From a bacterium (GTDB lineage: Bacteria > Pseudomonadota > Alphaproteobacteria > Sphingomonadales > Sphingomonadaceae), in assembly GCA_030824575.1 (NCBI GenBank), contig JAVBXL010000042.1, forward strand, positions 1 through 64,000: a stretch of DNA of 64,000 nucleotides, written 5' to 3'. The translations under genes were made by a program, and so were the position numbers. The stretch's first letter is position 1. Each line of letters starts with the position of its first letter. Under the pieces are notes generated by a model, which worked only from the letters and a program-made list of their open reading frames with translations, was not told the origin of the DNA and ran no database searches. Positions 1 through 64,000 of the stretch are shown here, piece by piece.

Positions 1-920
1 CTCCCGCCCCCATCACGCCCCCCGGCGCGCCTCGCGTCCGCATCGTCCAGCCCAATATCGGCCAGGACGAGAAATACTCCGCCGCTCTCGAACAGGCGCA
101 TTTCCGCACCCTCGCGGCGCTGTCCGGCACGCCGCGCCCCGCCCCGCGCCTGATTTTCTGGCCCGAAGCCGCCATCCCCGCCTATCTCGACATGGAACCC
201 GACTGGCGCGCGCGCCTTGCGGGCCTGCTCGGCCCCGGCGACCTGCTGATGACCGGCGCGACCAAAGTCTATTTCAAGCCCGACCCGAACAGCCCGATCG
301 GCGAATCCAAACTGGCCGGCGCGAACAACAGCCTGTTCATCGTCACCCCCGACGCCCGCCTGCTCACCCGCTATGATAAGGCGCATCTGGTCCCCTATGG
401 CGAATATCTGCCGATGCGGTCGCTGCTTGCCCCCATCGGCCTGTCACGCCTCGTTCCCGGCGACGCCGATTTCTGGCCCGGCCCCGGCCCGCAAAGCCTG
501 ACCCTGCCCGCAACGCTCGGCCGCCCGGACCTGAAAATGGGCGTGCAGATCTGCTACGAAATCATCTTTTCGGGCCATGTCATCGACCCCGCCAACCGCC
601 CGGCTTTCCTCTTCAACCCCTCCAACGACGCCTGGTTCGGCAGTTGGGGGCCGGTGCAGCATCTCGCCCAAGCCCGCCTGCGCGCGATCGAGGAAGGCGT
701 GCCGATCATCCGCTCGACCCCCACCGGCGTCTCGGCGATCATCGATGCGCGCGGCCATGTCGTCCATGCTCTCGGCCTCAACCGCGCCGGTTTCCTCGAT
801 TCCGGCCTGCCCCCCGCACTGCCGCCCACACTCTTCGCGCGGCTCGGCAACTGGGCGTCCGGCCTGCTGATGCTCATCCTGCTTGGCGCGGCCATTGCCA
901 TCCGCCGAGGCAAAAGCTAA
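1..920 (+). CDS. lnt: Apolipoprotein N-acyltransferase, C-terminal part
   Basis: The reading frame is open from the window edge, so the N-terminal membrane helices are missing. What remains is the nitrilase-like catalytic domain plus one C-terminal membrane helix (about the last 25 residues). The three catalytic positions of Lnt are visible: Glu in WPEAAIP (near base 160), Lys in RYDKAHLVPYGEY (near 375), and Cys in VQICYEIIF (near 550). The enzyme adds the third acyl chain to the N-terminal cysteine of lipoproteins at the periplasmic face of the inner membrane. It lies 57 bp upstream of metK on the same strand. The family and catalytic triad are established knowledge; the assignment is firm although the gene is cut. 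Confidence 0.95.
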   Translation, partial: PAPITPPGAPRVRIVQPNIGQDEKYSAALEQAHFRTLAALSGTPRPAPRLIFWPEAAIPAYLDMEPDWRARLAGLLGPGDLLMTGATKVYFKPDPNSPIGESKLAGANNSLFIVTPDARLLTRYDKAHLVPYGEYLPMRSLLAPIGLSRLVPGDADFWPGPGPQSLTLPATLGRPDLKMGVQICYEIIFSGHVIDPANRPAFLFNPSNDAWFGSWGPVQHLAQARLRAIEEGVPIIRSTPTGVSAIIDARGHVVHALGLNRAGFLDSGLPPALPPTLFARLGNWASGLLMLILLGAAIAIRRGKS

Positions 921-923
921 TAA

Positions 924-947
924 CGACATAACGATTTCTTTATATCG
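924..947. promoter_or_regulatory. Imperfect palindrome before metK, possible SAM-cycle operator
   Basis: An A/T-rich imperfect inverted repeat fills half of the short lnt-metK gap. Left arm 924-935 and right arm 936-947 match at 9 of 12 pairs, with core half-sites resembling ATAA-GA / TCTTTAT. ArsR-family SahR regulators of S-adenosylmethionine-cycle genes in proteobacteria bind palindromes of this general type (family knowledge recalled, not checked). No regulator gene lies nearby, so the assignment is inference. Confidence 0.4.
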
Positions 948-977
948 AACTCTGCCCAAGCATCTTATGGGAGCCTC

Positions 978-2177
978 ATGCGCAATCAATTTCTCTTCAC
1001 CTCGGAATCCGTGTCCGAAGGCCATCCCGACAAGGTCGCGGACCAGATTTCCGACTCGATCGTCGATCTGTTCCTGTCCAAAGACCCCGAAGCCCGCATC
1101 GCCTGCGAAACCCTGACCACGACCCAATTGGTCGTCCTGGCCGGCGAAATCCGCTGCAAGGGCGTCTATGAAAATGGCGCCTGGGCGCCGGGCGCGCAGG
1201 AAGAGATCGAAGCCACCGTCCGCGAGACGGTCAAGCGCATCGGTTACGAGCAGGACGGCTTCCACTGGCAGACCTTCCGCTTCGAAAACAACCTCCACGG
1301 CCAGTCCGCCCACATCGCGCAGGGCGTCGATGAAAGCGGCAACAAGGATGAAGGCGCCGGCGATCAGGGGATCATGTTCGGCTATGCGTCGGACGAAACA
1401 CCTGACCTGATGCCCGCCACCCTCTATTACAGCCACAAGATCCTGGAACGTATGGCCGCCGACCGCCATGCCAAGGTCGTGCCCTTCCTGGAGCCGGACG
1501 CCAAGAGCCAGGTGACGCTCGAATATATCGATGAAAAGCCGGTCCGTGCGACCGCCCTCGTCGTCTCGACCCAGCACGCCGCGGGCATGGACAATGACGC
1601 CAGCCGCGCGGAATTGCGCGCTTACGTCAAGGGCGTGATGGCCGACATACTGCCCGAAGGCTGGCTGCCCGAAGACGAGAAAATCTACGTCAACCCGACC
1701 GGCCTGTTCGAAATCGGCGGTCCCGACGGCGACGCAGGCCTCACCGGCCGCAAGATCATCGTCGACACCTATGGCGGCGCTTCGCCCCATGGCGGCGGCG
1801 CATTCTCGGGCAAAGACCCCACGAAGGTCGATCGCTCGGCTGCCTATGTCACCCGCTATCTGGCGAAGAACATCGTCGCTGCCGGCCTCGCCCGTCGCTG
1901 CACGATCCAACTGAGCTACGCCATCGGCGTCGCCGAACCGCTCTCGCTCTATGTCGATCTGCACGGCACCGGCACGGTGGACGCCGCCGCGATCGAGGCG
2001 GTCCTGCCGACCCTCGTGCGCCTGACACCCAAGGGCATCCGTACCCATCTCGGCCTCAACAAGCCGATCTACCAGAAGACCGCCGCCTACGGTCATTTCG
2101 GCCGCACCCCCGACGGCGACTATTTCCCCTGGGAAAAGACCGACCTGGTCGACGCCCTCAAGGCCGCCCTGGCCTAA
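978..2177 (+). CDS. metK: S-adenosylmethionine synthase
   Basis: Makes S-adenosylmethionine from methionine and ATP in the cytoplasm. The 399-residue product has the family length and signatures: [10 protein letters not shown] near the N-terminus (catalytic His, metal-binding Asp), the [12 protein letters not shown] hexapeptide region near residue 120, and the glycine-rich [14 protein letters not shown] loop near residue 275. The ATG follows GGGAG at 969-973. The gap upstream carries a palindrome that could be an operator; downstream there is a strong GC hairpin. Nothing in the sequence looks atypical. Confidence 0.98.
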
Positions 2178-2186
2178 CGCTCTTAG

Positions 2187-2208
2187 CCCCTCCCCTTCAG
2201 GGGAGGGG
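2187..2208 (+). terminator. GC-rich hairpin after metK
   Basis: Perfect 9-bp stem (2187-2195 with 2200-2208) and a TTCA loop, 10 bp after the metK stop. No T-run follows, so it may act as a transcript-end stabiliser or as part of a dispersed C/G-rich repeat instead of a classical intrinsic terminator. Confidence 0.45.
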
Positions 2209-2325
2209 TTGGGGTGGGGGCTGTCGTCCAGGCGCACGCTTTGGGTCACACCCCCACCCCGCTGCGACTAGGTCCGACTTCGCCGAACCAAGTCTCGCTG
2301 CCCCTCCCCTAAAGGAGAGGGGGTA
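2187..2325. repeat. C/G-rich dispersed-type intergenic repeat
   Basis: This stretch in the 342-bp gap between metK and the next gene has two outer blocks of the CCCCTCCCC...GGGGAGGGG kind in opposite sense around a less structured core. A related block (CCCTTCCC...GGAAGGGG) occurs near 2805-2840 before trmB. No ORF with coding character lies here; I read it as intergenic repeat sequence. Confidence 0.5.
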
Positions 2326-2355
2326 GGTTTCCCAAAATACCATCCAACCCCAAGA

Positions 2356-2388
2356 AAGGGCGCCGCAGCACCACGCTCCGGCGCCCTT
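2356..2388 (+). terminator. Long-stem hairpin before the 59-residue peptide gene
   Basis: Bases 2356-2365 pair perfectly with 2379-2388 (10 bp) around a 13-base loop, followed by TCTC. It could end metK-side transcripts. It lies 131 bp before the next start codon. Confidence 0.45.
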
Positions 2389-2519
2389 CTCACATCCCCG
2401 CGCCCTCTCCAAAACATGACGAAAAGTTCATTAGGAAAGCCCTCGATCCCGGCGCATATCGCCCTTGTCGGGTTCGCCACCCCTGTCGGACCCGACACCC
2501 CTCCCCAAAGAGGCTCCCC

Positions 2520-2699
2520 ATGACAAAGATGGTTGCCACTGCCCTCCTCGGCCTTGCTTTGATCGTCGGCAATGCGGCTCCCGCATCGGCCGCCCCCTGC
2601 AAGGACGCGAAGGGCAAGTTCGTCAAATGCGCCCCCAAACCGCCCGTCAAAAAGCCGGTCTGCAAGGACGCCAAGGGCCGTTTCATAAAGTGCAAATGA
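2520..2699 (+). CDS. Small secreted protein with two CKDAKG-FxKC repeats
   Basis: A 59-residue gene below usual ORF cut-offs. ATG at 2520 follows an AGAGG ribosome site. Residues 1-25 form a signal peptide ending in ASA-A. The mature part consists of two near-identical 11-residue units, CKDAKGKFVKC (27-37) and CKDAKGRFIKC (48-58), joined by a Pro/Lys linker. The four cysteines, two per unit, suggest a disulfide within each unit in the periplasm or outside the cell. The mature peptide is strongly basic. I do not recognise a named family; the duplicated motif and signal peptide are what support it as a real gene. Function unknown. Confidence 0.72.
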   Translation: MTKMVATALLGLALIVGNAAPASAAPCKDAKGKFVKCAPKPPVKKPVCKDAKGRFIKCK

Positions 2700-2924
2700 C
2701 CTGACGAACGACGGCGGCGGGCGGCTTTCAGCCATGTCCCGTCGAAACCGGCGACGCTCCTCCTCAGCGCTGACCGCCAACCGCTTTTCATTCTGTCCCT
2801 TCCCGCGACCCCGCCTGCACGGAAGGGGTTCGGGAGGGGGCAGGTTTACGCCAAGCGCAGCAAGCGCGCGCCGCATCACCTCCCCGCTTGCCCTCCTGGC
2901 CCCCTCCCGCTAGTCAGCCGCCCC

Positions 2925-3620
2925 ATGACAGCGCATAAATCGGGCGATCCCACGACCCTCAACCGCCTCTATGGCCGCCAGTCGGGGCACAAGCTGCGCC
3001 AGGGGCAGCAGGAACTGGTCGACACCCTCCTGCCCGCCATATCGGTGCCGGAAGAAGGCGAGATCACCGCCGCCGGCCTGTTCGGCTACGACCGCCCGCT
3101 CCATTTCGAAATCGGTTTCGGCGGCGGCGAACATATGGCGCATCGCGCCGACATGCTCCCCGATCATGGCTTCATCGGCGCGGAACCGTTCCTCAACGGC
3201 GTCGTCACCGCGCTCGGCCATGTCCGCGACGGCGCGCTGGGCAATGTCCGCCTCCACATGGGCGACGCGCTTCAGGTTCTGTCCCGCATCCCCGACGGCG
3301 CATTGAGCTTCGCCTATCTGCTCCACCCCGATCCCTGGCCCAAGGCGCGTCATGCCAAGCGCCGCATGATGAACCCCGGCCCGGTCGCGATGATCGCGCG
3401 CAAACTCAAGCCCGGCGGCGAATTTCGCTTTGGCACCGACCATCCGGTCTATCTGCGCTGGGCGCTGATGGTGATGAACGGCCATCCCGACTTCGAATGG
3501 CTGGCGAGCGAGCCGAAGGATTTCCAGAACCGCCCCGGCGGCTGGCCCGAAACCCGCTATGAGGCGAAGGCCCGCCGTATCGGCCACGAAGTCTGGTACT
3601 TCCGTTACCGGCGTCGCTGA
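2925..3620 (+). CDS. trmB: tRNA (guanine-46-N7)-methyltransferase
   Basis: Methylates G46 of tRNAs using S-adenosylmethionine. The 231-residue product has the SAM-binding glycine motif FEIGFGGGEH (near residue 63), the acidic AEPFLNGVV motif, and the HPDPWPKARHAKRRM block typical of TrmB. The ATG at 2925 is the natural start. It stands alone, with a C/G-rich intergenic stretch before it and a convergent minus-strand gene 5 bp after it. Assignment is firm on motifs. Confidence 0.95.
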   Translation: MTAHKSGDPTTLNRLYGRQSGHKLRQGQQELVDTLLPAISVPEEGEITAAGLFGYDRPLHFEIGFGGGEHMAHRADMLPDHGFIGAEPFLNGVVTALGHVRDGALGNVRLHMGDALQVLSRIPDGALSFAYLLHPDPWPKARHAKRRMMNPGPVAMIARKLKPGGEFRFGTDHPVYLRWALMVMNGHPDFEWLASEPKDFQNRPGGWPETRYEAKARRIGHEVWYFRYRRR

Positions 3621-3625
3621 ACCCG

Positions 3626-4036
3626 TTACGGCGCGCCCGGATCGAACAGTCCGATCGGCGCGCCAAATTCGTCAGGCCAGGCCAGATAGGCGACATCGGT
3701 AGGCCCGACGACGAACGCCCGCACCATCCACCGCCCGTCCTTCTGCTCCAGCAGGGCATAGGCGTCCGGCCCGTCAAATATCCCTGCCTCGACCCGTTCG
3801 GCATGGCGCGTCTTGCGAAAATCGATCGCCCCGCCCGCCGGCGTCTGCGGCACGACATGGGCGAAGGCCCAACGATCCTGCCGCCGCAACGTACGCACCA
3901 CGAACTTCACTTTCTGCATGAGGTCACGCTCGATCGCAGGCCGCAACGCATCAAGCAGCACCCGCCGCTGCGGATCGGCTACGCCGATTTCGCTCGCCCC
4001 GGCCAGCGCGGCCATCACCATCATCGTCGCGATCAT
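3626..4036 (-). CDS. Small secreted protein of unknown function
   Basis: 136 residues. The first ~20 are hydrophobic with a Met-rich start and look like a signal peptide (cleavage near GASEIGVA), so the product is probably periplasmic. The remainder is a compact alpha/beta-like sequence (YALLEQKDGRWMVRAFVVGP) without a motif I recognise. The start codon follows GGGAGGGGCGG. It converges on trmB with a 5-bp gap. Function unknown; reality supported by the ribosome site, signal peptide and compact spacing. Confidence 0.65.
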   Translation of the reverse strand: MIATMMVMAALAGASEIGVADPQRRVLLDALRPAIERDLMQKVKFVVRTLRRQDRWAFAHVVPQTPAGGAIDFRKTRHAERVEAGIFDGPDAYALLEQKDGRWMVRAFVVGPTDVAYLAWPDEFGAPIGLFDPGAP

Positions 4037-4095
4037 CCGCCCCTCCCGTCAAAGCCGGACCGATAGCCCAGCCCCGCCGCCATGGACATGAAAAA

Positions 4096-4125
4096 GGCCG
4101 CGCGTGGCCCCCACCCCGCGCGGCC
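4096..4125 (-). terminator. Intrinsic terminator of the 182-residue protein gene
   Basis: Nine perfect pairs (4096-4104 with 4117-4125); on the minus strand the stem is followed directly by TTTTT (4091-4095). It lies 40 bp past the stop at 4165 and is a convincing rho-independent terminator. Confidence 0.8.
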
Positions 4126-4164
4126 CTTCATTGGACGAACAAACCCGGCACGTAAAAACCCGGC

Positions 4165-4713
4165 TCAGTTCGCCTTGGAAAGATCCACCTTTTCCACCCA
4201 TTCGGGGTAGAAAGTCGGTTCGCGGTTGGACCAGCCTACCGCCGTCGCCGCCGCTTCACTGATCGACTGGAGCAGCGCGCGCCGCTTTTCGGGATGCAGA
4301 TGCGGCAGACTGGCCGCGGCGCAGAAAGCGCCCGGCAACCAGGGCCGCGCCCCCGCGCCCAGCAGGCGCTCATAGAGGAAGCGGTAGGAGGAAAAGCTGC
4401 CCAGCCGGTCCTGACCCAGGTCGAAGGCGGACACCGTCACCAGCGGCGCCATGAATGGCTCCACCTGTTCCAGACCGCTGTCGTCGGGCACGCGCGCCTT
4501 GATATCGTCCAGCCGCCCATAGATACGCGCCTGCGCCCGGATGGAGGCCTCCTCGACCATGTCGCGGGACCATAGCTTCATAGCGTCGCGGCGATGCAGC
4601 CCGATATCCAGCGATCGGCGAATATAGCGTTGCGTAGAGGATGAGAAGCTTGCGAACTCTCGCAGTTCCGCCAGGGTTACAGCCCCATCCGCCGGTCTTG
4701 CACTCGTACCCAT
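4165..4713 (-). CDS. Conserved-looking protein of unknown function (182 aa)
   Basis: I do not recognise a family. The start at 4713 is set by a strong GGAGG eight bases upstream; a longer frame to 4797 lacks such a site. The product is soluble, rich in helix-forming and aromatic residues (SSSTQRYIRRSLDIGLHRRD near the N-terminus, LGSFSSYRFLYERLLGAGARPW later), with no signal peptide or membrane span. It has its own terminator and is therefore probably a single-gene unit. Confidence 0.7.
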   Translation of the reverse strand: MGTSARPADGAVTLAELREFASFSSSTQRYIRRSLDIGLHRRDAMKLWSRDMVEEASIRAQARIYGRLDDIKARVPDDSGLEQVEPFMAPLVTVSAFDLGQDRLGSFSSYRFLYERLLGAGARPWLPGAFCAAASLPHLHPEKRRALLQSISEAAATAVGWSNREPTFYPEWVEKVDLSKAN

Positions 4714-4895
4714 GTCATGCCCTCCGACTGGAAGTCGTAGGATGGAACATGCGCCCTCTATGGTTACTGAAGGCTTAAGGGCCTGTTCCACCGCCATTCA
4801 CAAGGGACCAGATTTCTTTTTGCGGCGCAACATGAAAATCTCATGACTGCGGCGAACGGAATTTTCGGCAGGCATCTCAATAGGCAAAGACCAGC

Positions 4896-5297
4896 TTACG
4901 CCACTACATGCGGTTTGGGCGTAGTGGCCGGAACGGCCTCGGGCTCCATCAGCCAGACGAACGCTTCGTCTGCTTGCGTGAAGATGCGCATATAGGGTTG
5001 GGTCATTTCCCGTCGCACTTGCAGCTTGGCGATGACACTGGCTGTCACAATGGCGATTCGTGATGCACGCGGAAACAGCCCCTCGCCCAGATGCGTAGGA
5101 AACGCCGCCACAGCTTCCTGGGGCTGCACCGCGCTGCGACGCATGTCCATGCGTAAACGATATCCCGGCGAGAAGCCCTCAGCGGCGAACCGCGCTTTCA
5201 CGTCACGGGCGTAGGCGGCGACGTCATCGGCGTTGAACCGATCATACCAGCTTATGTCGAGCAGGTTGACGTTTTTGCAAAAATTAATCTCGTACAT
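4896..5297 (-). CDS. SpoIIAA/STAS-like protein
   Basis: 133 residues with the pattern of SpoIIAA-like (STAS-fold) proteins: an N-terminal beta strand (MYEINF...LLDISWY), a central RLRMDMRRS strand, a RIAIVTASVIAKLQ strand-helix and a C-terminal IFTQADEAFVWL helix. Such domains bind lipids or nucleotides or act as partner-switch proteins, but no phosphorylatable Ser motif stands out. Start follows GGAGG. Family assignment is tentative; the role is unknown. Confidence 0.6.
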   Translation of the reverse strand: MYEINFCKNVNLLDISWYDRFNADDVAAYARDVKARFAAEGFSPGYRLRMDMRRSAVQPQEAVAAFPTHLGEGLFPRASRIAIVTASVIAKLQVRREMTQPYMRIFTQADEAFVWLMEPEAVPATTPKPHVVA

Positions 5298-5432
5298 GAT
5301 GGCACCTCCGCGCCCTTCATGCCCGATCCGCCTTACCCAACTCTTATCGCGCCATCAGTTAACCGAACTGCCCAGGCATCGGCCTGCCATATCACCGGCG
5401 CGACAGGACGACGTCGATACTGGGCAACCAAC

Positions 5433-5687
5433 TCAGGCCCCGGCGCGTCGCTCCAGCACCGCCCCGATCATCGACCGCCACACCGTGACATCGCCCGCTT
5501 GCGCCATCTGGGCATCGGGTTCGCGCAATGTGTGCAGGATGGCATAGGCGTCATCGACATGGTCGGGCCAGGCCGCATCTACCGCGCCGGCCGCATGGGG
5601 ATCGCTGCCGCCACCATTCAGGCTGAGTTGGCGCCCGGCCAGAACGCGGGCGATACGCTCGATGGCGGGGGTGGTGGACGTCGGCAT
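5433..5687 (-). CDS. Small conserved-type protein of unknown function (84 aa)
   Basis: Start at 5687 has GAGAGGAG upstream; a longer frame adds 17 residues of poor quality. The product is a soluble acidic helix-rich protein: IERIARVLAGRQLS, then GGGSDPHA, then WPDHVDDAYAILHTLREPD, then VWRSMIGAVLERR. I recall similar small proteins in sphingomonads but know no function. Confidence 0.62.
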   Translation of the reverse strand: MPTSTTPAIERIARVLAGRQLSLNGGGSDPHAAGAVDAAWPDHVDDAYAILHTLREPDAQMAQAGDVTVWRSMIGAVLERRAGA

Positions 5688-5762
5688 GGATGGCAAACTC
5701 CTCTCTTGCAGGCGGCGCTTTGGCTCTACCACCGCCATGATAGCATGTTCATATCGGCGGAG

Positions 5763-5981
5763 CTATGCGTCCCCGCCTTCCTTATAGTCCGAAGAAGGCA
5801 CCGGATCGCCACGGTCGCCCGGCTTCGTGGTCGATGGCGGATCGGAAGCGTCCATCGAATCCTTCAGGCTCTCGTCGCGCTTTTCGTCATGATCCAGCAC
5901 ATGATCCTGCGCATCGCTATCGCGGTCGTCGCCCGCTTCCTCGCGGCTGTTGGGACGCATATCGGTCTTGTTGTCCGTCAT
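5763..5981 (-). CDS. Acidic, disordered 72-residue protein, likely stress-induced
   Basis: Starts MTDNKTDMRP at 5981 with AGGAGA upstream. Nearly half the residues are Asp, Glu, Lys or Arg, with no hydrophobic core, membrane span or Cys; it should be intrinsically disordered. A longer frame to 6248 runs through the promoter region and is rejected. About 28 bp upstream of the start is a perfect GGAAC-N17-CGTT element, the EcfG general-stress promoter consensus of alphaproteobacteria, which suggests induction in the general stress response. Biochemical role unknown. Confidence 0.65.
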   Translation of the reverse strand: MTDNKTDMRPNSREEAGDDRDSDAQDHVLDHDEKRDESLKDSMDASDPPSTTKPGDRGDPVPSSDYKEGGDA

Positions 5982-6008
5982 GATGTCTCTCCTGTATCTA
6001 ACCGGATC

Positions 6009-6034
6009 AACGGACGGCACGGCGGCGCGGTTCC
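6009..6034 (-). promoter_or_regulatory. EcfG-type general stress promoter
   Basis: On the minus strand GGAAC (6034-6030) and CGTT (6012-6009) are separated by exactly 17 bases, the alphaproteobacterial EcfG consensus. The implied start of transcription leaves a leader of roughly 20 bases with an AGGAGA ribosome site before the acidic protein at 5981. Confidence 0.65.
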
Positions 6035-6116
6035 GCTTCGACCAACGCCGCCGCCTGTTCGACCAGCAACCGGGCACGCTACAGACTTTTGCCCCGTCAC
6101 GGCGTAGACAAGCATC

Positions 6117-7229
6117 ATGATTGTTCTCCCCGAAGACGGCGATCGCGGCGTGGCACCGTCGGTCGCGCTCTATTCCATCCTGGGCTTCTGGTTCTTCTAC
6201 ACCTTGCTGGCCTCGCTGCGGGCCCTGATCGTAGGCTTCGAATCGCAAGGCGAAATGGCGGTCCGCCGCATCATCGTCACTGTGATAGGCATCATCGTGA
6301 CCTGGATACTCTATCTCGCGCTACGGCGTTTCGACGCCAGGCCTCTCGCGATCAGGGTCGTCGCCGCCTTCTCGCTCGCCGCGCCCTTCGCGCTCGCGAT
6401 GGCGGCGGCCAACTATTATATCTTCAACGTCTATGATCCGGGCAACTTCATCTCCGAAGGCGAACTGATGAAGATGACCAAGGAGGAGGGCTATCTCCTC
6501 GTCTCGATCGTGGAAGACGCGCTCAGCCGCTATTTCTTTCTCGCCGCCTGGGCGGGCCTGTATCTGGCCCTGTCCTACGCCAGCGAAGCCCATCGCACCG
6601 AACGCCGCGCCGCCCGGCTGGAAAAGGCGGCCCAGCAGGCCGAACTGCGCTCGCTGCGCTATCAGGTGAACCCGCATTTCCTGTTCAATACGCTCAACTC
6701 CCTCTCCACCCTGGTCATGCGCAACCGCCCGGACGAAGCGGAACAGATGATCATGTCCCTCTCCAATTTCTACCGCACCAGCCTGACCGGCGATCCGCTT
6801 GAAGAGGTGCCGCTGGAGGAGGAGGTCCATCTCCAGAAACTCTATCTGGATATCGAATCGGTCCGCTTCCCCGATCGGTTGAAGACGGTGGTCGATATCC
6901 CGCCTGCGCTGATGAACGCATGCGTCCCCGGCCTCATTCTCCAGCCGCTCGTCGAAAACGCGATCAAATATGGCGTATCGCGCACCTCCAGCCCGGTGGA
7001 GATCCGCATCACCGCGCGCGAGGATGGCGACCTGATGCACATCGCCGTCACCGACGATGGCGACAATCCGCCTGGCCGGTCGGACAGCGGCAGCGGCATT
7101 GGTTTGGCCAATGTGCGGGATCGGCTAACGGCGCGCTTTGGGGATCAGGGCCAGATCGCCTATGGTCCGCGCGAGGGGAAGGGTTTTTCCGTCCTCCTGA
7201 CCTTGCCCATCATCCGCCGGGGTTGCTGA
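6117..7229 (+). CDS. LytS-family sensor histidine kinase
   Basis: 370 residues. Four hydrophobic segments in residues ~12-165 anchor the protein in the inner membrane, followed by a short linker and the His_kinase domain with the family hallmark QVNPHFLFNTLNSLS (phospho-acceptor His187). An ATP-binding domain follows with LVENAIKYG and GSGIGLANVRDRL. This architecture pairs with LytTR-type regulators, and one begins 5 bp downstream. The input sensed is not visible from the sequence. Confident as to class, not signal. Confidence 0.92.
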   Translation: MIVLPEDGDRGVAPSVALYSILGFWFFYTLLASLRALIVGFESQGEMAVRRIIVTVIGIIVTWILYLALRRFDARPLAIRVVAAFSLAAPFALAMAAANYYIFNVYDPGNFISEGELMKMTKEEGYLLVSIVEDALSRYFFLAAWAGLYLALSYASEAHRTERRAARLEKAAQQAELRSLRYQVNPHFLFNTLNSLSTLVMRNRPDEAEQMIMSLSNFYRTSLTGDPLEEVPLEEEVHLQKLYLDIESVRFPDRLKTVVDIPPALMNACVPGLILQPLVENAIKYGVSRTSSPVEIRITAREDGDLMHIAVTDDGDNPPGRSDSGSGIGLANVRDRLTARFGDQGQIAYGPREGKGFSVLLTLPIIRRGC

Positions 7230-7234
7230 CGCCC

Positions 7235-7981
7235 ATGTCCATCCGAACAATGATCGTCGACGATGAACCGCTCGCCGTCGAACGCCTCCAGATGCTGTGC
7301 GCGCGCGAACCGCGCATCGCCCTGGTCGGCACCGCCACCGACGGCGAAGCCGCGCTCCGCCTGATCGAGGGATTGAAGCCCGACCTCGTCATGCTCGACA
7401 TCGCCATGCCGCTGCTCGATGGCATCGGCGTCGCCCGCGCCGTCGGCCGCATGGGCATACGCCCGGCGGTGATCTTCGTGACCGCCTTCGAAGGGTTCGC
7501 GGTGGAAGCGTTCGATCTCGCCGCAGTCGACTATCTGCTCAAACCCGTCGCCCATGATCGCCTGACCCGCGCGGTCGACCGGGTCGAAGTGGCGCTGCGC
7601 CACCAGTCCCCCGACACCCCGCCCGCCATCTCCAGCGCACCGCAGCCCGAATGGGCCGAGGAATTCTGGGTGCCACACCGCTCCGAACTGATCCGCATCG
7701 CCACTGACCAGATCGAGCGGATAGAGGCGGAGCGCGACTATATGCGCCTGCATGTCGGCGGCCACAGCTATCTGCTGCACCAAACCATCAGCAGCCTGGA
7801 GGAACGGCTCGACCCCCAGCAATTCGTCCGCTTGCATCGTAGCCACATCGTCCGCCGCGACCATATCGCCCGCCTGCGCCACGACGGCAGCGGCGTCTGG
7901 TTCGCCGCGCTCGCCGACGGCGGCGAAATCCGCATCGGCCGGACGTTCTTGGCGAATGCGCGAGCGATGACGGGGCGTTAG
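7235..7981 (+). CDS. LytTR-family response regulator
   Basis: 248 residues: a receiver domain with Asp55 in DLVMLDIAMP and the conserved Lys in YLLKPV, then a linker rich in Pro, then a LytTR DNA-binding domain (RIEAERDYMRLHV...FVRLHRSHIVRRD). The ATG at 7235 is five bases past the kinase stop; a longer overlapping frame is not needed. It is the cognate partner of the LytS-type kinase and should bind direct repeats upstream of its targets, which I could not identify. Confidence 0.93.
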   Translation: MSIRTMIVDDEPLAVERLQMLCAREPRIALVGTATDGEAALRLIEGLKPDLVMLDIAMPLLDGIGVARAVGRMGIRPAVIFVTAFEGFAVEAFDLAAVDYLLKPVAHDRLTRAVDRVEVALRHQSPDTPPAISSAPQPEWAEEFWVPHRSELIRIATDQIERIEAERDYMRLHVGGHSYLLHQTISSLEERLDPQQFVRLHRSHIVRRDHIARLRHDGSGVWFAALADGGEIRIGRTFLANARAMTGR

Positions 7982-7996
7982 GGGCTTATCCTTTAA

Positions 7997-8073
7997 CCGT
8001 TCACCCTGAGCGAAGTCGAAGGGCTCTGCTGAGCGGAGGCGAAGCTCACTTCTTTACGCTCAGCCCGAACGGA
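7997..8073. repeat. CCGTTCG/CGAACGG inverted intergenic repeat, copy 1
   Basis: Begins CCGTTCACCCTGAGCGAAG and ends with the mirrored CTCAGCCCGAACGG; a long imperfect inverted repeat between convergent genes. Related copies are listed at other gaps in this window. Confidence 0.8.
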
Positions 8074-8083
8074 CGCGAGGTTC

Positions 8084-9259
8084 CTACAATGCCTGCCCCG
8101 CCGCCCATCCACTGGCCCAGGCCCATTGGAAATTATACCCCCCCAGCCATCCGGTGACATCCACCGCCTCGCCGATCGCATACAGCCCCGGCACCTTGGC
8201 CGCCTCCATCGTCCGCGAAGACAGCCCGGCCGTCGCAATGCCGCCCACCGTCACCTCGGCCTTCATATAGCCCTCCGTCCCCGACGGCGCGAACGGCCAG
8301 TCACTTAAGCGCGCAGCCACCTGCCGCAGCACCTTGTCGGACAGATTGCCCATCTCGCCCTGCACCCCGATCCGCTCCAGCAGCGTATCGGCCAGCCGCT
8401 CGGTCAGCGCCTGCGCCACCACCTTGCGCAGCATAACCCGCGGCCGGTCGCGCTTTTCCGCCAGCAGCCAGTCCGCCGCCTTGTCCGGCAGGAAATCGAC
8501 CTGGATCGGCGTGCGATGCTGCCAATAGGAGGATATCTGCAACATCGCCGGCCCCGATAGCCCCCGATGCGTGAACAGCGCCGCCTCGCGGAAGCGCGTC
8601 TTGTTCCAGCGCACCTCGACATCGGCCGACACCCCCGCCAGCGACTGGAACAGCGCCTCTTCCGGCCCCAGCGTAAACGGCACCAGCGCCGGGCGCGGCT
8701 GCACGATGCTGAGGCCAAAATGCCGCGCCACATCATAGGCAAAGCCAGTCGCGCCCATTTTGGGAATCGAAGGCCCGCCGGTCGCCAGCACCAGCGCGGG
8801 CGCGCGATGCACCGTCCCGCCTACCGTCACCCGATACAGGCCGTCGCCATGCTCGACATCCGCGATCGGCTGCCCCAGCGCCAGCGTCACGCCGCCCTTG
8901 GCGCATTCCTCCTCCAGCATCGCGACGATCTGCTTGGCCGACCCGTCGCAGAACAACTGACCCAGCGTCTTTTCATGCCAGGCGATGCCATAGCGATCGA
9001 CCAGCCCGATAAAGTCCGACGCCGTATAGCGCCCCAGCGCCGACTTGGCGAAATGCGGATTGGCGGACAGATATCGGTCGGCGGCGGTATGGACATTGGT
9101 GAAATTGCACCGCCCCCCGCCTGAAATCAGGATCTTCTTGCCCACCGCGTCGGCATGATCGACCAACAGCACCCGCTTGCCCCGCTGGCCCGCGGTCGCC
9201 GCGCACATCATCCCCGCGGCACCCGCGCCCAGCACGATCGCGTCATATTCCGCCATCAT
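8084..9259 (-). CDS. HI0933/YhiN-family FAD-dependent oxidoreductase
   Basis: 391 residues. N-terminal FAD-binding Rossmann motif VLGAGAAGMMCA, then ISGGGRCNFTN characteristic of the HI0933 (YhiN/BaiN-like) flavoproteins, a second ATGG motif (LATGGPSIPKMG) and the C-terminal GLYAIGEAVDVTGWLGGYNFQWA stretch that closes over FAD. Substrates of this family are poorly defined. The gene begins by a 4-bp overlap with the stop of the UPF0178 gene, so the two are co-transcribed. A dispersed repeat follows the stop. Confidence 0.9.
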   Translation of the reverse strand: MMAEYDAIVLGAGAAGMMCAATAGQRGKRVLLVDHADAVGKKILISGGGRCNFTNVHTAADRYLSANPHFAKSALGRYTASDFIGLVDRYGIAWHEKTLGQLFCDGSAKQIVAMLEEECAKGGVTLALGQPIADVEHGDGLYRVTVGGTVHRAPALVLATGGPSIPKMGATGFAYDVARHFGLSIVQPRPALVPFTLGPEEALFQSLAGVSADVEVRWNKTRFREAALFTHRGLSGPAMLQISSYWQHRTPIQVDFLPDKAADWLLAEKRDRPRVMLRKVVAQALTERLADTLLERIGVQGEMGNLSDKVLRQVAARLSDWPFAPSGTEGYMKAEVTVGGIATAGLSSRTMEAAKVPGLYAIGEAVDVTGWLGGYNFQWAWASGWAAGQAL

Positions 9260-9705
9260 CGCGCCCGCTTCAGCCGAACGACGGCTTCGTCCAGCGTCTG
9301 GAGAAAGCGCGACCGGTCATTCTTGCCAAAGGGCGGCGGCCCGCCAATCTGGTCGCCCCCCGCCCGCAAATCCGCCATGATCGCCCGCGTCGCGATCGCC
9401 GCGCCGATCGAGCTATGGGTGAAGGGCTTGCCGTTGGGACCAATCACCACCGCCCCCGCCTTCAGGCAACGATCCGCCAGCAGGATGTCGGCGGTGATGC
9501 ACACCGACGCCGCATCGGCCCGCTCGGCGATCCAGTCATCCGCCGCGTCGAACCCGTCGCTCACCACCACCCGGTCGAGCAGCGGATGGGCGGGAATACG
9601 GATCGGGCTGTTGCTCACGATCGTAACAGGGATTTCATGCCGCCAGGCGACCTTGTAGATCTCCTCCTTCACAGGGCAGGCATCGGCATCGACCAATATC
9701 TTCAT
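9256..9705 (-). CDS. UPF0178 (YaiI/DUF188) family protein
   Basis: 149 residues starting MKILVDADACPVK at 9705. The DADACPVK motif, the VSNSPIRIP stretch and the ITADILLADRCLKAGA and FTHSSIGAA blocks are typical for DUF188 proteins, which share features with PIN/NYN-like nucleases; catalytic activity has not been established for the family. Forms a two-gene unit with the flavoprotein gene downstream (ATGA overlap). Confidence 0.9.
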   Translation of the reverse strand: MKILVDADACPVKEEIYKVAWRHEIPVTIVSNSPIRIPAHPLLDRVVVSDGFDAADDWIAERADAASVCITADILLADRCLKAGAVVIGPNGKPFTHSSIGAAIATRAIMADLRAGGDQIGGPPPFGKNDRSRFLQTLDEAVVRLKRAR

Positions 9706-9815
9706 GGCCTGCGCGATAGGCCGTGGGACCGATAGAGACAAGGATGCGCCGCTTATTTCGCGTAGCGCCATTCCCCGCCTTCACCCCGCGCCGCTCCTGC
9801 CCTACATGGGTCGGC

Positions 9816-10250
9816 ATGAACGCCCCCCCGAACGCGCCCCTGTATAACAAGGACATATTGCGGCTCGCCGCCGGCATCCCGCACCACAAGCGGTTGTCGG
9901 ACGCGCAGGCCAGCGTCGAAAAACGCTCCCCTACCTGCGGGTCGCGCATCACCGCAGACGTGCGCATGGCCGACGGCCGCCTCGCCGACATGGGCCTGGA
10001 CGTAAAAGCCTGCGCGCTCGGCCAGGCGTCGGCCGCGCTGATGGCCGGCCACGCCATCGGCCTCACCGCCGACGAACTGGCCGACGCCCGCGACAAACTG
10101 GCGGCCTATCTGTCGGGCGACAGCGACGATCTCGACTTCTGGCCCGGCCTCGCCGTTCTTGCACCGGCGCGCGGCTATCCAGCCCGCCATGCCTCGATCC
10201 GCCTCGGTTTCGAAGCGATCGCCGAAGCCGCCCGACAAGCGGACGCCTGA
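9816..10250 (+). CDS. NifU/IscU-like iron-sulfur scaffold protein
   Basis: 144 residues from MNAPPNAPLYNKDILRLA. It matches the IscU/NifU N-terminal fold: Cys41 in SPTCGSRITADV and Cys66 in VKACALGQASA. At the third ligand position the motif reads PARHAS, with Ser127 where IscU has Cys, so only two of the three classical cluster ligands are present. That suggests a specialised or accessory carrier role. Stop and the next start share one base (TGATG), coupling it to the antiporter gene. Confidence 0.75.
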   Translation: MNAPPNAPLYNKDILRLAAGIPHHKRLSDAQASVEKRSPTCGSRITADVRMADGRLADMGLDVKACALGQASAALMAGHAIGLTADELADARDKLAAYLSGDSDDLDFWPGLAVLAPARGYPARHASIRLGFEAIAEAARQADA

Positions 10251-12046
10251 TGGAAGCGCATCAGGCCGTCAGCGCCACTGACATTCTCCTGTCCGAAGGC
10301 GTCATCCTGCTCGGTGCCGCCGTGCTCTTCGTCATGCTCTTCCGCCGCTTCGGCCTCGGCGCGGTGTTGGGCTATCTGGTCGCGGGCGCGCTGGTCGGAC
10401 CGCAGGGGCTGGGCCTCGTCGGCGGCGGCGAATCGAAGCTCGCCATCGCCGAAATCGGCATCGTCCTGCTGCTGTTCCTCGTCGGCCTCGAACTCCATCC
10501 CGCCCGGCTCTGGCGGCTGAAACGCGACATTTTCGCGCTTGGCCTGGCGCAGGTGGTGCTGTGCGGCTGCATCCTCACCGCGATCATCTTCTACTCGACC
10601 GGCTTCAGCTGGGGCGCGGCGATCGCGCTCGGCCTGCCGCTCGCCCTGTCCTCGACCGCGCAGGTGTTGCCGGGCCTCAAGTCCAGCGGCCGCATCAACT
10701 CCCCCTTCGGTGAAAAAGTCTTCTCGATCCTGCTGTTTCAGGATCTCTCCATCGTCCCGCTCATCACCATCGTCGCCGCCCTGTCGCGCAATCCCGCCGA
10801 TGCCGGTGGCCCACCGGGATGGATGATGGCGGGCTACACCATCGCCGCCATCGCCGGCCTCGTCCTGGCCGGCCGCTTCATCCTGCGGCCGCTGCTGGGC
10901 CTGGTCGGCCGCATGGGCGAACGCGAGATGTTCGTGGTCGTCGGCCTCTTCACCGTGCTCGCCGCCGCCGCGCTGATGCACAGCCTTCACCTCTCCACCG
11001 CGCTCGGCGCTTTCGTCGCGGGCGTCATGCTCGCCGATTCGCCCTACCGGCATGAAATCGAATCCGACGTCGAACCCTTCCGCTCGATCCTGCTCGGCCT
11101 CTTCTTCCTGGCCGTCGGCATGGTGCTGGACCTGCGCGCCGTCGCCGCCAACCCGCTGTTCGTCCTCTCCATGGCGGTCGTGCTCGTCGCGACCAAGGCG
11201 GCGATCATCACCGGCCTTGCTCGCCTGTTCGGCATGGAATGGCGCCCGGCGCTGGGCGCGGGCCTGCTGCTCAGCCAGGGCGGCGAATTCGGCTTCGTGC
11301 TCTTCACCCAGGCGCAAAACGCCCTGTTGATCGCACCGGAAGCCGCCAGCCTGTTCGCCGCCATCGTCACCTTCTCCATGGCGACGACGCCTTTCCTGAT
11401 GCTGTTCGCCCGCCGCTTCGAGTTTGCGAAGCCCAAGGACCAGCACCTGCCCGGCCCGGAGGATGCGCCGCGCGGCTCCGCCATTATCGTTGGCTATGGC
11501 CGCTTCGGCCAGACGGTCGCGCAAATGCTGATGGGCCATGGCTTCGCCGTCACCCTGATCGACAAGAAGCCCGCCCAGATCGAGGTATCGAGCCGCTTCG
11601 ACATGAAGGTCTATTATGGTGACGGCACCCGCATGGACCTGCTCCACCGCGCCGGGGCGGACGAAGCACGCCTCATCGCCTTCTGCATCGACGACCCCTC
11701 GCTCGATTCGCGCGCGCTCCAGCCCATCGCGCAGGCCTTCCCCCAGGCCGCGCTGATGGTTCGCGCCTTCGACCGGCGGCAGGTTCTCGAACTACAGGAC
11801 ATGGATCTCGCCGGCATCGTCCGCGAAGTCTATGAATCGGCCATCTGCATGGGCGTGCAGGCGATGCAGTCGCTCGGCGTACCGGACGAGGAGGTCGCGG
11901 AAGTCGAGCGCCAATATCGCCAGAACGACGCGCAGCGCATGGCGCTCCAGACCGAACATGGCAGCCTGCTCGCGGCCAAGGACTTGATGTATCGCCCCGG
12001 CAAGTCCATGCGGCTGCTCAGCAGAGGGGATGGAGAAAAGGCATGA
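10250..12046 (+). CDS. CPA2-family cation:proton antiporter with TrkA-N domain (KefB/C-like)
   Basis: 598 residues. About 12-13 hydrophobic segments occupy residues 10-390, including the LLLFLVGLELHP motif and the FVAGVMLADSPYRHE region typical of CPA2 antiporters. After residue ~405 a TrkA-N nucleotide-binding domain appears (AIIVGYGRFGQTVAQ, then VTLIDKKP and a YYGDGTRMDLL segment). Likely exchanges K+ or Na+ for protons at the inner membrane and is gated by NAD(H) or a related ligand. Its start overlaps the NifU-like gene and its stop overlaps the DUF423 gene. Confidence 0.92.
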   Translation: MEAHQAVSATDILLSEGVILLGAAVLFVMLFRRFGLGAVLGYLVAGALVGPQGLGLVGGGESKLAIAEIGIVLLLFLVGLELHPARLWRLKRDIFALGLAQVVLCGCILTAIIFYSTGFSWGAAIALGLPLALSSTAQVLPGLKSSGRINSPFGEKVFSILLFQDLSIVPLITIVAALSRNPADAGGPPGWMMAGYTIAAIAGLVLAGRFILRPLLGLVGRMGEREMFVVVGLFTVLAAAALMHSLHLSTALGAFVAGVMLADSPYRHEIESDVEPFRSILLGLFFLAVGMVLDLRAVAANPLFVLSMAVVLVATKAAIITGLARLFGMEWRPALGAGLLLSQGGEFGFVLFTQAQNALLIAPEAASLFAAIVTFSMATTPFLMLFARRFEFAKPKDQHLPGPEDAPRGSAIIVGYGRFGQTVAQMLMGHGFAVTLIDKKPAQIEVSSRFDMKVYYGDGTRMDLLHRAGADEARLIAFCIDDPSLDSRALQPIAQAFPQAALMVRAFDRRQVLELQDMDLAGIVREVYESAICMGVQAMQSLGVPDEEVAEVERQYRQNDAQRMALQTEHGSLLAAKDLMYRPGKSMRLLSRGDGEKA

Positions 12047-12369
12047 TCGCGATACTGGCCTGTCTGTCGGCGGCACTGGCGATAGGCGCCGGTGCGTTCG
12101 GCGCGCATGGCGTCACTGATCCCAAGGCCGCGGAATGGCTGCGCACCGGCGGCCTCTATCAGTTGATCCATGCGGTCGCCGCGATCGCCCTTACCGGCGT
12201 CACCCGCGGCGCGGCGGTGCTGATGCTCATCGGCGCGGCGATCTTCGCCCTTACCCTCTATACCATGGCGCTGGGCGGCCCCAAATGGCTGGGCGCGGTC
12301 ACGCCGATCGGCGGCGTGCTGATGATCGCTGGCTGGCTCTGGGCCGCATGGACCTTTGGACAGCGCTGA
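12043..12369 (+). CDS. DUF423 (YgdD-type) small membrane protein
   Basis: 108 residues with four hydrophobic segments and the family pattern GAFGAHGV near the N-terminus and GGPKWLGAVTPIGG near the C-terminus. Inner-membrane protein of unknown function. ATGA overlap with the antiporter gene. Confidence 0.85.
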   Translation: MIAILACLSAALAIGAGAFGAHGVTDPKAAEWLRTGGLYQLIHAVAAIALTGVTRGAAVLMLIGAAIFALTLYTMALGGPKWLGAVTPIGGVLMIAGWLWAAWTFGQR

Positions 12370-12415
12370 AACCGCACCCTTGCCCCCGATCCCTCGCACG
12401 CCTAGATTGGGTAAT

Positions 12416-12880
12416 ATGGCCGACCAACACCATCATCACGAACCGACCGGCACCAAGCTCGCCGACGCCGCGCGCCTGACGCTGGAGGCGCAGGAGGAAC
12501 AATGGACACCGATGCGCGCCGCCATTTTCGATGCGCTCGCCGCGGAAGAACGACCTGCCTCGGCCTATGACATCGCCGATACCGTGTCCAAGACGCGCGG
12601 CAAGCGCGTCGCCCCCAACAGCGTCTATCGCATCCTCGACCTGTTCGTGACGAACAACATCGCGATGCGGGTGGAAAGCGCCAACGCTTACATCGCCAAC
12701 GCCCATCCGGGCTGCCACCATGACTGCATCTTCCTGGTCTGCCGAAATTGCAAGCAGGCGACCCATGTCGATGACGACAAGGTGACCGGCGATGTGCGCG
12801 CGGTCGCGGCCCATGAAGGCTTCCATGCCGAACGGCCGGTGATCGAGATATTGGGCACCTGTGCGAAATGCGCGGCCTGA
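12416..12880 (+). CDS. Fur-family regulator, probably Zur (zinc uptake regulator)
   Basis: 154 residues from MADQHHHHEP. N-terminal winged helix (TPMRAAIFDALAAEERPASAYDIADTV split across residues ~30-60), metal-sensing middle with HPGCHHDCIFLVCRNC, and a C-terminal CAKC pair, so two CxxC pairs can hold structural zinc. Sequence fits the Zur branch better than iron-responsive Fur, but the metal is inferred. A TTG at 12356 offers a longer start; the ATG at 12416 gives the usual family N-terminus though its ribosome site is weak. No zinc transporter lies nearby. Confidence 0.8.
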   Translation: MADQHHHHEPTGTKLADAARLTLEAQEEQWTPMRAAIFDALAAEERPASAYDIADTVSKTRGKRVAPNSVYRILDLFVTNNIAMRVESANAYIANAHPGCHHDCIFLVCRNCKQATHVDDDKVTGDVRAVAAHEGFHAERPVIEILGTCAKCAA

Positions 12881-12958
12881 TGGAGCGTTGCGCTTCCACC
12901 CGGAACGGCCTAGCGGACCCTGTTTTGATCCTGAACGGCCTTTGGGCCGGGGGAGTCT

Positions 12959-14887
12959 ATGTCTTTGATGAATGATCGCCCGGAAACTCCGCTCCTCGAC
13001 CAGGTCGTCTGGCCGTCGGACCTGCGCGCCCTCAAGCCCGACCAGCTGCGCCAGCTGGCCGACGAACTGCGGCAGGAGGTCATCTCCGCCGTCGGCGTGA
13101 CCGGCGGCCATCTGGGTTCGGGCCTCGGCGTGGTCGAACTGACCACCGCGATCCATTATGTGTTCGACACGCCCCAGGACAAGCTGGTGTGGGACGTCGG
13201 GCATCAATGCTATCCGCACAAGATCCTGACCGGCCGGCGCGACCGCATCCGCACCCTGCGCATGGGCGGCGGCCTGTCCGGCTTCACCAAGCGCAGCGAA
13301 TCGGACTATGACCCGTTCGGCGCAGCGCACAGCTCCACCTCGATCAGCGCCGCCTTGGGCTTCGCCGTCGCCAACAAGATGCAGGATCGCCCTGGCAAGG
13401 GCATCGCCGTGATCGGCGACGGCGCGATGTCGGCGGGCATGGCCTATGAGGCGATGAACAACGCGCGCGCGGCCGGCAACCGCCTGGTCGTCATCCTCAA
13501 CGACAATGACATGTCGATCGCCCCCCCGGTCGGCGGCCTGTCCGCCTATCTCGCCCGCCTCGTGTCCAGCCGCGAATTTCTAGGCCTGCGCGACCTCGCC
13601 AAGCGCCTCGCGCGCAAACTGCCCCGCCCGCTCCACAATGCCGCCCGCAAGACGGACGAGTTTGCCCGCGGCATGGCGATGGGCGGCACCCTGTTCGAGG
13701 AACTGGGCTTCTATTATGTCGGCCCGGTCGATGGCCATAATCTCGACCAGTTGATCCCGGTGCTGGAAAATGTCCGCGACGCGGCGGAAGGGCCATGCCT
13801 CGTGCATGTCGTCACGCAGAAGGGCAAGGGCTATGGCCCGGCCGAAGCGGCGGCGGACAAATATCATGGCGTCCAGAAATTCGACATCGTCACCGGCGCC
13901 CAGGCGAAGGCGCCGCCCGGACCGCCCAGCTACACCAATGTCTTCGCCCAGGCGCTGATCGCCGAAGCGCAGCGCGATCCCAAGGTTTGCGCCATCACCG
14001 CGGCGATGCCGTCGGGCACCGGCCTTGACAAGTTCGAACTGGCCTTCCCCGACCGCACCTTCGATGTGGGCATCGCCGAACAACATGCGGTCACCTTCGC
14101 GGCCGGCCTCGCGGCGGAAGGGATGCGCCCCTTCTGCGCCATCTACTCCACCTTCCTGCAACGCGCCTATGATCAGGTCGTTCATGATGTCGCGATCCAG
14201 AATTTGCCCGTCCGCTTCGCCATAGACCGCGCTGGCCTGGTCGGCGCCGACGGCTCCACCCATGCGGGCAGTTTCGACGTCACCTATCTCGCCACCCTGC
14301 CCAATATGGTGGTGATGGCCGCGGCGGACGAAGCGGAACTGGTCCACATGGTCCACACCTGCGCGATGCACGACAGCGGGCCGATCGCGCTGCGCTATCC
14401 GCGCGGCAATGGCACCGGCGTCGCCATGCCGGAAATCCCCGAACGGCTTGCGATTGGCAAGGGCCGGATCGTGCGCGAAGGGCGTCAGGTCGCCATCCTC
14501 TCGCTCGGCACCCGCCTCGAAGAAGCGCTCAAGGCCGCCGAAGCGCTGGAGGCCAAGGGCCTGTCCACCACCGTCGCCGACCTGCGCTTCGCCAAGCCGC
14601 TGGACGAAGCGCTGATCCGCAAGCTGCTGACCACCCACGAAGTCGCCGTGACGATCGAGGAAGGCGCGATCGGCGGCCTGGGCGCCCATGTCCTCACCCT
14701 GGCGAGCGACCTCGGCCTCATCGACAATGGCCTGAAACTGCGTACCCTGCGCCTGCCGGACATTTTCCAGGACCAGGACAAGCCGGAAAAACAATATGCC
14801 GACGCCCGGCTGGACGCTGACGCCATCGTCGACACCGTCCTGACCGCCCTGCGCCACAACAGCGTAGGCACAGAGGCGCGGGCCTGA
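12959..14887 (+). CDS. dxs: 1-deoxy-D-xylulose-5-phosphate synthase
   Basis: Thiamine-diphosphate enzyme that condenses pyruvate and glyceraldehyde 3-phosphate, the first step of the MEP isoprenoid pathway. 642 residues with [17 protein letters not shown], the ThDP/Mg motif [13 protein letters not shown] through [14 protein letters not shown], the catalytic [10 protein letters not shown] region, and [11 protein letters not shown] of the transketolase-like second half. GGGGGAGTCT precedes the ATG. Expected length and complete. Confidence 0.98.
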
Positions 14888-14896
14888 CCATCGACA

Positions 14897-14922
14897 GGAA
14901 CTAAATTCCCTCCGCAAACGTA
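14897..14922 (+). promoter_or_regulatory. EcfG-like promoter upstream of DUF4403 gene
   Basis: GGAAC (14897-14901), 17-base spacer, then CGTA (14919-14922); one mismatch to the GGAAC-N17-CGTT consensus. It starts 9 bp after the dxs stop and abuts the first in-frame ATG, which argues that translation begins further downstream. Confidence 0.5.
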
Positions 14923-14982
14923 ATGGATCAACCGAGCCGTCAGTACCCTGAACGGCGCGGCCATTGGGAGCGGAGGAAACGG

Positions 14983-16494
14983 TTGGCGGCGCATCTTCAA
15001 CGGATATCGCGGGCGTTCGCCAAACCCTCGCCCGCCCTTTGCCTGTTAATCCTGTGCGCCGCGTGCCAGCAAAAGCCCGTCGATATCGCCCCGCCCCGCG
15101 CGTCCGATCCTGTACCAGCGCCTCAGGAAAAATCCCTGATCGCGGTGCCGGTCGATGCGGACGCCGATGCGCTGCGCGCGGCGATCGAACAGGCGGTGCC
15201 GCGCGTCCTGTGGACCATCAACCGGCGCGAACCGCGCTGCGTCGCCCCGCAAAAAGTCAAGATATTCGGTGGTGAGCTAAAGGTCACGCCGCCCATCGGC
15301 TGCACCATCGTCGGCACCGTCACCCGCGGCCCGGTCAGCCTGCGCGGCGAAGGGCGGGAGATCATCGCCGACATGCCCATCCATGCCAGCATCAGCGCGC
15401 GCGATGTGGGCGGCGTGCTGAAAGGCGAAACCGCGACCGGATCGGCCATGGTGCAGGCCCGCATTACCATCGACCTGGCGCGCGACTGGACACCCAAGGG
15501 GACGGTGCGGCTGCATTATGACTGGACCACGCCGCCGGGCATCGATTTCCTGGGTCAGCGTATCGGCTTCACGGACGAAGCCGATGCGAAACTGCGCCCC
15601 ATTGTCGCCAAACTGGAGCGGGATTTGCCGCGCGAACTCAGCGGCATGAACCTGCGCGGCGAAGCGGAAAAATACTGGCGTCAGGCCTTCGCCACGCTGG
15701 AACTGAACAGGCAAAATCCGCCCGTCTGGATGCGCATCAGCCCGCAGAAGATATTCTACAACGGCTACACGATGCGCGGCCGCGCGATCCGGCTGGACCT
15801 GGGCATGGAAGCGATAACGGAAACCTTCGTCGGCGATCGCCCGTCAGCGCCGCAGCCGACGGCCCTGCCGCCGCTCGACCGGGCACCGGTACGAAACCGG
15901 CTGTCCTTCCATCTGCCGGTGACAGCGGATTATCGCCAGCTTCAACCCGTCATCCAGCGCGCCCTGACGAAACGCGCCGCACGGCCTTTCGACCTACCCG
16001 GTGTCGGCCCGGTGACCGCGCGCTTTTCCAACGTGACCTGCTATGGCGCCACGGGGGGGCGGGTCGCGGTGGGCGTCGATATCGCCGCCCGGCCCGCCGA
16101 TTCGAAAGAGGATATCCATGGCCGCATCTGGCTGGCGGCGCGTCCGGTCAATGCCGCCAACTCGCCGCGCGTGGGCTTTGTCGATCCCGTCATCACCGGC
16201 GACACGGACGGCGTTAGCGGCGACACGCTATTGGCGATCGGGCAAAGCCCTGGCTTCTCCAACCTGATCGCCAGCGCGCTCGGTCAGAATTTCGCCAAGG
16301 ATATAGCGGAACTCAAGCGTAAGATCGGCCGCGCCATCGCAGACAAGCGAGAAGGCGACTTCGTCATCCACGCCCATGCCGATCGGTTCGACATCGGCCA
16401 AATCCACGCCTATGGCCAGGGATTGCACCTGCCCGTCCATGCGACGGGTCAGGCGCAGATCAGCTATCGGCCCACCGGCGGCGCGGCAAAGTAA
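14983..16494 (+). CDS. DUF4403 family probable lipoprotein
   Basis: 503 residues from a TTG at 14983, chosen because GGAGG lies six bases upstream and because the ATG at 14923 coincides with a probable promoter -10 region. Residues ~16-27 are hydrophobic and end in CAACQQ, a plausible though imperfect lipobox. The rest is a long repetitive beta-rich protein with two related halves (VKIFGGELKVTPPIGCTIVG-type and NRLSFHLPVTADYRQLQPVI-type) as in DUF4403 proteins, whose fold resembles lipid-binding TULIP/DUF proteins. Envelope role, otherwise unknown. Confidence 0.75.
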   Translation: MAAHLQRISRAFAKPSPALCLLILCAACQQKPVDIAPPRASDPVPAPQEKSLIAVPVDADADALRAAIEQAVPRVLWTINRREPRCVAPQKVKIFGGELKVTPPIGCTIVGTVTRGPVSLRGEGREIIADMPIHASISARDVGGVLKGETATGSAMVQARITIDLARDWTPKGTVRLHYDWTTPPGIDFLGQRIGFTDEADAKLRPIVAKLERDLPRELSGMNLRGEAEKYWRQAFATLELNRQNPPVWMRISPQKIFYNGYTMRGRAIRLDLGMEAITETFVGDRPSAPQPTALPPLDRAPVRNRLSFHLPVTADYRQLQPVIQRALTKRAARPFDLPGVGPVTARFSNVTCYGATGGRVAVGVDIAARPADSKEDIHGRIWLAARPVNAANSPRVGFVDPVITGDTDGVSGDTLLAIGQSPGFSNLIASALGQNFAKDIAELKRKIGRAIADKREGDFVIHAHADRFDIGQIHAYGQGLHLPVHATGQAQISYRPTGGAAK

Positions 16495-16524
16495 GCCGCG
16501 CCGTCCGATTGATCAGGCCGAATA

Positions 16525-16938
16525 TCAGGGCTGGGGCGTCGCGGCGCGCGCTTCCTGGCCGTCGCCTTCGGGTGCGGCGATGATGTCGCGGGTGGTGGCG
16601 CCCTTGTCCACGACCTCGGTGCCCGGATCGCCCACCGACGACCGGATGCCCGATGCGGCATTGGCGCGACCGGCGGCGTTCAGCGTCGCGCCTTCACCTG
16701 CGCTGCGGGCCGCGGGGCCGCCGAACATGGCTTCCATCGCCGCCTTGCTCGAATCGACCGAAGCCGCGGCCGGCGTGCCGGGCGCGGGCGGCACCAGTGC
16801 GAAGTCAGGCGGAATCACCAGCGGCGCCTGGCGCGAGACGGCGAATTCATCGGGGCGCTGGCGGTTCATCAGGCCACCGCCGCCGCCGCAGGCGGACAGG
16901 ATGGACACAAGGCCGGCAGCGAGGATCAGTTTACGCAT
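16525..16938 (-). CDS. DUF3035 lipoprotein, BamF-like
   Basis: 137 residues. Signal ending LVSILSAC-GGGGG gives a clean lipobox (Cys17). The following RPDEFAVSRQAPLVIPPDF block is the signature of DUF3035 proteins, which I recall being described as the alphaproteobacterial BamF subunit of the outer-membrane barrel assembly machine; this naming should be checked. The remainder is low-complexity, Ala/Gly/Ser-rich. Its ATG overlaps the lspA stop by one base (TAATG), so a lipoprotein is made together with the peptidase that matures lipoproteins. Confidence 0.85.
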   Translation of the reverse strand: MRKLILAAGLVSILSACGGGGGLMNRQRPDEFAVSRQAPLVIPPDFALVPPAPGTPAAASVDSSKAAMEAMFGGPAARSAGEGATLNAAGRANAASGIRSSVGDPGTEVVDKGATTRDIIAAPEGDGQEARAATPQP

Positions 16939-17447
16939 TACTTCAAAGTCTCCGTCTTTGCGCCCTTGTCGCGCAGCAGCAACGCCCGCGCAAGCAGGAT
17001 CAACACGCCGATGGTGATGGCGGCGTCAGCCAGGTTGAAAATCAGGAAGGGCCGCCACTCGCCGATATGCAGGTCCGCATAATCAATGACATAGCCCAGC
17101 CGCACGCGGTCGACGATATTGCCGATCGCCCCGCCCAGCACGAGGCCCAGCGCCGCGACATCCTGCCGCGCCTTTTCGCGCCACATCCACACGCCGACGA
17201 AGGCGGAGATCAGGACCGTCATCCCCACCAGCGCCCAGCGCGCCGTGTCGGTATCGGCATGGAAGAACCCCATCGAAACGCCGCGATTTTCCAGCCAGCG
17301 CAGGCGGAAGAAGGGCAGTATATCGATCCCCTCCAGCCGGCTTTTCAACGCCAGTGGATAAGTAACCGTATATTTGATAAGCTGGTCCAGCGCGAGCGTC
17401 ACGATCGCGACGGTCAGGCCCACAGGGCGGTGGTTGATGGCGCTCAT
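16938..17447 (-). CDS. lspA: Lipoprotein signal peptidase II
   Basis: 169 residues, four membrane helices. Catalytic aspartates in GGAIGNIVDRVRLG and YVIDYADLHI. Cleaves prolipoproteins after lipidation in the inner membrane. Start overlaps the ileS stop by 4 bp, the classic ileS-lspA arrangement. Assignment secure. Confidence 0.96.
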   Translation of the reverse strand: MSAINHRPVGLTVAIVTLALDQLIKYTVTYPLALKSRLEGIDILPFFRLRWLENRGVSMGFFHADTDTARWALVGMTVLISAFVGVWMWREKARQDVAALGLVLGGAIGNIVDRVRLGYVIDYADLHIGEWRPFLIFNLADAAITIGVLILLARALLLRDKGAKTETLK

Positions 17448-20383
17448 GCCTTCAGCACCCCGTCACAACGGTCGCACAGCGTCCCATCTTCCGTCACTTC
17501 CGGCAGCTTGCGCCAACAACGGCCGCATTTGTGCCATTCGCTAGGCGTCACGATGATGCCGTCGCCCTCGCCCATGGTCACCCGCGCAACGATCGCCACT
17601 TCGGCGAAATCAACGTCGCCCACCGGCAGCCATTCGCCCATGGTGACGTCCGCGTCCAGGCTGGATCGCACGATCTTCTCGCGCCGCAGCGGCTCGATCG
17701 CCTCGTTCACCTGCTCGCGCTGGCTGCGCAGTTCGGCCCACTTGCTGTCCAGATCGCTGTTCAGCCAGTGCTTGTCGATCTCCGGCCATTCGAGGAAATG
17801 GACGCTCTCTGCCTCATCGGGGAAGCGGCTTTGCCATACTTCTTCCGCGGTGAAGGGGATGATCGGCGCGGCATAGCGCACCAGCGCATGGAACAGCGTA
17901 TCCAGCAGCGTGCGATAGGCGCGGCGCTTGGGATCGCTCTGCGCATCGCAATAGAGGCAATCCTTGCGGATATCGAAGAAGAAGGCCGACAGATCGCTAT
18001 TGGCGAAATCGAACAGCGCACGGGTATAGCGGCTGAACTCCAGCCACGTCTCGCTGCCCTTGCTCTTGTCCACCACGCCTCGCAGTTCCGCGTCCAGCAC
18101 CGCCAGCCGATGGAGCATATAGCGTTCCAGCTCCGGCATCTCGGCGTAGGACACCGCCTCGCTTTCCTCGTCATAATCGGCCAGCGCGCCGAGCATATAG
18201 CGGAACGTATTGCGCAATTTGCGATAGGCGTCGGACGACCCGGCCAGCACTTCCTTGCCGATCCGCACATCATCGAAATAGTCGGTGCTGGCGACCCACA
18301 CGCGCAGGATATCCGCGCCGCTCTCGCCCATGATCTTGAGCGGATCGACCACATTGCCAAGGCTCTTGGACATTTTCTTGCCAGTGCCGTCCAGCGCGAA
18401 CCCATGGGTCAGCACCGCCTTATAGGGTGCCTGCCCGCGCGTGCCGCAGCTTTCCAGCAACGAGGACTGGAACCAGCCGCGATGCTGGTCCGATCCCTCG
18501 ATATAGAGGTCGGCGCGCGTCCCTTCGCCATAGCGGCCCTCGACCACGAAGCTGTGGGTCGATCCGCTGTCGAACCAGACGTCGAGAATGTCGTTTACGA
18601 CTTCATAGTCGGCAAGGTCGTAGTCTGGACCAAGCAGCGCCTGATGATCCGCCCCGAACCAGGCGTCCGCGCCAGCACCCTTGAACGCGTCGATGATGCG
18701 AGCATTGACCGCCGGATCGACCAGATATTGCCCGCTCTTGCGATGGACATAGAGCGCGATCGGCACGCCCCAGGCGCGCTGGCGGCTGATGACCCAGTCG
18801 GGACGCCCCTCGACCATGGACCGGATGCGGTTGGTGGAGCGCTCCGGCACCCAGCGGGTCTGGGCGATCGCATCGACCGCGATTTCGCGCAGCGTCGGGC
18901 CGTTGCCGGCTATGATCGGGGTCGGCATCACGCCGCCGTCCACATCGGCGACCGCGCCTTCCTGGGGCTTATCCATCGGGATGAACCATTGCGGCGTGCA
19001 GCGATATATGATCCGCGCCTTCGACCGCCAGCTATGGGGATAGCTGTGGCGGAAGTCGCTGGCCGACAGCAACGCGCCCGCGGCGCGCAGGTCGGTGCAG
19101 ATCGGGCCGTCCGCACCGTTGAACTTGGTGTTGATGACGCTGCCCTGCCCCGGCAGCCATTCCCAATCCTCGCGATAGAAACCCGCATCATTGACCGCAA
19201 AGACCGGGTCAATACCCAGCTTCTTGCAGGCGATGAAATCCTCCTCGCCATGGTCGGGTGCCATATGGACGAGGCCGGTGCCCGCGTCGGTGGTGACGTG
19301 ATCGGCGGGGAGGAAGGGGCGTGGCTTGGCGAAGAAGCCGCCCAGCGCGTGCATGGGGTGGCGGGCGATGGCTCCAGCTAGCTTTGTCCCAACCCCGGTC
19401 CACACCGTATTGGAAACGTGAACGCTAACTTCATGCGGCATATTCTCTTGAGAAAGTGCTTTGCCAACGCGCTTAAGGAATTCAGCGAGGATGTTAGGTT
19501 CATTGGCGACCAAGAACCTCTGACCCGACCACTTATTAATCTTCGCAAGGTCATAAGCGTGTTCGGTTTGAAGATGATTGACCGTCGATGTCTCTACGAT
19601 CACATACTCAATCGCCTCCCCATAAGCGATCGCCTGGTTCACCGGGATCGTCCAGGGCGTCGTCGTCCAGATCACCGCATAAGCGCCAACCAGTTCCGGC
19701 GCGTTGGGCGCTTCCACGATCTCGAACGCCACGTCGATCTGGGTCGACGTCACATCCTCATATTCGACCTCCGCCTCGGCCAGCGCGGTCTTTTCGACCG
19801 GCGACCACATGACGGGCTTGGCCCCGCGATAGAGCTGCCCGCTCTCCGCGAACTTGAGCAACTCGCCTACGATCGTCGCTTCCGCGTCGAACTTCATCGT
19901 CAGATACGGATCGGCCCAATCGCCCATCACGCCCAGACGCTTGAACTGCTCCTTCTGCACGCCCACCCAACGGTCGGCATAGGCGCGGCACTGGGCGCGA
20001 AATTCCTGGGCGGGAACCTCGTCCTTGTTCAGCTTCTTCTTGCGATATTCCTCTTCGATCTTCCATTCGATCGGCAGGCCGTGGCAGTCCCAGCCCGGCA
20101 CATAGGGCGCGTCCTTGCCCAGCAGGCTCTGCGAGCGGACGATGATGTCCTTGAGCACCTTGTTCATCGCATGGCCCATGTGGATGTCGCCATTGGCATA
20201 GGGCGGGCCGTCATGCAGGATGAAGCGTTCACGCCCCGCGCGCCGCTCGCGCAGCCGGTCGTACAGGCCCATCGCCTCCCACTTGGCGGCGATCGCCGGC
20301 TCCTTCTGGGCCAGCCCCGCCTTCATCGGAAAGTCGGTGACGGGCAGGAAGACGGTGGACTTATAGTCGGGCTGGTCGGTCAT
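17444..20383 (-). CDS. ileS: Isoleucine--tRNA ligase
   Basis: 979 residues from MTDQPDYKSTVFLP at 20383. Class I synthetase with HMGH (in NGDIHMGHAMNK), KMSKS (GTGKKMSKSLGN), the editing-domain motif HVTTDAGTGLVHMAP, and a C-terminal zinc finger (CGRCWRKL...CDRCDGV). Charges tRNA-Ile and edits Val. A stretch covering about residues 256-328 (bases ~19400-19615) in the editing domain is only about 47 percent GC against well over 60 percent around it, and its codon choice differs; the reading frame stays intact. Overlaps lspA by 4 bp. Confidence 0.97.
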   Translation of the reverse strand: MTDQPDYKSTVFLPVTDFPMKAGLAQKEPAIAAKWEAMGLYDRLRERRAGRERFILHDGPPYANGDIHMGHAMNKVLKDIIVRSQSLLGKDAPYVPGWDCHGLPIEWKIEEEYRKKKLNKDEVPAQEFRAQCRAYADRWVGVQKEQFKRLGVMGDWADPYLTMKFDAEATIVGELLKFAESGQLYRGAKPVMWSPVEKTALAEAEVEYEDVTSTQIDVAFEIVEAPNAPELVGAYAVIWTTTPWTIPVNQAIAYGEAIEYVIVETSTVNHLQTEHAYDLAKINKWSGQRFLVANEPNILAEFLKRVGKALSQENMPHEVSVHVSNTVWTGVGTKLAGAIARHPMHALGGFFAKPRPFLPADHVTTDAGTGLVHMAPDHGEEDFIACKKLGIDPVFAVNDAGFYREDWEWLPGQGSVINTKFNGADGPICTDLRAAGALLSASDFRHSYPHSWRSKARIIYRCTPQWFIPMDKPQEGAVADVDGGVMPTPIIAGNGPTLREIAVDAIAQTRWVPERSTNRIRSMVEGRPDWVISRQRAWGVPIALYVHRKSGQYLVDPAVNARIIDAFKGAGADAWFGADHQALLGPDYDLADYEVVNDILDVWFDSGSTHSFVVEGRYGEGTRADLYIEGSDQHRGWFQSSLLESCGTRGQAPYKAVLTHGFALDGTGKKMSKSLGNVVDPLKIMGESGADILRVWVASTDYFDDVRIGKEVLAGSSDAYRKLRNTFRYMLGALADYDEESEAVSYAEMPELERYMLHRLAVLDAELRGVVDKSKGSETWLEFSRYTRALFDFANSDLSAFFFDIRKDCLYCDAQSDPKRRAYRTLLDTLFHALVRYAAPIIPFTAEEVWQSRFPDEAESVHFLEWPEIDKHWLNSDLDSKWAELRSQREQVNEAIEPLRREKIVRSSLDADVTMGEWLPVGDVDFAEVAIVARVTMGEGDGIIVTPSEWHKCGRCWRKLPEVTEDGTLCDRCDGVLKA

Positions 20384-20409
20384 ATGGGGTCCGGCACTAG
20401 AACGCAAAA

Positions 20410-20527
20410 CCGTTCGTGCTGAGTAGGGACTGAGCTTGTCGAAGGCCCATATCGAAGCATCCGCGCCAAGGCCCAGTCCTTCGATACGCCATTTCGACTT
20501 CGCTCAACGGCTACTCAGGACGAACGG
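20410..20527. repeat. CCGTTCG/CGAACGG inverted intergenic repeat, copy 2
   Basis: Fills most of the ribF-ileS gap. Starts CCGTTCGTGCTGAGTAG and ends CTACTCAGGACGAACGG; contains an inner inverted pair CATATCGAAG / CTTCGATACG. Confidence 0.8.
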
Positions 20528-20546
20528 GGTGAATGGAGAGCGTGCC

Positions 20547-21488
20547 TTAAGCGAGCCGGGGCGTTCCCGCAAGGATTTGCCGCGCATCGTCGCAGTCCTG
20601 CGCGATCCCCGCCATCAGCGCATCCAGCCCATCATATTTCCGCTCACCGTGCAGATATGCGATCAACTGCACCTCAATGATCTGGTCATAGAGGCTTTCG
20701 GCGAAATCGAAAAAATGCGGCTCCAGCAATTCCTTGGGCGGATCGAAGCTGGGCCGGATGCCCAAATTCGCCGCCCCGTCCAGCACACGGCCGTCGGGCA
20801 GCAACCCGCGCACCGCATAAATGCCATAAGCCGGCCGCAGATAATGGCCCATGTCGATATTGGCGGTCGGAAAACCGATGGTGCGGCCCAGCTTGTCGCC
20901 ATGCTGCACCGCGCCTTGAATGGTGAAGGGCCGCGTCAGCAACCGCGTCGCGGTGTCGCAGTCCGCGGCGCGAAGCGCATCGCGAATACGGCTGGAGGAT
21001 ATGATCTCGCCGCTGCCGTCGGTCACGGCCGGCACCGCTTCGGCCACCATGTCCAGCGCCGCGCCCAGTTCCGCCAGGGTGGCGGCATTGCCGCTCCTGG
21101 CCTGGCCAAAGGTGAAATCCTGCCCTGTCACGACTCCGGCCGCGCCCAGATCCTGCACCAGGAACGCTGCAAATTCCTCCGCGGGCATCCCCGCCATGGC
21201 GGGGGTGAAATCGAACACCAGCATCGCGTCCGCCCCCGCCGCCGCGAACTGCGCCTGCCGTTGGTCCAGCGTCGTCAGGCGGAACCAGGGTGTGTCGGGC
21301 CGGAACAGCCGCACCGGATGGGGATCGAAAGTGGCGACGATCGCCGGCCGCCCCTCGGCCCGCGCGCGCGCGATCGCCCGCGCAACCACCGCCTGATGGC
21401 CCGCGTGAAACCCGTCGAAATTGCCGAGCGCCATGATGCTCCCGCGCAGATGCGGCGGGATCGGGGCGCTGCTCCTAAGCCGCTCCAT
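20547..21488 (-). CDS. ribF: Bifunctional riboflavin kinase / FAD synthetase
   Basis: 313 residues. N-terminal nucleotidyltransferase domain with MALGNFDGFHAGHQ and a downstream SSSRIRDAL motif (FAD synthesis); C-terminal riboflavin kinase domain with GFPTANIDMG and GIYAVRGLL. Converts riboflavin to FMN and FAD. Start at 21488 (MERLRSSAPIP) matches family length; a frame 12 residues longer lacks support. Separated by repeats from folA upstream and ileS downstream. Confidence 0.95.
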   Translation of the reverse strand: MERLRSSAPIPPHLRGSIMALGNFDGFHAGHQAVVARAIARARAEGRPAIVATFDPHPVRLFRPDTPWFRLTTLDQRQAQFAAAGADAMLVFDFTPAMAGMPAEEFAAFLVQDLGAAGVVTGQDFTFGQARSGNAATLAELGAALDMVAEAVPAVTDGSGEIISSSRIRDALRAADCDTATRLLTRPFTIQGAVQHGDKLGRTIGFPTANIDMGHYLRPAYGIYAVRGLLPDGRVLDGAANLGIRPSFDPPKELLEPHFFDFAESLYDQIIEVQLIAYLHGERKYDGLDALMAGIAQDCDDARQILAGTPRLA

Positions 21489-21545
21489 GCCGCGGCCTAT
21501 AGGGGGGTGGATGGGGCGTGGCAATCAGGATGCTTGCCCTATCAT

Positions 21546-21623
21546 CCGTTCGCCCTGCGCGAAGCCAAAGGGCATCGCCGACAACAGGGAGGTGCCTTCG
21601 CCTGCGCTCAGACAAGGGCTTCG
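21546..21623. repeat. Degenerate CCGTTCG-type intergenic repeat, copy 3
   Basis: Starts CCGTTCGCCCTGCGCGAAG; the right arm is diverged (GCTCAGACAAGGGCTTCG) and lacks CGAACGG. Located between folA and ribF. Confidence 0.55.
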
Positions 21624-21651
21624 ACGCCGCCCAGCTTGAACGTAGATACAC

Positions 21652-22137
21652 TCATTTGCGCCGCCGCAATGTCACGAAACTATAGGCCGGCCGCCCATCC
21701 GCCGCCTCACGATCCGCCCGCGCCGTTTCTTGCCAGTCGACCGGATCGGGATAGGCGATGCTGGCGTCGCCCGCCGCGTCCAGATGCACCTCGGTCAGTT
21801 CGATGCGGCGGGCCAACGGCAGGAACAGCCGATAGATTTCCGCGCCGCCGATCACCATGACGGTCGGCGCATCGGCCAGCACAATCGCCCCGTCGATATC
21901 ATGGGCGACTTCAGCCCCCTCCCCGCGCCAGTCCCGATCGCGGGTCAGCACGATATGACGACGGCCGGGGAGCAAGCCGGGCAGGCTATCGAACGTCTTG
22001 CGCCCCATCACCATTGGATGGCCGGCGGTGATTGCTTTGAAATGCTTGAGGTCGGCGGGCAAGCGCCAGGGCAGGTCGCCATCCCGGCCGATCACGCCAT
22101 TGTCAGCGCGGGCGAGGACGAGGACAATTTCGCTCAC
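21652..22137 (-). CDS. folA: Dihydrofolate reductase
   Basis: 161 residues. Type I DHFR features: VLARADNGVIGRDGDLPWRLPADL split over residues 5-28 (catalytic Asp/Trp), VMGRKTFDSL, and VIGGAEIYRLFL. Reduces dihydrofolate with NADPH. Start overlaps the purK stop by 4 bp, so it is the third gene of a purE-purK-folA unit, linking purine and folate synthesis. Confidence 0.96.
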   Translation of the reverse strand: MSEIVLVLARADNGVIGRDGDLPWRLPADLKHFKAITAGHPMVMGRKTFDSLPGLLPGRRHIVLTRDRDWRGEGAEVAHDIDGAIVLADAPTVMVIGGAEIYRLFLPLARRIELTEVHLDAAGDASIAYPDPVDWQETARADREAADGRPAYSFVTLRRRK

Positions 22138-23204
22138 AACGTCAACCGCGTCACATGCCCCATCTTGCGCCCCGGCCGCGCCTCATGCTTGCCATAGAGG
22201 TGCAGATGGTTCGCCGGATCGGACAGGATCGCCAGCCACTCGCCGGCGTCGTCGCCGATCAGGTTGCGCATATCCACCGCCTTCGCCGCCAGCGTCGTTT
22301 CGCCCAGCGGCAAACCGCAAATCGCACGGACATGATTTTCGAACTGGCTCGTCACCGCGCCCTCGATCGTCCAATGGCCGCTATTATGGACGCGCGGTGC
22401 CATCTCGTTGAACACCGGCCCGTCGCCGCTGGCGAAAAATTCGCAGGTCAGCACCCCGACATAGTCGAGCGCATCGGCGATCTTGCGCGCCATGCCGCGC
22501 GCCTGCGCCATTTGCCCCGCGATCAGCGCGCCTGCCGGCACGGTCGATGTGGCGAGAATACCATCGACATGGACATTGGCGGCCGAATCCCAAAATCGCA
22601 CCGCGCCGTCATGCCCGCGCACCAGGATCACCGAAAATTCCTGGTCGAAGGTCACGAACCCTTCCAATATCGCGCTCTGCCGCCCGATCGCGTTCCACGC
22701 GCCGACCGCATCGCCCGGCTCGGACAGGCGGGCCTGTCCCTTGCCGTCATAGCCCATGCGGTTGGTTTTCAGGATCGCCCGGCTGCCGATTTGCTCGATC
22801 GCGCTTTCCAGATCGTCCAGGCTTTCGACCGGCGCGAAAGGCGCGGTCAGCCCGCCCAGGTCGCAGACGAAGCGCTTTTCGGCCAACCGGTCCTGCGCCA
22901 CGCGCAACGCCTGCGCGCCGGGGCGGACCAGCCCATGGGTGGACAGCACCTCCACCGCGGCGGGGTCGATATTCTCGAACTCGTAAGTGACGACATCGAC
23001 GCTGTCGGCGAAATCGCCCAGCGCCTGCGGGTCTTCATAGGCGCCCCGCGTCCAGTTGGGCGACACATCGGCGGCCGGGCCGCTCTCTTCGGGCGCATAA
23101 ATATGCGTGCGATAGCCCAGTTGCGCCGCCGCGGTGGCGATCATCCGGCCCAGCTGGCCGCCGCCTAAGATACCGATGGTGGCGCCGGGCGCGATGGTCG
23201 TCAT
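22134..23204 (-). CDS. purK: 5-(carboxyamino)imidazole ribonucleotide synthase
   Basis: 356 residues, ATP-grasp fold: IGILGGGQLGRMIA at the N-terminus, YEFENIDP, ILKTNRMGYDGKGQ, and EMAPRVHNSGHWTIEG near the C-terminus. Carboxylates AIR with ATP and bicarbonate in purine biosynthesis. Nine bases after purE. Confidence 0.97.
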   Translation of the reverse strand: MTTIAPGATIGILGGGQLGRMIATAAAQLGYRTHIYAPEESGPAADVSPNWTRGAYEDPQALGDFADSVDVVTYEFENIDPAAVEVLSTHGLVRPGAQALRVAQDRLAEKRFVCDLGGLTAPFAPVESLDDLESAIEQIGSRAILKTNRMGYDGKGQARLSEPGDAVGAWNAIGRQSAILEGFVTFDQEFSVILVRGHDGAVRFWDSAANVHVDGILATSTVPAGALIAGQMAQARGMARKIADALDYVGVLTCEFFASGDGPVFNEMAPRVHNSGHWTIEGAVTSQFENHVRAICGLPLGETTLAAKAVDMRNLIGDDAGEWLAILSDPANHLHLYGKHEARPGRKMGHVTRLTL

Positions 23205-23213
23205 GGGCCTTGC

Positions 23214-23702
<489 letters not shown>

Positions 23703-23811
23703 ATGATGCTTCCCCTGAACGCGCGGCTTGTGACGCCGCCCGGAAAGCAAAGCCCCTTAGCGGCCGGGCCGCCAAGGGGCAATGCTATTCCGCCCGGCAC
23801 CGTCCAAGCCG

Positions 23812-25377
23812 TCAGTCGATAGCGATGCCCTGCCCGGTCAGCCAGTCGCGCACCGGGGCCAGTGCATCCTCATGCCGTTTCCAGCGCGCCACCGCATCGG
23901 CATTGATCGGACGCCGCACCTGCGCCGCGCTGGGCGTCGCGACCGCGGCCTGGTTTTCATGGAAGGCCAGGCACGCCGCGTCCCATTCCAGCCCGCAATG
24001 CGCCAGCAGGCGGCGCGTCTCGCCCTCCTGGTCTGCGACCAATGCTTCATAGGAAAGCTGGAGCACCCGGCCGGGAAACAGCCGATCCCACAGCGCCATC
24101 AACCGGTCGAACCGCGCATAATAGCGCGCAATGTCCATCAGGTCATAGCTATAGGCGTAATAAGCGGACTGGCTGGCGAAGAGATTCTTATAATTGCTCC
24201 ACACCGTATCCATCGGATGGCGGCGCAGGCAGACGATCTTCGCCCGCGGCAGCGCGTGCAGGATATGCCCGATATAGAGGAAATTGGCCGGCAGCTTGTC
24301 GGTGAAGCGCGCCTTGCCATCGGGCCGGTGATGGCTGGCGCGCGCCATATAGGCCTGCCCCATCGCCAGCGGCTCCGCCCCCCCGCTCGCCGCGATCGTG
24401 TCCGGGTCGATCACCAGCCGGGATCGCGTGGCCGAAAGCTGCTTCACCGCCAGCGGCATCGCCTGCAATTCGCCGGCCGACCCGACCTGCCGGTGGGAAG
24501 AGAGGATGCGATCGACCAGCGTCGTGCCGGTGCGCGGCATGCCGGCGACGAAGATCGGCGCAGGCTCGTCCAGTCCCGCGCCCCATCCCTTCGGCGCGCC
24601 ATCGGCGAACAGCCGCTCGATCGCCTCGAAGATCGCCGCATCGACCGCAAAATCATAGCCGATCGCCTGTTTGTGCGCAGCATTGGCCGCAGCAAGATGG
24701 GCGAAGGCGTCCGCGGCGTTGCCCATATCCTCATGACTCTTGGCCAGCGCATAGCGGATGCGCAGCCTGTCTTCGGGCCGCTGCGCCTTCGCCAGCGCCG
24801 CCTCCAGGCGGGGCACTTCATTGGCCTGCGCGCTCTGCCGCGACAGGATCGCCAGCGCATAATGGACCCGCGCGTCCCGCGGATCGGCGCGCAATATCGC
24901 CTCATAATGGTCCCGCGCCGCCTCCACCCGCCCCGTAAAACCGCAGGCAGCGGCGAGATTATAGCGATAGCTCAGATTCTCCGGCTCCGCCGCCACGGCC
25001 CCCTCGAACGGCGCAACCGACGCCGCATGATCGCCCAGCCGCGCCAGCACGCAACCGATCGTGTCCAGCGTCAACGCATCGTCCGGCCCCGCTGCCAAAG
25101 CATCGCGCGCCGCCCGACCCGCTTCGCCATCACGCCGCATCAGGATGAGCAGGCGCGCATATTGGGCGAGATGCTCGGCCTGCCCGCCGCGCGCGACCGC
25201 CTGTTCCAGCATCGGCAGCGCCTTGGCCACCTGCCCCGCTTCGGCCGCGGCCATGCCCAGCAGGAAGAAACCGGCGGGGCGTTCGGGCTGCTCCATCGCC
25301 AGCCGCTGCGCCGCCTGCGCGGCCGCGGGCAGATCCCCCCGCGCCAGCGCCGCGCGCGCGGCCGCCTCCAGGCTCAC
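23812..25377 (-). CDS. TPR-repeat sulfotransferase-family protein
   Basis: 521 residues. The first ~265 residues are TPR-type helical repeats (e.g. ALARGDLPAAAQAAQRLA, PENLSYRYNLAAACGFTGR). The C-terminal half is a PAPS-dependent sulfotransferase fold with the 5'-phosphosulfate loop FVAGMPRTGTTLVDRIL near residue 277, and a 3'-phosphate-binding region around KIVCLRRHPMDTVWSNYKN. No signal peptide. Acceptor unknown: protein, glycan or lipid are all possible. Its start overlaps the HupE/UreJ-like gene by 4 bp. Confidence 0.88.
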   Translation of the reverse strand: MSLEAAARAALARGDLPAAAQAAQRLAMEQPERPAGFFLLGMAAAEAGQVAKALPMLEQAVARGGQAEHLAQYARLLILMRRDGEAGRAARDALAAGPDDALTLDTIGCVLARLGDHAASVAPFEGAVAAEPENLSYRYNLAAACGFTGRVEAARDHYEAILRADPRDARVHYALAILSRQSAQANEVPRLEAALAKAQRPEDRLRIRYALAKSHEDMGNAADAFAHLAAANAAHKQAIGYDFAVDAAIFEAIERLFADGAPKGWGAGLDEPAPIFVAGMPRTGTTLVDRILSSHRQVGSAGELQAMPLAVKQLSATRSRLVIDPDTIAASGGAEPLAMGQAYMARASHHRPDGKARFTDKLPANFLYIGHILHALPRAKIVCLRRHPMDTVWSNYKNLFASQSAYYAYSYDLMDIARYYARFDRLMALWDRLFPGRVLQLSYEALVADQEGETRRLLAHCGLEWDAACLAFHENQAAVATPSAAQVRRPINADAVARWKRHEDALAPVRDWLTGQGIAID

Positions 25378-26378
25378 GCCATCCCCATCGTGAATCCGGC
25401 TACCCGCTCGATCACCCAGAAACAGCCAATAATTCCCGCGCTATAGAGCGCGACCTGCCGCACCCATTGGTCGCGATCGAAGATCGACGCCAGCTTCATC
25501 GCACCCAGCACGCAGGCGACAAAGATCAACTGCCCCAGTTCAACCCCGCCATTGAAGAAGAGCAGGCCTGACAGCCGTTCGTCGGGCGCGACGCCCAGTT
25601 CGCGCAGCACCGTCGCAAAGCCAAGACCATGGAGCAGGCCAAAGCCCGCCACCACCGCCAGTTGGCGACGACGCTTGGCCGGATCGGCCATATCGCCCTC
25701 TTTCGCGCGGATCGCCTCGCGCGCCATGAAGGCGATGGACAATGCGATCACCGCCTCAACCGGCGGCACCGGCACGGTGACGATGTCGAAAAAGGCGAGC
25801 GCCAGGCTAAGCGAATGGCCGATGGTGAAGGTCGTTACCAGCCCCAGCAGGAATCGCCCGCGCGCCAGCAGGCAAAGGCACAGGACGAAGGCCAGATGAT
25901 CCCAGCCGCCCAAAATATGGACGATGCCCTGTCCTGTATATTCGACCGCGATTTCCGGCAGGGCGCGCGTCCGCGCCGCCGTCTCGCCGATTGGCAGGGA
26001 CAGGCTGTCACCATCGGGCTGGAGCGCCTGCGTCACGCGCGCGCCGGTGGCGGTAGACAGGAAGGTAGCGCCATCGACCGCCCAGGGGGTGACGATCGCA
26101 TCGTCGGCCTTGAGCGCGCGATCGCAGGCGATGCCGATCGCATAGCGGGTCATCACCGTTTCGGTCAGCTTGTCGCGGCTGGTTTCCCGGCACCCTTCGG
26201 GCAGGCCAAGCGGCTTGTCGCTGGCGAGGACCGACGGGACCGAGGCGCTCAATTCGAAACTGCCGGGGTCCGCGCCCTGTTGTATTGTAAAGTCGCCGAC
26301 GCGGAACACATCCGCCTGCGCCGGGACGGCAAAGCCCAGGAGCAGCGTCAGGATCAGCAGCAGGCGGCGCACCATCAT
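25374..26378 (-). CDS. HupE/UreJ-like membrane protein with long extracytoplasmic domain
   Basis: 334 residues from 26378. Signal peptide (LLLILTLLLGFAVPAQA), about 130 residues of extracytoplasmic sequence, then six or so membrane segments beginning VHILGGWDHLAFVLCLCLLARG and including GFGLLHGLGFATVL; the His/Asp pattern is that of HupE/UreJ-2 proteins, some of which are nickel permeases. Because urease lies 6 kb away a nickel link is conceivable, but this subfamily usually sits with peptidyl-prolyl isomerases and its substrate is unknown. Overlaps both neighbours. Confidence 0.85.
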   Translation of the reverse strand: MMVRRLLLILTLLLGFAVPAQADVFRVGDFTIQQGADPGSFELSASVPSVLASDKPLGLPEGCRETSRDKLTETVMTRYAIGIACDRALKADDAIVTPWAVDGATFLSTATGARVTQALQPDGDSLSLPIGETAARTRALPEIAVEYTGQGIVHILGGWDHLAFVLCLCLLARGRFLLGLVTTFTIGHSLSLALAFFDIVTVPVPPVEAVIALSIAFMAREAIRAKEGDMADPAKRRRQLAVVAGFGLLHGLGFATVLRELGVAPDERLSGLLFFNGGVELGQLIFVACVLGAMKLASIFDRDQWVRQVALYSAGIIGCFWVIERVAGFTMGMA

Positions 26379-27190
26379 TGCTCCACCTCGATGCGGTAGG
26401 CACCTTCGAGCTTGCGCACTTCCTTCTCGACCAGTGCGCCGGTTTCCGCGGCCAGATAATCCTGGCTCACCTGATCGCGCACATCGGTATAGGGCAGCAT
26501 CGCGGACGGTCCGCGATCGCGGACCCGCGCGAAATGCCAGCCGCGCGTCGACTGGAGCGGCCCGATCCACTGGCCGGTCGGCGCCTTTTTCAGCGCGTCG
26601 GTGAAAGGCTGACCGAACATGCCGCGCACCATCGATTCGCCATAATTCGGCAGGTCGTGGCCCATCCAGAAATCGTCGCCCTTCACCGTGCCGCCAGCAC
26701 GCAGCGTCGCCAGCATCGCGGGCGCATCGGCCGGTTTGCGTTCGAAGAAGACATGGTCGAGCGACATGCGCGGTTCGGCGCGATACAGATCGCGATGGGC
26801 CGCATAATAGCCCATCAACTGATCTTCGCTCGGCTCCGCAGGCGCGCCTGCGATCATGAAGCGGACCCGGTCGATCAGCCGCTGCTTGGTAGTCTTGTCG
26901 GTCATGTGCATGCCCCGCTCCACCGCTTCGCGGAACAGCAGTTCGTCGGCGACATAATCGTGGATCAGCTTGGCCTTGGCCTGCGCATCGGGCCTCTTGC
27001 CCGCCATCATCTCATAATCGTCGGACAGGCTTTTCTGGACCGATAGTGGCACGTCGATCGTCTCGCGACTGGCCGTTACCGCCCAGTAGAGCGCGAAAAT
27101 CGCGCCCGCCACAACCAGGAAGACGATGAACGGATCGCGCGCCGCCAAAGCGCGCAGCGGAGCAGTCAAACGGCGCATCAGCGCGTGCAT
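26375..27190 (-). CDS. Membrane-anchored parvulin-like peptidyl-prolyl isomerase
   Basis: 271 residues. One N-terminal membrane span (residues ~20-40) and a periplasmic body with a SurA/PpiD-like chaperone part (LIHDYVADELLFREAVERG) and a diverged parvulin domain ending in GWHFARVRDRGPS. Probably helps fold the extracytoplasmic domain of its overlapping partner. Start has GAAAGG just upstream. First gene of a three-gene unit. Confidence 0.82.
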   Translation of the reverse strand: MHALMRRLTAPLRALAARDPFIVFLVVAGAIFALYWAVTASRETIDVPLSVQKSLSDDYEMMAGKRPDAQAKAKLIHDYVADELLFREAVERGMHMTDKTTKQRLIDRVRFMIAGAPAEPSEDQLMGYYAAHRDLYRAEPRMSLDHVFFERKPADAPAMLATLRAGGTVKGDDFWMGHDLPNYGESMVRGMFGQPFTDALKKAPTGQWIGPLQSTRGWHFARVRDRGPSAMLPYTDVRDQVSQDYLAAETGALVEKEVRKLEGAYRIEVEQ

Positions 27191-27366
27191 CCTTTCACAC
27201 CCGCCCGATAGAGCGGGCGTTCTTCGCTCAGCTTATGCCGACGCCAACCAGCCGTCCATCTACGTCAAATGACGCATGAGCTTAGCAAGGCAGTTCCGTC
27301 CCAAACCGTTCGGGCTGAGCCTGTCGAAGCCCCTCCCTTCTCAACCTAAGAAAGTGACGATGCCCG
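27191..27366. other. Intergenic region with hairpin and half repeat
   Basis: Contains a perfect 6-bp hairpin (27202-27207 with 27214-27219) just upstream of the parvulin gene and, at 27306-27334, one arm of the CCGTTCG repeat family. The promoter of the minus-strand unit should lie here but no clear -35/-10 is visible. Confidence 0.5.
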
Positions 27367-29550
27367 CTAAGCCAGCATCTCCGCCGTGACCGGCAGGGTA
27401 CGGATGCGCTTGCCGGTCGCGGCATATATGGCATTGACCAGCGCCGGGATCACCGGCGGCAGGGCCGGTTCGCCAAGACCGGTGGGCGGATAATCGGTCT
27501 TCACGAACTCTACGATGATCTGCGGCGCATCGTTGATGCGCAGATAGGGGTGGGTGTCGTAATTGGCCTGTTCCACCGCGCCTGCAACCTGCGTGATCTG
27601 CTGCCCGGCCAGCGCCTGGCTGAGGCCCTCGATCACAGAACCTTGCGCCTGGTGCAGCGCGTTGATCGGGTTGATGATCTGGCTACCGACATCGCCCGCG
27701 ACCCAGACGGCCTTCACCTTGGGCACCCCGTCGACAATCGCCACTTCCACCACTTCGGCGAAATAGCCCATATGGCTGTAATAGAAAGCAAAGCCCTTGC
27801 CCGACCCCTTGGGCAGCGTCTTGCGGTTCGCCCAGTCCCCCATCGCGATCGCCTTTTCGATCACCCCCCTGGCGCGCGCGGTGACGAAGGGCGGCTGGTT
27901 GGGGCCACGCGGCAGTTCCTTCGGGTCGCTGAACAATTCCAGCATCAGCGTGGGCAAATCCTTGCCCGCCGCCTGCGCGACCTCGTCCAGGAAGGCCTGG
28001 GTGACGAACCCCAGCGCGTTGGAGCCGGGCGCACGCAGCCAGCCGGTCGGCATGTTGGTGGCGAGGAAACTCTGCTCCAGCAGGACGTTGTCGATCAGCC
28101 CCGCGGGCAGTTCGCTAGCGGGCATTTCCGCCGATCGGACCGGCTTGCCGTCCTTGCCGAACGTCACGAAATGATCGTGGAAGGCGATGAGCTTGCCGCC
28201 CTTGTCCAGCGCGGCGCGAAAGCCGTGCCAGCCGGCCGGGCGATAGAAATCGCGCTGGATATCCTGCTGCCGGGTCCAGAGCAGCTTGACCGGCACGCCG
28301 GGCAGTTGCGCCGCGATAGACGCCGCCTGCACCATATAATCGTTCATCAGCCGCCGCCCGAAGCCGCCGCCGATGCGGGTGAAGTTGATGCGGATCTTCT
28401 CCGGCGGCAGGTTTAGCGCCTTGGCGACCAGCGCGCGCCCGCTTTCCGGGTTCTGCGTCGGCGCCCAGATTTCCACTGCCCCGTCCTTGAACAAGGCGGT
28501 GCAATTTTGTGGCTCCAGCGTGCCATGCGCGAGGAAGGGATAGTCATAATCGGCCGTCACCGTCTTCACGGCGCTGGCAAAGGCGGCATCGACATCGCCG
28601 ATGCGGACGATATCGGCATTCGCCTTGCCCTTGCGTTTAGCCGCCGCTTGGCGCGCATAGCTTTCGGTCGAAAAGCCGCTAACCGCGCTGACGTCCCAAT
28701 CGATCTTGAGCGCCTCGCGCGCCTGATTGGCGCTCCACCAGCTTTTCGAGAGGATAGCGACGCCCTCGAAACCGGACTCCGGCGTGCCATCGCCCTTGAT
28801 CGTCAGCACATGGGCGACGCCGGGCAGTGCCTTCACCGCGTCCAGATTGGCCGATTTCATGGTACCGCCAAAGGCCGGGCAGGTTTCTAGCACGGCGTAG
28901 AGCATGTTGGGCAGCTTGAAATCGATACCGAACAGCGGCTTGCCCGCGACGATCGCGGGGGTGTCGACGCCGCCGACCGACTGGCCGATGATACGGAAAT
29001 CGGCGGGGTCCGTCAGCTTGAGCGTCGCCGGATCGGGTGCGGGCAGCTTGGCCGCCACCGCGGCGAGCGAGGCATAAGTCGCCGACTTGCCCGATTTGGG
29101 GTCGATGACCTTGCCAGCCGACGTCTTCAGCGTCTCCGGCGCGACGCCCCACCCCTGCGCCGCCGCCGCGACCAGCATCGCCCGCGCCGCCGCGCCCGCC
29201 TGCCGCGTGGGCAGCCATTCGCGCGGCGTCGTGCGGCTGCCGCCCGCGCTCTGGCCGCCGAATATCTTGGCGTCGGCATGGGTCTGCTCGATCGTCACCT
29301 GGCTCCAGTCGACGCCCAGTTCCTCGGCGATCATCATCGGCAACATGGTCTTGGCGCCCTGCCCGATCTCCGCATTCTTCGCGCCAATGATGACGCGATT
29401 GTCGGGCAGGATGCGGATGAAGGCGGTCAGAATCACTGGCGTCCCGTCAGCCGCGCGCGCCACGGGCACATTCAGGTCGAACAGCAACCCGCCGCCCGCC
29501 AGCAGCGAGGCGGAGATGAAGCCCCGGCGCGACAATGTGGCGGCGCTCAT
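27367..29550 (-). CDS. Xanthine-dehydrogenase-family molybdopterin subunit (IorB-like)
   Basis: 727 residues. Tat-type signal [18 protein letters not shown], so it is exported folded with cofactor. Two molybdopterin-binding aldehyde-oxidoreductase domains follow: [16 protein letters not shown] near the N-terminus, [14 protein letters not shown] in the middle, and GLGEPALPP near the C-terminus, whose Glu is the expected catalytic base. Oxidises an aldehyde or N-heterocycle (isoquinoline-1-oxidoreductase-like); the substrate cannot be told. Its start overlaps the 2Fe-2S subunit gene by 4 bp. Confidence 0.92.
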
Positions 29551-30017
29551 GCCTGCGCGTCCTTGATGCCGGCGGCGTCATTGATCGCGGCGCGGATGCG
29601 GACATAGGTGGAACAGCGGCACAGATTGCCTATCATCGCCGCATCGATCTCCTCGTCACTGGGTTTGGGTGTGGTGGCGAGCAAAGCGGTGGCGCTCATG
29701 ATCTGCCCGGCTTGGCAATAGCCGCATTGCGGCACGTCATGCTTCACCCAGGCGGCGGCGATGCGCTTGCCGGGATCGCCCGTCTGCACCCCCTCGATCG
29801 TAGTGATCGCCTTGCCGGCCACATCGCCGATCGGGGTTTGGCAAGATCGCACCGCCTCCCCGCCCACATGGACGGTGCACGCGCCGCACAGCCCCGCGCC
29901 ACAGCCGAACTTGGTGCCGACCATGTCGAGATCCTCGCGCAGCACCCAGAGCAGCGGCTTGGCGCTGTCGCCATCGACCTGCCGTTTTGCACCATTGACC
30001 GTGAAGCTGATCGCCAT
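29547..30017 (-). CDS. 2Fe-2S subunit of the molybdenum hydroxylase (IorA-like)
   Basis: 156 residues from [13 protein letters not shown] at 30017. Plant-ferredoxin-type cluster motif [15 protein letters not shown] plus RSC, then the second cluster [11 protein letters not shown] and GNLCRCSTY. Passes electrons from the molybdenum site to an acceptor, probably a cytochrome, since no FAD subunit is present. No signal peptide of its own; it should ride out with the Tat-exported large subunit. Confidence 0.93.
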
Positions 30018-30077
30018 ATGTCTACCCCGTCTCTTTTGCCGCCAATAGAGGCGCATCTGCACGCTTCTGTCCAGTCG

Positions 30078-30659
30078 TCATGACAGGAGCGCTATGGCGT
30101 CCCCGTTTTCGCGCTCGATCGGGCGCGGCTGGACGTGGACCAGCAGCGCATCAAGCTGCTCGCGCGCCTCCACCACGCCGCGTGCCAGCAGCCGCCCGCG
30201 CGCATCGATCAGCGCAGCGGACGGCCGATCGCCGGACCGGAAGTCCCGCATCACTTCCGCGCCCAGGATGACATCGGTGTCGCGGATATGATGCTGGCGC
30301 AGCATGTCGCCATAGTCCTCCGCCCGCCCTTCGCCCAGGAACAGCAGCCGCAACCGCTTGCGATCCGTGAGCGCCAACGCATCACGGATCGCGGCGCGAC
30401 TGGCGGGGCAATCGGGCCGTATGAACAGCAGCAGCAGCGCGCGCCCGTCCGCGCTAGGCCCGCCGATCGTCAGCATGTCCCCGGCCAGGGTCGGCGCGCT
30501 GACCACCGGGGCCGCGCCGCCGGGACCGGGCAGGCCCGCGCGCTGCGCGATCGGCGTGGCGCGATCCTGCAACTGCCGCAATTGGCGCGCCAGCGCCACC
30601 ACCGCCACGACCAGCAGGATGACGATAATCCACAGAAGAAAGAGAGACGCGATCAGCAC
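30078..30659 (-). CDS. Membrane-anchored thioredoxin-like protein (MauD-like)
   Basis: 193 residues with a GTG start at 30659, chosen because no ATG lies in frame between there and unstructured upstream sequence; the start is uncertain. One N-terminal membrane helix (SLFLLWIIVILLVVAVVALA) then a thioredoxin-like fold (LLLLFIRPDCPASRAAIRD). The redox motif is CPAS, with a single Cys, so it is not a normal dithiol oxidoreductase. Resembles MauD-type accessory proteins. Lies 60 bp upstream of the 2Fe-2S gene on the same strand, hinting at a role in assembling that enzyme. Confidence 0.62.
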   Translation of the reverse strand: MLIASLFLLWIIVILLVVAVVALARQLRQLQDRATPIAQRAGLPGPGGAAPVVSAPTLAGDMLTIGGPSADGRALLLLFIRPDCPASRAAIRDALALTDRKRLRLLFLGEGRAEDYGDMLRQHHIRDTDVILGAEVMRDFRSGDRPSAALIDARGRLLARGVVEAREQLDALLVHVQPRPIERENGDAIALLS

Positions 30660-30734
30660 CAGACGGTCATGCTCATAGATATCGGAACATGGCGCTAACC
30701 CGCCGATCCGCGCCGCTCGATAGGGTGTTTGACG

Positions 30735-30882
30735 TAGGGCCTTGGCCAGGCATCCCGCTATGCCGGACGCAGGGTCGTTCGCAGGATCCTCTTGGGCAGC
30801 GCAAGCCGCCCCGCAGCAAGCGCGCAAAAAACCTCTCCCAACGCGCCTTGCTCCGGCCCGGACTCCCCGTGGGTCCGGGCCG
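30735..30882. other. Highly structured intergenic segment
   Basis: Part of a 328-bp gap without a credible gene. It holds a run of inverted repeats: 30749-30753/30760-30764 (5 bp), 30815-30824/30842-30852 (10 bp with one bulge), and 30855-30862/30874-30881 (8 bp, perfect). This density looks like a non-coding RNA or a dispersed structured repeat; no promoter or terminator settles which strand. Confidence 0.45.
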
Positions 30883-30906
30883 TTGCCCATGGCGCTCGCC
30901 AAAGGC

Positions 30907-30929
30907 TACGTCGTTCACCCCATTGCCGC
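30907..30929. repeat. 23-bp motif shared with the upstream region of the second ureohydrolase
   Basis: Matches 43426-43448 at 22 of 23 positions in the same orientation; the shared core reads TTCACCCCATTGCCGC. It lies 59 bp before the exported ureohydrolase start. Could be a regulatory site or part of a dispersed sphingomonad element. Confidence 0.55.
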
Positions 30930-30955
30930 TTGACCCTCCGCCTCTAGCTTTCGGG

Positions 30956-30972
30956 ACAATCGTCAAGATTGT
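30956..30972. promoter_or_regulatory. Dyad overlapping probable -10 region of the exported ureohydrolase gene
   Basis: ACAATC (30956-30961), 5-base spacer, GATTGT (30967-30972): a perfect 6-5-6 inverted repeat touching TTGTATAAG, and 15 bp before the ATG. Position suits a repressor operator. No binding protein identified. Confidence 0.4.
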
Positions 30973-30987
30973 ATAAGGGGGTTATTG

Positions 30988-32484
30988 ATGAGGCTGAAAC
31001 ATGCGCTGCTGGGCGCGTTGCTCGCCGCCACGGTGATTTCGTCGGCGACGGTCGTCGCCCAGAATGACAAGCCGACCGTGCCCCCCGCACTGGAAGCCAA
31101 GATCAAGGGTCTGTCCAAGGAAAAGCGCGATTTCCTGACATCCGACCCGGCCGAAATGTTCGCCGGTTCCTATGACAAGCTGTTCGAGCGGCTGGCGACC
31201 AAAAAACCGGAGGAGATCAGCGCCTATATCGAGGCGATGATGGACGCGGTGCAGGCGTCGAAATTCAACGCCAAGACCGACATGGCGGCGATCCCGCTGG
31301 ATACCGAGAACGAGAATTTCAACGGCTGGAAACTGCGCCGGCCCAATGGGCTAGACCCCAAGCGCGAGCCGGGGCCGTTTTCGCTGAGCTATTATGCCCA
31401 TGAGACGGCGGGCGGCGGCGTCTATGGCGGTGGCATCGCGACCTTTGCCGGGGCGCCGGTCGCGATTTTCCCCGAAGATCTGGTCGCGGGCAAGGTGGAC
31501 GTTGCGATCGTGGGCGCGCCGCTGGACATGGGATCGGGCTATCGCGGGGCCAAGGGCGGACCGTCGGCGATGCGGACCCAATATGGTGCGGGCGGCATCG
31601 ACATGTTCACCATGGTCGACCCGTCGAAGGAACTGAAGATCGTCGATTATGGCGACATCGCCGTCGACAATATGAGCACCGACCGCACCGTCGCCCATGT
31701 GCGCGAGCGCGTGGCGGAAATCGCCCGTACTGGCGCCATTCCCTTCATCGTCGGGGGGGACCACAGCCTGGAATATAGCGACGTCGCGGGGATCGCCGAC
31801 GTCCATGGCAAGGGGAGTTTCGGCGTCGTCCATTTCGACAGCCATTATGATGCGGGCAAGGGCGGCGTCCATTTCATCACCCATGGTGCCCCTGTCTATC
31901 GCGCGGTCAAGGAAGGCCATGTGCTGGGCAAAAACTATATCCAGGTGGGCCTGCGCGGCCCTTGGCCCGAAAAGGAGGGCTTCGAATGGATGCGCGACAA
32001 TGGCGTGCGGTACCATGCGATGCCGGAAGTCGAGAAAAATGGCTGGGCCGCGACGATGGAACGCGCGCTGAAGGAAGCGCGGGAGAGCGGCAAGAAACTC
32101 TACGTCTCCTTCGACGTCGATGTGCTGGACCCCGCCTTCATCCCCGGCACCGGCACCCCGGTTCCCGGCGGCCTGACCATGCGGGAAGCGATCCCGATCG
32201 TGCGCCGCCTGTGCGCCGAAAATGACCTTGTCGGTTTCGAGATCGTCGAACTCGCACCAGTGCTGGACCCGACCTATCGCAGCGCGCTCAACGCCAATTT
32301 CATTATGCACGCCTGCCTGACCGGCGTCGCGATGCGCAAGAAAGGCATCCGCCAAGCGGGCTATCTGTCCGACCTGACGACCGAGCACGGCCAGCCCTTT
32401 AATGGCGACAAGGCGGCCAAGGACGGCAAGGCGGAAAAGGTCGACCCCAATTTCGCCCGCGGCGGTCGTCGGCCGACGACTTGA
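30988..32484 (+). CDS. Exported arginase/agmatinase-family ureohydrolase
   Basis: 498 residues from ATG 30988 (AAGGGGG upstream; TTG one codon earlier rejected). Signal peptide ends near VVAQ (residue 25). Residues ~30-165 form an extra Lys/Glu-rich helical part absent from normal agmatinases. The ureohydrolase core follows with all binuclear metal ligands: GGDHS (His259), HFDSHYD (Asp284, His286, Asp288) and SFDVDVLDP (Asp376, Asp378), then PGTGTPVPGGL. It should hydrolyse a guanidino compound, releasing urea, probably in the periplasm. It stands directly before the urease operon on the same strand. Substrate unknown. Confidence 0.88.
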   Translation: MRLKHALLGALLAATVISSATVVAQNDKPTVPPALEAKIKGLSKEKRDFLTSDPAEMFAGSYDKLFERLATKKPEEISAYIEAMMDAVQASKFNAKTDMAAIPLDTENENFNGWKLRRPNGLDPKREPGPFSLSYYAHETAGGGVYGGGIATFAGAPVAIFPEDLVAGKVDVAIVGAPLDMGSGYRGAKGGPSAMRTQYGAGGIDMFTMVDPSKELKIVDYGDIAVDNMSTDRTVAHVRERVAEIARTGAIPFIVGGDHSLEYSDVAGIADVHGKGSFGVVHFDSHYDAGKGGVHFITHGAPVYRAVKEGHVLGKNYIQVGLRGPWPEKEGFEWMRDNGVRYHAMPEVEKNGWAATMERALKEARESGKKLYVSFDVDVLDPAFIPGTGTPVPGGLTMREAIPIVRRLCAENDLVGFEIVELAPVLDPTYRSALNANFIMHACLTGVAMRKKGIRQAGYLSDLTTEHGQPFNGDKAAKDGKAEKVDPNFARGGRRPTT

Positions 32485-32498
32485 GCCAGCGTCGCCAT

Positions 32499-32518
32499 GT
32501 TCCCGCCTTCACGGGAAC
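32499..32518 (+). terminator. Hairpin after the exported ureohydrolase gene
   Basis: 7-bp perfect stem (32499-32505 with 32512-32518) 14 bp past the stop. No T-run, so termination is uncertain. Confidence 0.35.
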
Positions 32519-32564
32519 ACGCAGCTATCTGGGGCGGTAGCTGGCGGTCAATCGCCACCCCTTT

Positions 32565-32592
32565 GCGACATACGTCATATGCCCCATGTCGC
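32565..32592. promoter_or_regulatory. Inverted repeat upstream of ureD
   Basis: GCGACAT (32565-32571) and ATGTCGC (32586-32592), perfect 7-bp arms with a 14-base spacer that itself contains CATATG. It covers the first possible ureD ATG (32586), supporting a later start. Candidate site for a regulator of the urease operon. Confidence 0.4.
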
Positions 32593-32612
32593 GACCTGCC
32601 CGCGCTAACCAC

Positions 32613-33470
32613 ATGTCTTATATGACCGTGCAACGCGCCATCACCGTGCCGCCCAAGTCCCGGCACCAGCGGGTGGACGGGCGCGCCATGGTCGCCTTTT
32701 CGCCCCGCGGCATCCGCGACATGATGCAGGTTGCGCCGGCCCGGCTGCTGTTCCCCGACGGGCGAGAGGGCGATTTCCCCCTCGCCGTCACCGTGACCAC
32801 CAGCGGCGGCCTGACCGGCGGCGACAGGCTGGCGCTCGACATCATCGTCGATCCCGGCGCGGCCGCGACTATCGTCCCGCAGGCGGCCGAGAAGCTCTAC
32901 CGCGCGCTGGACGAGGACGAGCCGACCCGCATCGACACCCGCATCACCATCGGCGCGGGCGCGACCTGCGAATGGCTGGCGCAGGAAGCAATATTGTTCG
33001 ACCGCAGCCGGATGCGCCGGACGCTCGAAGCGAACCTCGCGCCCGACGCGCGCATGCTGGCGATGGAAATGCTGGTGCTGGGCCGAGGCGCGATGGGGGA
33101 AAGCTACACCAGCGGCCTGATCCACGACGCCTGGCGCATCCGCCGCAACGGGCGGCTGGTCTGGGCCGACACGCTCCATGTCGAGGGCGATTTCGCCAGT
33201 CAGGGCCGCGCGCCCTTCGGCTTCGGCGACGCCACCGCCATCGCCACGCTTGTTTATGCCGGGCCGGACGCAGGCGACTATCTCGACCTGGCGCGCAGTC
33301 TGTTCGAAGGACCGGGCAGCGGCGCGACCAGCTTTGACGGACTCCTCATCCTGCGCCTGACCGCCGCCGATCCGCAGGCCCTGCGCAAGGATGTGATGCG
33401 CGCGGCGGGCATATTGCGCGCCGCCATATTCGGACTGTCGCCAACCATGCCAACCATCTGTTACTGCTAG
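32613..33470 (+). CDS. ureD: Urease accessory protein UreD
   Basis: 285 residues from 32613; alternatives at 32586 and 32622 cannot be excluded because no ribosome site is strong. Typical UreD stretches: [15 protein letters not shown], the [16 protein letters not shown] region, and [17 protein letters not shown]. UreD with UreF and UreG forms the GTP-dependent complex that loads nickel into apo-urease. First gene of ureDABCEFG; ureA starts 4 bp after its stop. Confidence 0.93.
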
Positions 33471-33474
33471 GGCC

Positions 33475-33777
<303 letters not shown>

Positions 33778-33803
33778 GGGACAACCCGCTTGCCCCCCAA
33801 ACC

Positions 33804-33881
33804 CCGTTCGCCCTGATCCTGTCGAAGGGCTTTTATTGCTCGACGAAGAGAGCAGGGCTTCGGCAGGCTCAGCCCGAACGG
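33804..33881. repeat. CCGTTCG/CGAACGG inverted repeat, copy 4 (ureA-ureB gap)
   Basis: Starts CCGTTCGCCCTGATCCTG, ends GGCTCAGCCCGAACGG. Occupies most of the gap inside the urease operon. Confidence 0.85.
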
Positions 33882-33898
33882 ATGTGGGAGTGGACCAG

Positions 33899-34204
33899 AT
33901 GATCCCCGGCGAAATCATCCCTGCCCCCGGCGACATTCTGCTGAACGCAGGGCGCATGCCCCTTACCCTCACCATCGCCAATAGCGGCGACCGGCCGATC
34001 CAGGTCGGCAGCCATTATCATTTCGCCGAAACCAACCCGGCGCTGCTGTTCGATCGCGACGCGGCGCGCGGCTATCGGCTCGATATCCCGTCGGGCACCG
34101 CCGTCCGCTTCGAGCCGGGCCAGAGCCGCGACGTGCAGCTGATCCCCTATGCCGGCGACCGCATCGTCATCGGCTTCCGCGGCGATGTGATGGGGGCGTT
34201 GTGA
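33899..34204 (+). CDS. ureB: Urease subunit beta
   Basis: 101 residues from [13 protein letters not shown] at 33899, with GGGAG upstream. Contains the family block [20 protein letters not shown] and the C-terminal [15 protein letters not shown] longer frame reading through the repeat is rejected. Second structural subunit of urease. Confidence 0.97.
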
Positions 34205-34218
34205 TGGCCCACCTCCCC

Positions 34219-34316
34219 CCGTTCGCCCTGAGCCTGTCGAAGGGCTTGGCTGAGCGAAGTCGAAGCCACCTCGCTCAACTCAGCAGAAGGCTTCGACTTC
34301 GCTCAGCCCGAACGGG
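34219..34316. repeat. CCGTTCG/CGAACGG inverted repeat, copy 5 (ureB-ureC gap)
   Basis: Starts CCGTTCGCCCTGAGCCTG and ends TTCGCTCAGCCCGAACGG. The second such element within the urease operon. Confidence 0.85.
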
Positions 34317-34331
34317 GAAGGAGGAAGCACT

Positions 34332-36044
<1,713 letters not shown>

Positions 36045-36070
36045 TGGGCCAGCCGCTCCTCCTTTCTCTT

Positions 36071-36157
36071 GTCATCCCCGCGCAGGCGGGGATCCATCTC
36101 CGACGCTATCCTTCGGTGCGAGGCTGGGAGATGGATTCCCGCCTTCGCGGGAATGAC
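36071..36157. repeat. GTCATCCCCGC-type inverted repeat (ureC-ureE gap)
   Basis: Left arm starts GTCATCCCCGCGCAGGCGGG, right arm ends CGCCTTCGCGGGAATGAC. A different family from the CCGTTCG repeats; its translation gives the familiar spurious peptide ending WIPAFAGMT. Confidence 0.85.
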
Positions 36158-36182
36158 GCGGTTTGTTACGAAAGAAATGCCC

Positions 36183-36680
36183 ATGCTGACCGCCCACACC
36201 GTCATCCCCCACGGCCACTGGTCCGGCCCTGCCGCCGACCATATCATGCTGGACCATGACGCGCGCCACCGCCGCCGCTGGGTCTATACCGCCGACCATG
36301 GCACCATGTTCCTGCTCGACCTCGCCCGCGCGACGGTGCTGGGCCATGGCGACGCGGTGCAACTATCCGATGGTCGCCTGGTCGAAATCCTTGCCGCACC
36401 CGAAGCGCTGGTGGAAGTCACCGCAGCAGACCCGTCCGCGATGATCCGCCTCGCCTGGCATATCGGCAACCGCCACCTGCCCGCCGAACTGCACCCCCAC
36501 GCCATCCGCCTGCGCGACGATCATGTCATCAACGCCATGCTGGAGGGGCTGGGCGCGACCGTGATCAAGATCAACGCCCCCTTCACGCCCGAAGGCGGCG
36601 CTTATTCCGGCGGCGGCCATGATCATGCCCATCATCATCACGATCATTCCCACGACCACCATCACGACCATGCTGGCTGA
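36183..36680 (+). CDS. ureE: Urease accessory protein UreE, nickel chaperone
   Basis: 165 residues from ATG 36183 (GAAAG eight bases upstream; ATG 36177 is a possible alternative). N-terminal UreE domain (VYTADHGTMFLLDLARA), middle metal-binding part with RLAWHIGNRHLPAEL, and a histidine-rich tail with 12 His in the last ~20 residues for nickel storage. Supplies nickel to UreG. Its last 11 bp overlap ureF. Confidence 0.95.
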   Translation: MLTAHTVIPHGHWSGPAADHIMLDHDARHRRRWVYTADHGTMFLLDLARATVLGHGDAVQLSDGRLVEILAAPEALVEVTAADPSAMIRLAWHIGNRHLPAELHPHAIRLRDDHVINAMLEGLGATVIKINAPFTPEGGAYSGGGHDHAHHHHDHSHDHHHDHAG

Positions 36681-37350
36681 CGCCGCCCTCCACCGCTTGC
36701 TGGCCTGGACGTCGCCCTCCTACCCGGTGGGCAGCTTCACCTACAGCCACGGCCTCGAAACCGCGGTCGAGGATGGCCGCGTCCGCACCGCTGCCGATGT
36801 CACCGCCTATGTCGAGGCGGTCCTGGCGCGCGGCGGCGGCTGGGTCGATGCGGTGCTGTTCGTCCAGGCCTATCAGGCCGCATGCGACCCAGCGGCGTTC
36901 GATGCTATCGCCGAACTGGCGGGAGCCTTCCGCGGCAGCAGCGAGACGGCATTGGAGAGCCGGCAACAAGGCGGCTCCTTCCTGTCGGTCACGCGCAAGG
37001 CCTGGCCCCATCCCGCGCTCGATGCTTTTGCGGCGCGTTGGGAAGGGCGTCCGATGGCCCATGCTGTCGTGATGGCGCTGGCCTGCGCTGCGCACGCTAT
37101 TCCGCTCGAACCGGCGCTGCACGGCTGGCTTCATGCCACCGCCGCTAACCTGGTGTCCGCAGGCGTTCGCCTCGTCCCCCTCGGCCAGACCGACGGGCAG
37201 TTGGCGCTCGCCGCCCTCTCCCACGCCATTCCCGCCATCGCAGCCAAGGCGCTGGCCACCCCCCTTGACGATCTGGGCACCGCCGCCCCCGATCTCGAAC
37301 TTGCCTCCCTCGCGCATGAAACCCTCTACACAAGGCTCTTCCGCTCATGA
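36670..37350 (+). CDS. ureF: Urease accessory protein UreF
   Basis: 226 residues from [13 protein letters not shown] at 36670. Shows [21 protein letters not shown] typical of UreF, all helical. Acts with UreD and as an activator of UreG GTPase. Start inside the end of ureE, stop overlapping ureG by 4 bp. Confidence 0.95.
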
Positions 37351-37988
37351 CTTCTCGTAACGGCCCGCTCCGCGTCGGCATTGGCGGCCCGGTCGGCTCC
37401 GGCAAGACCGCGCTGACCGACCGTCTCTGCAAGGCGATGCGCGACCATTATAATATCGCCGCCATCACCAACGACATCTACACCCGCGAGGATGCGGAAT
37501 TTCTCACCCGCTCCGGCGCGCTGGTGCCCGAACGCATCATGGGCGTGGAAACCGGCGGCTGTCCCCATACCGCCATCCGCGAAGATGCCAGCATCAACCT
37601 GGCCGCCGTCGACGAAATGAGCCGCAAATTCCCCGGCCTCGAACTCATCTTCATCGAAAGCGGCGGCGACAATCTGGCCGCCACCTTCAGCCCCGAACTG
37701 GCCGACATCACCATCTATGTCATAGACGTGTCCGCCGGCGACAAAATCCCGCGCAAGGGCGGCCCCGGCATCACAAGGTCCGACCTGCTCCTCATCAACA
37801 AGATCGACCTTGCGCCGTTTGTAGGCGCGGACCTTGGCGTCATGGACCGGGACGCTAGGAAGATGCGGGGGGACCGGCCCTTCCTGTTCACGAACCTCAA
37901 GGACAATATCGGGCTGCCCGCTGTCATCGACTTCATCGTCGCGACCGGCGGCCTGCGCCCTTATCCCGCAGACGCCGCTACGATCTGA
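37347..37988 (+). CDS. ureG: Urease accessory GTPase UreG
   Basis: 213 residues of the SIMIBI GTPase class: P-loop [31 protein letters not shown], the metal-binding [13 protein letters not shown] (CPH motif), [15 protein letters not shown] and the base-recognition INKIDLAP. Drives GTP-dependent nickel insertion. Its TGA shares a base with the start of the permease-kinase gene, so the sensor is translated from the urease transcript. Confidence 0.98.
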
Positions 37989-40900
37989 TGGACCGCGCCG
38001 CCTATGTCCTGCGCGAAAAGCGGCTGTACAATAAGTGGGTCGCCAGCCAGACATTGGAGGATTACGCCCTACGCTACACCGCCGACAGCGCCCGGCGCTG
38101 GTCGGCGGGCCAGGTCGCGAACACCGCCATCGGCGCTACCGCCTTCCTCGCCTGCGAAGCGATCGGCGCGTCCATCACCCTGACCTATGGCTTCGCCAAC
38201 AGCGTCGCCGCGATCGCCGCCGCCGTCGCGCTGATGTTCGTCATCGGCCTGCCCATCGCCTATCATGCCGCCAAGCACGGCCTGGACATCGACCTGCTGA
38301 CGCGCGGCGCGGGCTTCGGTTATCTGGGGTCCACCCTCACCTCGCTGATCTACGCCAGCTTCACTTTCCTGCTCTTCTCGGTCGAAGCGACGATCATGGC
38401 GGTCGCGCTTACCGCCATGACCGGGATGCCGATGAGCCTTGCCTATCTGGCGAGCGCGCTGGTGGTGATCCCCATCGCCCTCTACGGCATGAGCGCCATC
38501 ACCCGGTTCCAGAACGCCACCCAATGGGTCTGGATCGTGCTGCAAGTCGCGCCGATCGCCTATATCCTCTGGTCCGGCCCGGCGGCGCTGGCGCAATGGA
38601 GCCACTTCACCGGACAACTGGGCGCGAAGGACGGCAGCGTCAGCCTGCTCTATTTCGGCTTCGCCCTTTCCACCCTCCTCTCCCTGCTCCCCCAGATCGG
38701 CGAGCAGGCCGACTATCTGCGCTTCCTTCCCAGCGCGAAGACAATCGGCAAAGGCAAATGGTGGGCGGCGATGCTGGCGGGCGGGCCGGGCTGGACGCTG
38801 ATCGGGGGCATGAAGCTGCTGCTGGGGTCATGGCTGGCGCATTTCCTGGTCCAGAGCGCCGCCTTGCAGAGTGAAGCCTCCAGCCCCACCGCCATGTTCC
38901 AGGGCATCTACACCGCCATGTCGGGCCATGCCGGTCTGTCGCTGATCCTGACCGGCCTGTTCGTCATCATCTGCCAATTGAAGATCAACGTCACCAACGC
39001 CTATGCCGGCTCGATCGCCTGGTCCAACTTCTTCGCCCGCCTGACCCACAGCCATCCCGGCCGCGTCGTCTGGCTGGTCTTCAACGTGCTCCTCGCCCTG
39101 CTGCTGATGGAAGTCGGCATTTTCGACGCGATCGAGGCGATCCTGATCCTCTACGCCACAGTCGCGGCGGGCTGGATCGGGGCGCTGGCCGCGGACCTGA
39201 TGATCTCCAAGCCGCTGCGCCTGTCGCCCGCGGGGATCGAATTCAAGCGCGCGCATTTGTTCGACATCAACCCGGTCGGCATCGGCGCGATGCTATTGTC
39301 CATTTCGGTGTCCGCCATCGCCCATTTCGGCCTGATGGGCGATATCGCCCGCGCCTTCGCCCCGGTCATCGGCATGGCGGTCGCCTTCACCAGCGCGCCG
39401 GTCATCGCGCTCATCACCCATGGCCGCTATTATATCGCGCGCCAGTCGCACTGGCCCGAAGGCAGCGATATAAAGACCTGCATCATCTGCGAAAACGCCT
39501 TCCAGCATGCCGACATGGCGCATTGCCCCATGTATGCCGCGCCGATCTGCTCGCTCTGCTGCACGCTGGAGGCGCGCTGCCATGATCGGTGCAAGAGCGA
39601 CAGCCGCGCAACACAACAGGCCGCCCGCTGGCTGGAGCGGCTGCTCCCCCGCGCCGTGGCCGACTATGTCCACACCCCGGTCGGCCATTTCATCGCCGTC
39701 ATGAGTATCATCACCCTGGCCAATGGCGCGCTGATGGGCGGGATCGGCTGGCAGGTGGCGCGGCGCGCGCCGTCCTTCGCGGCCCAGACGTCCAGCCTGA
39801 TGCTGGGCCTCTTCCTGCTGTTCTCGCTGCTGGGCGGGGTGATCGCCTGGATGATCGTCCTCGCCCACCAAAGCCGCCGGTCGGCGATGCAGGAAAGCGA
39901 GCATCATGTGCAAAAGCTGATGGAAGAAGTGATCGCCCATGATGTGACCGGCGCGGAACTGCAACGCGCCAAGGAAGCCGCCGAGGCCGCCAACGCCGCC
40001 AAGAGCCGCTATCTCGTCAGCGTCAGCCATGAAATCCGTTCGCCGCTCAACAGCATCTATGGCTATGCCCAGCTGATGGAGCGCGGCCATGAGATCGCCC
40101 CGATCGAAGCGGCCAAGGTGATCCGCCGCAGCGCCGAACATCTGACCAATCTGGTCGAAGGGCTGATGGACATCAGCCAGGTCGAAAGCGGCGTTCTGCG
40201 CATCAGCAGCGAAACCGTGCGCCTGTCCCCCTTCGTCGACCAGATCGCCAATATGTTCCGGCCGCAGGCGCAGTCCAAGGGGATCGACTTTTTCTACGAG
40301 CGGCCCGAAAAACTGCCCGATTTCGTCCGCACCGATCAAAAACGCCTGCGCCAGATCCTCATCAACCTCCTGTCCAACGCGATCAAGTTCACGCGCAGCG
40401 GGTCGGTCACCTTCCGCGTTCAGTATCGCAGCCAGATGGCGACGTTCGACATCATCGACACCGGCATCGGCATCGCGCCCGATGATGTGAAGCGCATCTT
40501 CGATCCGTTCGAACGCGGCTCCAACCCCGATGCGCAAAAACAGAAGGGAATTGGCCTCGGCCTCGCCATCACCCAGGCGTTGGTGCAGATATTGGGCGGC
40601 GACCTGTCGGTGGTCAGCACCGCGGAAAAGGGCACGCAATTCACGGTGCGGCTGATGCTCGGCCATGTCGCGGGTGTCGCCGACAGCCCGCCGGTCGAAA
40701 CGATCAAAGGCTATGAAGGTGACCGGCGCAAGATTTTGCTAATCGACGATGACGCCGTCCAGGTGGCGGTGCTGCGCGGCTTGCTGGAGCCGCTCGACTT
40801 CATCGTGTTCGAAGCGCTGAACGGCGCTGCCGGCATGGAGATCGCCGCGCGCGAACAGCCCGACATCGTCCTGCTCGACATATCGATGCCCGGCGAATCG

Positions 40901-41344
40901 GGCTGGGACATATGCCGGGCGCTGCGCGAAACGCTGGGCGGCGCGGTCCGCATCGTCATGGTGTCGGCCAACGCCCATGAATTTCATCGCGGCGGCGACG
41001 GTCGTGCGGCGCATGACATGTTCCTGATGAAGCCGGTCGATCTCGACGCGCTGCTCGATGCGATCGCCGACCAGTTGCGCATCCGCTGGACCGGCGATCT
41101 GCTGCCCGCGCCGCCGCCCGCGATCGAGGACGAGGCCATGCCGCCCCTGCCGGAAGAAGCTGGCCCGATCCTCGCCGATATCGAGCAGAAGGCGATCATC
41201 GGCCATGTCCGCGGTATCGAATCCAGCATCCGCGCGCTGGAGGAAGCCGTGCCCGACGCCGCCCCGCTCACCCGACGCCTCCTCGCCCATCTCGACCGTT
41301 TCGACCTCAAGGGGCTGATCAGAACCATAAGGGCCGCCCGATGA
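37988..41344 (+). CDS. NCS1-type permease fused to hybrid histidine kinase (transporter-sensor)
   Basis: 1118 residues. Residues ~40-480: about 12 membrane helices resembling NCS1 cytosine/purine/allantoin permeases (VANTAIGATAFLACEAIGAS near the N-terminus). Residues 498-535: eight cysteines (498, 501, 513, 521, 524, 525, 531, 535), a probable metal site. Two more membrane helices at ~560-625, then a coiled linker, a HisKA domain with His681 in SVSHEIRSPLNS, an ATPase domain (LLSNAIKFTRSG, GIGLGLAI), and a receiver domain with Asp964 in DIVLLDISMPG. A C-terminal tail of ~130 residues follows. Likely a ligand-transporting or ligand-sensing kinase for urea or a related compound. Overlaps ureG and the LuxR regulator gene. 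Confidence 0.88.
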   Translation: MDRAAYVLREKRLYNKWVASQTLEDYALRYTADSARRWSAGQVANTAIGATAFLACEAIGASITLTYGFANSVAAIAAAVALMFVIGLPIAYHAAKHGLDIDLLTRGAGFGYLGSTLTSLIYASFTFLLFSVEATIMAVALTAMTGMPMSLAYLASALVVIPIALYGMSAITRFQNATQWVWIVLQVAPIAYILWSGPAALAQWSHFTGQLGAKDGSVSLLYFGFALSTLLSLLPQIGEQADYLRFLPSAKTIGKGKWWAAMLAGGPGWTLIGGMKLLLGSWLAHFLVQSAALQSEASSPTAMFQGIYTAMSGHAGLSLILTGLFVIICQLKINVTNAYAGSIAWSNFFARLTHSHPGRVVWLVFNVLLALLLMEVGIFDAIEAILILYATVAAGWIGALAADLMISKPLRLSPAGIEFKRAHLFDINPVGIGAMLLSISVSAIAHFGLMGDIARAFAPVIGMAVAFTSAPVIALITHGRYYIARQSHWPEGSDIKTCIICENAFQHADMAHCPMYAAPICSLCCTLEARCHDRCKSDSRATQQAARWLERLLPRAVADYVHTPVGHFIAVMSIITLANGALMGGIGWQVARRAPSFAAQTSSLMLGLFLLFSLLGGVIAWMIVLAHQSRRSAMQESEHHVQKLMEEVIAHDVTGAELQRAKEAAEAANAAKSRYLVSVSHEIRSPLNSIYGYAQLMERGHEIAPIEAAKVIRRSAEHLTNLVEGLMDISQVESGVLRISSETVRLSPFVDQIANMFRPQAQSKGIDFFYERPEKLPDFVRTDQKRLRQILINLLSNAIKFTRSGSVTFRVQYRSQMATFDIIDTGIGIAPDDVKRIFDPFERGSNPDAQKQKGIGLGLAITQALVQILGGDLSVVSTAEKGTQFTVRLMLGHVAGVADSPPVETIKGYEGDRRKILLIDDDAVQVAVLRGLLEPLDFIVFEALNGAAGMEIAAREQPDIVLLDISMPGESGWDICRALRETLGGAVRIVMVSANAHEFHRGGDGRAAHDMFLMKPVDLDALLDAIADQLRIRWTGDLLPAPPPAIEDEAMPPLPEEAGPILADIEQKAIIGHVRGIESSIRALEEAVPDAAPLTRRLLAHLDRFDLKGLIRTIRAAR

Positions 41345-42261
41345 CCACGCCTTCCCACACCGATACCGTCCTCGTCGTGGACGACACGCCCGAATCCCTG
41401 CGATTCCTGACCGACACGCTGGAAGCGGCCAACATCTCCGTCCTGATCGCCACCAGCGGCGACGCGGCGATTGAATTGCTGGACCATGTCGCCCCCGACC
41501 TCATCCTGATGGACGCGGTGATGCCGGGACTGGACGGGTTCGAAACGACCCGCGCGATCAAGCAGATGCCCGCCGGCGCGCCGATCCCGATCATCTTCAT
41601 GACCGGCCTCACCGAAAGCGAGCATGTCGTCCATGCGCTGGAGGCAGGCGGGGTCGACTATGTGCGCAAGCCGATCGTGGTCGAGGAGTTGCTGGCCCGC
41701 GTGCGCGTCCATATGGCCAATGCGCGCCAGACCCAGGGCGGCCAGTTCGCGCTCGACGCCACCGGACGCAATTTGATCGCGGTGACGACGGACGGACGAT
41801 TAAGCTGGAGCACGCCTGGCGCGGAAAAATTGATGGAAGCGCTGGCACCCGGCTGGTCGCGAGGCGACGCTGCGCCGCCGGCTTTGTTGCGCAACGCGGT
41901 CGGACGGCTGCTGGGCGACGATCTGGCCGCCGGTGCCACGGCCAAGGCGGACAGCGGACAGGGCGACACGGTCGAACTCGTCATCGTCGGCCGCCCCCGC
42001 CGCGACGAAATATTGATCCGCCTCAACCATATCGATCCGCTCGCCGATATCGGCCGGCTGCAAAGCCATTTCAGCCTGACCCAGCGCGAGGCCGAAGTGC
42101 TGCTATGGATCAGCTATGGCAAGCCCAACCGCGTCATCAGCGAGATACTGGTCATCAGCCCGCGCACCGTGAACAAGCATCTGGAACAGATTTTCGAGAA
42201 ACTGGGCGTAGAAACGCGCGCCGCGGCGGCGGCCTTTGCGGTGCGGGTCATCGCGCACTGA
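41341..42261 (+). CDS. LuxR-family response regulator
   Basis: 306 residues. Receiver domain with Asp58 in DLILMDAVMPG and Lys in YVRKPIVVEE; a ~100-residue middle of unclear fold; C-terminal LuxR helix-turn-helix (LTQREAEVLLWISYGKPNRVI then SPRTVNKHLEQIFEKLGV). ATGA overlap with the permease-kinase gene makes it the cognate regulator. The operator candidates before ureD and before the ureohydrolase genes are natural targets to test. Confidence 0.92.
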   Translation: MTTPSHTDTVLVVDDTPESLRFLTDTLEAANISVLIATSGDAAIELLDHVAPDLILMDAVMPGLDGFETTRAIKQMPAGAPIPIIFMTGLTESEHVVHALEAGGVDYVRKPIVVEELLARVRVHMANARQTQGGQFALDATGRNLIAVTTDGRLSWSTPGAEKLMEALAPGWSRGDAAPPALLRNAVGRLLGDDLAAGATAKADSGQGDTVELVIVGRPRRDEILIRLNHIDPLADIGRLQSHFSLTQREAEVLLWISYGKPNRVISEILVISPRTVNKHLEQIFEKLGVETRAAAAAFAVRVIAH

Positions 42262-42279
42262 GGGGATGAAATCGCTTAT

Positions 42280-42300
42280 CTTCTCCCCTCGGGGGAGAAG
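42280..42300 (+). terminator. Hairpin ending the urease/sensor operon
   Basis: Nine perfect pairs (42280-42288 with 42292-42300) and a 3-base loop, 18 bp past the regulator stop. It is the first part of a longer repeat-like stretch reaching ~42352. No T-run. Confidence 0.5.
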
Positions 42301-42359
42301 GATACGCAGCCTTACGCGCGCAGCGCGTTAGGCGAAGTTGGAAGAGGGGGGATGCGCCC

Positions 42360-43367
42360 TCACGTTCTTAACATCCCCTCCAACTGCGCCAGCATCTCGG
42401 CATGCACCGCCACCCCATCCCGCAGCGCCTTCTCCCGCGCCGCAAAGCGCCGGTCGCCCGGCATCCGCTCCTGCCCCGCTGCGCGCAACGCCTCCACCAA
42501 CTGCTCGACCCGCGCGGCGAACCCAGCCGCCGATCCGCCGCGCGCCGGGTCGATCAATATCACACACTCGCCAGTGCAGGGCGTCTGCGCGCCGGGATGC
42601 GCCGACCAGTCGACCTCATGCGAATACAGCCCGCCGGTCAGCGCCGCGGCCATGATCTCGATCATCATCGCGATCGCTGCGCCCTTATGCCCGCCAAAGG
42701 GCAGCAGCGCGCCGCCGTCCAGCACCGCGCGCGGATCGCGGGTCGGCTGCCCCGCCGCATCGACGCCCGCCCCTTCGGGCAGGTCATGCCCCTCGCGCGC
42801 GGCGATCTGCACGTCGCCATGGGCCAGCACGCTCACCGCCTGGTCGAACACGACGATCTTTCCACCGCCGCGCGGCGCGGCAAAGGCCAAGGGGTTGGTG
42901 CCATAAACCGGCTTTCGTGCGCCAGGCGGTACGACGACGGCCATGCTGTCCACCATGGCAATCGCGACCAGCCCCGCTTCCGCAAAGGGTTCGACATCGG
43001 GCCAGAGCGCCGCGAAATGATGCGATCGTCGGATGGCGACGACGCACGCCCCGGTCGCGCGCGCCTTTTCCATGGCCAGCGGCGTGGCGGCCGCCAGTGC
43101 CGGCTGGGCAAAGCCATTGGCGGCATCGACCCGCAGGAAGGATGCCCCGCCATCCTCCACCACCGGCTCGGCCAGCCCGTCGACCCAGCCGCTTTGCAAG
43201 GTCGCAACATAGCCGGGCATCCGAAACAGGCCATGGCTCATCGCCCCGTCCCGCTCCGCCCCGGCGCAATTGCGCGCCAGAATGTCCGCCACCTGCGCCG
43301 ACGTCCCGTTGGCGATGAAGATGCGGGTCAGCAGCGCCACCAGCGCGTCGAAATCGATATGGGTCAT
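42360..43367 (-). CDS. Ldh-family (malate/L-lactate dehydrogenase type) NAD(P)-dependent oxidoreductase
   Basis: 335 residues from ATG 43367, set by GGGAGGG nine bases upstream. Family features: RNCAGAERDGAMSHGLFRMPGY (active His/Arg region), VVAIRRSHHFAALWPDVEPFA, YGTNPLAFAAPR, and the C-terminal ILIDPARGGSAAGFAARVEQLV. The family includes ureidoglycolate dehydrogenase (AllD), sulfolactate dehydrogenase and delta1-piperideine/pyrroline-2-carboxylate reductases. In this setting a role with ureido or guanidino acids (for example 2-ketoarginine chemistry) is attractive but inferred only from neighbours. Divergent from the ureohydrolase gene. Confidence 0.88.
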   Translation of the reverse strand: MTHIDFDALVALLTRIFIANGTSAQVADILARNCAGAERDGAMSHGLFRMPGYVATLQSGWVDGLAEPVVEDGGASFLRVDAANGFAQPALAAATPLAMEKARATGACVVAIRRSHHFAALWPDVEPFAEAGLVAIAMVDSMAVVVPPGARKPVYGTNPLAFAAPRGGGKIVVFDQAVSVLAHGDVQIAAREGHDLPEGAGVDAAGQPTRDPRAVLDGGALLPFGGHKGAAIAMMIEIMAAALTGGLYSHEVDWSAHPGAQTPCTGECVILIDPARGGSAAGFAARVEQLVEALRAAGQERMPGDRRFAAREKALRDGVAVHAEMLAQLEGMLRT

Positions 43368-43425
43368 GGGCACGCACCCTCCCTTGCTTTGCCGCGCGGC
43401 GCAACGGCGGGAACGCGACAGGCCA

Positions 43426-43448
43426 TACGTCCTTCACCCCATTGCCGC
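43426..43448. repeat. Second copy of the 23-bp motif, before the cytoplasmic ureohydrolase
   Basis: 22 of 23 bases equal 30907-30929. It lies in the 109-bp divergent gap between the Ldh-family and ureohydrolase genes, 29 bp before the latter's ATG. Confidence 0.55.
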
Positions 43449-43476
43449 CCTTTCGCCGCCGTTCAGACTAGCGGCC

Positions 43477-44520
43477 ATGGCCCATGATCCGATCGACCTT
43501 GACGAACTCCGCCGCCTCTATGCTGGGGGCGGCGGGGCCGACATTCACGATCCCCATTTCCGCGAAGTGGCGGGACTGCAATTCAAGAGCGGGGACAAGC
43601 GCCGTTGGCCTTTCGCCCAGCCCTCCACGCTGCTGGATGCGCCCTATATCGCGGGCGGTCTGACGCCGGAAACGCTCGACACGCTTGATGTCGCGCTGAT
43701 CGGCGTGCCGATGGACTTGGGCGTCACCAACCGCCCCGGCGCGCGCTATGGCCCTCGCGCGGTGCGGGCGATCGACCGGATCGGCCCCTATGAGCATCAA
43801 CTGCGCGTCGCACCGATGAACGCGCTCAAGGTCGCGGATGTGGGCGATGTCCCAATGCAAAGCCGCTATGACCTCTCGCTCTGCCACGCCGACATCGAAG
43901 AATGTTATGCGATGATCGGCGCGACCCGCGCGATCCCGCTGTCGGTCGGCGGCGACCATAGCATCACCGGGTCGATCATGAAGGGACTTGCGGCCGCCAG
44001 AGGCCCGATGGGCATGGTCCATTTCGACGCCCATTGCGATACCGGCGGCATCTATGAAGGATCGAAATTCCACCATGGCGCACCGTTTCGCGAAGCCGTG
44101 CTGGCGGGCGTGCTGGACCCCAAGCGATCGATCCAGATCGGCATCCGGGGCGGCGCGGAATATCTGTGGGAATTTTCCTACGCCAGCGGCATGACCGTGA
44201 TCCATGCCGAAGACTGCGCGGCCATGGGCATGGACGCGGTGGTGGCAAAAGCGCTGGAGGTCGTCGGCGACGGCCCGACCTATGTGACATTCGACGTCGA
44301 TGGCCTCGACCCGGTCTACGCGCCCGGCACCGGCACGCCCGAAATCGGTGGCCTGTCGACGCGCGAGGCGCTGCACCTGCTGCGCGGGCTGGCGGGCATC
44401 GACATTATCGGCGGCGACGTGGTGGAGGTCGCGCCCGAATATGATCCGACCACGGTGACGGCGCAGGCCGCCGCGCAGATGCTGTTCCAGCTTCTCTGCC
44501 TGGTGCAGCTGCGCCGATGA
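43477..44520 (+). CDS. Cytoplasmic ureohydrolase (agmatinase/guanidinobutyrase type)
   Basis: 347 residues from MAHDPIDLDELRRL; no signal peptide. Complete metal site: His161 (VGGDHS), Asp184/His186/Asp188 (HFDAHCD), Asp273/Asp275 (TFDVDGLDP), then APGTGTPEIGGLS. General layout and the RPGARYGPRAVR and VEVAPEYDPT blocks resemble agmatinase SpeB and guanidinobutyrase GbuA. Hydrolyses a guanidino compound to urea plus an amine. The start overlaps nothing upstream; its stop overlaps the APC permease start by 4 bp, so uptake and hydrolysis are coupled. Exact substrate unknown. Confidence 0.9.
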   Translation: MAHDPIDLDELRRLYAGGGGADIHDPHFREVAGLQFKSGDKRRWPFAQPSTLLDAPYIAGGLTPETLDTLDVALIGVPMDLGVTNRPGARYGPRAVRAIDRIGPYEHQLRVAPMNALKVADVGDVPMQSRYDLSLCHADIEECYAMIGATRAIPLSVGGDHSITGSIMKGLAAARGPMGMVHFDAHCDTGGIYEGSKFHHGAPFREAVLAGVLDPKRSIQIGIRGGAEYLWEFSYASGMTVIHAEDCAAMGMDAVVAKALEVVGDGPTYVTFDVDGLDPVYAPGTGTPEIGGLSTREALHLLRGLAGIDIIGGDVVEVAPEYDPTTVTAQAAAQMLFQLLCLVQLRR

Positions 44521-45944
44521 GCACGCCGACCGCTTCAACATCCGAACCGGCGCTGAAGCGCGGCATCACCGGGCCGGGCTATTTCGCGCTCGCCTTCGGC
44601 ACGATCGTCGGGTCCGCCTGGATGGTGCTGATGGGCGAATGGGTCGCGCCCGCGGGACCGGGCGGCGCGGTGCTGGCGTTCCTTGGCATGACGCTGCTAA
44701 TGGTGCCGATCTCCGCCGCCTATGCCGAACTGGTCGCCCGTGTGCCGCGCGCAGGTGCAGAGTTTGTGTTCGTAGAAAAGGCGTTCGGGCCATGGCCGGG
44801 CTTCGTCACCGGCTGGTATCTGACCCTCTATTTCGTCGGGATCGCCGCGTTCGAGGGGCTGGCCCTCTCCTGGTTTCTCGAAAATCTGGTGCCGTCGCTG
44901 AGCGGGCAGACCCCACTCTACACGCTGCTCGGTCGGCCGATCACGGCAATGGACCTGATCGTCGGGCTGGCGGGGGCCGGCGTCATGACCCTGCTCAACG
45001 CATCGGGCGCGACCATCGCGGTGGGCTTTCAAAAGATCGTGACCTTCGCCTTCCTCGCCGCCTCTGCGGCGCTGGTGCTGCTTGGCTTTGCGCAGGGCGA
45101 TACGAACAACTGGCAACCCCTGTTCGAATCGGCGCAGGATCGCAGTTTCGGCGGCGGCATGTTCGTCATGCTGGGCGTGGCGGGCATGTGGCTGGCGGGG
45201 TTCCAGACCGCCGCGTCGGCGGTCGAGGAACGGGCGCCTGGCACCAGCTTCCATACCGTCGCGCGGGCCATGATGGCGGCGGTGGCGGTCGCGGCGTTAT
45301 TCTACAGCCTCATCATCCTGGCATCGGCATCGCTGGCGCCGTGGCGCGACCTGACGTCGGGCGCGCTGCCGGTCGCCGCCGCCTTCGACCATGCGCTCGC
45401 CGGCGGCCTGGCTACAAAGGGGATCATCCTGGTCGCCATGGCGTCCCTGCTCAAGACCTGGAACGCGATGCACCTGTCGGCGACGCGCGTCATCCTGGCG
45501 CAGGCCCGCGCCGGATTCCTGCCCGCCGGCCTCGCCCATATCGACGCGCGCACCGGCGCGCCGCGCCGCGCCGCGCTGCTGGTGGGGCTGTGGACCTGCC
45601 TTGGCGTGCTGGCCGGGCGCGGCGCGATCAGCCCGATCATTTCGATGGGGACGATGTGCACTACGGCCATCGCCGCGGTTGCAATGCTGGCGCTGCTGCG
45701 CCTGCGCAGCCGGGACAGGGGCGCTGCCCCGCCCGCTTTCGTGCTGGCGGGGGGCAAGCCGTTGCTGCTCGCGATCAGCATCGGTGCCGCCGTGGTGGCG
45801 AGCGCCGCCATCGCCACGCCCTTCGGCGTCAACGACGGGATGCCGGTCGAAATCTGGCTGATGCTGGGCTGGCTGGCGCTGGGTGGCGGAATGGTGATGG
45901 CGCAGCGTTTGCTGATCGCAACGCCAACGGCGCAAACGGCTTAA
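44517..45944 (+). CDS. APC-family amino acid/guanidino-compound permease
   Basis: 475 residues with about 12 membrane segments from residue ~20. Typical APC opening [18 protein letters not shown] and the conserved helix-3 region [22 protein letters not shown]. Inner-membrane importer. Operonic with the ureohydrolase (ATGA overlap), so its cargo is probably that enzyme's substrate. Ends by overlapping the convergent rnhB gene by 4 bp. Confidence 0.9.
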
Positions 45945-46540
45945 AGCAATATCAACTGCGCCACCGGGGCGAAACTGCGGCGGTGCAGCGGAGTCGGGCC
46001 ATGTTCGCGCAGCGCCGCCAGATGCTTGGCGCTGCCATAGCCCTTGTTCGTGTCCCAGCCATAATGAGGATGGTCGGCCGCCGCCGCGAGCATCATCCGG
46101 TCGCGGGTTTCCTTCGCGATGATGGAGGCCGCCGCGATCGACAGGCATTTCGCGTCGCCCTCCACAATCGCGGTCGACGCCCAGCGCCATGTCGGACAGC
46201 GATTGCCGTCGACCAGCACATGACCGCAGTCGTGGCTCAACGCCTCGACCGCGCGGGTCATGGCCAGCATCGTCGCCCATAGGATGTTGATCTGGTCGAT
46301 CTCCTCCACGCTGGCGACACCCACGCCCCAGCACAGCGCCCGCGCCTTGATCTCGATTTCCAGCATGGCGCGGCGCTTCGCCGTCAATTGCTTGGAGTCA
46401 TTGAGGCCATCGGGACAATCCTCAGCCCGCAGAATCACGGCAGCCGCAACCACCGGGCCAGCGAGCGGACCGCGCCCCGCCTCGTCCACGCCTGCGACCA
46501 AGCGGGGATGATGGATCAACTCGTGCGCGAAATCAGGCAT
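45941..46540 (-). CDS. rnhB: Ribonuclease HII
   Basis: 199 residues. Catalytic acidic residues in [25 protein letters not shown] and [14 protein letters not shown]. Removes ribonucleotides from DNA-RNA hybrids. Its start overlaps the thiD stop by 8 bp; its stop overlaps the permease stop from the other strand. Confidence 0.96.
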
Positions 46541-47417
46541 GGTCGGCGTAGCGCGCAGCGAAGGCCGCCGAGTCCAAGCCGGCCGAGTCGGTTGCCGCCA
46601 GCAGATGGTAGAAGGGCGTCAGGCCCAGCCCATGGCCCATCGGCCCATGGCCCTGCCCCAGGCCAGGTGCCGCTGCCAGAACCGCCGCGACATAGACTTC
46701 CGCCCGGTCGGCCGCATCGGCCAATGAAAGCCCCCCGCCCAGTCCGGTGGCAATGGCGCTGGCCAGGGTGCATCCCGTGCCATGGCTGTTGCGGGTTTCG
46801 ATGCGGGCGACCGAAAATTCGACCACCATATCCTCATCGATCAACAGGTCGTGGATCATGGGCCGATCATCGTCGGCCTGTTGCGGCAGATGCCCGCCCT
46901 TGGCGAAAATGATCGCGCCGGTGCGATCGCGCAGCGCCTGTCCTGCCGCCTCCAGTTGCTCGACATCGGTGATCGTCATGCCGGTCAGCGCTTCCAACTC
47001 CGGCACATTGGGGGTGATGACGCTCGCCACCGCCATCAGCCTTTCGAAGGCGGCGATTGTCGCTGCATCCGCCAGCAGCGAACCACTGGTCGCGACCATG
47101 ACCGGATCGAAGACGATGGGGACATCCTGCAATTGCGCCAGTCGATCCGCGACGGCGGCGGCCGTCTGCGCCGATCCGATCATGCCGATCTTCACCGCAT
47201 CGACGCCGATATCGCTGATGCAGCTTTCCATCTGCGCCAGCACCATCTCGGTCGGCACCGGATGGACGGCCTGCACGCCCAGCGTGTTCTGCGCCGTGAT
47301 CGCGGTGATCGCGGTCATGGCGTGGCCGCCCAGCATCGTCACCGTCTTGGTGTCCGCCTGGATACCCGCGCCGCCCCCGCTGTCGGAACCGGCGATGATG
47401 AGGATGCGCGCCGTCAT
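46533..47417 (-). CDS. thiD: Hydroxymethylpyrimidine/phosphomethylpyrimidine kinase
   Basis: 294 residues from [20 protein letters not shown] at 47417. Ribokinase-like fold: the N-terminal [35 protein letters not shown] and [15 protein letters not shown] with the catalytic Asp region replaced as usual by GTGC. Phosphorylates the pyrimidine moiety twice in thiamine synthesis. About 25 residues longer at the C-terminus than common ThiD. Start overlaps the DUF1272 gene by 4 bp. Confidence 0.95.
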
Positions 47418-47638
47418 CCTTTGAAGTGCCGCTCCGTCGACGCCGGGTTGCCCGCCAGTGCCTTGCCGGTCCGGCTGGGCCGGTCCATCAATTCGCCACC
47501 ACAATTGGGGCAGCGATCGTCCAGCGCTTCGGCGCAGGGCGCGCAAAAGCTACATTCGAACGAACAGATGAACGCGCCGGGTTGATCAGCCGGCAAGTCC
47601 GTACCGCAGCGTTCGCAATCGGGGCGCATCTCAAGCAT
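47414..47638 (-). CDS. DUF1272 zinc-ribbon-like small protein
   Basis: 74 residues with nine Cys: CERCGTDL, then CSFECSFCAPCAEAL, then CPNCGGEL, the DUF1272 pattern, probably binding zinc. Function unknown. It overlaps thiD by 4 bp and its start meets the glmM stop at base 47638, so all three are one unit. Confidence 0.9.
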   Translation of the reverse strand: MLEMRPDCERCGTDLPADQPGAFICSFECSFCAPCAEALDDRCPNCGGELMDRPSRTGKALAGNPASTERHFKG

Positions 47639-48978
47639 TACGCCGCTGCCTTTTCCACCGCGGCGCAGATACGCTCTACCACATCCCTCACCTGGTCCGC
47701 CTTGTCGCCTTCGGCCATAACGCGGATCACCGGTTCGGTGCCGGACGGGCGGATGACGAGGCGACCGGTGCCATTTAGTTCCGCTTCGGCCTGCGCGATC
47801 ACGCGCTTGACCTCGTCATGCTCCAACGGCTTGCCGCCGGAGAAACGGACATTTTTGAGCAGTTGCGGGACGGGATCGAACTGGTGCAGCGTTTCGCTCG
47901 CGGGCTTGCCCGACCGGACCAGTGCCGCCAGCACCTGCAACGCGGCCACGGTGCCATCGCCGGTGGTCGCATAGTCGGACAGGATCATATGGCCCGACTG
48001 TTCGCCGCCGACATTGAAGCCGCCCTCCCGCATCCGTTCCAGCACATAGCGGTCGCCGACCTTGGTGCGCTCCAGGCCTATGCCCCTGCCCGTCAAGAAG
48101 CGTTCGAGGCCCAGGTTCGACATGACCGTCGCCACCAGCCCGCCGCCGCGCAACGTGCCCTCGCGCGCAAAATTGGCGGCGATCAGCGCCATGATCTGGT
48201 CGCCATCGACGATCTGCCCCTTTTCATCGACCACGATCAGCCGGTCTGCGTCGCCATCCAGCGCAATGCCGACGTCAGCGCCGGACGACACGACGGTTTC
48301 CTGCAACAGCAAAGGCGCGGTCGATCCGCAACCGTCATTGATGTTGGTGCCGTTGGGCGTCACCCCGATCGCCACGACCGTCGCGCCCAGTTCCCACAGC
48401 GCCGACGGCGCAACCTGATAGGCCGCGCCATTGGCGCAATCAACCACGATCTTGAGGCCGTCGAGCCGCAGATCGGCCGGAAAGCTGGATTTGACTGCAT
48501 GGATATAGCGGCCGCGCGCATCCTCCACCCGGCGGGCGCGGCCGATATCCTTCGATGCCGCGAGCGGAATATCCTGCCCCAGCAGCGATTCGATCTTCAA
48601 CTCATCCTCGTCCGACAGCTTGTAGCCATCCGGGCCAAATAATTTGATGCCATTGTCGAAATAGGGATTGTGACTGGCGGAGATCATGACGCCCAGGTCC
48701 GCGCGCATCGAATGAGCGAGCAGCGCGACGGCGGGCGTCGGAATCGGCCCGAACTGGACCACGTCCATCCCCACGGCGGTGAACCCCGCGACCAGCGCAT
48801 TTTCAACCATATAGCCCGACAGGCGCGTATCCTTGCCAATCACCGCGCGATGCCGGTGGCTGCCGCGCAAGAAATGCGTGCCGGCCGCCATGCCGACCTT
48901 CATCGCCAGGTCCGCCGTCATCGGCCATTGGTTGGTGCGCCCGCGGATGCCGTCGGTGCCGAAATATTGCCTGCTCAC
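47638..48978 (-). CDS. glmM: Phosphoglucosamine mutase
   Basis: 446 residues from the GTG at 48978 ([14 protein letters not shown]), which matches family length and has GAGGAAG upstream; an ATG nine codons earlier (49005) is possible. Active-site phosphoserine in [13 protein letters not shown], metal loop [11 protein letters not shown], sugar loop GGEQSGHM, phosphate-binding [10 protein letters not shown]. Makes glucosamine 1-phosphate for cell wall and LPS. Confidence 0.95.
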
Positions 48979-49016
48979 AAAGCGCTCATCTTCCTCTGGG
49001 GACATTCCCCGCTCAT

Positions 49017-49132
49017 CCGTTCGTCCTGAGTAGCCGCTGAGCCTGTCGAAGCGGCGTATCGAAGGACACGCACGTCGGCGACCCTTCGATACGGGTCTTT
49101 GACGTCGCTCAGACCCTACTCAGGGCGAACGG
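49017..49132. repeat. CCGTTCG/CGAACGG inverted repeat, copy 6
   Basis: Starts CCGTTCGTCCTGAGTAGCC, ends CCTACTCAGGGCGAACGG, with inner CGTATCGAAG / CTTCGATACG pair as in copy 2. Lies between divergent glmM and the AGCS gene. Confidence 0.85.
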
Positions 49133-49194
49133 AGAGGGAAAGCATCAAGTTTTTCTCGATCGACTTTCCGCGCATCCCGCGGCATCCGGGCGTG

Positions 49195-50565
49195 ATGAAA
49201 AATTTCAACGCCTTTGTCGACGGCCTGTCCGCCGCGGTCTTTTTCAAGGTGCCGCTCTTTGGCGCGCAGATCGAACTGATCGTGCTCTATCTGGCGCTGC
49301 CGATGCTGTTCTTCACGCTCTGGCTCGGCTTCCCCAACATCACCCAGGTCGGTCGCGCCATCCGCATCCTGCGCACCCAACCGCGCGAGGGCGAGGCGAA
49401 GGGCGACGTCAGCCAGTGGGCGGCGCTCTCCACCGCCCTGTCGGGCACGATCGGCCTGGGCAATATCGCCGGTGTCGCGGTGGCACTGACCATGGGCGGC
49501 CCCGGCGCGATATTATGGATGTTCATCATCGGCTGGTTCGCGATGACGGTGAAGATGGCGGAGGTCACGCTGGGCCTCAAATACCGCGTGTTCGACGCAC
49601 AGGGCCATGTCCATGGCGGGCCTATGTATGTGCTCAAAGCCGTGGGTGCGGCGCGCGGATGGCCCAAGGCGGGACTTGCGCTGGGCGGCGCCTATGCCTT
49701 TTTCGCCCTGTTCGGCGCTATCCCGATGGTGCAGGTCAACCAGAGTTTCGCGCAGGTGAAGGTCGTCACCGGCCTGACCAACGGCTGGGCCTATGGCGTG
49801 TTCCTGGCGGGTGCGGTGGCGCTGGTGACGCTGGGCGGCGCGGCCTGGCTGGGCGAGGTGGCCAAGCGGCTGACCCCGATCAAGGTTGCCGTCTATCTGC
49901 TGGGGGTCGCCGCGATCCTGGTCCTGCATATCGGCGAGATTCCAGGCGCGCTGGCCCTGATCTGGGACGGCGCGTGGAGCGGACAGGCTGCAACCGGCGG
50001 CGCGGTCGGCGCTTTCGTCGCAGGGATGCGCCGCGCGGTCTTCGCCAGCGAAGCGGGCGTGGGGTCGGCCGTCATGGCGCACAGCCTGGCGCGGGCGGAC
50101 CATCCGGTGTCCGAAGGGCTGGTCGCCCTACTGGAACCGCTGCTCGGCACGATGATCGTGTGCGCGTTCGGCGGTCTGGCGCTGGTCGTCGCAGGGACAT
50201 GGAATACGGGGTTGGAGGGGATCGCCATCACCTCCGCCGCCTTCGCGCAAGTATCGCCCTGGTTCCCCTGGCTGCTGGCGGTCGTCGTCTTCCTGTTCGC
50301 CTATTCGACGCTGGTCGCTTGGGGCTTTTACGGCTTGCAGGCCTGGGGCTATCTGTTCGGCAACGGGCCGCGGGCGCAATGGACCTACAAAATCCTGTAC
50401 GTCGTCGCCCTGCCCCCGGCCGCCGCGATCGACCTGGGCCGCGTGGTCGGGATCGTCGACAGCAGCTTCTTCCTGATGGCCATCCCCAACGTCATCGCGC
50501 TCTACCTGTGCGCAGGCGAATTGCGCCGGGATGTGCGGGGCTATCTGGCGAAGGACGACGCTTAA
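49195..50565 (+). CDS. AGCS-family sodium:alanine/glycine symporter
   Basis: 456 residues from ATG 49195; the open frame continues upstream into the repeat, so an earlier non-ATG start is possible. About 11 membrane helices. AGCS signatures: ALSTALSGTIGLGNIAGVA, GPGAILWMFIIGWFAMTVKMAEVTLG (split around residues 100-125) and ASEAGVGSAVMAHSLA. Imports small neutral amino acids with sodium across the inner membrane. Confidence 0.92.
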   Translation: MKNFNAFVDGLSAAVFFKVPLFGAQIELIVLYLALPMLFFTLWLGFPNITQVGRAIRILRTQPREGEAKGDVSQWAALSTALSGTIGLGNIAGVAVALTMGGPGAILWMFIIGWFAMTVKMAEVTLGLKYRVFDAQGHVHGGPMYVLKAVGAARGWPKAGLALGGAYAFFALFGAIPMVQVNQSFAQVKVVTGLTNGWAYGVFLAGAVALVTLGGAAWLGEVAKRLTPIKVAVYLLGVAAILVLHIGEIPGALALIWDGAWSGQAATGGAVGAFVAGMRRAVFASEAGVGSAVMAHSLARADHPVSEGLVALLEPLLGTMIVCAFGGLALVVAGTWNTGLEGIAITSAAFAQVSPWFPWLLAVVVFLFAYSTLVAWGFYGLQAWGYLFGNGPRAQWTYKILYVVALPPAAAIDLGRVVGIVDSSFFLMAIPNVIALYLCAGELRRDVRGYLAKDDA

Positions 50566-50707
50566 CTTCGCACTTTTCCCGCCGGTTTCGACATATTGTT
50601 GCGGGGTCGCGATCCTATCGAAAAGTCGTTCATCACTCCGTTATCGAATATGTTCCGACCCAAAGGCGCATAACAAATTGGCTCCGCGTAGGACAGACAC
50701 AAAAAGA

Positions 50708-50729
50708 CCCCGCTCCTTTCGGAGCGAGG
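50708..50729 (-). terminator. Intrinsic terminator of csbD-like gene
   Basis: Stem 50708-50716 with 50721-50729 (one mismatch), loop TTTC. Read on the minus strand it is followed by TCTTTTT, 25 bp past the stop at 50754. Confidence 0.8.
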
Positions 50730-50753
50730 CCATTTTGAGGACTGGCGATCAGA

Positions 50754-50936
50754 TCAGATCTTGTCGCCAAGCGCGCCCTTGACTGACCCGGCGACATCCT
50801 GCGCCGTACCCTTGGCCTTCTGCGCCTTGCCTTCGGCTTCCAGACGCTCATTGTCGGTCGCCTTGCCGATGCCTTCCTTGACCGCGCCAGCGGCCTTGTT
50901 GCCAGCGGCCTTCAGCTTGTCGGTTGCTTCGCCCAT
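50754..50936 (-). CDS. CsbD-family stress protein
   Basis: 60 residues: MGEATDKLKAAGNKAAGAVKE through GKAQKAKGTAQDVAGSVKGALG, the Lys/Ala/Gly-rich amphipathic pattern of CsbD proteins, sigma-B-dependent in Bacillus. Cytoplasmic, unfolded or helical, function unknown. GGAGTAA precedes the ATG and its own terminator follows. An EcfG-like promoter lies upstream. Confidence 0.92.
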   Translation of the reverse strand: MGEATDKLKAAGNKAAGAVKEGIGKATDNERLEAEGKAQKAKGTAQDVAGSVKGALGDKI

Positions 50937-50966
50937 GTCGTTACTCCTTCAGGGTGGTTGAAGGAT

Positions 50967-50993
50967 AAACGATGCACCACGAAAAGGGTTTCC
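50967..50993 (-). promoter_or_regulatory. EcfG-like promoter of csbD-like gene
   Basis: Minus strand GGAAAC (50993-50988), 16-base spacer, CGTTT (50971-50967). Close to GGAAC-N16/17-CGTT with one inserted A. It lies 30 bp upstream of the ATG, fitting a stress gene. Confidence 0.5.
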
Positions 50994-51018
50994 GCCGATA
51001 CGCCTACGAAACGAACGG

Positions 51019-52176
51019 TCAAAGCGGCTTTTCGTAAATTTGATAGACTTTGTTCACTGTTCCCCGGATCGCCTCAGCGATGGCGTTCATGCCCTGATTG
51101 TCGTCCAGTACCCAGCCAAGCTCCCCACGGGTCGAACCATATTGGGCCAGCGCAGCCAATCGGATCGTTTCGATCATCATGAAGGCGAGCTGCCCCGCCA
51201 TGCGCGAACTTTGCAGACGCTGCACCACGCCCATCAGCGGCACCCGCATGGTGCGCGCCTGCGGCTTGCGCAACCAGCGCAGCAGCTTGATCCAGCCGAA
51301 GGGGAAAAGCGATCCGCCCAGCGGCTTGAGCACTTCATTAAGGTCGGGCAGCGTCATCATGAAGGCGACCGGCTCGCCATCCAGTTCGGCGACCATGATC
51401 AGGTCTTCGAACACGATCGGCTTCAATTTCTTGCCGGTATGCGCGATTTCCGCGTCGGTGATGGGCACGAAGCCCCAATTATTGCCCCAGGCATCGTTCA
51501 GGATCGCCAGAATGATCGCGGCTTCCTGATCGAATTTCGACTTGTCCACCTTACGGATGCGGATGCGGTCGTTATTTTCGCCCGACTTGATGATGCGTTG
51601 GATCAGCGGCGGAAAATTGCGCGTGATGTCCAGCTCATAGGTTTTGAGCTGCTTGACCGGCGCATAGCCCGCGCCCTCGATCATCGCCTGATAGGCCGGG
51701 CTGTTATGCCCCATCATCACCGTGGGCGGATGGTCATGCCCTGCGATCAGCAGGCCCGGCTCTTCCCAGATGGACAGGGATATCGGTCCCAGCACGCGGG
51801 TCATGCCCTTGGCCCGCAGCCAATCCTCCGCCGTGGCGATCAACGCCTTGCCGGTTTCCGCATCCTCCGCCTCGAACATCCCGAAATTGCCGGTCCCCGG
51901 CCCCATCCCCTGTTCGACCGGCTGTTCCAGCGCCAGACGATCGATATGGGCGGAGATGCGCCCGACCACCGTCCCGCCGCGGCGGGCCAGGAAATATTGC
52001 GCCTCGGCATGGCCGAAAAAGGGGTTCTTGCCCGGCGTCAGCAATTCCTTCACCTCGCCCTTGAGCGGCGGCACCCAGTTGGGATCATGGGCGTAGAGCC
52101 GCCAGGGCAGGTCGATAAAGGCCTTCAGGTCGGCCTTGCCAGAGACAGGAGTGATAACCAGATCAGTGTGCGCCAC
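51019..52176 (-). CDS. GNAT-like acyltransferase family protein
   Basis: 385 residues from a GTG at 52176; the open frame reaches 52281 and a TTG lies between, so the start is uncertain. It begins LVITPVSGKADLKAFIDLPW, then PNWVPPLKGEVKELL, FFGHAEAQYFLARRGGTVVGRI (GNAT-like beta4 region) and later GHNSPAYQAMIEGAGYAPVK. This matches a large bacterial family annotated as N-acetyltransferase or hypothetical; the acceptor is unknown. No signal peptide. Divergent from the desaturase gene. Confidence 0.72.
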   Translation of the reverse strand: MAHTDLVITPVSGKADLKAFIDLPWRLYAHDPNWVPPLKGEVKELLTPGKNPFFGHAEAQYFLARRGGTVVGRISAHIDRLALEQPVEQGMGPGTGNFGMFEAEDAETGKALIATAEDWLRAKGMTRVLGPISLSIWEEPGLLIAGHDHPPTVMMGHNSPAYQAMIEGAGYAPVKQLKTYELDITRNFPPLIQRIIKSGENNDRIRIRKVDKSKFDQEAAIILAILNDAWGNNWGFVPITDAEIAHTGKKLKPIVFEDLIMVAELDGEPVAFMMTLPDLNEVLKPLGGSLFPFGWIKLLRWLRKPQARTMRVPLMGVVQRLQSSRMAGQLAFMMIETIRLAALAQYGSTRGELGWVLDDNQGMNAIAEAIRGTVNKVYQIYEKPL

Positions 52177-52326
52177 GGGTGCCGCCTTGAACAAAAAAAG
52201 AAGTGCGGTGCAGTTCGCCCCTTGTTTGCGCAATGTCAATCGCGCGCGCAAAACGGGGGCTAACACAAGTGAGTATGTCATGGTGCTGCCATGATCTCAG
52301 CGCATTTGGAGGCTAGGACCGCCCGC

Positions 52327-53394
52327 ATGACTGTGCATGATCCCATATTGGCCGCCGCCCAGCGCGCGCGCGCCGCCATCCCCGACGACAGCGCGATGCT
52401 CCGCGCCGCGGCCGAATTGACGCGCGACTATGCGGTCGCCAATCCGCGCATATACTGGCCCGACCTGCTGGCGTCCGCGCTGATCGGCTGGGGCGCTATG
52501 GCTGGCGCGATCCTGGCGCAGAATGTGGCCGTGGCGATAGCCTGCGCATTTGTTGCGATGATGGCGCTCTATCGCGCAGCCAGCTTCATCCACGAACTGA
52601 CCCATATCCGCAAAGGCGCCCTTCCCGGCTTTCGCTTCGCCTGGAACCTGATCGTCGGCATCCCGCTGATGATCCCGTCCTTTATGTATGAGGGCGTCCA
52701 TACTCAGCATCACGCCCGCACCCGCTATGGCACGGCGGACGACCCGGAATATCTGCCGCTCGCGCTGATGAAGCCCTGGTCGCTGCCGCTGTTCATTCTC
52801 GTCGCGTCGCTGGCGCCGGTCGGCCTCATCCTGCGCTTCGGCCTGATGACACCGCTGTCGCTGCTGATCCCGCCGCTGCGCGCCAAGGTCGTGGCGGAAC
52901 TGTCGGCCCTGTCGATCAATCCCGCCTATCGCCGCCGCGCGCCGGAGGGCGATTTCGCGCGGATGTGGATGTGGCAGGAAGCGGGTGCGAGCCTGTTCGC
53001 GCTGGCGCTGGTCGGCAGCGTCTTCGCCTTCGGCTGGAAGCCGCTGCTCGTCTATATGGCGATCCATTCGGCGATGACCGTCATCAACCAGTTGCGCACC
53101 CTGGTCGCGCATCTGTGGGAAAATGAGGGGGATCCGATGACGGTGACGGCGCAATATCTGGACTCGGTCAATGTACCGCCACCCGGCGCGCTGCCCGCGC
53201 TCTGGGCACCGGTCGGCCTGCGCTATCACGCGCTGCATCACCTGCTACCCAGCGTGCCCTATCATGCCCTGGGCAAGGCCCATGCCCGGCTGATCGCCAC
53301 GCTGGACGCGCAATCGCCCTATCATCGCGGCAATTATCCGGGGATGCTGCCGCTGGTCGGGAAGATAGCGCGCAGCACGATGGCGGCGCGCTAA
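52327..53394 (+). CDS. Fatty acid desaturase family protein
   Basis: 355 residues from ATG 52327 with TAGGA upstream. Membrane di-iron enzyme with the three histidine boxes: FIHELTHI, GVHTQHHARTRYG and LRYHALHHLLP, set between four or so membrane helices. Introduces a double bond or hydroxyl into a lipid or carotenoid-like chain; substrate not predictable. Monocistronic in appearance. Confidence 0.9.
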   Translation: MTVHDPILAAAQRARAAIPDDSAMLRAAAELTRDYAVANPRIYWPDLLASALIGWGAMAGAILAQNVAVAIACAFVAMMALYRAASFIHELTHIRKGALPGFRFAWNLIVGIPLMIPSFMYEGVHTQHHARTRYGTADDPEYLPLALMKPWSLPLFILVASLAPVGLILRFGLMTPLSLLIPPLRAKVVAELSALSINPAYRRRAPEGDFARMWMWQEAGASLFALALVGSVFAFGWKPLLVYMAIHSAMTVINQLRTLVAHLWENEGDPMTVTAQYLDSVNVPPPGALPALWAPVGLRYHALHHLLPSVPYHALGKAHARLIATLDAQSPYHRGNYPGMLPLVGKIARSTMAAR

Positions 53395-53404
53395 TCGACA
53401 GCGC

Positions 53405-54049
53405 CTAGCCTTCGTCGTCCCGATAGACCGGCAATCCCAGTCCCTGCCGGATCGCCATTGCCCGGAGCAGGAACCCCAGCAGCGCGGCGATGACGCCCGC
53501 GACCGGCACGTCCAGCCCGATCCAGCGCAACGCCACGAACAGGCCGGAGGCGAAGGCCGCCGCCGTCACATAAAGCTCCGGCCGCAGCAGGATAGACGGC
53601 TCGCCCGCCAGCAGGTCGCGCATGATGCCCCCGACGCAGCCGGTAACGACGCCCATCATCCCCGCGACGAAAGGCGGTACGCCAAAACTCATCGCCTTGG
53701 CCGCGCCAAATACGGCGAAAGCCGCCAACCCGATCGCATCGAGCCAGTCGAGCGCCCGTTCGCTCCAGAATTTGCGCGGGGTGAACCACACGACCAACGC
53801 CGCGCCCATGCAGGCGATGGCCGGCACCGGATCGACCACCCAGAAGACCGGCGCACCGATCAGCAGGTCGCGCACCGTGCCGCCGCCGACCCCCGTCACC
53901 AGCGCGAAGAAGGCGAAGGTGACCAGCGTCTGCCGCAACCGCGCCGCCGCCAGTGCGCCGGACGCGGCAAAGACGAAGGTGCCGACGATGCTCAAGGTTT
54001 CGAGCACGGGGCCGATCGAGTTGGCGAGCAGGGGCGTAGGTGGGAGCAT
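53405..54049 (-). CDS. Trimeric intracellular cation (TRIC/UPF0126) channel family protein
   Basis: 214 residues from MLPPTPLLANS at 54049; the frame continues upstream only through a repeat. Seven membrane helices in two related halves, each with the glycine-rich helix motif: GVGGGTVRDLLIG and GCVGGIMRDLLAG. Homologues form trimeric K+/Na+ channels. Ends 11 bp from the desaturase stop, convergent. Confidence 0.9.
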   Translation of the reverse strand: MLPPTPLLANSIGPVLETLSIVGTFVFAASGALAAARLRQTLVTFAFFALVTGVGGGTVRDLLIGAPVFWVVDPVPAIACMGAALVVWFTPRKFWSERALDWLDAIGLAAFAVFGAAKAMSFGVPPFVAGMMGVVTGCVGGIMRDLLAGEPSILLRPELYVTAAAFASGLFVALRWIGLDVPVAGVIAALLGFLLRAMAIRQGLGLPVYRDDEG

Positions 54050-54067
54050 GACGTTACCTAACCACAA

Positions 54068-54177
54068 CCACTCGTCCTGAGTAGCTACTGAGCGAAGTCG
54101 AAGGGGAGTATCGAAGGATTGCGCCACATGCTTCGATACGGGACTTCGCCAAGCTACCCCCTACTCAGCACGAGAGG
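54068..54177. repeat. CCGTTCG-family inverted repeat, copy 7 (variant ends)
   Basis: Starts CCACTCGTCCTGAGTAGC and ends CTACTCAGCACGAGAGG, with the inner GTATCGAAG / CTTCGATACG pair. Confidence 0.75.
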
Positions 54178-54192
54178 ACTTTGGGACGACCC

Positions 54193-55503
54193 TTATTTCC
54201 GCCCCTTCTCTACCGCCAGCCGGCTCATCAATATCGCGGCGCGCTTGGCCTGGCGCTTCATGGTCGACAGGTCGGCCTTCTCCGCCGCGCTGTGATCGCC
54301 GCTGGACGCCAGGCCCAACCCCACCAGTCCGTCCGTGTCGGCCGCGACGAAGCTGATGTCGCCCGCCCCGCGCTTCAACGGATCGAGCGCCGCCATTTCC
54401 GGCAGGCCAAGGTCCGCATTGACGCCGTTCAGTTTGCCCAGCAGCGCCTTGTTCCCCGCTGTCGGCGCCATCGATGGATAGCCCAGGTCGAACGCAATGC
54501 TGGCCGACGTGCCCGTCAAATGCCCCGCATCCACGATCGCCTGCATCTTCGCCTGCACCCGCTTCGTCTGCTCTTCACTCAGCGTGCGAAAATCGCCCTT
54601 CGCCACCGCGATCGGCGGGATGATGTTGGTCTTGCCGGTCACGGCGATGCGCACGCCGTCATTGTCGACCGCAGCGCTTTGCCCGCCGCCGATCAGCCCG
54701 ACATTGAAGGTCAGATTGGGTTCGGGCAGTTCCTTGCGGAATGCGACGATGATCCGCGCCAATTCATAGACCGCGCCATCGCCGGCACTCGCCGAAAAGA
54801 TGCCCGAACTATGGCCCGACTTGCCCGTTGCCGTCAGCGTCCAGCTATTGGACGACCGCCGCGCGATCGATCCCATATCCTTGCCGTTTTCCTGCGACAA
54901 GCCTTCGAAATCGAGCGCGACATCGGCCCGCTTGCCGGCCGCTACCAGATCGGCGCGAGCGACGGCGACCGGATCGCCGGAATCCTCCTCGTCCCCGGTC
55001 AGCACGACTTCGATGTTTGCGTTTTTCAGCGTGCCCGCCGCCTGCATGGCTTTCAGCGCCAGCAGCATCGTCGCCACCCCGCCCTTGTCGTCGGCGACAC
55101 CCGGCCCCGCGGCCCAATCGCCATCGCGCTTGAAGGTCTGGAACGGCGAATCCGGCTCGAACACGGTATCGAGATGGCCGATCAGCAGCATTTTCGTGCT
55201 GCCCGCCTTGCCCTTGTGCACCGCGATCAGGTGGCCCGCCCGTTTGGCCGCATCCATCGGCTTCCACGTCACGGTAAAGCCCAGCGCCTCATATTCGGGG
55301 CGCAGCATGTCGGCCACCGCCTTCACGCCGGGGAAATTCATCGACCCGCTATTCTGGTTCACAAGGCGTTCCAGCAGCGCGACGGACGGTTCATAGCCGG
55401 CCTCCACCGTGGCACCGATCTTCTGCTCTGCCGGGCTGAGCGCGGCATAAGCCAAAGGCGCGCTGCCCATCAGCAGCGCGCCCGTCACCAAAACCCGAAT
55501 CAC
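54193..55503 (-). CDS. Secreted M20-family metallopeptidase (glutamate carboxypeptidase-like)
   Basis: 436 residues. Signal peptide ends near PLAYA (residue 20). Di-zinc catalytic set: LLIGHLDTVFEP (His, Asp), GPGVADDKGG (bridging Asp), TGDEEDSG (catalytic Glu pair), and a final SSGDHSAAEKAD (His). The dimerisation domain lies at ~205-320 (ATGKSGHSSGIFSA). Similar to carboxypeptidase G2. Periplasmic. Its start overlaps the glutathione peroxidase stop by 4 bp. Confidence 0.92.
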   Translation of the reverse strand: MIRVLVTGALLMGSAPLAYAALSPAEQKIGATVEAGYEPSVALLERLVNQNSGSMNFPGVKAVADMLRPEYEALGFTVTWKPMDAAKRAGHLIAVHKGKAGSTKMLLIGHLDTVFEPDSPFQTFKRDGDWAAGPGVADDKGGVATMLLALKAMQAAGTLKNANIEVVLTGDEEDSGDPVAVARADLVAAGKRADVALDFEGLSQENGKDMGSIARRSSNSWTLTATGKSGHSSGIFSASAGDGAVYELARIIVAFRKELPEPNLTFNVGLIGGGQSAAVDNDGVRIAVTGKTNIIPPIAVAKGDFRTLSEEQTKRVQAKMQAIVDAGHLTGTSASIAFDLGYPSMAPTAGNKALLGKLNGVNADLGLPEMAALDPLKRGAGDISFVAADTDGLVGLGLASSGDHSAAEKADLSTMKRQAKRAAILMSRLAVEKGRK

Positions 55504-56045
55504 TTGGCCAATTCCGCCTCGATCGCCGCGACCAGCGCCGGGTCATTGGGCGCGGTGGTGGGTGCGAAGCGCGCGGCCACGCTGCCGTCCTTGGCGATCA
55601 GGAACTTTTCGAAATTCCACAGCACTTCCGGCACCGGATTGGGGGTCATGCCATAGCCTTTGAGCTTCTCGCGGAAGGCGTCGCCCTCGCCCTGCGCTTC
55701 CGGCTGCGCGCTGGTCAGCGCGGCGTAGAGCGGGTGCTTGTCCGGGCCGGTGACGACGATCTTTTCGAACATCGGGAAATCCACGCCGAAATTGGTGGTG
55801 CAGAAGGTCGCGATCTCGTCATTGCTGCCCGGCTCCTGCGCGCCGAAATCGTTGGCGGGGAAGCCAGCGACGACCAGGCCCTTGTCTTTATAATCGGCAT
55901 AGAGCTTTTCCAGCCCCTCATATTGGGGGGTCAGGCCGCATTTGGACGCGACATTGACCGCCAGCACCACTTTGCCCGCATAATCGGCCAGGCTGGTGTC
56001 GGCACCCTTGATGGTCTTGAGCGCAATCTGCTGAATATCGGTCAT
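55500..56045 (-). CDS. Glutathione peroxidase
   Basis: 181 residues. Catalytic Cys in VASKCGLTPQYEGL, the FPANDFGAQEPGSNDEI loop with its Gln, and WNFEKFLI with the conserved Trp/Asn. Thioredoxin-fold peroxidase reducing H2O2 or lipid peroxides; as a Cys (not selenocysteine) enzyme it may use thioredoxin. GGAGACG upstream of the ATG. Co-transcribed with the M20 peptidase gene. Confidence 0.95.
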   Translation of the reverse strand: MTDIQQIALKTIKGADTSLADYAGKVVLAVNVASKCGLTPQYEGLEKLYADYKDKGLVVAGFPANDFGAQEPGSNDEIATFCTTNFGVDFPMFEKIVVTGPDKHPLYAALTSAQPEAQGEGDAFREKLKGYGMTPNPVPEVLWNFEKFLIAKDGSVAARFAPTTAPNDPALVAAIEAELAK

Positions 56046-56084
56046 ATATCGTCTCCTTGGATGAACTTGCCCCGAAACTTGCCA

Positions 56085-56804
56085 CTATATCGCCGCGCCG
56101 AACAGATGCCCCGCACCTGCCGTCACAGCCATCGCCAACGCGCCCCAGAATAGCGTCCGGCACATCGACCGCGCTACCTGCGCCCCACCCAGCCGCGCGC
56201 CGACATAGCCCAGCAGGGCGAGGCACAGGAGGGACAGTGCGACGATGGCGACAATCGCCCCGCCCGCGGGCACAATCGCTGCGATCAACACCGGCGGCGC
56301 CGCCCCCACGGCAAAGCTCGCCGCAGACGCCAGCGCCGCCTGCACCGGACGGGCCGTCGCCATATCGGAAATGCCCAATTCGTCACGGGCATGCGCGCCC
56401 AGCGCATCGGCCGCCATCAACTGCTCCGCCACTTGGCCCGCCAGATCGTGCGTCAGGCCGCGTTCGACATAGATATCGCGCAACTCGACCCACTCGGCAT
56501 GAGGCTGGGTAGCGATCGCCTTTTTCTCTTTAGCCAGGTCCGCGCGTTCGGTGTCGGATTGCGCGCTGACGGACACATATTCGCCCGCCGCCATCGACAT
56601 CGCGCCCGCCACGAGCGCCGCGATGCCGGTCAGCAATATCGTCTCGCTCGGCGCGCCCGACGCGGCGATGCCGGTCATCAGGCTGGCGGTGGATACGATG
56701 CCGTCATTGGCCCCCAGCACCGTCGCGCGCAGCCACCCGACACGGTTCACATAATGAACGGCATGGTGCGGCTGGTCGATTGCGGTGTCGGTCTGCGCGT
56801 TCAT
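56085..56804 (-). CDS. VIT/CCC1-family Fe2+/Mn2+ transporter
   Basis: 239 residues, five membrane helices. Family signatures WLRATVLGANDGIVSTASLM and AMSMAAGEYVSVSAQSDTE near the first and second helices, with a Glu-rich cytoplasmic segment after them. Exports or sequesters iron/manganese. Stands between the peroxidase and ABC-F genes on the same strand, with 39 and 74 bp gaps. Confidence 0.93.
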   Translation of the reverse strand: MNAQTDTAIDQPHHAVHYVNRVGWLRATVLGANDGIVSTASLMTGIAASGAPSETILLTGIAALVAGAMSMAAGEYVSVSAQSDTERADLAKEKKAIATQPHAEWVELRDIYVERGLTHDLAGQVAEQLMAADALGAHARDELGISDMATARPVQAALASAASFAVGAAPPVLIAAIVPAGGAIVAIVALSLLCLALLGYVGARLGGAQVARSMCRTLFWGALAMAVTAGAGHLFGAAI

Positions 56805-56878
56805 CGATCAGCCCCTTTGCCTGGCCCCTATCCCGGCATCCATGCGCCGAGAGCCTGTCGAAAGGAAGGCGGGAAATG

Positions 56879-58660
56879 CTACCCCGCCAGTCCTTCGGCC
56901 TTTTCCACCAGTTCCAGCCAGCGCATCTCGGCAGCGTCCTTTTCGGTCCGCGCCTTTTCGATCGCGCCCGTCAGCATGTCGAACCGTTTGCGATCGCGCG
57001 TGTAGAGCGCCGGGTCGGCCAGCGCTTCCTCATGCCCGGCAATGGTCGCTTCCAGTTCCTCTACTTTTTTGGGTAGCAGTTCCAGGTCGCGCTGGTCCTT
57101 ATAGGTCAGCTTGGCCGATACGGGCTTTGGCGGCGGGGCCGCGGCCACCGCCTTCTTCTCGATCCTGGCCGCCTTGCGCGGATCGCGCTTGGCGATCCAG
57201 TCGGCATAGCCGCCGACGATCACATCGACCACGCCCGTCCCGTCCAGCCCCAGCGTCACGGTGACGGTGCGGTCGAGAAAATCGCGATCATGGCTGACGA
57301 TCAGGACGGTGCCGTCATAATCGGCGATCACTTCCTGCAACAGGTCGAGCGTTTCCAGGTCGAGGTCGTTGGTCGGCTCGTCCAGCACCAGCAGGTTGGA
57401 TTCACGGGCAAATTCCCGCGCGAACAGCAGGCGCGACCGCTCTCCGCCCGACAATGTCGCGACCTTCGCCTCGGCCAGCGACGGGTCAAACAGAAAGTCC
57501 TTCAGATAGCCATGGATATGCTTGCGCACGCCGCGCACGTCGATCCAGTCGCCGCCCTCGGCCAACACGTCACGCACCGTCTTGTCGCCCTGCATCAGGC
57601 TGCGCTGCTGGTCGATGAAGATCATGTCCAGCGTCTTGGCCAGCGTCACGCTGCCGCTGTCCGGCGCCAGTTCGCCGGTCAGCAGCTTGAGCAACGTCGA
57701 TTTGCCCGCGCCATTGCCGCCGACGATGCCGATCCGGTCGCCGCGCTGCACCCGGATCGACAGGTCGTCGATGATCGTGCGCTCGCCGAAATTCTTGCTG
57801 ACATGCTCGACCTTGATGACGCTCTTGGTCTTGCTGTCGTCACTGGCGACGGCGATCTTCGCTGTCCCCTGCGGCCCGTTCATCGCCGCGCGCGTCTCAC
57901 GCATTTCCCACAGCTTGGCCAGCCGCCCCTGGTTGCGCTTGCGCCGCGCGGTAACGCCGCGTTCCAGCCAGTGCGCCTCGATCTTCAGCTTCGCGTCCAG
58001 CTTCTCCGCCGCCCGCGCCTCTTCGGCATAGACCGCTTCCATCCATTGCTCGAACCCGCCAAAGCCGATCTCGTTGCGCCGCATCTGCCCCCGGTCCAGC
58101 CACAGCGTCTGGCGCGTCAGCCGGGTCAGGAACGCGCGGTCATGGCTGATGACGATGAAGGCGCCATTGTACCGCGCCATCCAGTTTTCGATCCAGTCGA
58201 TCGCGGCGATGTCCAGATGGTTGGTCGGCTCGTCCAGCAACAGCAGGTCCGGTTCGCTCGCCAGCGCGCGGGCGATGGCGGCGCGACGACGCTCGCCCCC
58301 GCTTGCGGTCTTCGCCTCGCGCGACAAGTCGATGCCCAGCTGGTCGGCGATCGCCTCCACCTCATGCGGGGCCGGTGCAAATTCGCCTGCCAGCGCGAAA
58401 TCATGCAGCGTGGCGAAGGGCGTAACGTCCGGATCCTGCTCCAGCGTGATGACCCGCGCGCCCGGCCGCACCGACCGCACGCCCTCATCCGCCTCGATCT
58501 GCCCGCCCAGCAATTTGAGCAAGGTCGTCTTGCCCACGCCGTTGCGGCCGATCAGCGCAAGCCGGTCCTTCGCGCCCACGGCGATATTGAGGCCGCGGAA
58601 CAACCAGTGAGAGCCTTGCGAGAGGCCAAGATTTTCGAACGAGAGAATAGGAGCTGCCAT
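56879..58660 (-). CDS. ABC-F family ATPase (Uup-type)
   Basis: 593 residues from MAAPILSFENLGLS at 58660 with AGGAG-like sequence just upstream on the minus strand. Two ABC modules: Walker A GRNGVGKTT and GGNGAGKST, signatures SGGERRRA and SGGERSRL, Walker B LLLLDEPTNHLD and LLVLDEPTNDLD. A linker lies between, and a C-terminal coiled coil (ELEATIAGHEEALADP) gives the Uup-like type. No membrane domain; works on ribosomes or DNA. Confidence 0.94.
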   Translation of the reverse strand: MAAPILSFENLGLSQGSHWLFRGLNIAVGAKDRLALIGRNGVGKTTLLKLLGGQIEADEGVRSVRPGARVITLEQDPDVTPFATLHDFALAGEFAPAPHEVEAIADQLGIDLSREAKTASGGERRRAAIARALASEPDLLLLDEPTNHLDIAAIDWIENWMARYNGAFIVISHDRAFLTRLTRQTLWLDRGQMRRNEIGFGGFEQWMEAVYAEEARAAEKLDAKLKIEAHWLERGVTARRKRNQGRLAKLWEMRETRAAMNGPQGTAKIAVASDDSKTKSVIKVEHVSKNFGERTIIDDLSIRVQRGDRIGIVGGNGAGKSTLLKLLTGELAPDSGSVTLAKTLDMIFIDQQRSLMQGDKTVRDVLAEGGDWIDVRGVRKHIHGYLKDFLFDPSLAEAKVATLSGGERSRLLFAREFARESNLLVLDEPTNDLDLETLDLLQEVIADYDGTVLIVSHDRDFLDRTVTVTLGLDGTGVVDVIVGGYADWIAKRDPRKAARIEKKAVAAAPPPKPVSAKLTYKDQRDLELLPKKVEELEATIAGHEEALADPALYTRDRKRFDMLTGAIEKARTEKDAAEMRWLELVEKAEGLAG

Positions 58661-58799
58661 GCGGGTGCAGCTAAGACCTAAGCCCGCCGGGGGCAAGAGC
58701 GGAACCGGAAAGCTGTCGGACGGCTTTCAACGTGCGACAGCGTCCATTCATCGCACCCCGGCCAAAAAGGGGCGCATGTATCGCAGAGGAGAATATTCG

Positions 58800-59531
58800 A
58801 TGAAATCCGCTCTCGCCCTGATGGCGCTTGGCGTTGCCGCCCTTCCGATCGCGGCGCTTGCCCAGACCAGCGTCACCATCGCCGAGACGGCGCCGGTCGT
58901 GACATTGAACGTCACCGAAAGCGTCGAGGCCGCACCCAATGTCGCGACCGTCGGCACCGGCGTCCAAACCCGCGCCCTAACCGCGCAGGCCGCCATGCAG
59001 GACAATGCCACCAAGACCGAAAGGCTGATCGCGGCGCTGGCCAAGGCCGGCATCGCCAAAAAGGATATCCAGACCAGCGGCATCAATCTGTCCGCCCAAT
59101 ATGATTACAGCAATCAGGACGGAAAGCCCGAAGGCCCGCGCTTCATCGGCTATGAAGCGTCCAACCAGTTGACCGTCAAGCTGCGCGACATCAAGAAGGT
59201 CGGCACCTCGCTCGATGCCATGGTTGCGGCCGGCGCTACCAACATCAACGGCCCGACCTTCTCGATCGAAGACCCCTCGCCGCTGATCCAGCAGGCCCGC
59301 GGCACCGCGCTCAAAAGCGCCAAGGCGCAGGCCGATTTCTACGCGCAGGCGGCCGGTTTCCGTTCGGCGCGCCTCGTGTCGATCAGCGAAAGCAACAGCG
59401 GCGGCCAGCCGCCCATGCCGATGATGCAGAGCGCCCGCTTCAAGGCGGATGCGGCCCCTTCGACCCCGGTCGAACCCGGCCAGGTCAGCGCCTCGGTCAC
59501 GCTCACGGTCCAGTACGCGCTGGACAAGTAA
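58800..59531 (+). CDS. SIMPL-domain (DUF541) periplasmic protein
   Basis: 243 residues from MKSALALMALGVAALP at 58800, AGAGGAGA upstream. Signal peptide ends AALAQ (residue 22). SIMPL/BP26 features: VATVGTGVQTRALTAQAAM, KDIQTSGINLSAQYDY, and ARGTALKSAKAQADFYAQAAG. Homologues form large periplasmic rings linked to oxidative stress. Divergent from the ABC-F gene. Confidence 0.92.
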   Translation: MKSALALMALGVAALPIAALAQTSVTIAETAPVVTLNVTESVEAAPNVATVGTGVQTRALTAQAAMQDNATKTERLIAALAKAGIAKKDIQTSGINLSAQYDYSNQDGKPEGPRFIGYEASNQLTVKLRDIKKVGTSLDAMVAAGATNINGPTFSIEDPSPLIQQARGTALKSAKAQADFYAQAAGFRSARLVSISESNSGGQPPMPMMQSARFKADAAPSTPVEPGQVSASVTLTVQYALDK

Positions 59532-59662
59532 AGCACGTCGCGAAACTATACTCTTAAAGAGAAAAGGCGGCGGTGCTTGAGCATCGCCACCTTTGCCTTT
59601 CGTTCTTGTTCATCTGCGCGCCATTCACCACCTGTTCAATGCCTCACGCCTATGCCATGCCC

Positions 59663-59989
59663 ATGAATATGAAGTGGAACAGCCTGCCCCGCTCCCTGAC
59701 CGCTGCGGTCGCCGCCGCGCTTGCCATCGGCGTCGCCATCCCGGCCGCCGACGCGGGCAATCGCCGCGATGAACAGGATGCCGCGCGCCGGGCGATGCTC
59801 GACGGGCAGGTCATGCCCTTCGCCATGATCAAGCGCCGGGTCGACGCCACGATGGGCGGTGCCACCTATGTCGGTAGCGAATTTAACCCGTCCTCCAACC
59901 GCTACCGCCTGAAATATGTGAAGGACGGGAAGGTCATGTGGGTTGATGCGGATGGCCGGACGGGCGATATCATCGGCATGGCGCGCTAA
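59663..59989 (+). CDS. Small PepSY-type periplasmic protein
   Basis: 108 residues from MNMKWNSLPRSLTAA; four in-frame ATGs lie between 59639 and 59669 and no ribosome site decides among them. Signal peptide ends near PAADA. The mature part has one PepSY-like unit (MIKRRVDATMGGATYVGSEF, YRLKYVKDGKVMWVDADGRTG). Such proteins inhibit proteases or sense envelope conditions. It precedes an OmpR-type regulator by 42 bp and may be its accessory or target. Confidence 0.78.
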   Translation: MNMKWNSLPRSLTAAVAAALAIGVAIPAADAGNRRDEQDAARRAMLDGQVMPFAMIKRRVDATMGGATYVGSEFNPSSNRYRLKYVKDGKVMWVDADGRTGDIIGMAR

Positions 59990-60031
59990 CATCCGCCCAT
60001 GCCGCAATTCTAAAAAAGAAAAGGGCCTTTC

Positions 60032-60697
60032 ATGCGTCTGCTGATCGTCGAGGATGAACCGAATCTGGGCCAGCAGCTCAGGAACACGCTGGAAGGCGCG
60101 GGCTATGCCGTGGACCTCGCCACCGATGGCGAGGATGGCCATTTCCTCGGTGCGACCGAAAGCTATGACGCGGTCGTGCTCGACCTTGGCCTGCCCACCA
60201 TCGACGGCCTCACCGTGCTGGACCGCTGGCGCAAGGAAGGCCGCGCCTTTCCGGTGCTGGTGCTGACCGCGCGCGACAGCTGGTCGGACAAGGTCGCCGG
60301 GCTCGACGCAGGCGCGGACGACTATCTCGCCAAGCCTTTCCAGAGCGAGGAACTGATCGCCCGCCTGCGCGCGCTCATCCGCCGCGCGTCGGGCAATGCG
60401 TCGAGCGAACTGACCGCCGGCCCCGTCCGTCTCGACACCCGGTCGGGCAAGGTGACGCTGGCCGGCGACCCGGTAAAGCTCACCGCGCAGGAATATAAGC
60501 TGCTCAGCTACCTGCTCCACCACAAGGGCAAGGTGGTCAGCCGCACCGAGTTGATCGAACATATTTACGATCAGGATTTCGACCGCGATTCCAACACGAT
60601 CGAGGTGTTCGTGACGCGCATCCGCAAAAAATTGGGCGCCGACGTCATCACCACCATCCGCGGTCTTGGCTACAGCCTGGACGAGCCGGGGCGATAA
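60032..60697 (+). CDS. OmpR/PhoP-family response regulator
   Basis: 221 residues. Receiver domain with Asp51 in VVLDLGLPTIDG and Lys in YLAKPF; winged-helix output domain with LTAQEYKLLSYLLHHKGKVVS-type helices and TIRGLGYSL at the end. AAAAGAAAAGGG upstream of the ATG. Partner kinase follows after a 114-bp gap that holds a repeat. Confidence 0.95.
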   Translation: MRLLIVEDEPNLGQQLRNTLEGAGYAVDLATDGEDGHFLGATESYDAVVLDLGLPTIDGLTVLDRWRKEGRAFPVLVLTARDSWSDKVAGLDAGADDYLAKPFQSEELIARLRALIRRASGNASSELTAGPVRLDTRSGKVTLAGDPVKLTAQEYKLLSYLLHHKGKVVSRTELIEHIYDQDFDRDSNTIEVFVTRIRKKLGADVITTIRGLGYSLDEPGR

Positions 60698-60715
60698 TCA
60701 GCCTTTCACCCTACC

Positions 60716-60790
60716 CCGTTCGGGCTGAGCCTGTCGAAGCCCTGCACTTTCTTAAGAAGGGCGGCCCTTCGACAAGCTCAGGGCGAACGG
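60716..60790. repeat. CCGTTCG/CGAACGG inverted repeat, copy 8
   Basis: Starts CCGTTCGGGCTGAGCCTG and ends AAGCTCAGGGCGAACGG, between regulator and kinase genes of one operon. Confidence 0.85.
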
Positions 60791-60811
60791 ATATGGGAAC
60801 AGTCTGAAAAT

Positions 60812-62176
60812 ATGACCGATCCCGCCTCTCCTCCCCCTGTCCGCTCCACCGGCTCCATCAGCCGGCGGATGATCGGCATCGCCGCTTTGTGGATCAGCGT
60901 GCTGCTGATCGGCGGCGGCGTGGCGCTGGACCGGGTGCTGAGCGACGCCATCACGCGCAATTTCGACGACGGCATGAACTATGTCCTGACCGCCATGATC
61001 GCGGCGTCTGAAATCGGCCCGGACGGCGAAGTCCTGTTCAACCGCGAACTGGCCGATCAGCGTTTCCTCGAACCCAATAGCGGCCTCTATTATCAGGTCA
61101 GCGCCAAGGGGCATGAGGATTGGCGTTCCCGCTCGCTGTGGGACCGCGCGCTCAAGGTGCCGGCGGAACATCATGATCGCCACCTGCACACCTATGACAG
61201 CAAGCAGTTTCCCGGCGAGGATTTGCGCGTGATGGAGCGCACCGTCGTCCTGCCCGGCTCCAACACGCGCTGGCTGTTCATGGTCGGCCAGGCACGCGAA
61301 GGGCTGGACGCGCAGATCAAGACGCTGCGTTCCACTTTGTTCAAAAGCTTCGCGCTGCTGGCGCTTGGCCTTTTCGTGCTGGCGAGCCTCCAGACCATCT
61401 ATGGCCTGCGTCCGCTGCGCAAGGTGCGGCTGGAGATCATCCGTATGCGCGACGGCCACAAGAGCCGCGTCACCGAACCCATGCCCGCCGAAGTGCTGCC
61501 CATGGTCGAGGAATTGAATGCCCTGCTCGCCCATAATGAGCGGCAGGCGGAGGAAGCGCGCACCCACGCGGGCAATCTCGCCCATGCGCTTAAAACGCCG
61601 CTGACGGTCATCATGAACGCGGCGACGGCAAAGGCGCCGGACCTGGGCGACGCGGTGATCCGCGAGGCGACGACGATGCGCCGGCAGGTCGACCATCATC
61701 TCGCCCGCGCCCGCGCCGTCGGCCGACGCGGCGCGGCGCAGAGCCGGGCGGACGTCTGGGCCAGCCTCACCGCGGTCGAACGCGCCGTTCAGCGCCTCTA
61801 TCCCGAAGCCCGCGTCGACATGGACGGCGACAGGCAAGCCGCGGTCCGCGTCGAACGCCAGGATCTCGACGAAATGCTCGGCAACCTGATCGAAAATGCG
61901 GCCAAATATGGTGGCGGCAGCGTCTTCGCCACCGTGGTCGCGCGTGCCGGCGGCATGGTGGAAATACTGGTCGAGGATGACGGCATGGGCATCCCCGAAA
62001 CCGAACGTGTCCGCATTTTCGACCGCGGCGTCCGTCTCGATTCCGGCAAGCCCGGCACCGGCCTGGGCCTCGCCATCGTCCGCGACGTCGCGGAAATCTA
62101 CGGCGGCACCGTGGCGCTGGAGGAAAGCGAGGATCTAGGCGGGCTGCTGGTGCGCCTGCGGCTGCCGGCGGCGTGA
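60812..62176 (+). CDS. PhoQ-like sensor histidine kinase
   Basis: 454 residues. Membrane helix at ~25-45, periplasmic sensor part to ~170, second helix at ~175-195, HAMP-like linker, HisKA region with His258 in NLAHALKTPLTV, and an ATPase domain (NLIENAAKYGGG, DDGMGIPETE, GTGLGLAIVRD). The LAHALKTPL form of the H-box is that of PhoQ-type kinases. Partners the OmpR-type regulator. Confidence 0.93.
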   Translation: MTDPASPPPVRSTGSISRRMIGIAALWISVLLIGGGVALDRVLSDAITRNFDDGMNYVLTAMIAASEIGPDGEVLFNRELADQRFLEPNSGLYYQVSAKGHEDWRSRSLWDRALKVPAEHHDRHLHTYDSKQFPGEDLRVMERTVVLPGSNTRWLFMVGQAREGLDAQIKTLRSTLFKSFALLALGLFVLASLQTIYGLRPLRKVRLEIIRMRDGHKSRVTEPMPAEVLPMVEELNALLAHNERQAEEARTHAGNLAHALKTPLTVIMNAATAKAPDLGDAVIREATTMRRQVDHHLARARAVGRRGAAQSRADVWASLTAVERAVQRLYPEARVDMDGDRQAAVRVERQDLDEMLGNLIENAAKYGGGSVFATVVARAGGMVEILVEDDGMGIPETERVRIFDRGVRLDSGKPGTGLGLAIVRDVAEIYGGTVALEESEDLGGLLVRLRLPAA

Positions 62177-62515
62177 TTTGGAGTGGCACTGCCGTCTGAA
62201 CACGGACTCCTCTGCTGCCGCAGTTACATGGGAATGTCTTGGAGCGACCAGAAGCGGACATTGGCCGACCCTTGCAATCCGTTCGCCCTGAGCGAAGTCG
62301 AAGGGGATTGCTGAGCGGAGGCGAAGCATTTGACCTTGCTCCGCTCGGCAGAGGGCTTCGACTTCGCTCAGCCTGAACGGATTTTCTATGTCCGCAAACC
62401 ACCCGTCCCCGCCCTTCTCCAACCACCGACCACATCCAACTTGCCATCCAGCTCCGCAGCTGCGAAGCAATAGCAGCGAAGATCGACCATCCCGCTTCGC
62501 CCCGACAGGAGCATC
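62177..62515. other. Intergenic region, 339 bp
   Basis: Holds a dispersed repeat (62279-62380) and no credible gene. I see no clear terminator for the kinase gene or promoter for the DUF454 gene. Confidence 0.5.
62279..62380. repeat. CCGTTCG/CGAACGG inverted repeat, copy 9
   Basis: Starts CCGTTCGCCCTGAGCGAAG and ends TTCGCTCAGCCTGAACGG; closely resembles copies 1 and 5. Confidence 0.85.
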
Positions 62516-62869
62516 ATGCGGCGGCATTTCTATCTTATCGCAGGATTCCTCTCGATCGGCCTAGGCACGATCGGCGCTTTTCTGCCGCTGCTTCCCACCG
62601 TCCCCTTCATGATCCTCGCGGCCTTCTGCTTCGCCCGCTCCAGCCCCCGGCTGGAAGCGAAGCTGCTCGACCACAAGCATTTCGCTCCGCATATCCGGCG
62701 CTGGCGGGAACGTGGCGCGATCAGCCGCCGGGGCAAGAAGGCAGCGCTGGCCGCCTTCGCTTTCAGTGTCGCGCTCGCGCTGATCTTTTCGCCTTTCCCC
62801 TGGTTCCTCATCCCCGTTGCCGCCGCGCTGATCGGCGGCAGCTGGATCTGGACCCGGCCGGAAAGGTAA
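62516..62869 (+). CDS. DUF454 (YbaN-type) inner-membrane protein
   Basis: 117 residues with three to four hydrophobic stretches. YbaN signature GFLSIGLGTIGAFLPLLPTV, FMILAAFCFARSSPRLE, then RWRERGAISRRGKKAA. ACAGGAGC precedes the ATG. Function unknown. Converges on phaZ. Confidence 0.88.
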   Translation: MRRHFYLIAGFLSIGLGTIGAFLPLLPTVPFMILAAFCFARSSPRLEAKLLDHKHFAPHIRRWRERGAISRRGKKAALAAFAFSVALALIFSPFPWFLIPVAAALIGGSWIWTRPER

Positions 62870-62985
62870 ACGGACAGCGTTGAAGCGATAGCGATGCCTG
62901 TGGCTCAGATGTCGGACAATCGCCCGGCACGCAGCATCATCGCCCTCAGGCCCTTATCCCGGCCGCCCAGCCCTGCGCCGCGCCG

Positions 62986-64000
62986 TCAATTCATCGCCAG
63001 GATCATGTTCCGCACCTGCGGATAGACTTGCTTTTCCCATTTGCTGCCCGAAAACACGCCATAATGGCCGACGCCGGGCTGAAGATGGTGGCGCTTCAAA
63101 TGCGGACGCAGCCCGGTGCACAGGCCATGGGCGGCGGATGTCTGGCCCACGGCACACACATCATCCTTCTCGCCCTCAACAGTCAGCAGCGCCGTATGAC
63201 GGATCGCACCCGGATTGACCGGGCGTCCGTGCACCGTCAGTTCGCCCTTCGACAACAGGGTCCGCTGGAACACCTGGTCGACCGTCTCCAGGTAGAATTC
63301 CTTGGTCAGGTCCAGGACCGCGAAATATTCCTCATAGAAATGCTTGATCTTGTCCGCTTCGACCGTCTTGCCGTCGGCCAGAAGCTGGTACAATTCGCGA
63401 TGCTGCGACCCGTGCCGCTCCATGTTCATCGCCATGAACGCCGACAGTTGCAGGAAGCCCGGATACACCTCCCGCCCGCGCCCGGGATAACGGAACGGCA
63501 CCACGGAGATCAAATTCTCCTCGAACCATTCGATCGGCTTTTCATTGGCCAGGTCGTTGACCACGGTCGGCGCGGCATTGGGGTCGATCGGCCCGCCCAT
63601 CAGCGTCATCGATCGCGGTGTCGCCTTGTCCTTGTCCTCCGACATCAACGCCACGGCGGCCAGCGCGGGCACGCAGGGCTGGCATACCGACACCATATGC
63701 GCGCCGGGGCCGATCTGCTGGAAGAAGCGGATCACATAGTCGACATAGTCGTCAAAGCCGAAGCGCCCGGCCTCCAACGGCACATCGCGCGCATTTTTCC
63801 AGTCGGTGATGTAGACGTCATGGTCGCGCAGCAATGTTGCGACCGTGCTGCGCAGCAAGGTGGAAAAATGGCCCGACATCGGCGCCACGACCAGCACCTT
63901 GGGCTGGGCCGCCTCGACATCGTCCTTGACGAAGTGCAGCAGGTCTCCGAACGGCAGGTCGAGCGCAATTTCCTCGCGCACCGCCACTTCCGCATTGCCG
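62986..64000 (-). CDS. phaZ: Intracellular polyhydroxyalkanoate depolymerase, C-terminal part
   Basis: About 338 residues are present; the frame stays open to the window edge, so the N-terminal part lies outside. The active-site Cys is in VSVCQPCVPALA, the catalytic Asp in EGEKDDVCAVGQT and His in PGVGHYGVFSG, the pattern of PhaZ1-type depolymerases of the alpha/beta-hydrolase fold. Degrades stored PHB granules in the cytoplasm. Class firm; N-terminus unseen. Confidence 0.92.
   Translation of the reverse strand, partial: GNAEVAVREEIALDLPFGDLLHFVKDDVEAAQPKVLVVAPMSGHFSTLLRSTVATLLRDHDVYITDWKNARDVPLEAGRFGFDDYVDYVIRFFQQIGPGAHMVSVCQPCVPALAAVALMSEDKDKATPRSMTLMGGPIDPNAAPTVVNDLANEKPIEWFEENLISVVPFRYPGRGREVYPGFLQLSAFMAMNMERHGSQHRELYQLLADGKTVEADKIKHFYEEYFAVLDLTKEFYLETVDQVFQRTLLSKGELTVHGRPVNPGAIRHTALLTVEGEKDDVCAVGQTSAAHGLCTGLRPHLKRHHLQPGVGHYGVFSGSKWEKQVYPQVRNMILAMN

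Follow-up and report, generated by a model that had tools for sequence, protein, structure and literature searches.

A putative NCS1/CodB-like transceptor kinase beside a sphingomonad urease cluster and a candidate operator shared with urea genes

Few nitrogen sources or fertilisers are commoner than urea. Its classical regulators are cytosolic; to our knowledge, urea sensing in most environmental bacteria is poorly known. In the window, a 64,000-nucleotide stretch of a Sphingomonadaceae genome (contig JAVBXL010000042.1, positions 1 to 64,000), ureG runs into a gene for a hybrid histidine kinase with a transporter-like membrane half, raising the questions of what this kinase senses and what it controls. 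The explanation that we favour as a whole, with a probability of about 0.7, is that an NCS1/CodB-like transceptor kinase responsive to urea or a small amide acts with a LuxR-type regulator to control urea supply through an operator. If this is true, a widespread membrane receptor and its candidate operator would offer an answer on urea sensing that can be tested, the operator would be a means of predicting urea and amide regulons, and a transporter fold other than SLC5 and Amt would have been recruited for kinase control.

The kinase gene (37988–41344, plus strand; defined by its ORF, Pfam and aligned homologues) starts with ATG and encodes 1118 residues. Its start overlaps the ureG stop codon in the sequence TGATG (37986–37990), and its end overlaps, in ATGA (41341–41344), the gene for a 306-residue REC-LuxR (GerE) response regulator (41341–42261, plus strand; ORF and Pfam). 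An earlier note on this DNA had described permease, cysteine cluster, kinase and receiver as a single 1118-codon frame with these two overlaps, and both the frame and the overlaps are present in the sequence. The ure cluster is complete and lies on the plus strand: ureD (32586–33470; the Pfam match starts at residue 69 and the real start is probably downstream of the first ATG), ureA (gamma, 33475–33777), ureB (beta, 33836–34204; NCBIfam profile from residue 22), ureC (alpha, 34332–36044; PF00449), ureE (36069–36680), ureF (36619–37350) and ureG (37347–37988), with ureD, A, E, F and G recognised by Pfam. Profile matches identify two arginase-family ureohydrolase genes, one at 30988–32484 (plus strand), whose product has an N-terminus that looks by eye like a signal peptide, and one at 43477–44520 (plus strand, ATG at 43477), which is overlapped by a gene for an amino-acid-type permease (44517–45944, plus strand; Pfam). 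Genes for a PPIC-type rotamase and HupE/UreJ on the minus strand (25374–27190) are putative members of the same regulon.

In the encoded protein a 12-helix permease-like half comes first, and the histidine kinase and then the receiver follow after an 8-cysteine module and a helical hairpin. Pfam matches HisKA (residues 672–735, with H681) and HATPase_c (782–891) at 40001–40660 and Response_reg (916–1026, with D964) at 40733–41065, both on the plus strand; in the regulator it matches Response_reg (10–122) and GerE (245–300). Counting residues from where each motif begins, the phospho-acceptors are H681 of the kinase, D964 of the hybrid receiver and D58 of the regulator; all three are kept, and N-box and G-box motifs are present. 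With HisKA, HATPase_c, a REC domain with phospho-acceptors and an adjoining REC-GerE gene, this is a hybrid histidine kinase with a NarL/LuxR-type regulator. The fusion is no assembly accident, because the kinase part was also matched in 80/80 loci of the genome-contig set.

The membrane half had been called an NCS1-like permease, and this was not confirmed by sequence family. PF02133 was absent from residues 1–501 even at E values up to 10, in a search whose HMMER filters lose most matches above about 0.1, and likewise from two homologues (L073 and L058); Pfam and NCBIfam together gave no usable match to the permease half, the weak matches falling below their cut-offs. A PDB sequence search with the whole protein placed all 60 matches listed of 194 within the kinase or receiver, and one with the family profile returned seven zinc-finger matches with E values of 0.76 and worse. 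By predicted fold and by intermediate sequences, however, the assignment stands. An AlphaFold model (pLDDT 81, pTM 0.82) has a 12-helix domain of LeuT type at about residues 24–486 (38057–39445, plus strand), for which a Foldseek search of the PDB gave CodB and Mhp1 chains as ranks 1–5, with a CodB TM-score of 0.76–0.79 by target length and NCS1 structures above SSS structures. The family profile also matches a standalone protein (L212; E 1.2e-44), which itself passes PF02133 (36.4 bits, cut-off 23.5). With intermediates in the profile hhalign aligns 370 columns with E. coli CodB (E 2e-16), an alignment that serves for broad residue correspondences only, whereas without intermediates it gives only local matches, one of 147 columns at 54% probability and one of 144 at 29%.

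These correspondences, read in an alignment of 146 homologues (143 of them different; L080, with a stop codon, was left out), bear on whether the permease half is primarily a working transporter, with the kinase responding to transport flux or to internal conditions (nitrogen status, or metal or redox state through the 8-cysteine module) and not urea occupancy. We consider this unlikely. It would fit the transporter-like fold, the alignment of the CodB pair Arg216–Tyr285 with invariant R245 and Y339, and the invariance of the cysteine module, and the SLC5 half of CbrA does transport histidine (PMC7918813). The Na2-site hydroxyl residues of CodB are not conserved, however: Thr278 and Thr279 in TM8 align with K332 and I333, kept in 145/146 and 144/146 rows, in a low-identity alignment that is possibly one residue off. 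Sodium coupling is therefore unlikely, while proton coupling, which has been reported for CbrA, may still operate. Most loci also carry dedicated urt importers alongside the sensor, and TM8 and the break in TM6 hardly vary, as would suit a receptor for one ligand. Candidate ligand-site residues Q236, Q240, N334, N337 and T126 are identical in 146/146 rows, and the stretch QxGEQ close to this break in TM6, also invariant, aligns as an insertion relative to CodB. Of the two aromatic residues between which CodB sandwiches its substrate, Trp108 corresponds approximately to residue 129, which is F in 117/146 rows and L in 29/146, including this protein, and Phe204 to F225, with an 8-residue insertion close by in the alignment.

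Following the last permease helix is a small strand/helix element, C498–C535 (39479–39592, plus strand), which would be cytosolic. Its eight cysteines (498, 501, 513, 521, 524, 525, 531 and 535) are all present in every aligned row, so that the cysteine cluster seen by the earlier reader is real, and AlphaFold places strands at 495–521 with modest confidence. An additional two-helix hairpin (about residues 564–625; 39677–39862, plus strand), assigned from the model and hydropathy, leads into the kinase helix.

Near-full-length relatives occur in 52 of 398 sampled Pseudomonadota genomes, the window's own included, and 7 further genomes have weak matches only. Loci were counted in a phylum sample (56 fetched), a genome-contig set (80) and a same-family set (10); L212 and L213–L215, the latter being distant permeases unmatched by the window's domain at the cut-off used, were excluded. 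At least one of urt, ure and fmdA lies within about 10 kb of the kinase in 54/56, 68/80 and 9/10 loci respectively. The two phylum-sample loci lacking urea genes are on short sequence pieces; among the 12 genome-contig loci and one same-family locus with no urea gene in reach, five (L021, L026, L040, L073 and L093) offer about 20–22 kb of sequence. A regulator match is present in 54/56, 75/80 and 10/10 loci and adjoins the kinase in the locus maps. The homologues are thus not mostly away from nitrogen genes, and these neighbourhoods support the proposed link between a transporter-like sensor and urea supply. The further proposal that it is hard-wired to urease is correct for this locus, with its complete cluster and overlapping ends, but not generally: the commonest partner is a divergently transcribed urtABCDE-fmdAB, urease being the partner in sphingomonads and some others, which rules out that all relatives adjoin urease. 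Ectopseudomonas guguanensis G3 has an annotated cluster of the same kind, in which a hybrid kinase and a LuxR-family regulator accompany a second urtABCDE operon (PMC13296017); the available part of that report gives annotation only and mentions no transporter domain, operator or kinase function. Among the literature matches listed, from a search largely outside the subscription literature, there was no functional study of the kinase.

A sensor with the same architecture and regulon could have a ligand other than urea, either formamide or short-chain amides in the urt-fmdAB lineages or, in the window's lineage, a guanidino or ureide compound that yields urea on hydrolysis. We regard this as a serious but less probable reading. 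With fmdA near the kinase in 37/56 phylum-sample and 49/80 genome-contig loci, the kinase has formamidase in addition to urt as a partner in most loci, where formamide or other amides may therefore be the ligand. In several kinase genomes a second urtA, located elsewhere, scores higher (20 of these genes were fetched), and the kinase-linked Urt may therefore be an amide importer. NCS1 proteins bind ureide-type compounds, and in the window's genome sites of the candidate operator described below are found near five arginase-family genes and one TonB-receptor-like gene. Urea is nevertheless the common denominator of both partner sets, with urease in some clades and urt in most, and the five candidate ligand-site residues are unchanged even though the partner label switched at least five times among the 117 rows of a partner tree. 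The kinase is probably a sensor of urea (or a small amide).

A motif first picked by eye in the window and then tested elsewhere links the kinase to urea genes. It is the inverted repeat TACGTCAWWTGACGTA, in degraded form the 17-mer TACGTCNNNNRMCBYAT, which from its distribution we put forward as a new candidate operator common to both. The 4.94 Mb genome has 10 sites, compared with 2 for the reversed pattern, and five of the 10 are within the window: before ureD (TACGTCATATGCCCCAT, 32571–32587, plus strand), before the first and second ureohydrolase genes (TACGTCGTTCACCCCAT, 30907–30923, and TACGTCCTTCACCCCAT, 43426–43442, both plus strand), before the minus-strand rotamase and HupE/UreJ genes (TACGTCAAATGACGCAT, 27261–27277, plus strand), and on the side of minus-strand genes, some of them for [2Fe-2S] and molybdopterin subunits (TACGTCAAACACCCTAT, 30720–30736, minus strand). 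A different contig has three more, one beginning 209 bp before a urtA match and two lying between the TonB-receptor-like gene and three arginase-family genes; eight of the 10 are therefore close to urea-type genes, and in this genome the motif precedes ureD, arginase-family genes, the HupE/UreJ operon and urtA. The distance from the site to a −10-like element, judged by eye in three window promoters, is 34, 37 and 42 bases, so that no constant spacing was seen.

In divergent urtA-kinase intergenic regions TACGTC was found in 82/95, compared with 10.1 for random pieces of equal length from these loci, and the 17-mer in 38/95 compared with 0.75; with one region per genus, the values are 28/32 against 3.7 and 20/32 against 0.4. 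The strict 17-mer is absent in 12 of these 32 genera, four of which also lack TACGTC, and Bradyrhizobium-type sites keep TACGTC with a different right half. Kinase-adjacent urtA promoters of the phylum sample contain the 17-mer in 14/38 instances, but it is in 0/40 chosen urtA promoters of kinase-free genomes and 0/20 chosen distal urtA promoters of kinase genomes. TACGTC is likewise not a general urt promoter element, being present in 9/40 and 2/20 of these compared with 30/38 kinase-adjacent ones. Among the same-family loci a site precedes ureD, a ureohydrolase gene or urtA in 7/10 (L013–L018 and L020), L019 and L021 have a site elsewhere only, and L022 has no 17-mer site. That the operator belongs to another regulator, with the kinase pair merely travelling with urea genes, seems very improbable given that the motif follows the kinase and is missing from the kinase-free and distal promoters. 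The link between motif and regulator is nonetheless a statistical one, some intergenic regions have no motif, and outside the sphingomonad group no 17-mer precedes urease in 12 loci linked to it (L091, L094, L097, L186, L195, L196, L201, L203, L204, L205, L207 and L211).

Domain order, fold class, conserved residues, synteny and the tie between the motif and kinase-linked genes are results of computation. Returning to a kinase that responds to urea or a small amide, we infer the ligand, the direction of the signal, DNA binding by the regulator and the sign of control as follows. The NCS1/CodB-like domain would bind urea or a small amide much like it, and the conformation set by the ligand would be passed through the 8-cysteine module and the hairpin to the kinase, which would phosphorylate the LuxR-type regulator encoded beside it. 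The phosphorylated regulator would bind the inverted repeat in front of its targets and switch on ureohydrolases that make urea available, urtABCDE that imports it and urease that splits it. The sensor and regulator genes lie 3' of ureG with overlapping ends, and activation of the urease genes would therefore also raise the sensor, a positive feedback. It is plausible on the sequence that the regulator controls urease and that feedback runs through the series of urease genes, because an operator-like site is common to ureD, the ureohydrolase genes and urtA. Tentatively, and at less than even odds, many Pseudomonadota could have as their main urea or small-amide receptor a transceptor kinase of a third bacterial kind, in which the fold is NCS1 and an invariant coupling module of eight cysteines replaces STAC. 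One operator would then, in the lineage of the window, govern a supply line that comprises an outer-membrane receptor, secreted ureohydrolases, the urt importer, HupE/UreJ and urease, and a check on metal by the cysteine module may see to it that urease is made only if it can be matured.

UreR is a one-component AraC-type activator through which urease control responds to urea. The system proposed here would share this urea-responsive control with UreR and other classical urease regulators, but it is a membrane two-component system. With the NCS1 transporters CodB (cytosine) and Mhp1 (hydantoin) it has the predicted fold and the conserved Arg-Tyr pair in common, and it differs from them in being fused to a kinase, in being PF02133-negative, in not conserving the Na2 threonines and in the QxGEQ insertion. 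The Amt-type ammonium sensor kinase of Kuenenia likewise joins a transporter fold for a nitrogen compound to a histidine kinase, but the fold is Amt and not NCS1 and the ligand is different (PMC5764959). Closest in organisation are the SLC5/STAC kinases of CbrA/CbrB (histidine) and CrbS(MxtR)/CrbR (acetate), in which a LeuT-fold transporter domain is fused to a histidine kinase (PMC5715377, PMC7918813); CrbS is also a hybrid kinase, and its LuxR-family regulator acts through an imperfect inverted repeat before uptake and use genes (PMC5715377). Their membrane domain is SLC5, whereas that described here is NCS1/CodB-like with no SLC5/SSS Pfam match, and the place of STAC (PAS) before the kinase appears to be taken by the 8-cysteine module and hairpin; general Pfam scans matched neither STAC nor PAS. 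The operators differ too, TACGTCA..TGACGTA here as against ACTU sites such as TACTACCATCGTCGAAT in the available descriptions of those systems. CbrA is nevertheless reported to have a lysine within its Na2 site (PMC13022988), as K332 may be in the NCS1-type kinase.

The earlier note read a permease, a kinase and a receiver as one frame followed by a LuxR regulator, and this was borne out. The 1118-residue frame at 37988–41344 (forward strand) is uninterrupted; its start shares TGATG with ureG and its end shares ATGA with the regulator gene (41341–42261, forward strand), and Pfam identifies canonical kinase, receiver and REC-LuxR domains. Phospho-acceptors are present at H681 and D964 of the kinase protein and at D58 of the regulator. 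Because the tail C-terminal to the receiver has no Pfam match, the simplest route would have H681 pass its phosphate straight to the separate regulator, the fused receiver being a modulator.

The membrane half (residues 1–501) is not recognised by Pfam, and PF02133 is absent from the results even at E up to 10. An AlphaFold model of the membrane part built from 59 sequences (pLDDT 81, pTM 0.82) has twelve main helices up to residue 476 by our count, a small strand-rich element at 495–527 with blocks at pLDDT of about 60–77, a helix at 564–593, and a long helix that starts at 595 and continues towards the kinase. Foldseek places the NCS1 transporters CodB and Mhp1 at ranks 1–5 (CodB TM-scores by target 0.76 and 0.79); further down, ranks 12, 17 and 18 are taken by structures of DUR3, which transports urea in plants. 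The family profile matches a 497-residue standalone protein that passes PF02133 (L212) at E 1.2e-44. Once such standalone intermediates are added, the profile extends to E. coli CodB (E 2e-16); leaving them out gives just a partial match. The NCS1-like assignment thus stands on predicted fold and intermediate sequences, although not by Pfam, and the membrane half is a remote NCS1 branch. Of the standalone relatives that the sensor domain has in the phylum sample, L212 (G845:C40) scores highest; its genome also has the kinase, and it may represent the ancestral kind of transporter.

A permease-half search matched 11 of 298 same-family genomes, own genome included; profile searches matched 27 of 385 same-class genomes (two of these a fragment and a chance-level match) and 59 of 398 same-phylum genomes, 52 (own included) near-full-length and 7 with weak matches only. 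A genome_contigs scan yielded at least 589 confirmed relatives, the best 80 being kept for locus comparison; the nearest among the matches listed, in Sphingobium psychrophilum, is 99% identical. Sixty regions were taken from the phylum sample, 56 with the sensor domain (L156–L211) and four with distant standalone permeases. The locus sets overlap: L017 and L052 share a genome, as do L018 and L064, and L023 all but reproduces the window.

The link to nitrogen genes, for which the earlier note proposed a homologue survey, recurs in 54 of the 56 phylum-sample loci, which carry urea importer (urt), urease (ure) or formamidase (fmdA) genes inside the compared stretch (48 urt, 13 ure, 37 fmdA); the other two sit on short pieces of 11.3 kb and 4.8 kb. 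A rough calculation gives the scale: in a 5 Mb genome holding two urea loci, about 1% of 20 kb stretches drawn at random would include one. Urea or amide genes occur in 68 of the best 80 of at least 589 relatives; eight of the 12 misses lie on pieces below 12.6 kb (L027, L035, L055, L056, L063, L077, L080, L089), and in the remaining four, of about 22 kb each (L026, L040, L073, L093), the kinase-regulator pair was present and no urea/amide genes were found. The same holds for L021 (19.9 kb), the only miss among ten same-family loci. The commonest phylum-sample layout is fmdB-fmdA-urtE-urtD-urtC-urtB-urtA, transcribed divergently from the kinase-regulator pair. Since a FastTree tree of 146 aligned homologues requires at least 5 fmd/ure partner switches among 117 labelled rows, partner choice tracks the clades, yet has changed several times. 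Two loci (L208, L209) have the same permease half and cysteine module on a receiver-less kinase beside fmdA-fmdB, a different output attached to the same sensor. Several kinase genomes have two urtA genes, the lower-scoring beside the kinase and fmdAB and the higher-scoring elsewhere, which suggests that the kinase-side copy is a specialised amide/urea importer paralogue.

Inspection by eye picked out three similar sequences, one upstream of ureD and one upstream of each of the two ureohydrolases; the pattern derived from these same sites gives 3 matches against 0.05 expected. In 147 loci, 95 of the intergenic regions between divergent urtA and kinase genes are 50–1500 bases long; among these, TACGTC, also the left half of the window sites, is the top-ranked hexamer (82 of 95, against 16.6 expected from letter shuffles). 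Alignment of the sites points to an inverted repeat, TACGTCAWWTGACGTA, with variants; one of these, TACGTCAAATGCCCCATTGTTGC in a Rhodobiaceae MAG, resembles the window's TACGTCGTTCACCCCATTGCCGC. The 17-mer TACGTCNNNNRMCBYAT, formulated after inspection of the aligned sites, matches 97 times across the 147 loci (2.83 Mb), whereas the reversed pattern matches twice. It lies in 38 of the 95 intergenic regions, against 0.75 expected when pieces of equal length are drawn at random from these loci. By genus, it occurs in 20 of 32 (0.4 expected) and TACGTC in 28 of 32 (3.7 expected). The most informative control comes from the phylum sample, where 14 of 38 kinase-adjacent urtA promoters carry the 17-mer, compared with 0/40 in chosen genomes lacking the kinase, even though the control stretches are longer (801 vs 463 bases on average), and 0/20 chosen distal urtA promoters of kinase genomes; for 38 against 40 promoters, one-sided Fisher tests give p = 9e-6 (17-mer) and 5e-7 (TACGTC), with related genomes not independent. 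An intergenic site of this kind might act on urtA, on the kinase pair, or on the two together.

The window's genome (4.94 Mb) has ten 17-mer sites against two for a control pattern. Five are in the window: at 27261, upstream of rotamase and HupE/UreJ genes; at 30720 and 30907, with molybdenum-hydroxylase-type genes on one side and the first ureohydrolase (30988–32484, forward strand) on the other; at 32571, upstream of ureD (32586–33470, forward strand); and at 43426, upstream of the second ureohydrolase (43477–44520, forward strand) and then an amino-acid-type permease. On another contig, C48, one site starts 209 bp upstream of the start of the genome's only UrtA match and two are flanked on one side by a TonB-receptor-like gene and on the other by three arginase-family genes; contigs C71 and C148 hold the remaining two. 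Given a bin contamination estimated at 8.9%, C48 is likely, though short of proven, to be from the same organism. S. psychrophilum (L023) has the window's locus too, with four sites letter-identical to those in the window. The first ureohydrolase is an arginase-family protein whose N-terminus resembles, by eye, a signal peptide, and is possibly periplasmic. The three further arginase-family genes stand in a row (L238:9435–13742), with the operator-like pair between them and the receptor-like gene. Behind the site at 30720 lie molybdopterin-subunit and [2Fe-2S]-subunit genes (27367–30736, reverse strand); an intervening ORF (30078–30902) has no Pfam match at E 0.001.

The 17-mer covers part of the family, the window's lineage among it. 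It lies upstream of ureD, a ureohydrolase or urtA in seven of ten same-family loci (L013–L018, L020), at other places only in L019 and L021, and is absent from L022; none was found upstream of urease in 12 urease-linked loci beyond the sphingomonad group (L091, L094, L097, L186, L195, L196, L201, L203, L204, L205, L207, L211). In Bradyrhizobium (e.g. L031, L041–L045) the urtA-kinase site keeps TACGTC and the right half differs, with a conserved extension TTTTGCGGTGCA-TATACGC. The pattern is therefore a partial description of the family, and urease-linked clades without it (e.g. L091, L201, L203–L205, L207, L211) may use another operator.

We propose that a ligand would occupy the NCS1 domain and that the signal would pass through the 8-Cys module and hairpin to the kinase, then to the regulator, which would act at the candidate operator of the urea supply genes. 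The computations establish the architecture, conservation, synteny and motif association; we give the full chain a probability of about 70%. Taken by itself, urea as the ligand has slightly better than even odds. Control would be by activation rather than repression. Positive feedback on the kinase and regulator genes would follow because the ureD site lies upstream of both and they continue from ureG with overlapping ends; alternatively, an internal promoter within the ure genes may provide their expression. Candidate ligand residues, chosen by conservation, are Q236, E239 and Q240 near the predicted TM6 break (146, 145 and 146 of 146 rows) and N334 and N337 on TM8 (each 146/146).

Transporter-kinase fusions of the SLC5/STAC and Amt types are already known. 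Among the matches listed, the open-access literature showed no functional study of an NCS1-type fusion; one relevant paper, PMC13296017, names the cluster in the excerpt concerned as an annotation only. The conserved Arg216-Tyr285 pair of CodB aligns with R245/Y339, kept in 146/146 rows. In the profile alignment, the threonines described in excerpt for the CodB Na2 site align with K332 and I333, a likeness to the well-studied transceptor CbrA, which, in the excerpts concerned, is without Na2 residues and stimulated by the proton gradient (PMC7918813) and has a lysine inside the Na2 site (PMC13022988). Should the domain retain an NCS1 topology in which both ends lie inside the cell, the 8-Cys module would be cytosolic and would take the position that STAC, in the excerpted account, has under the CbrA transporter (PMC13022988).
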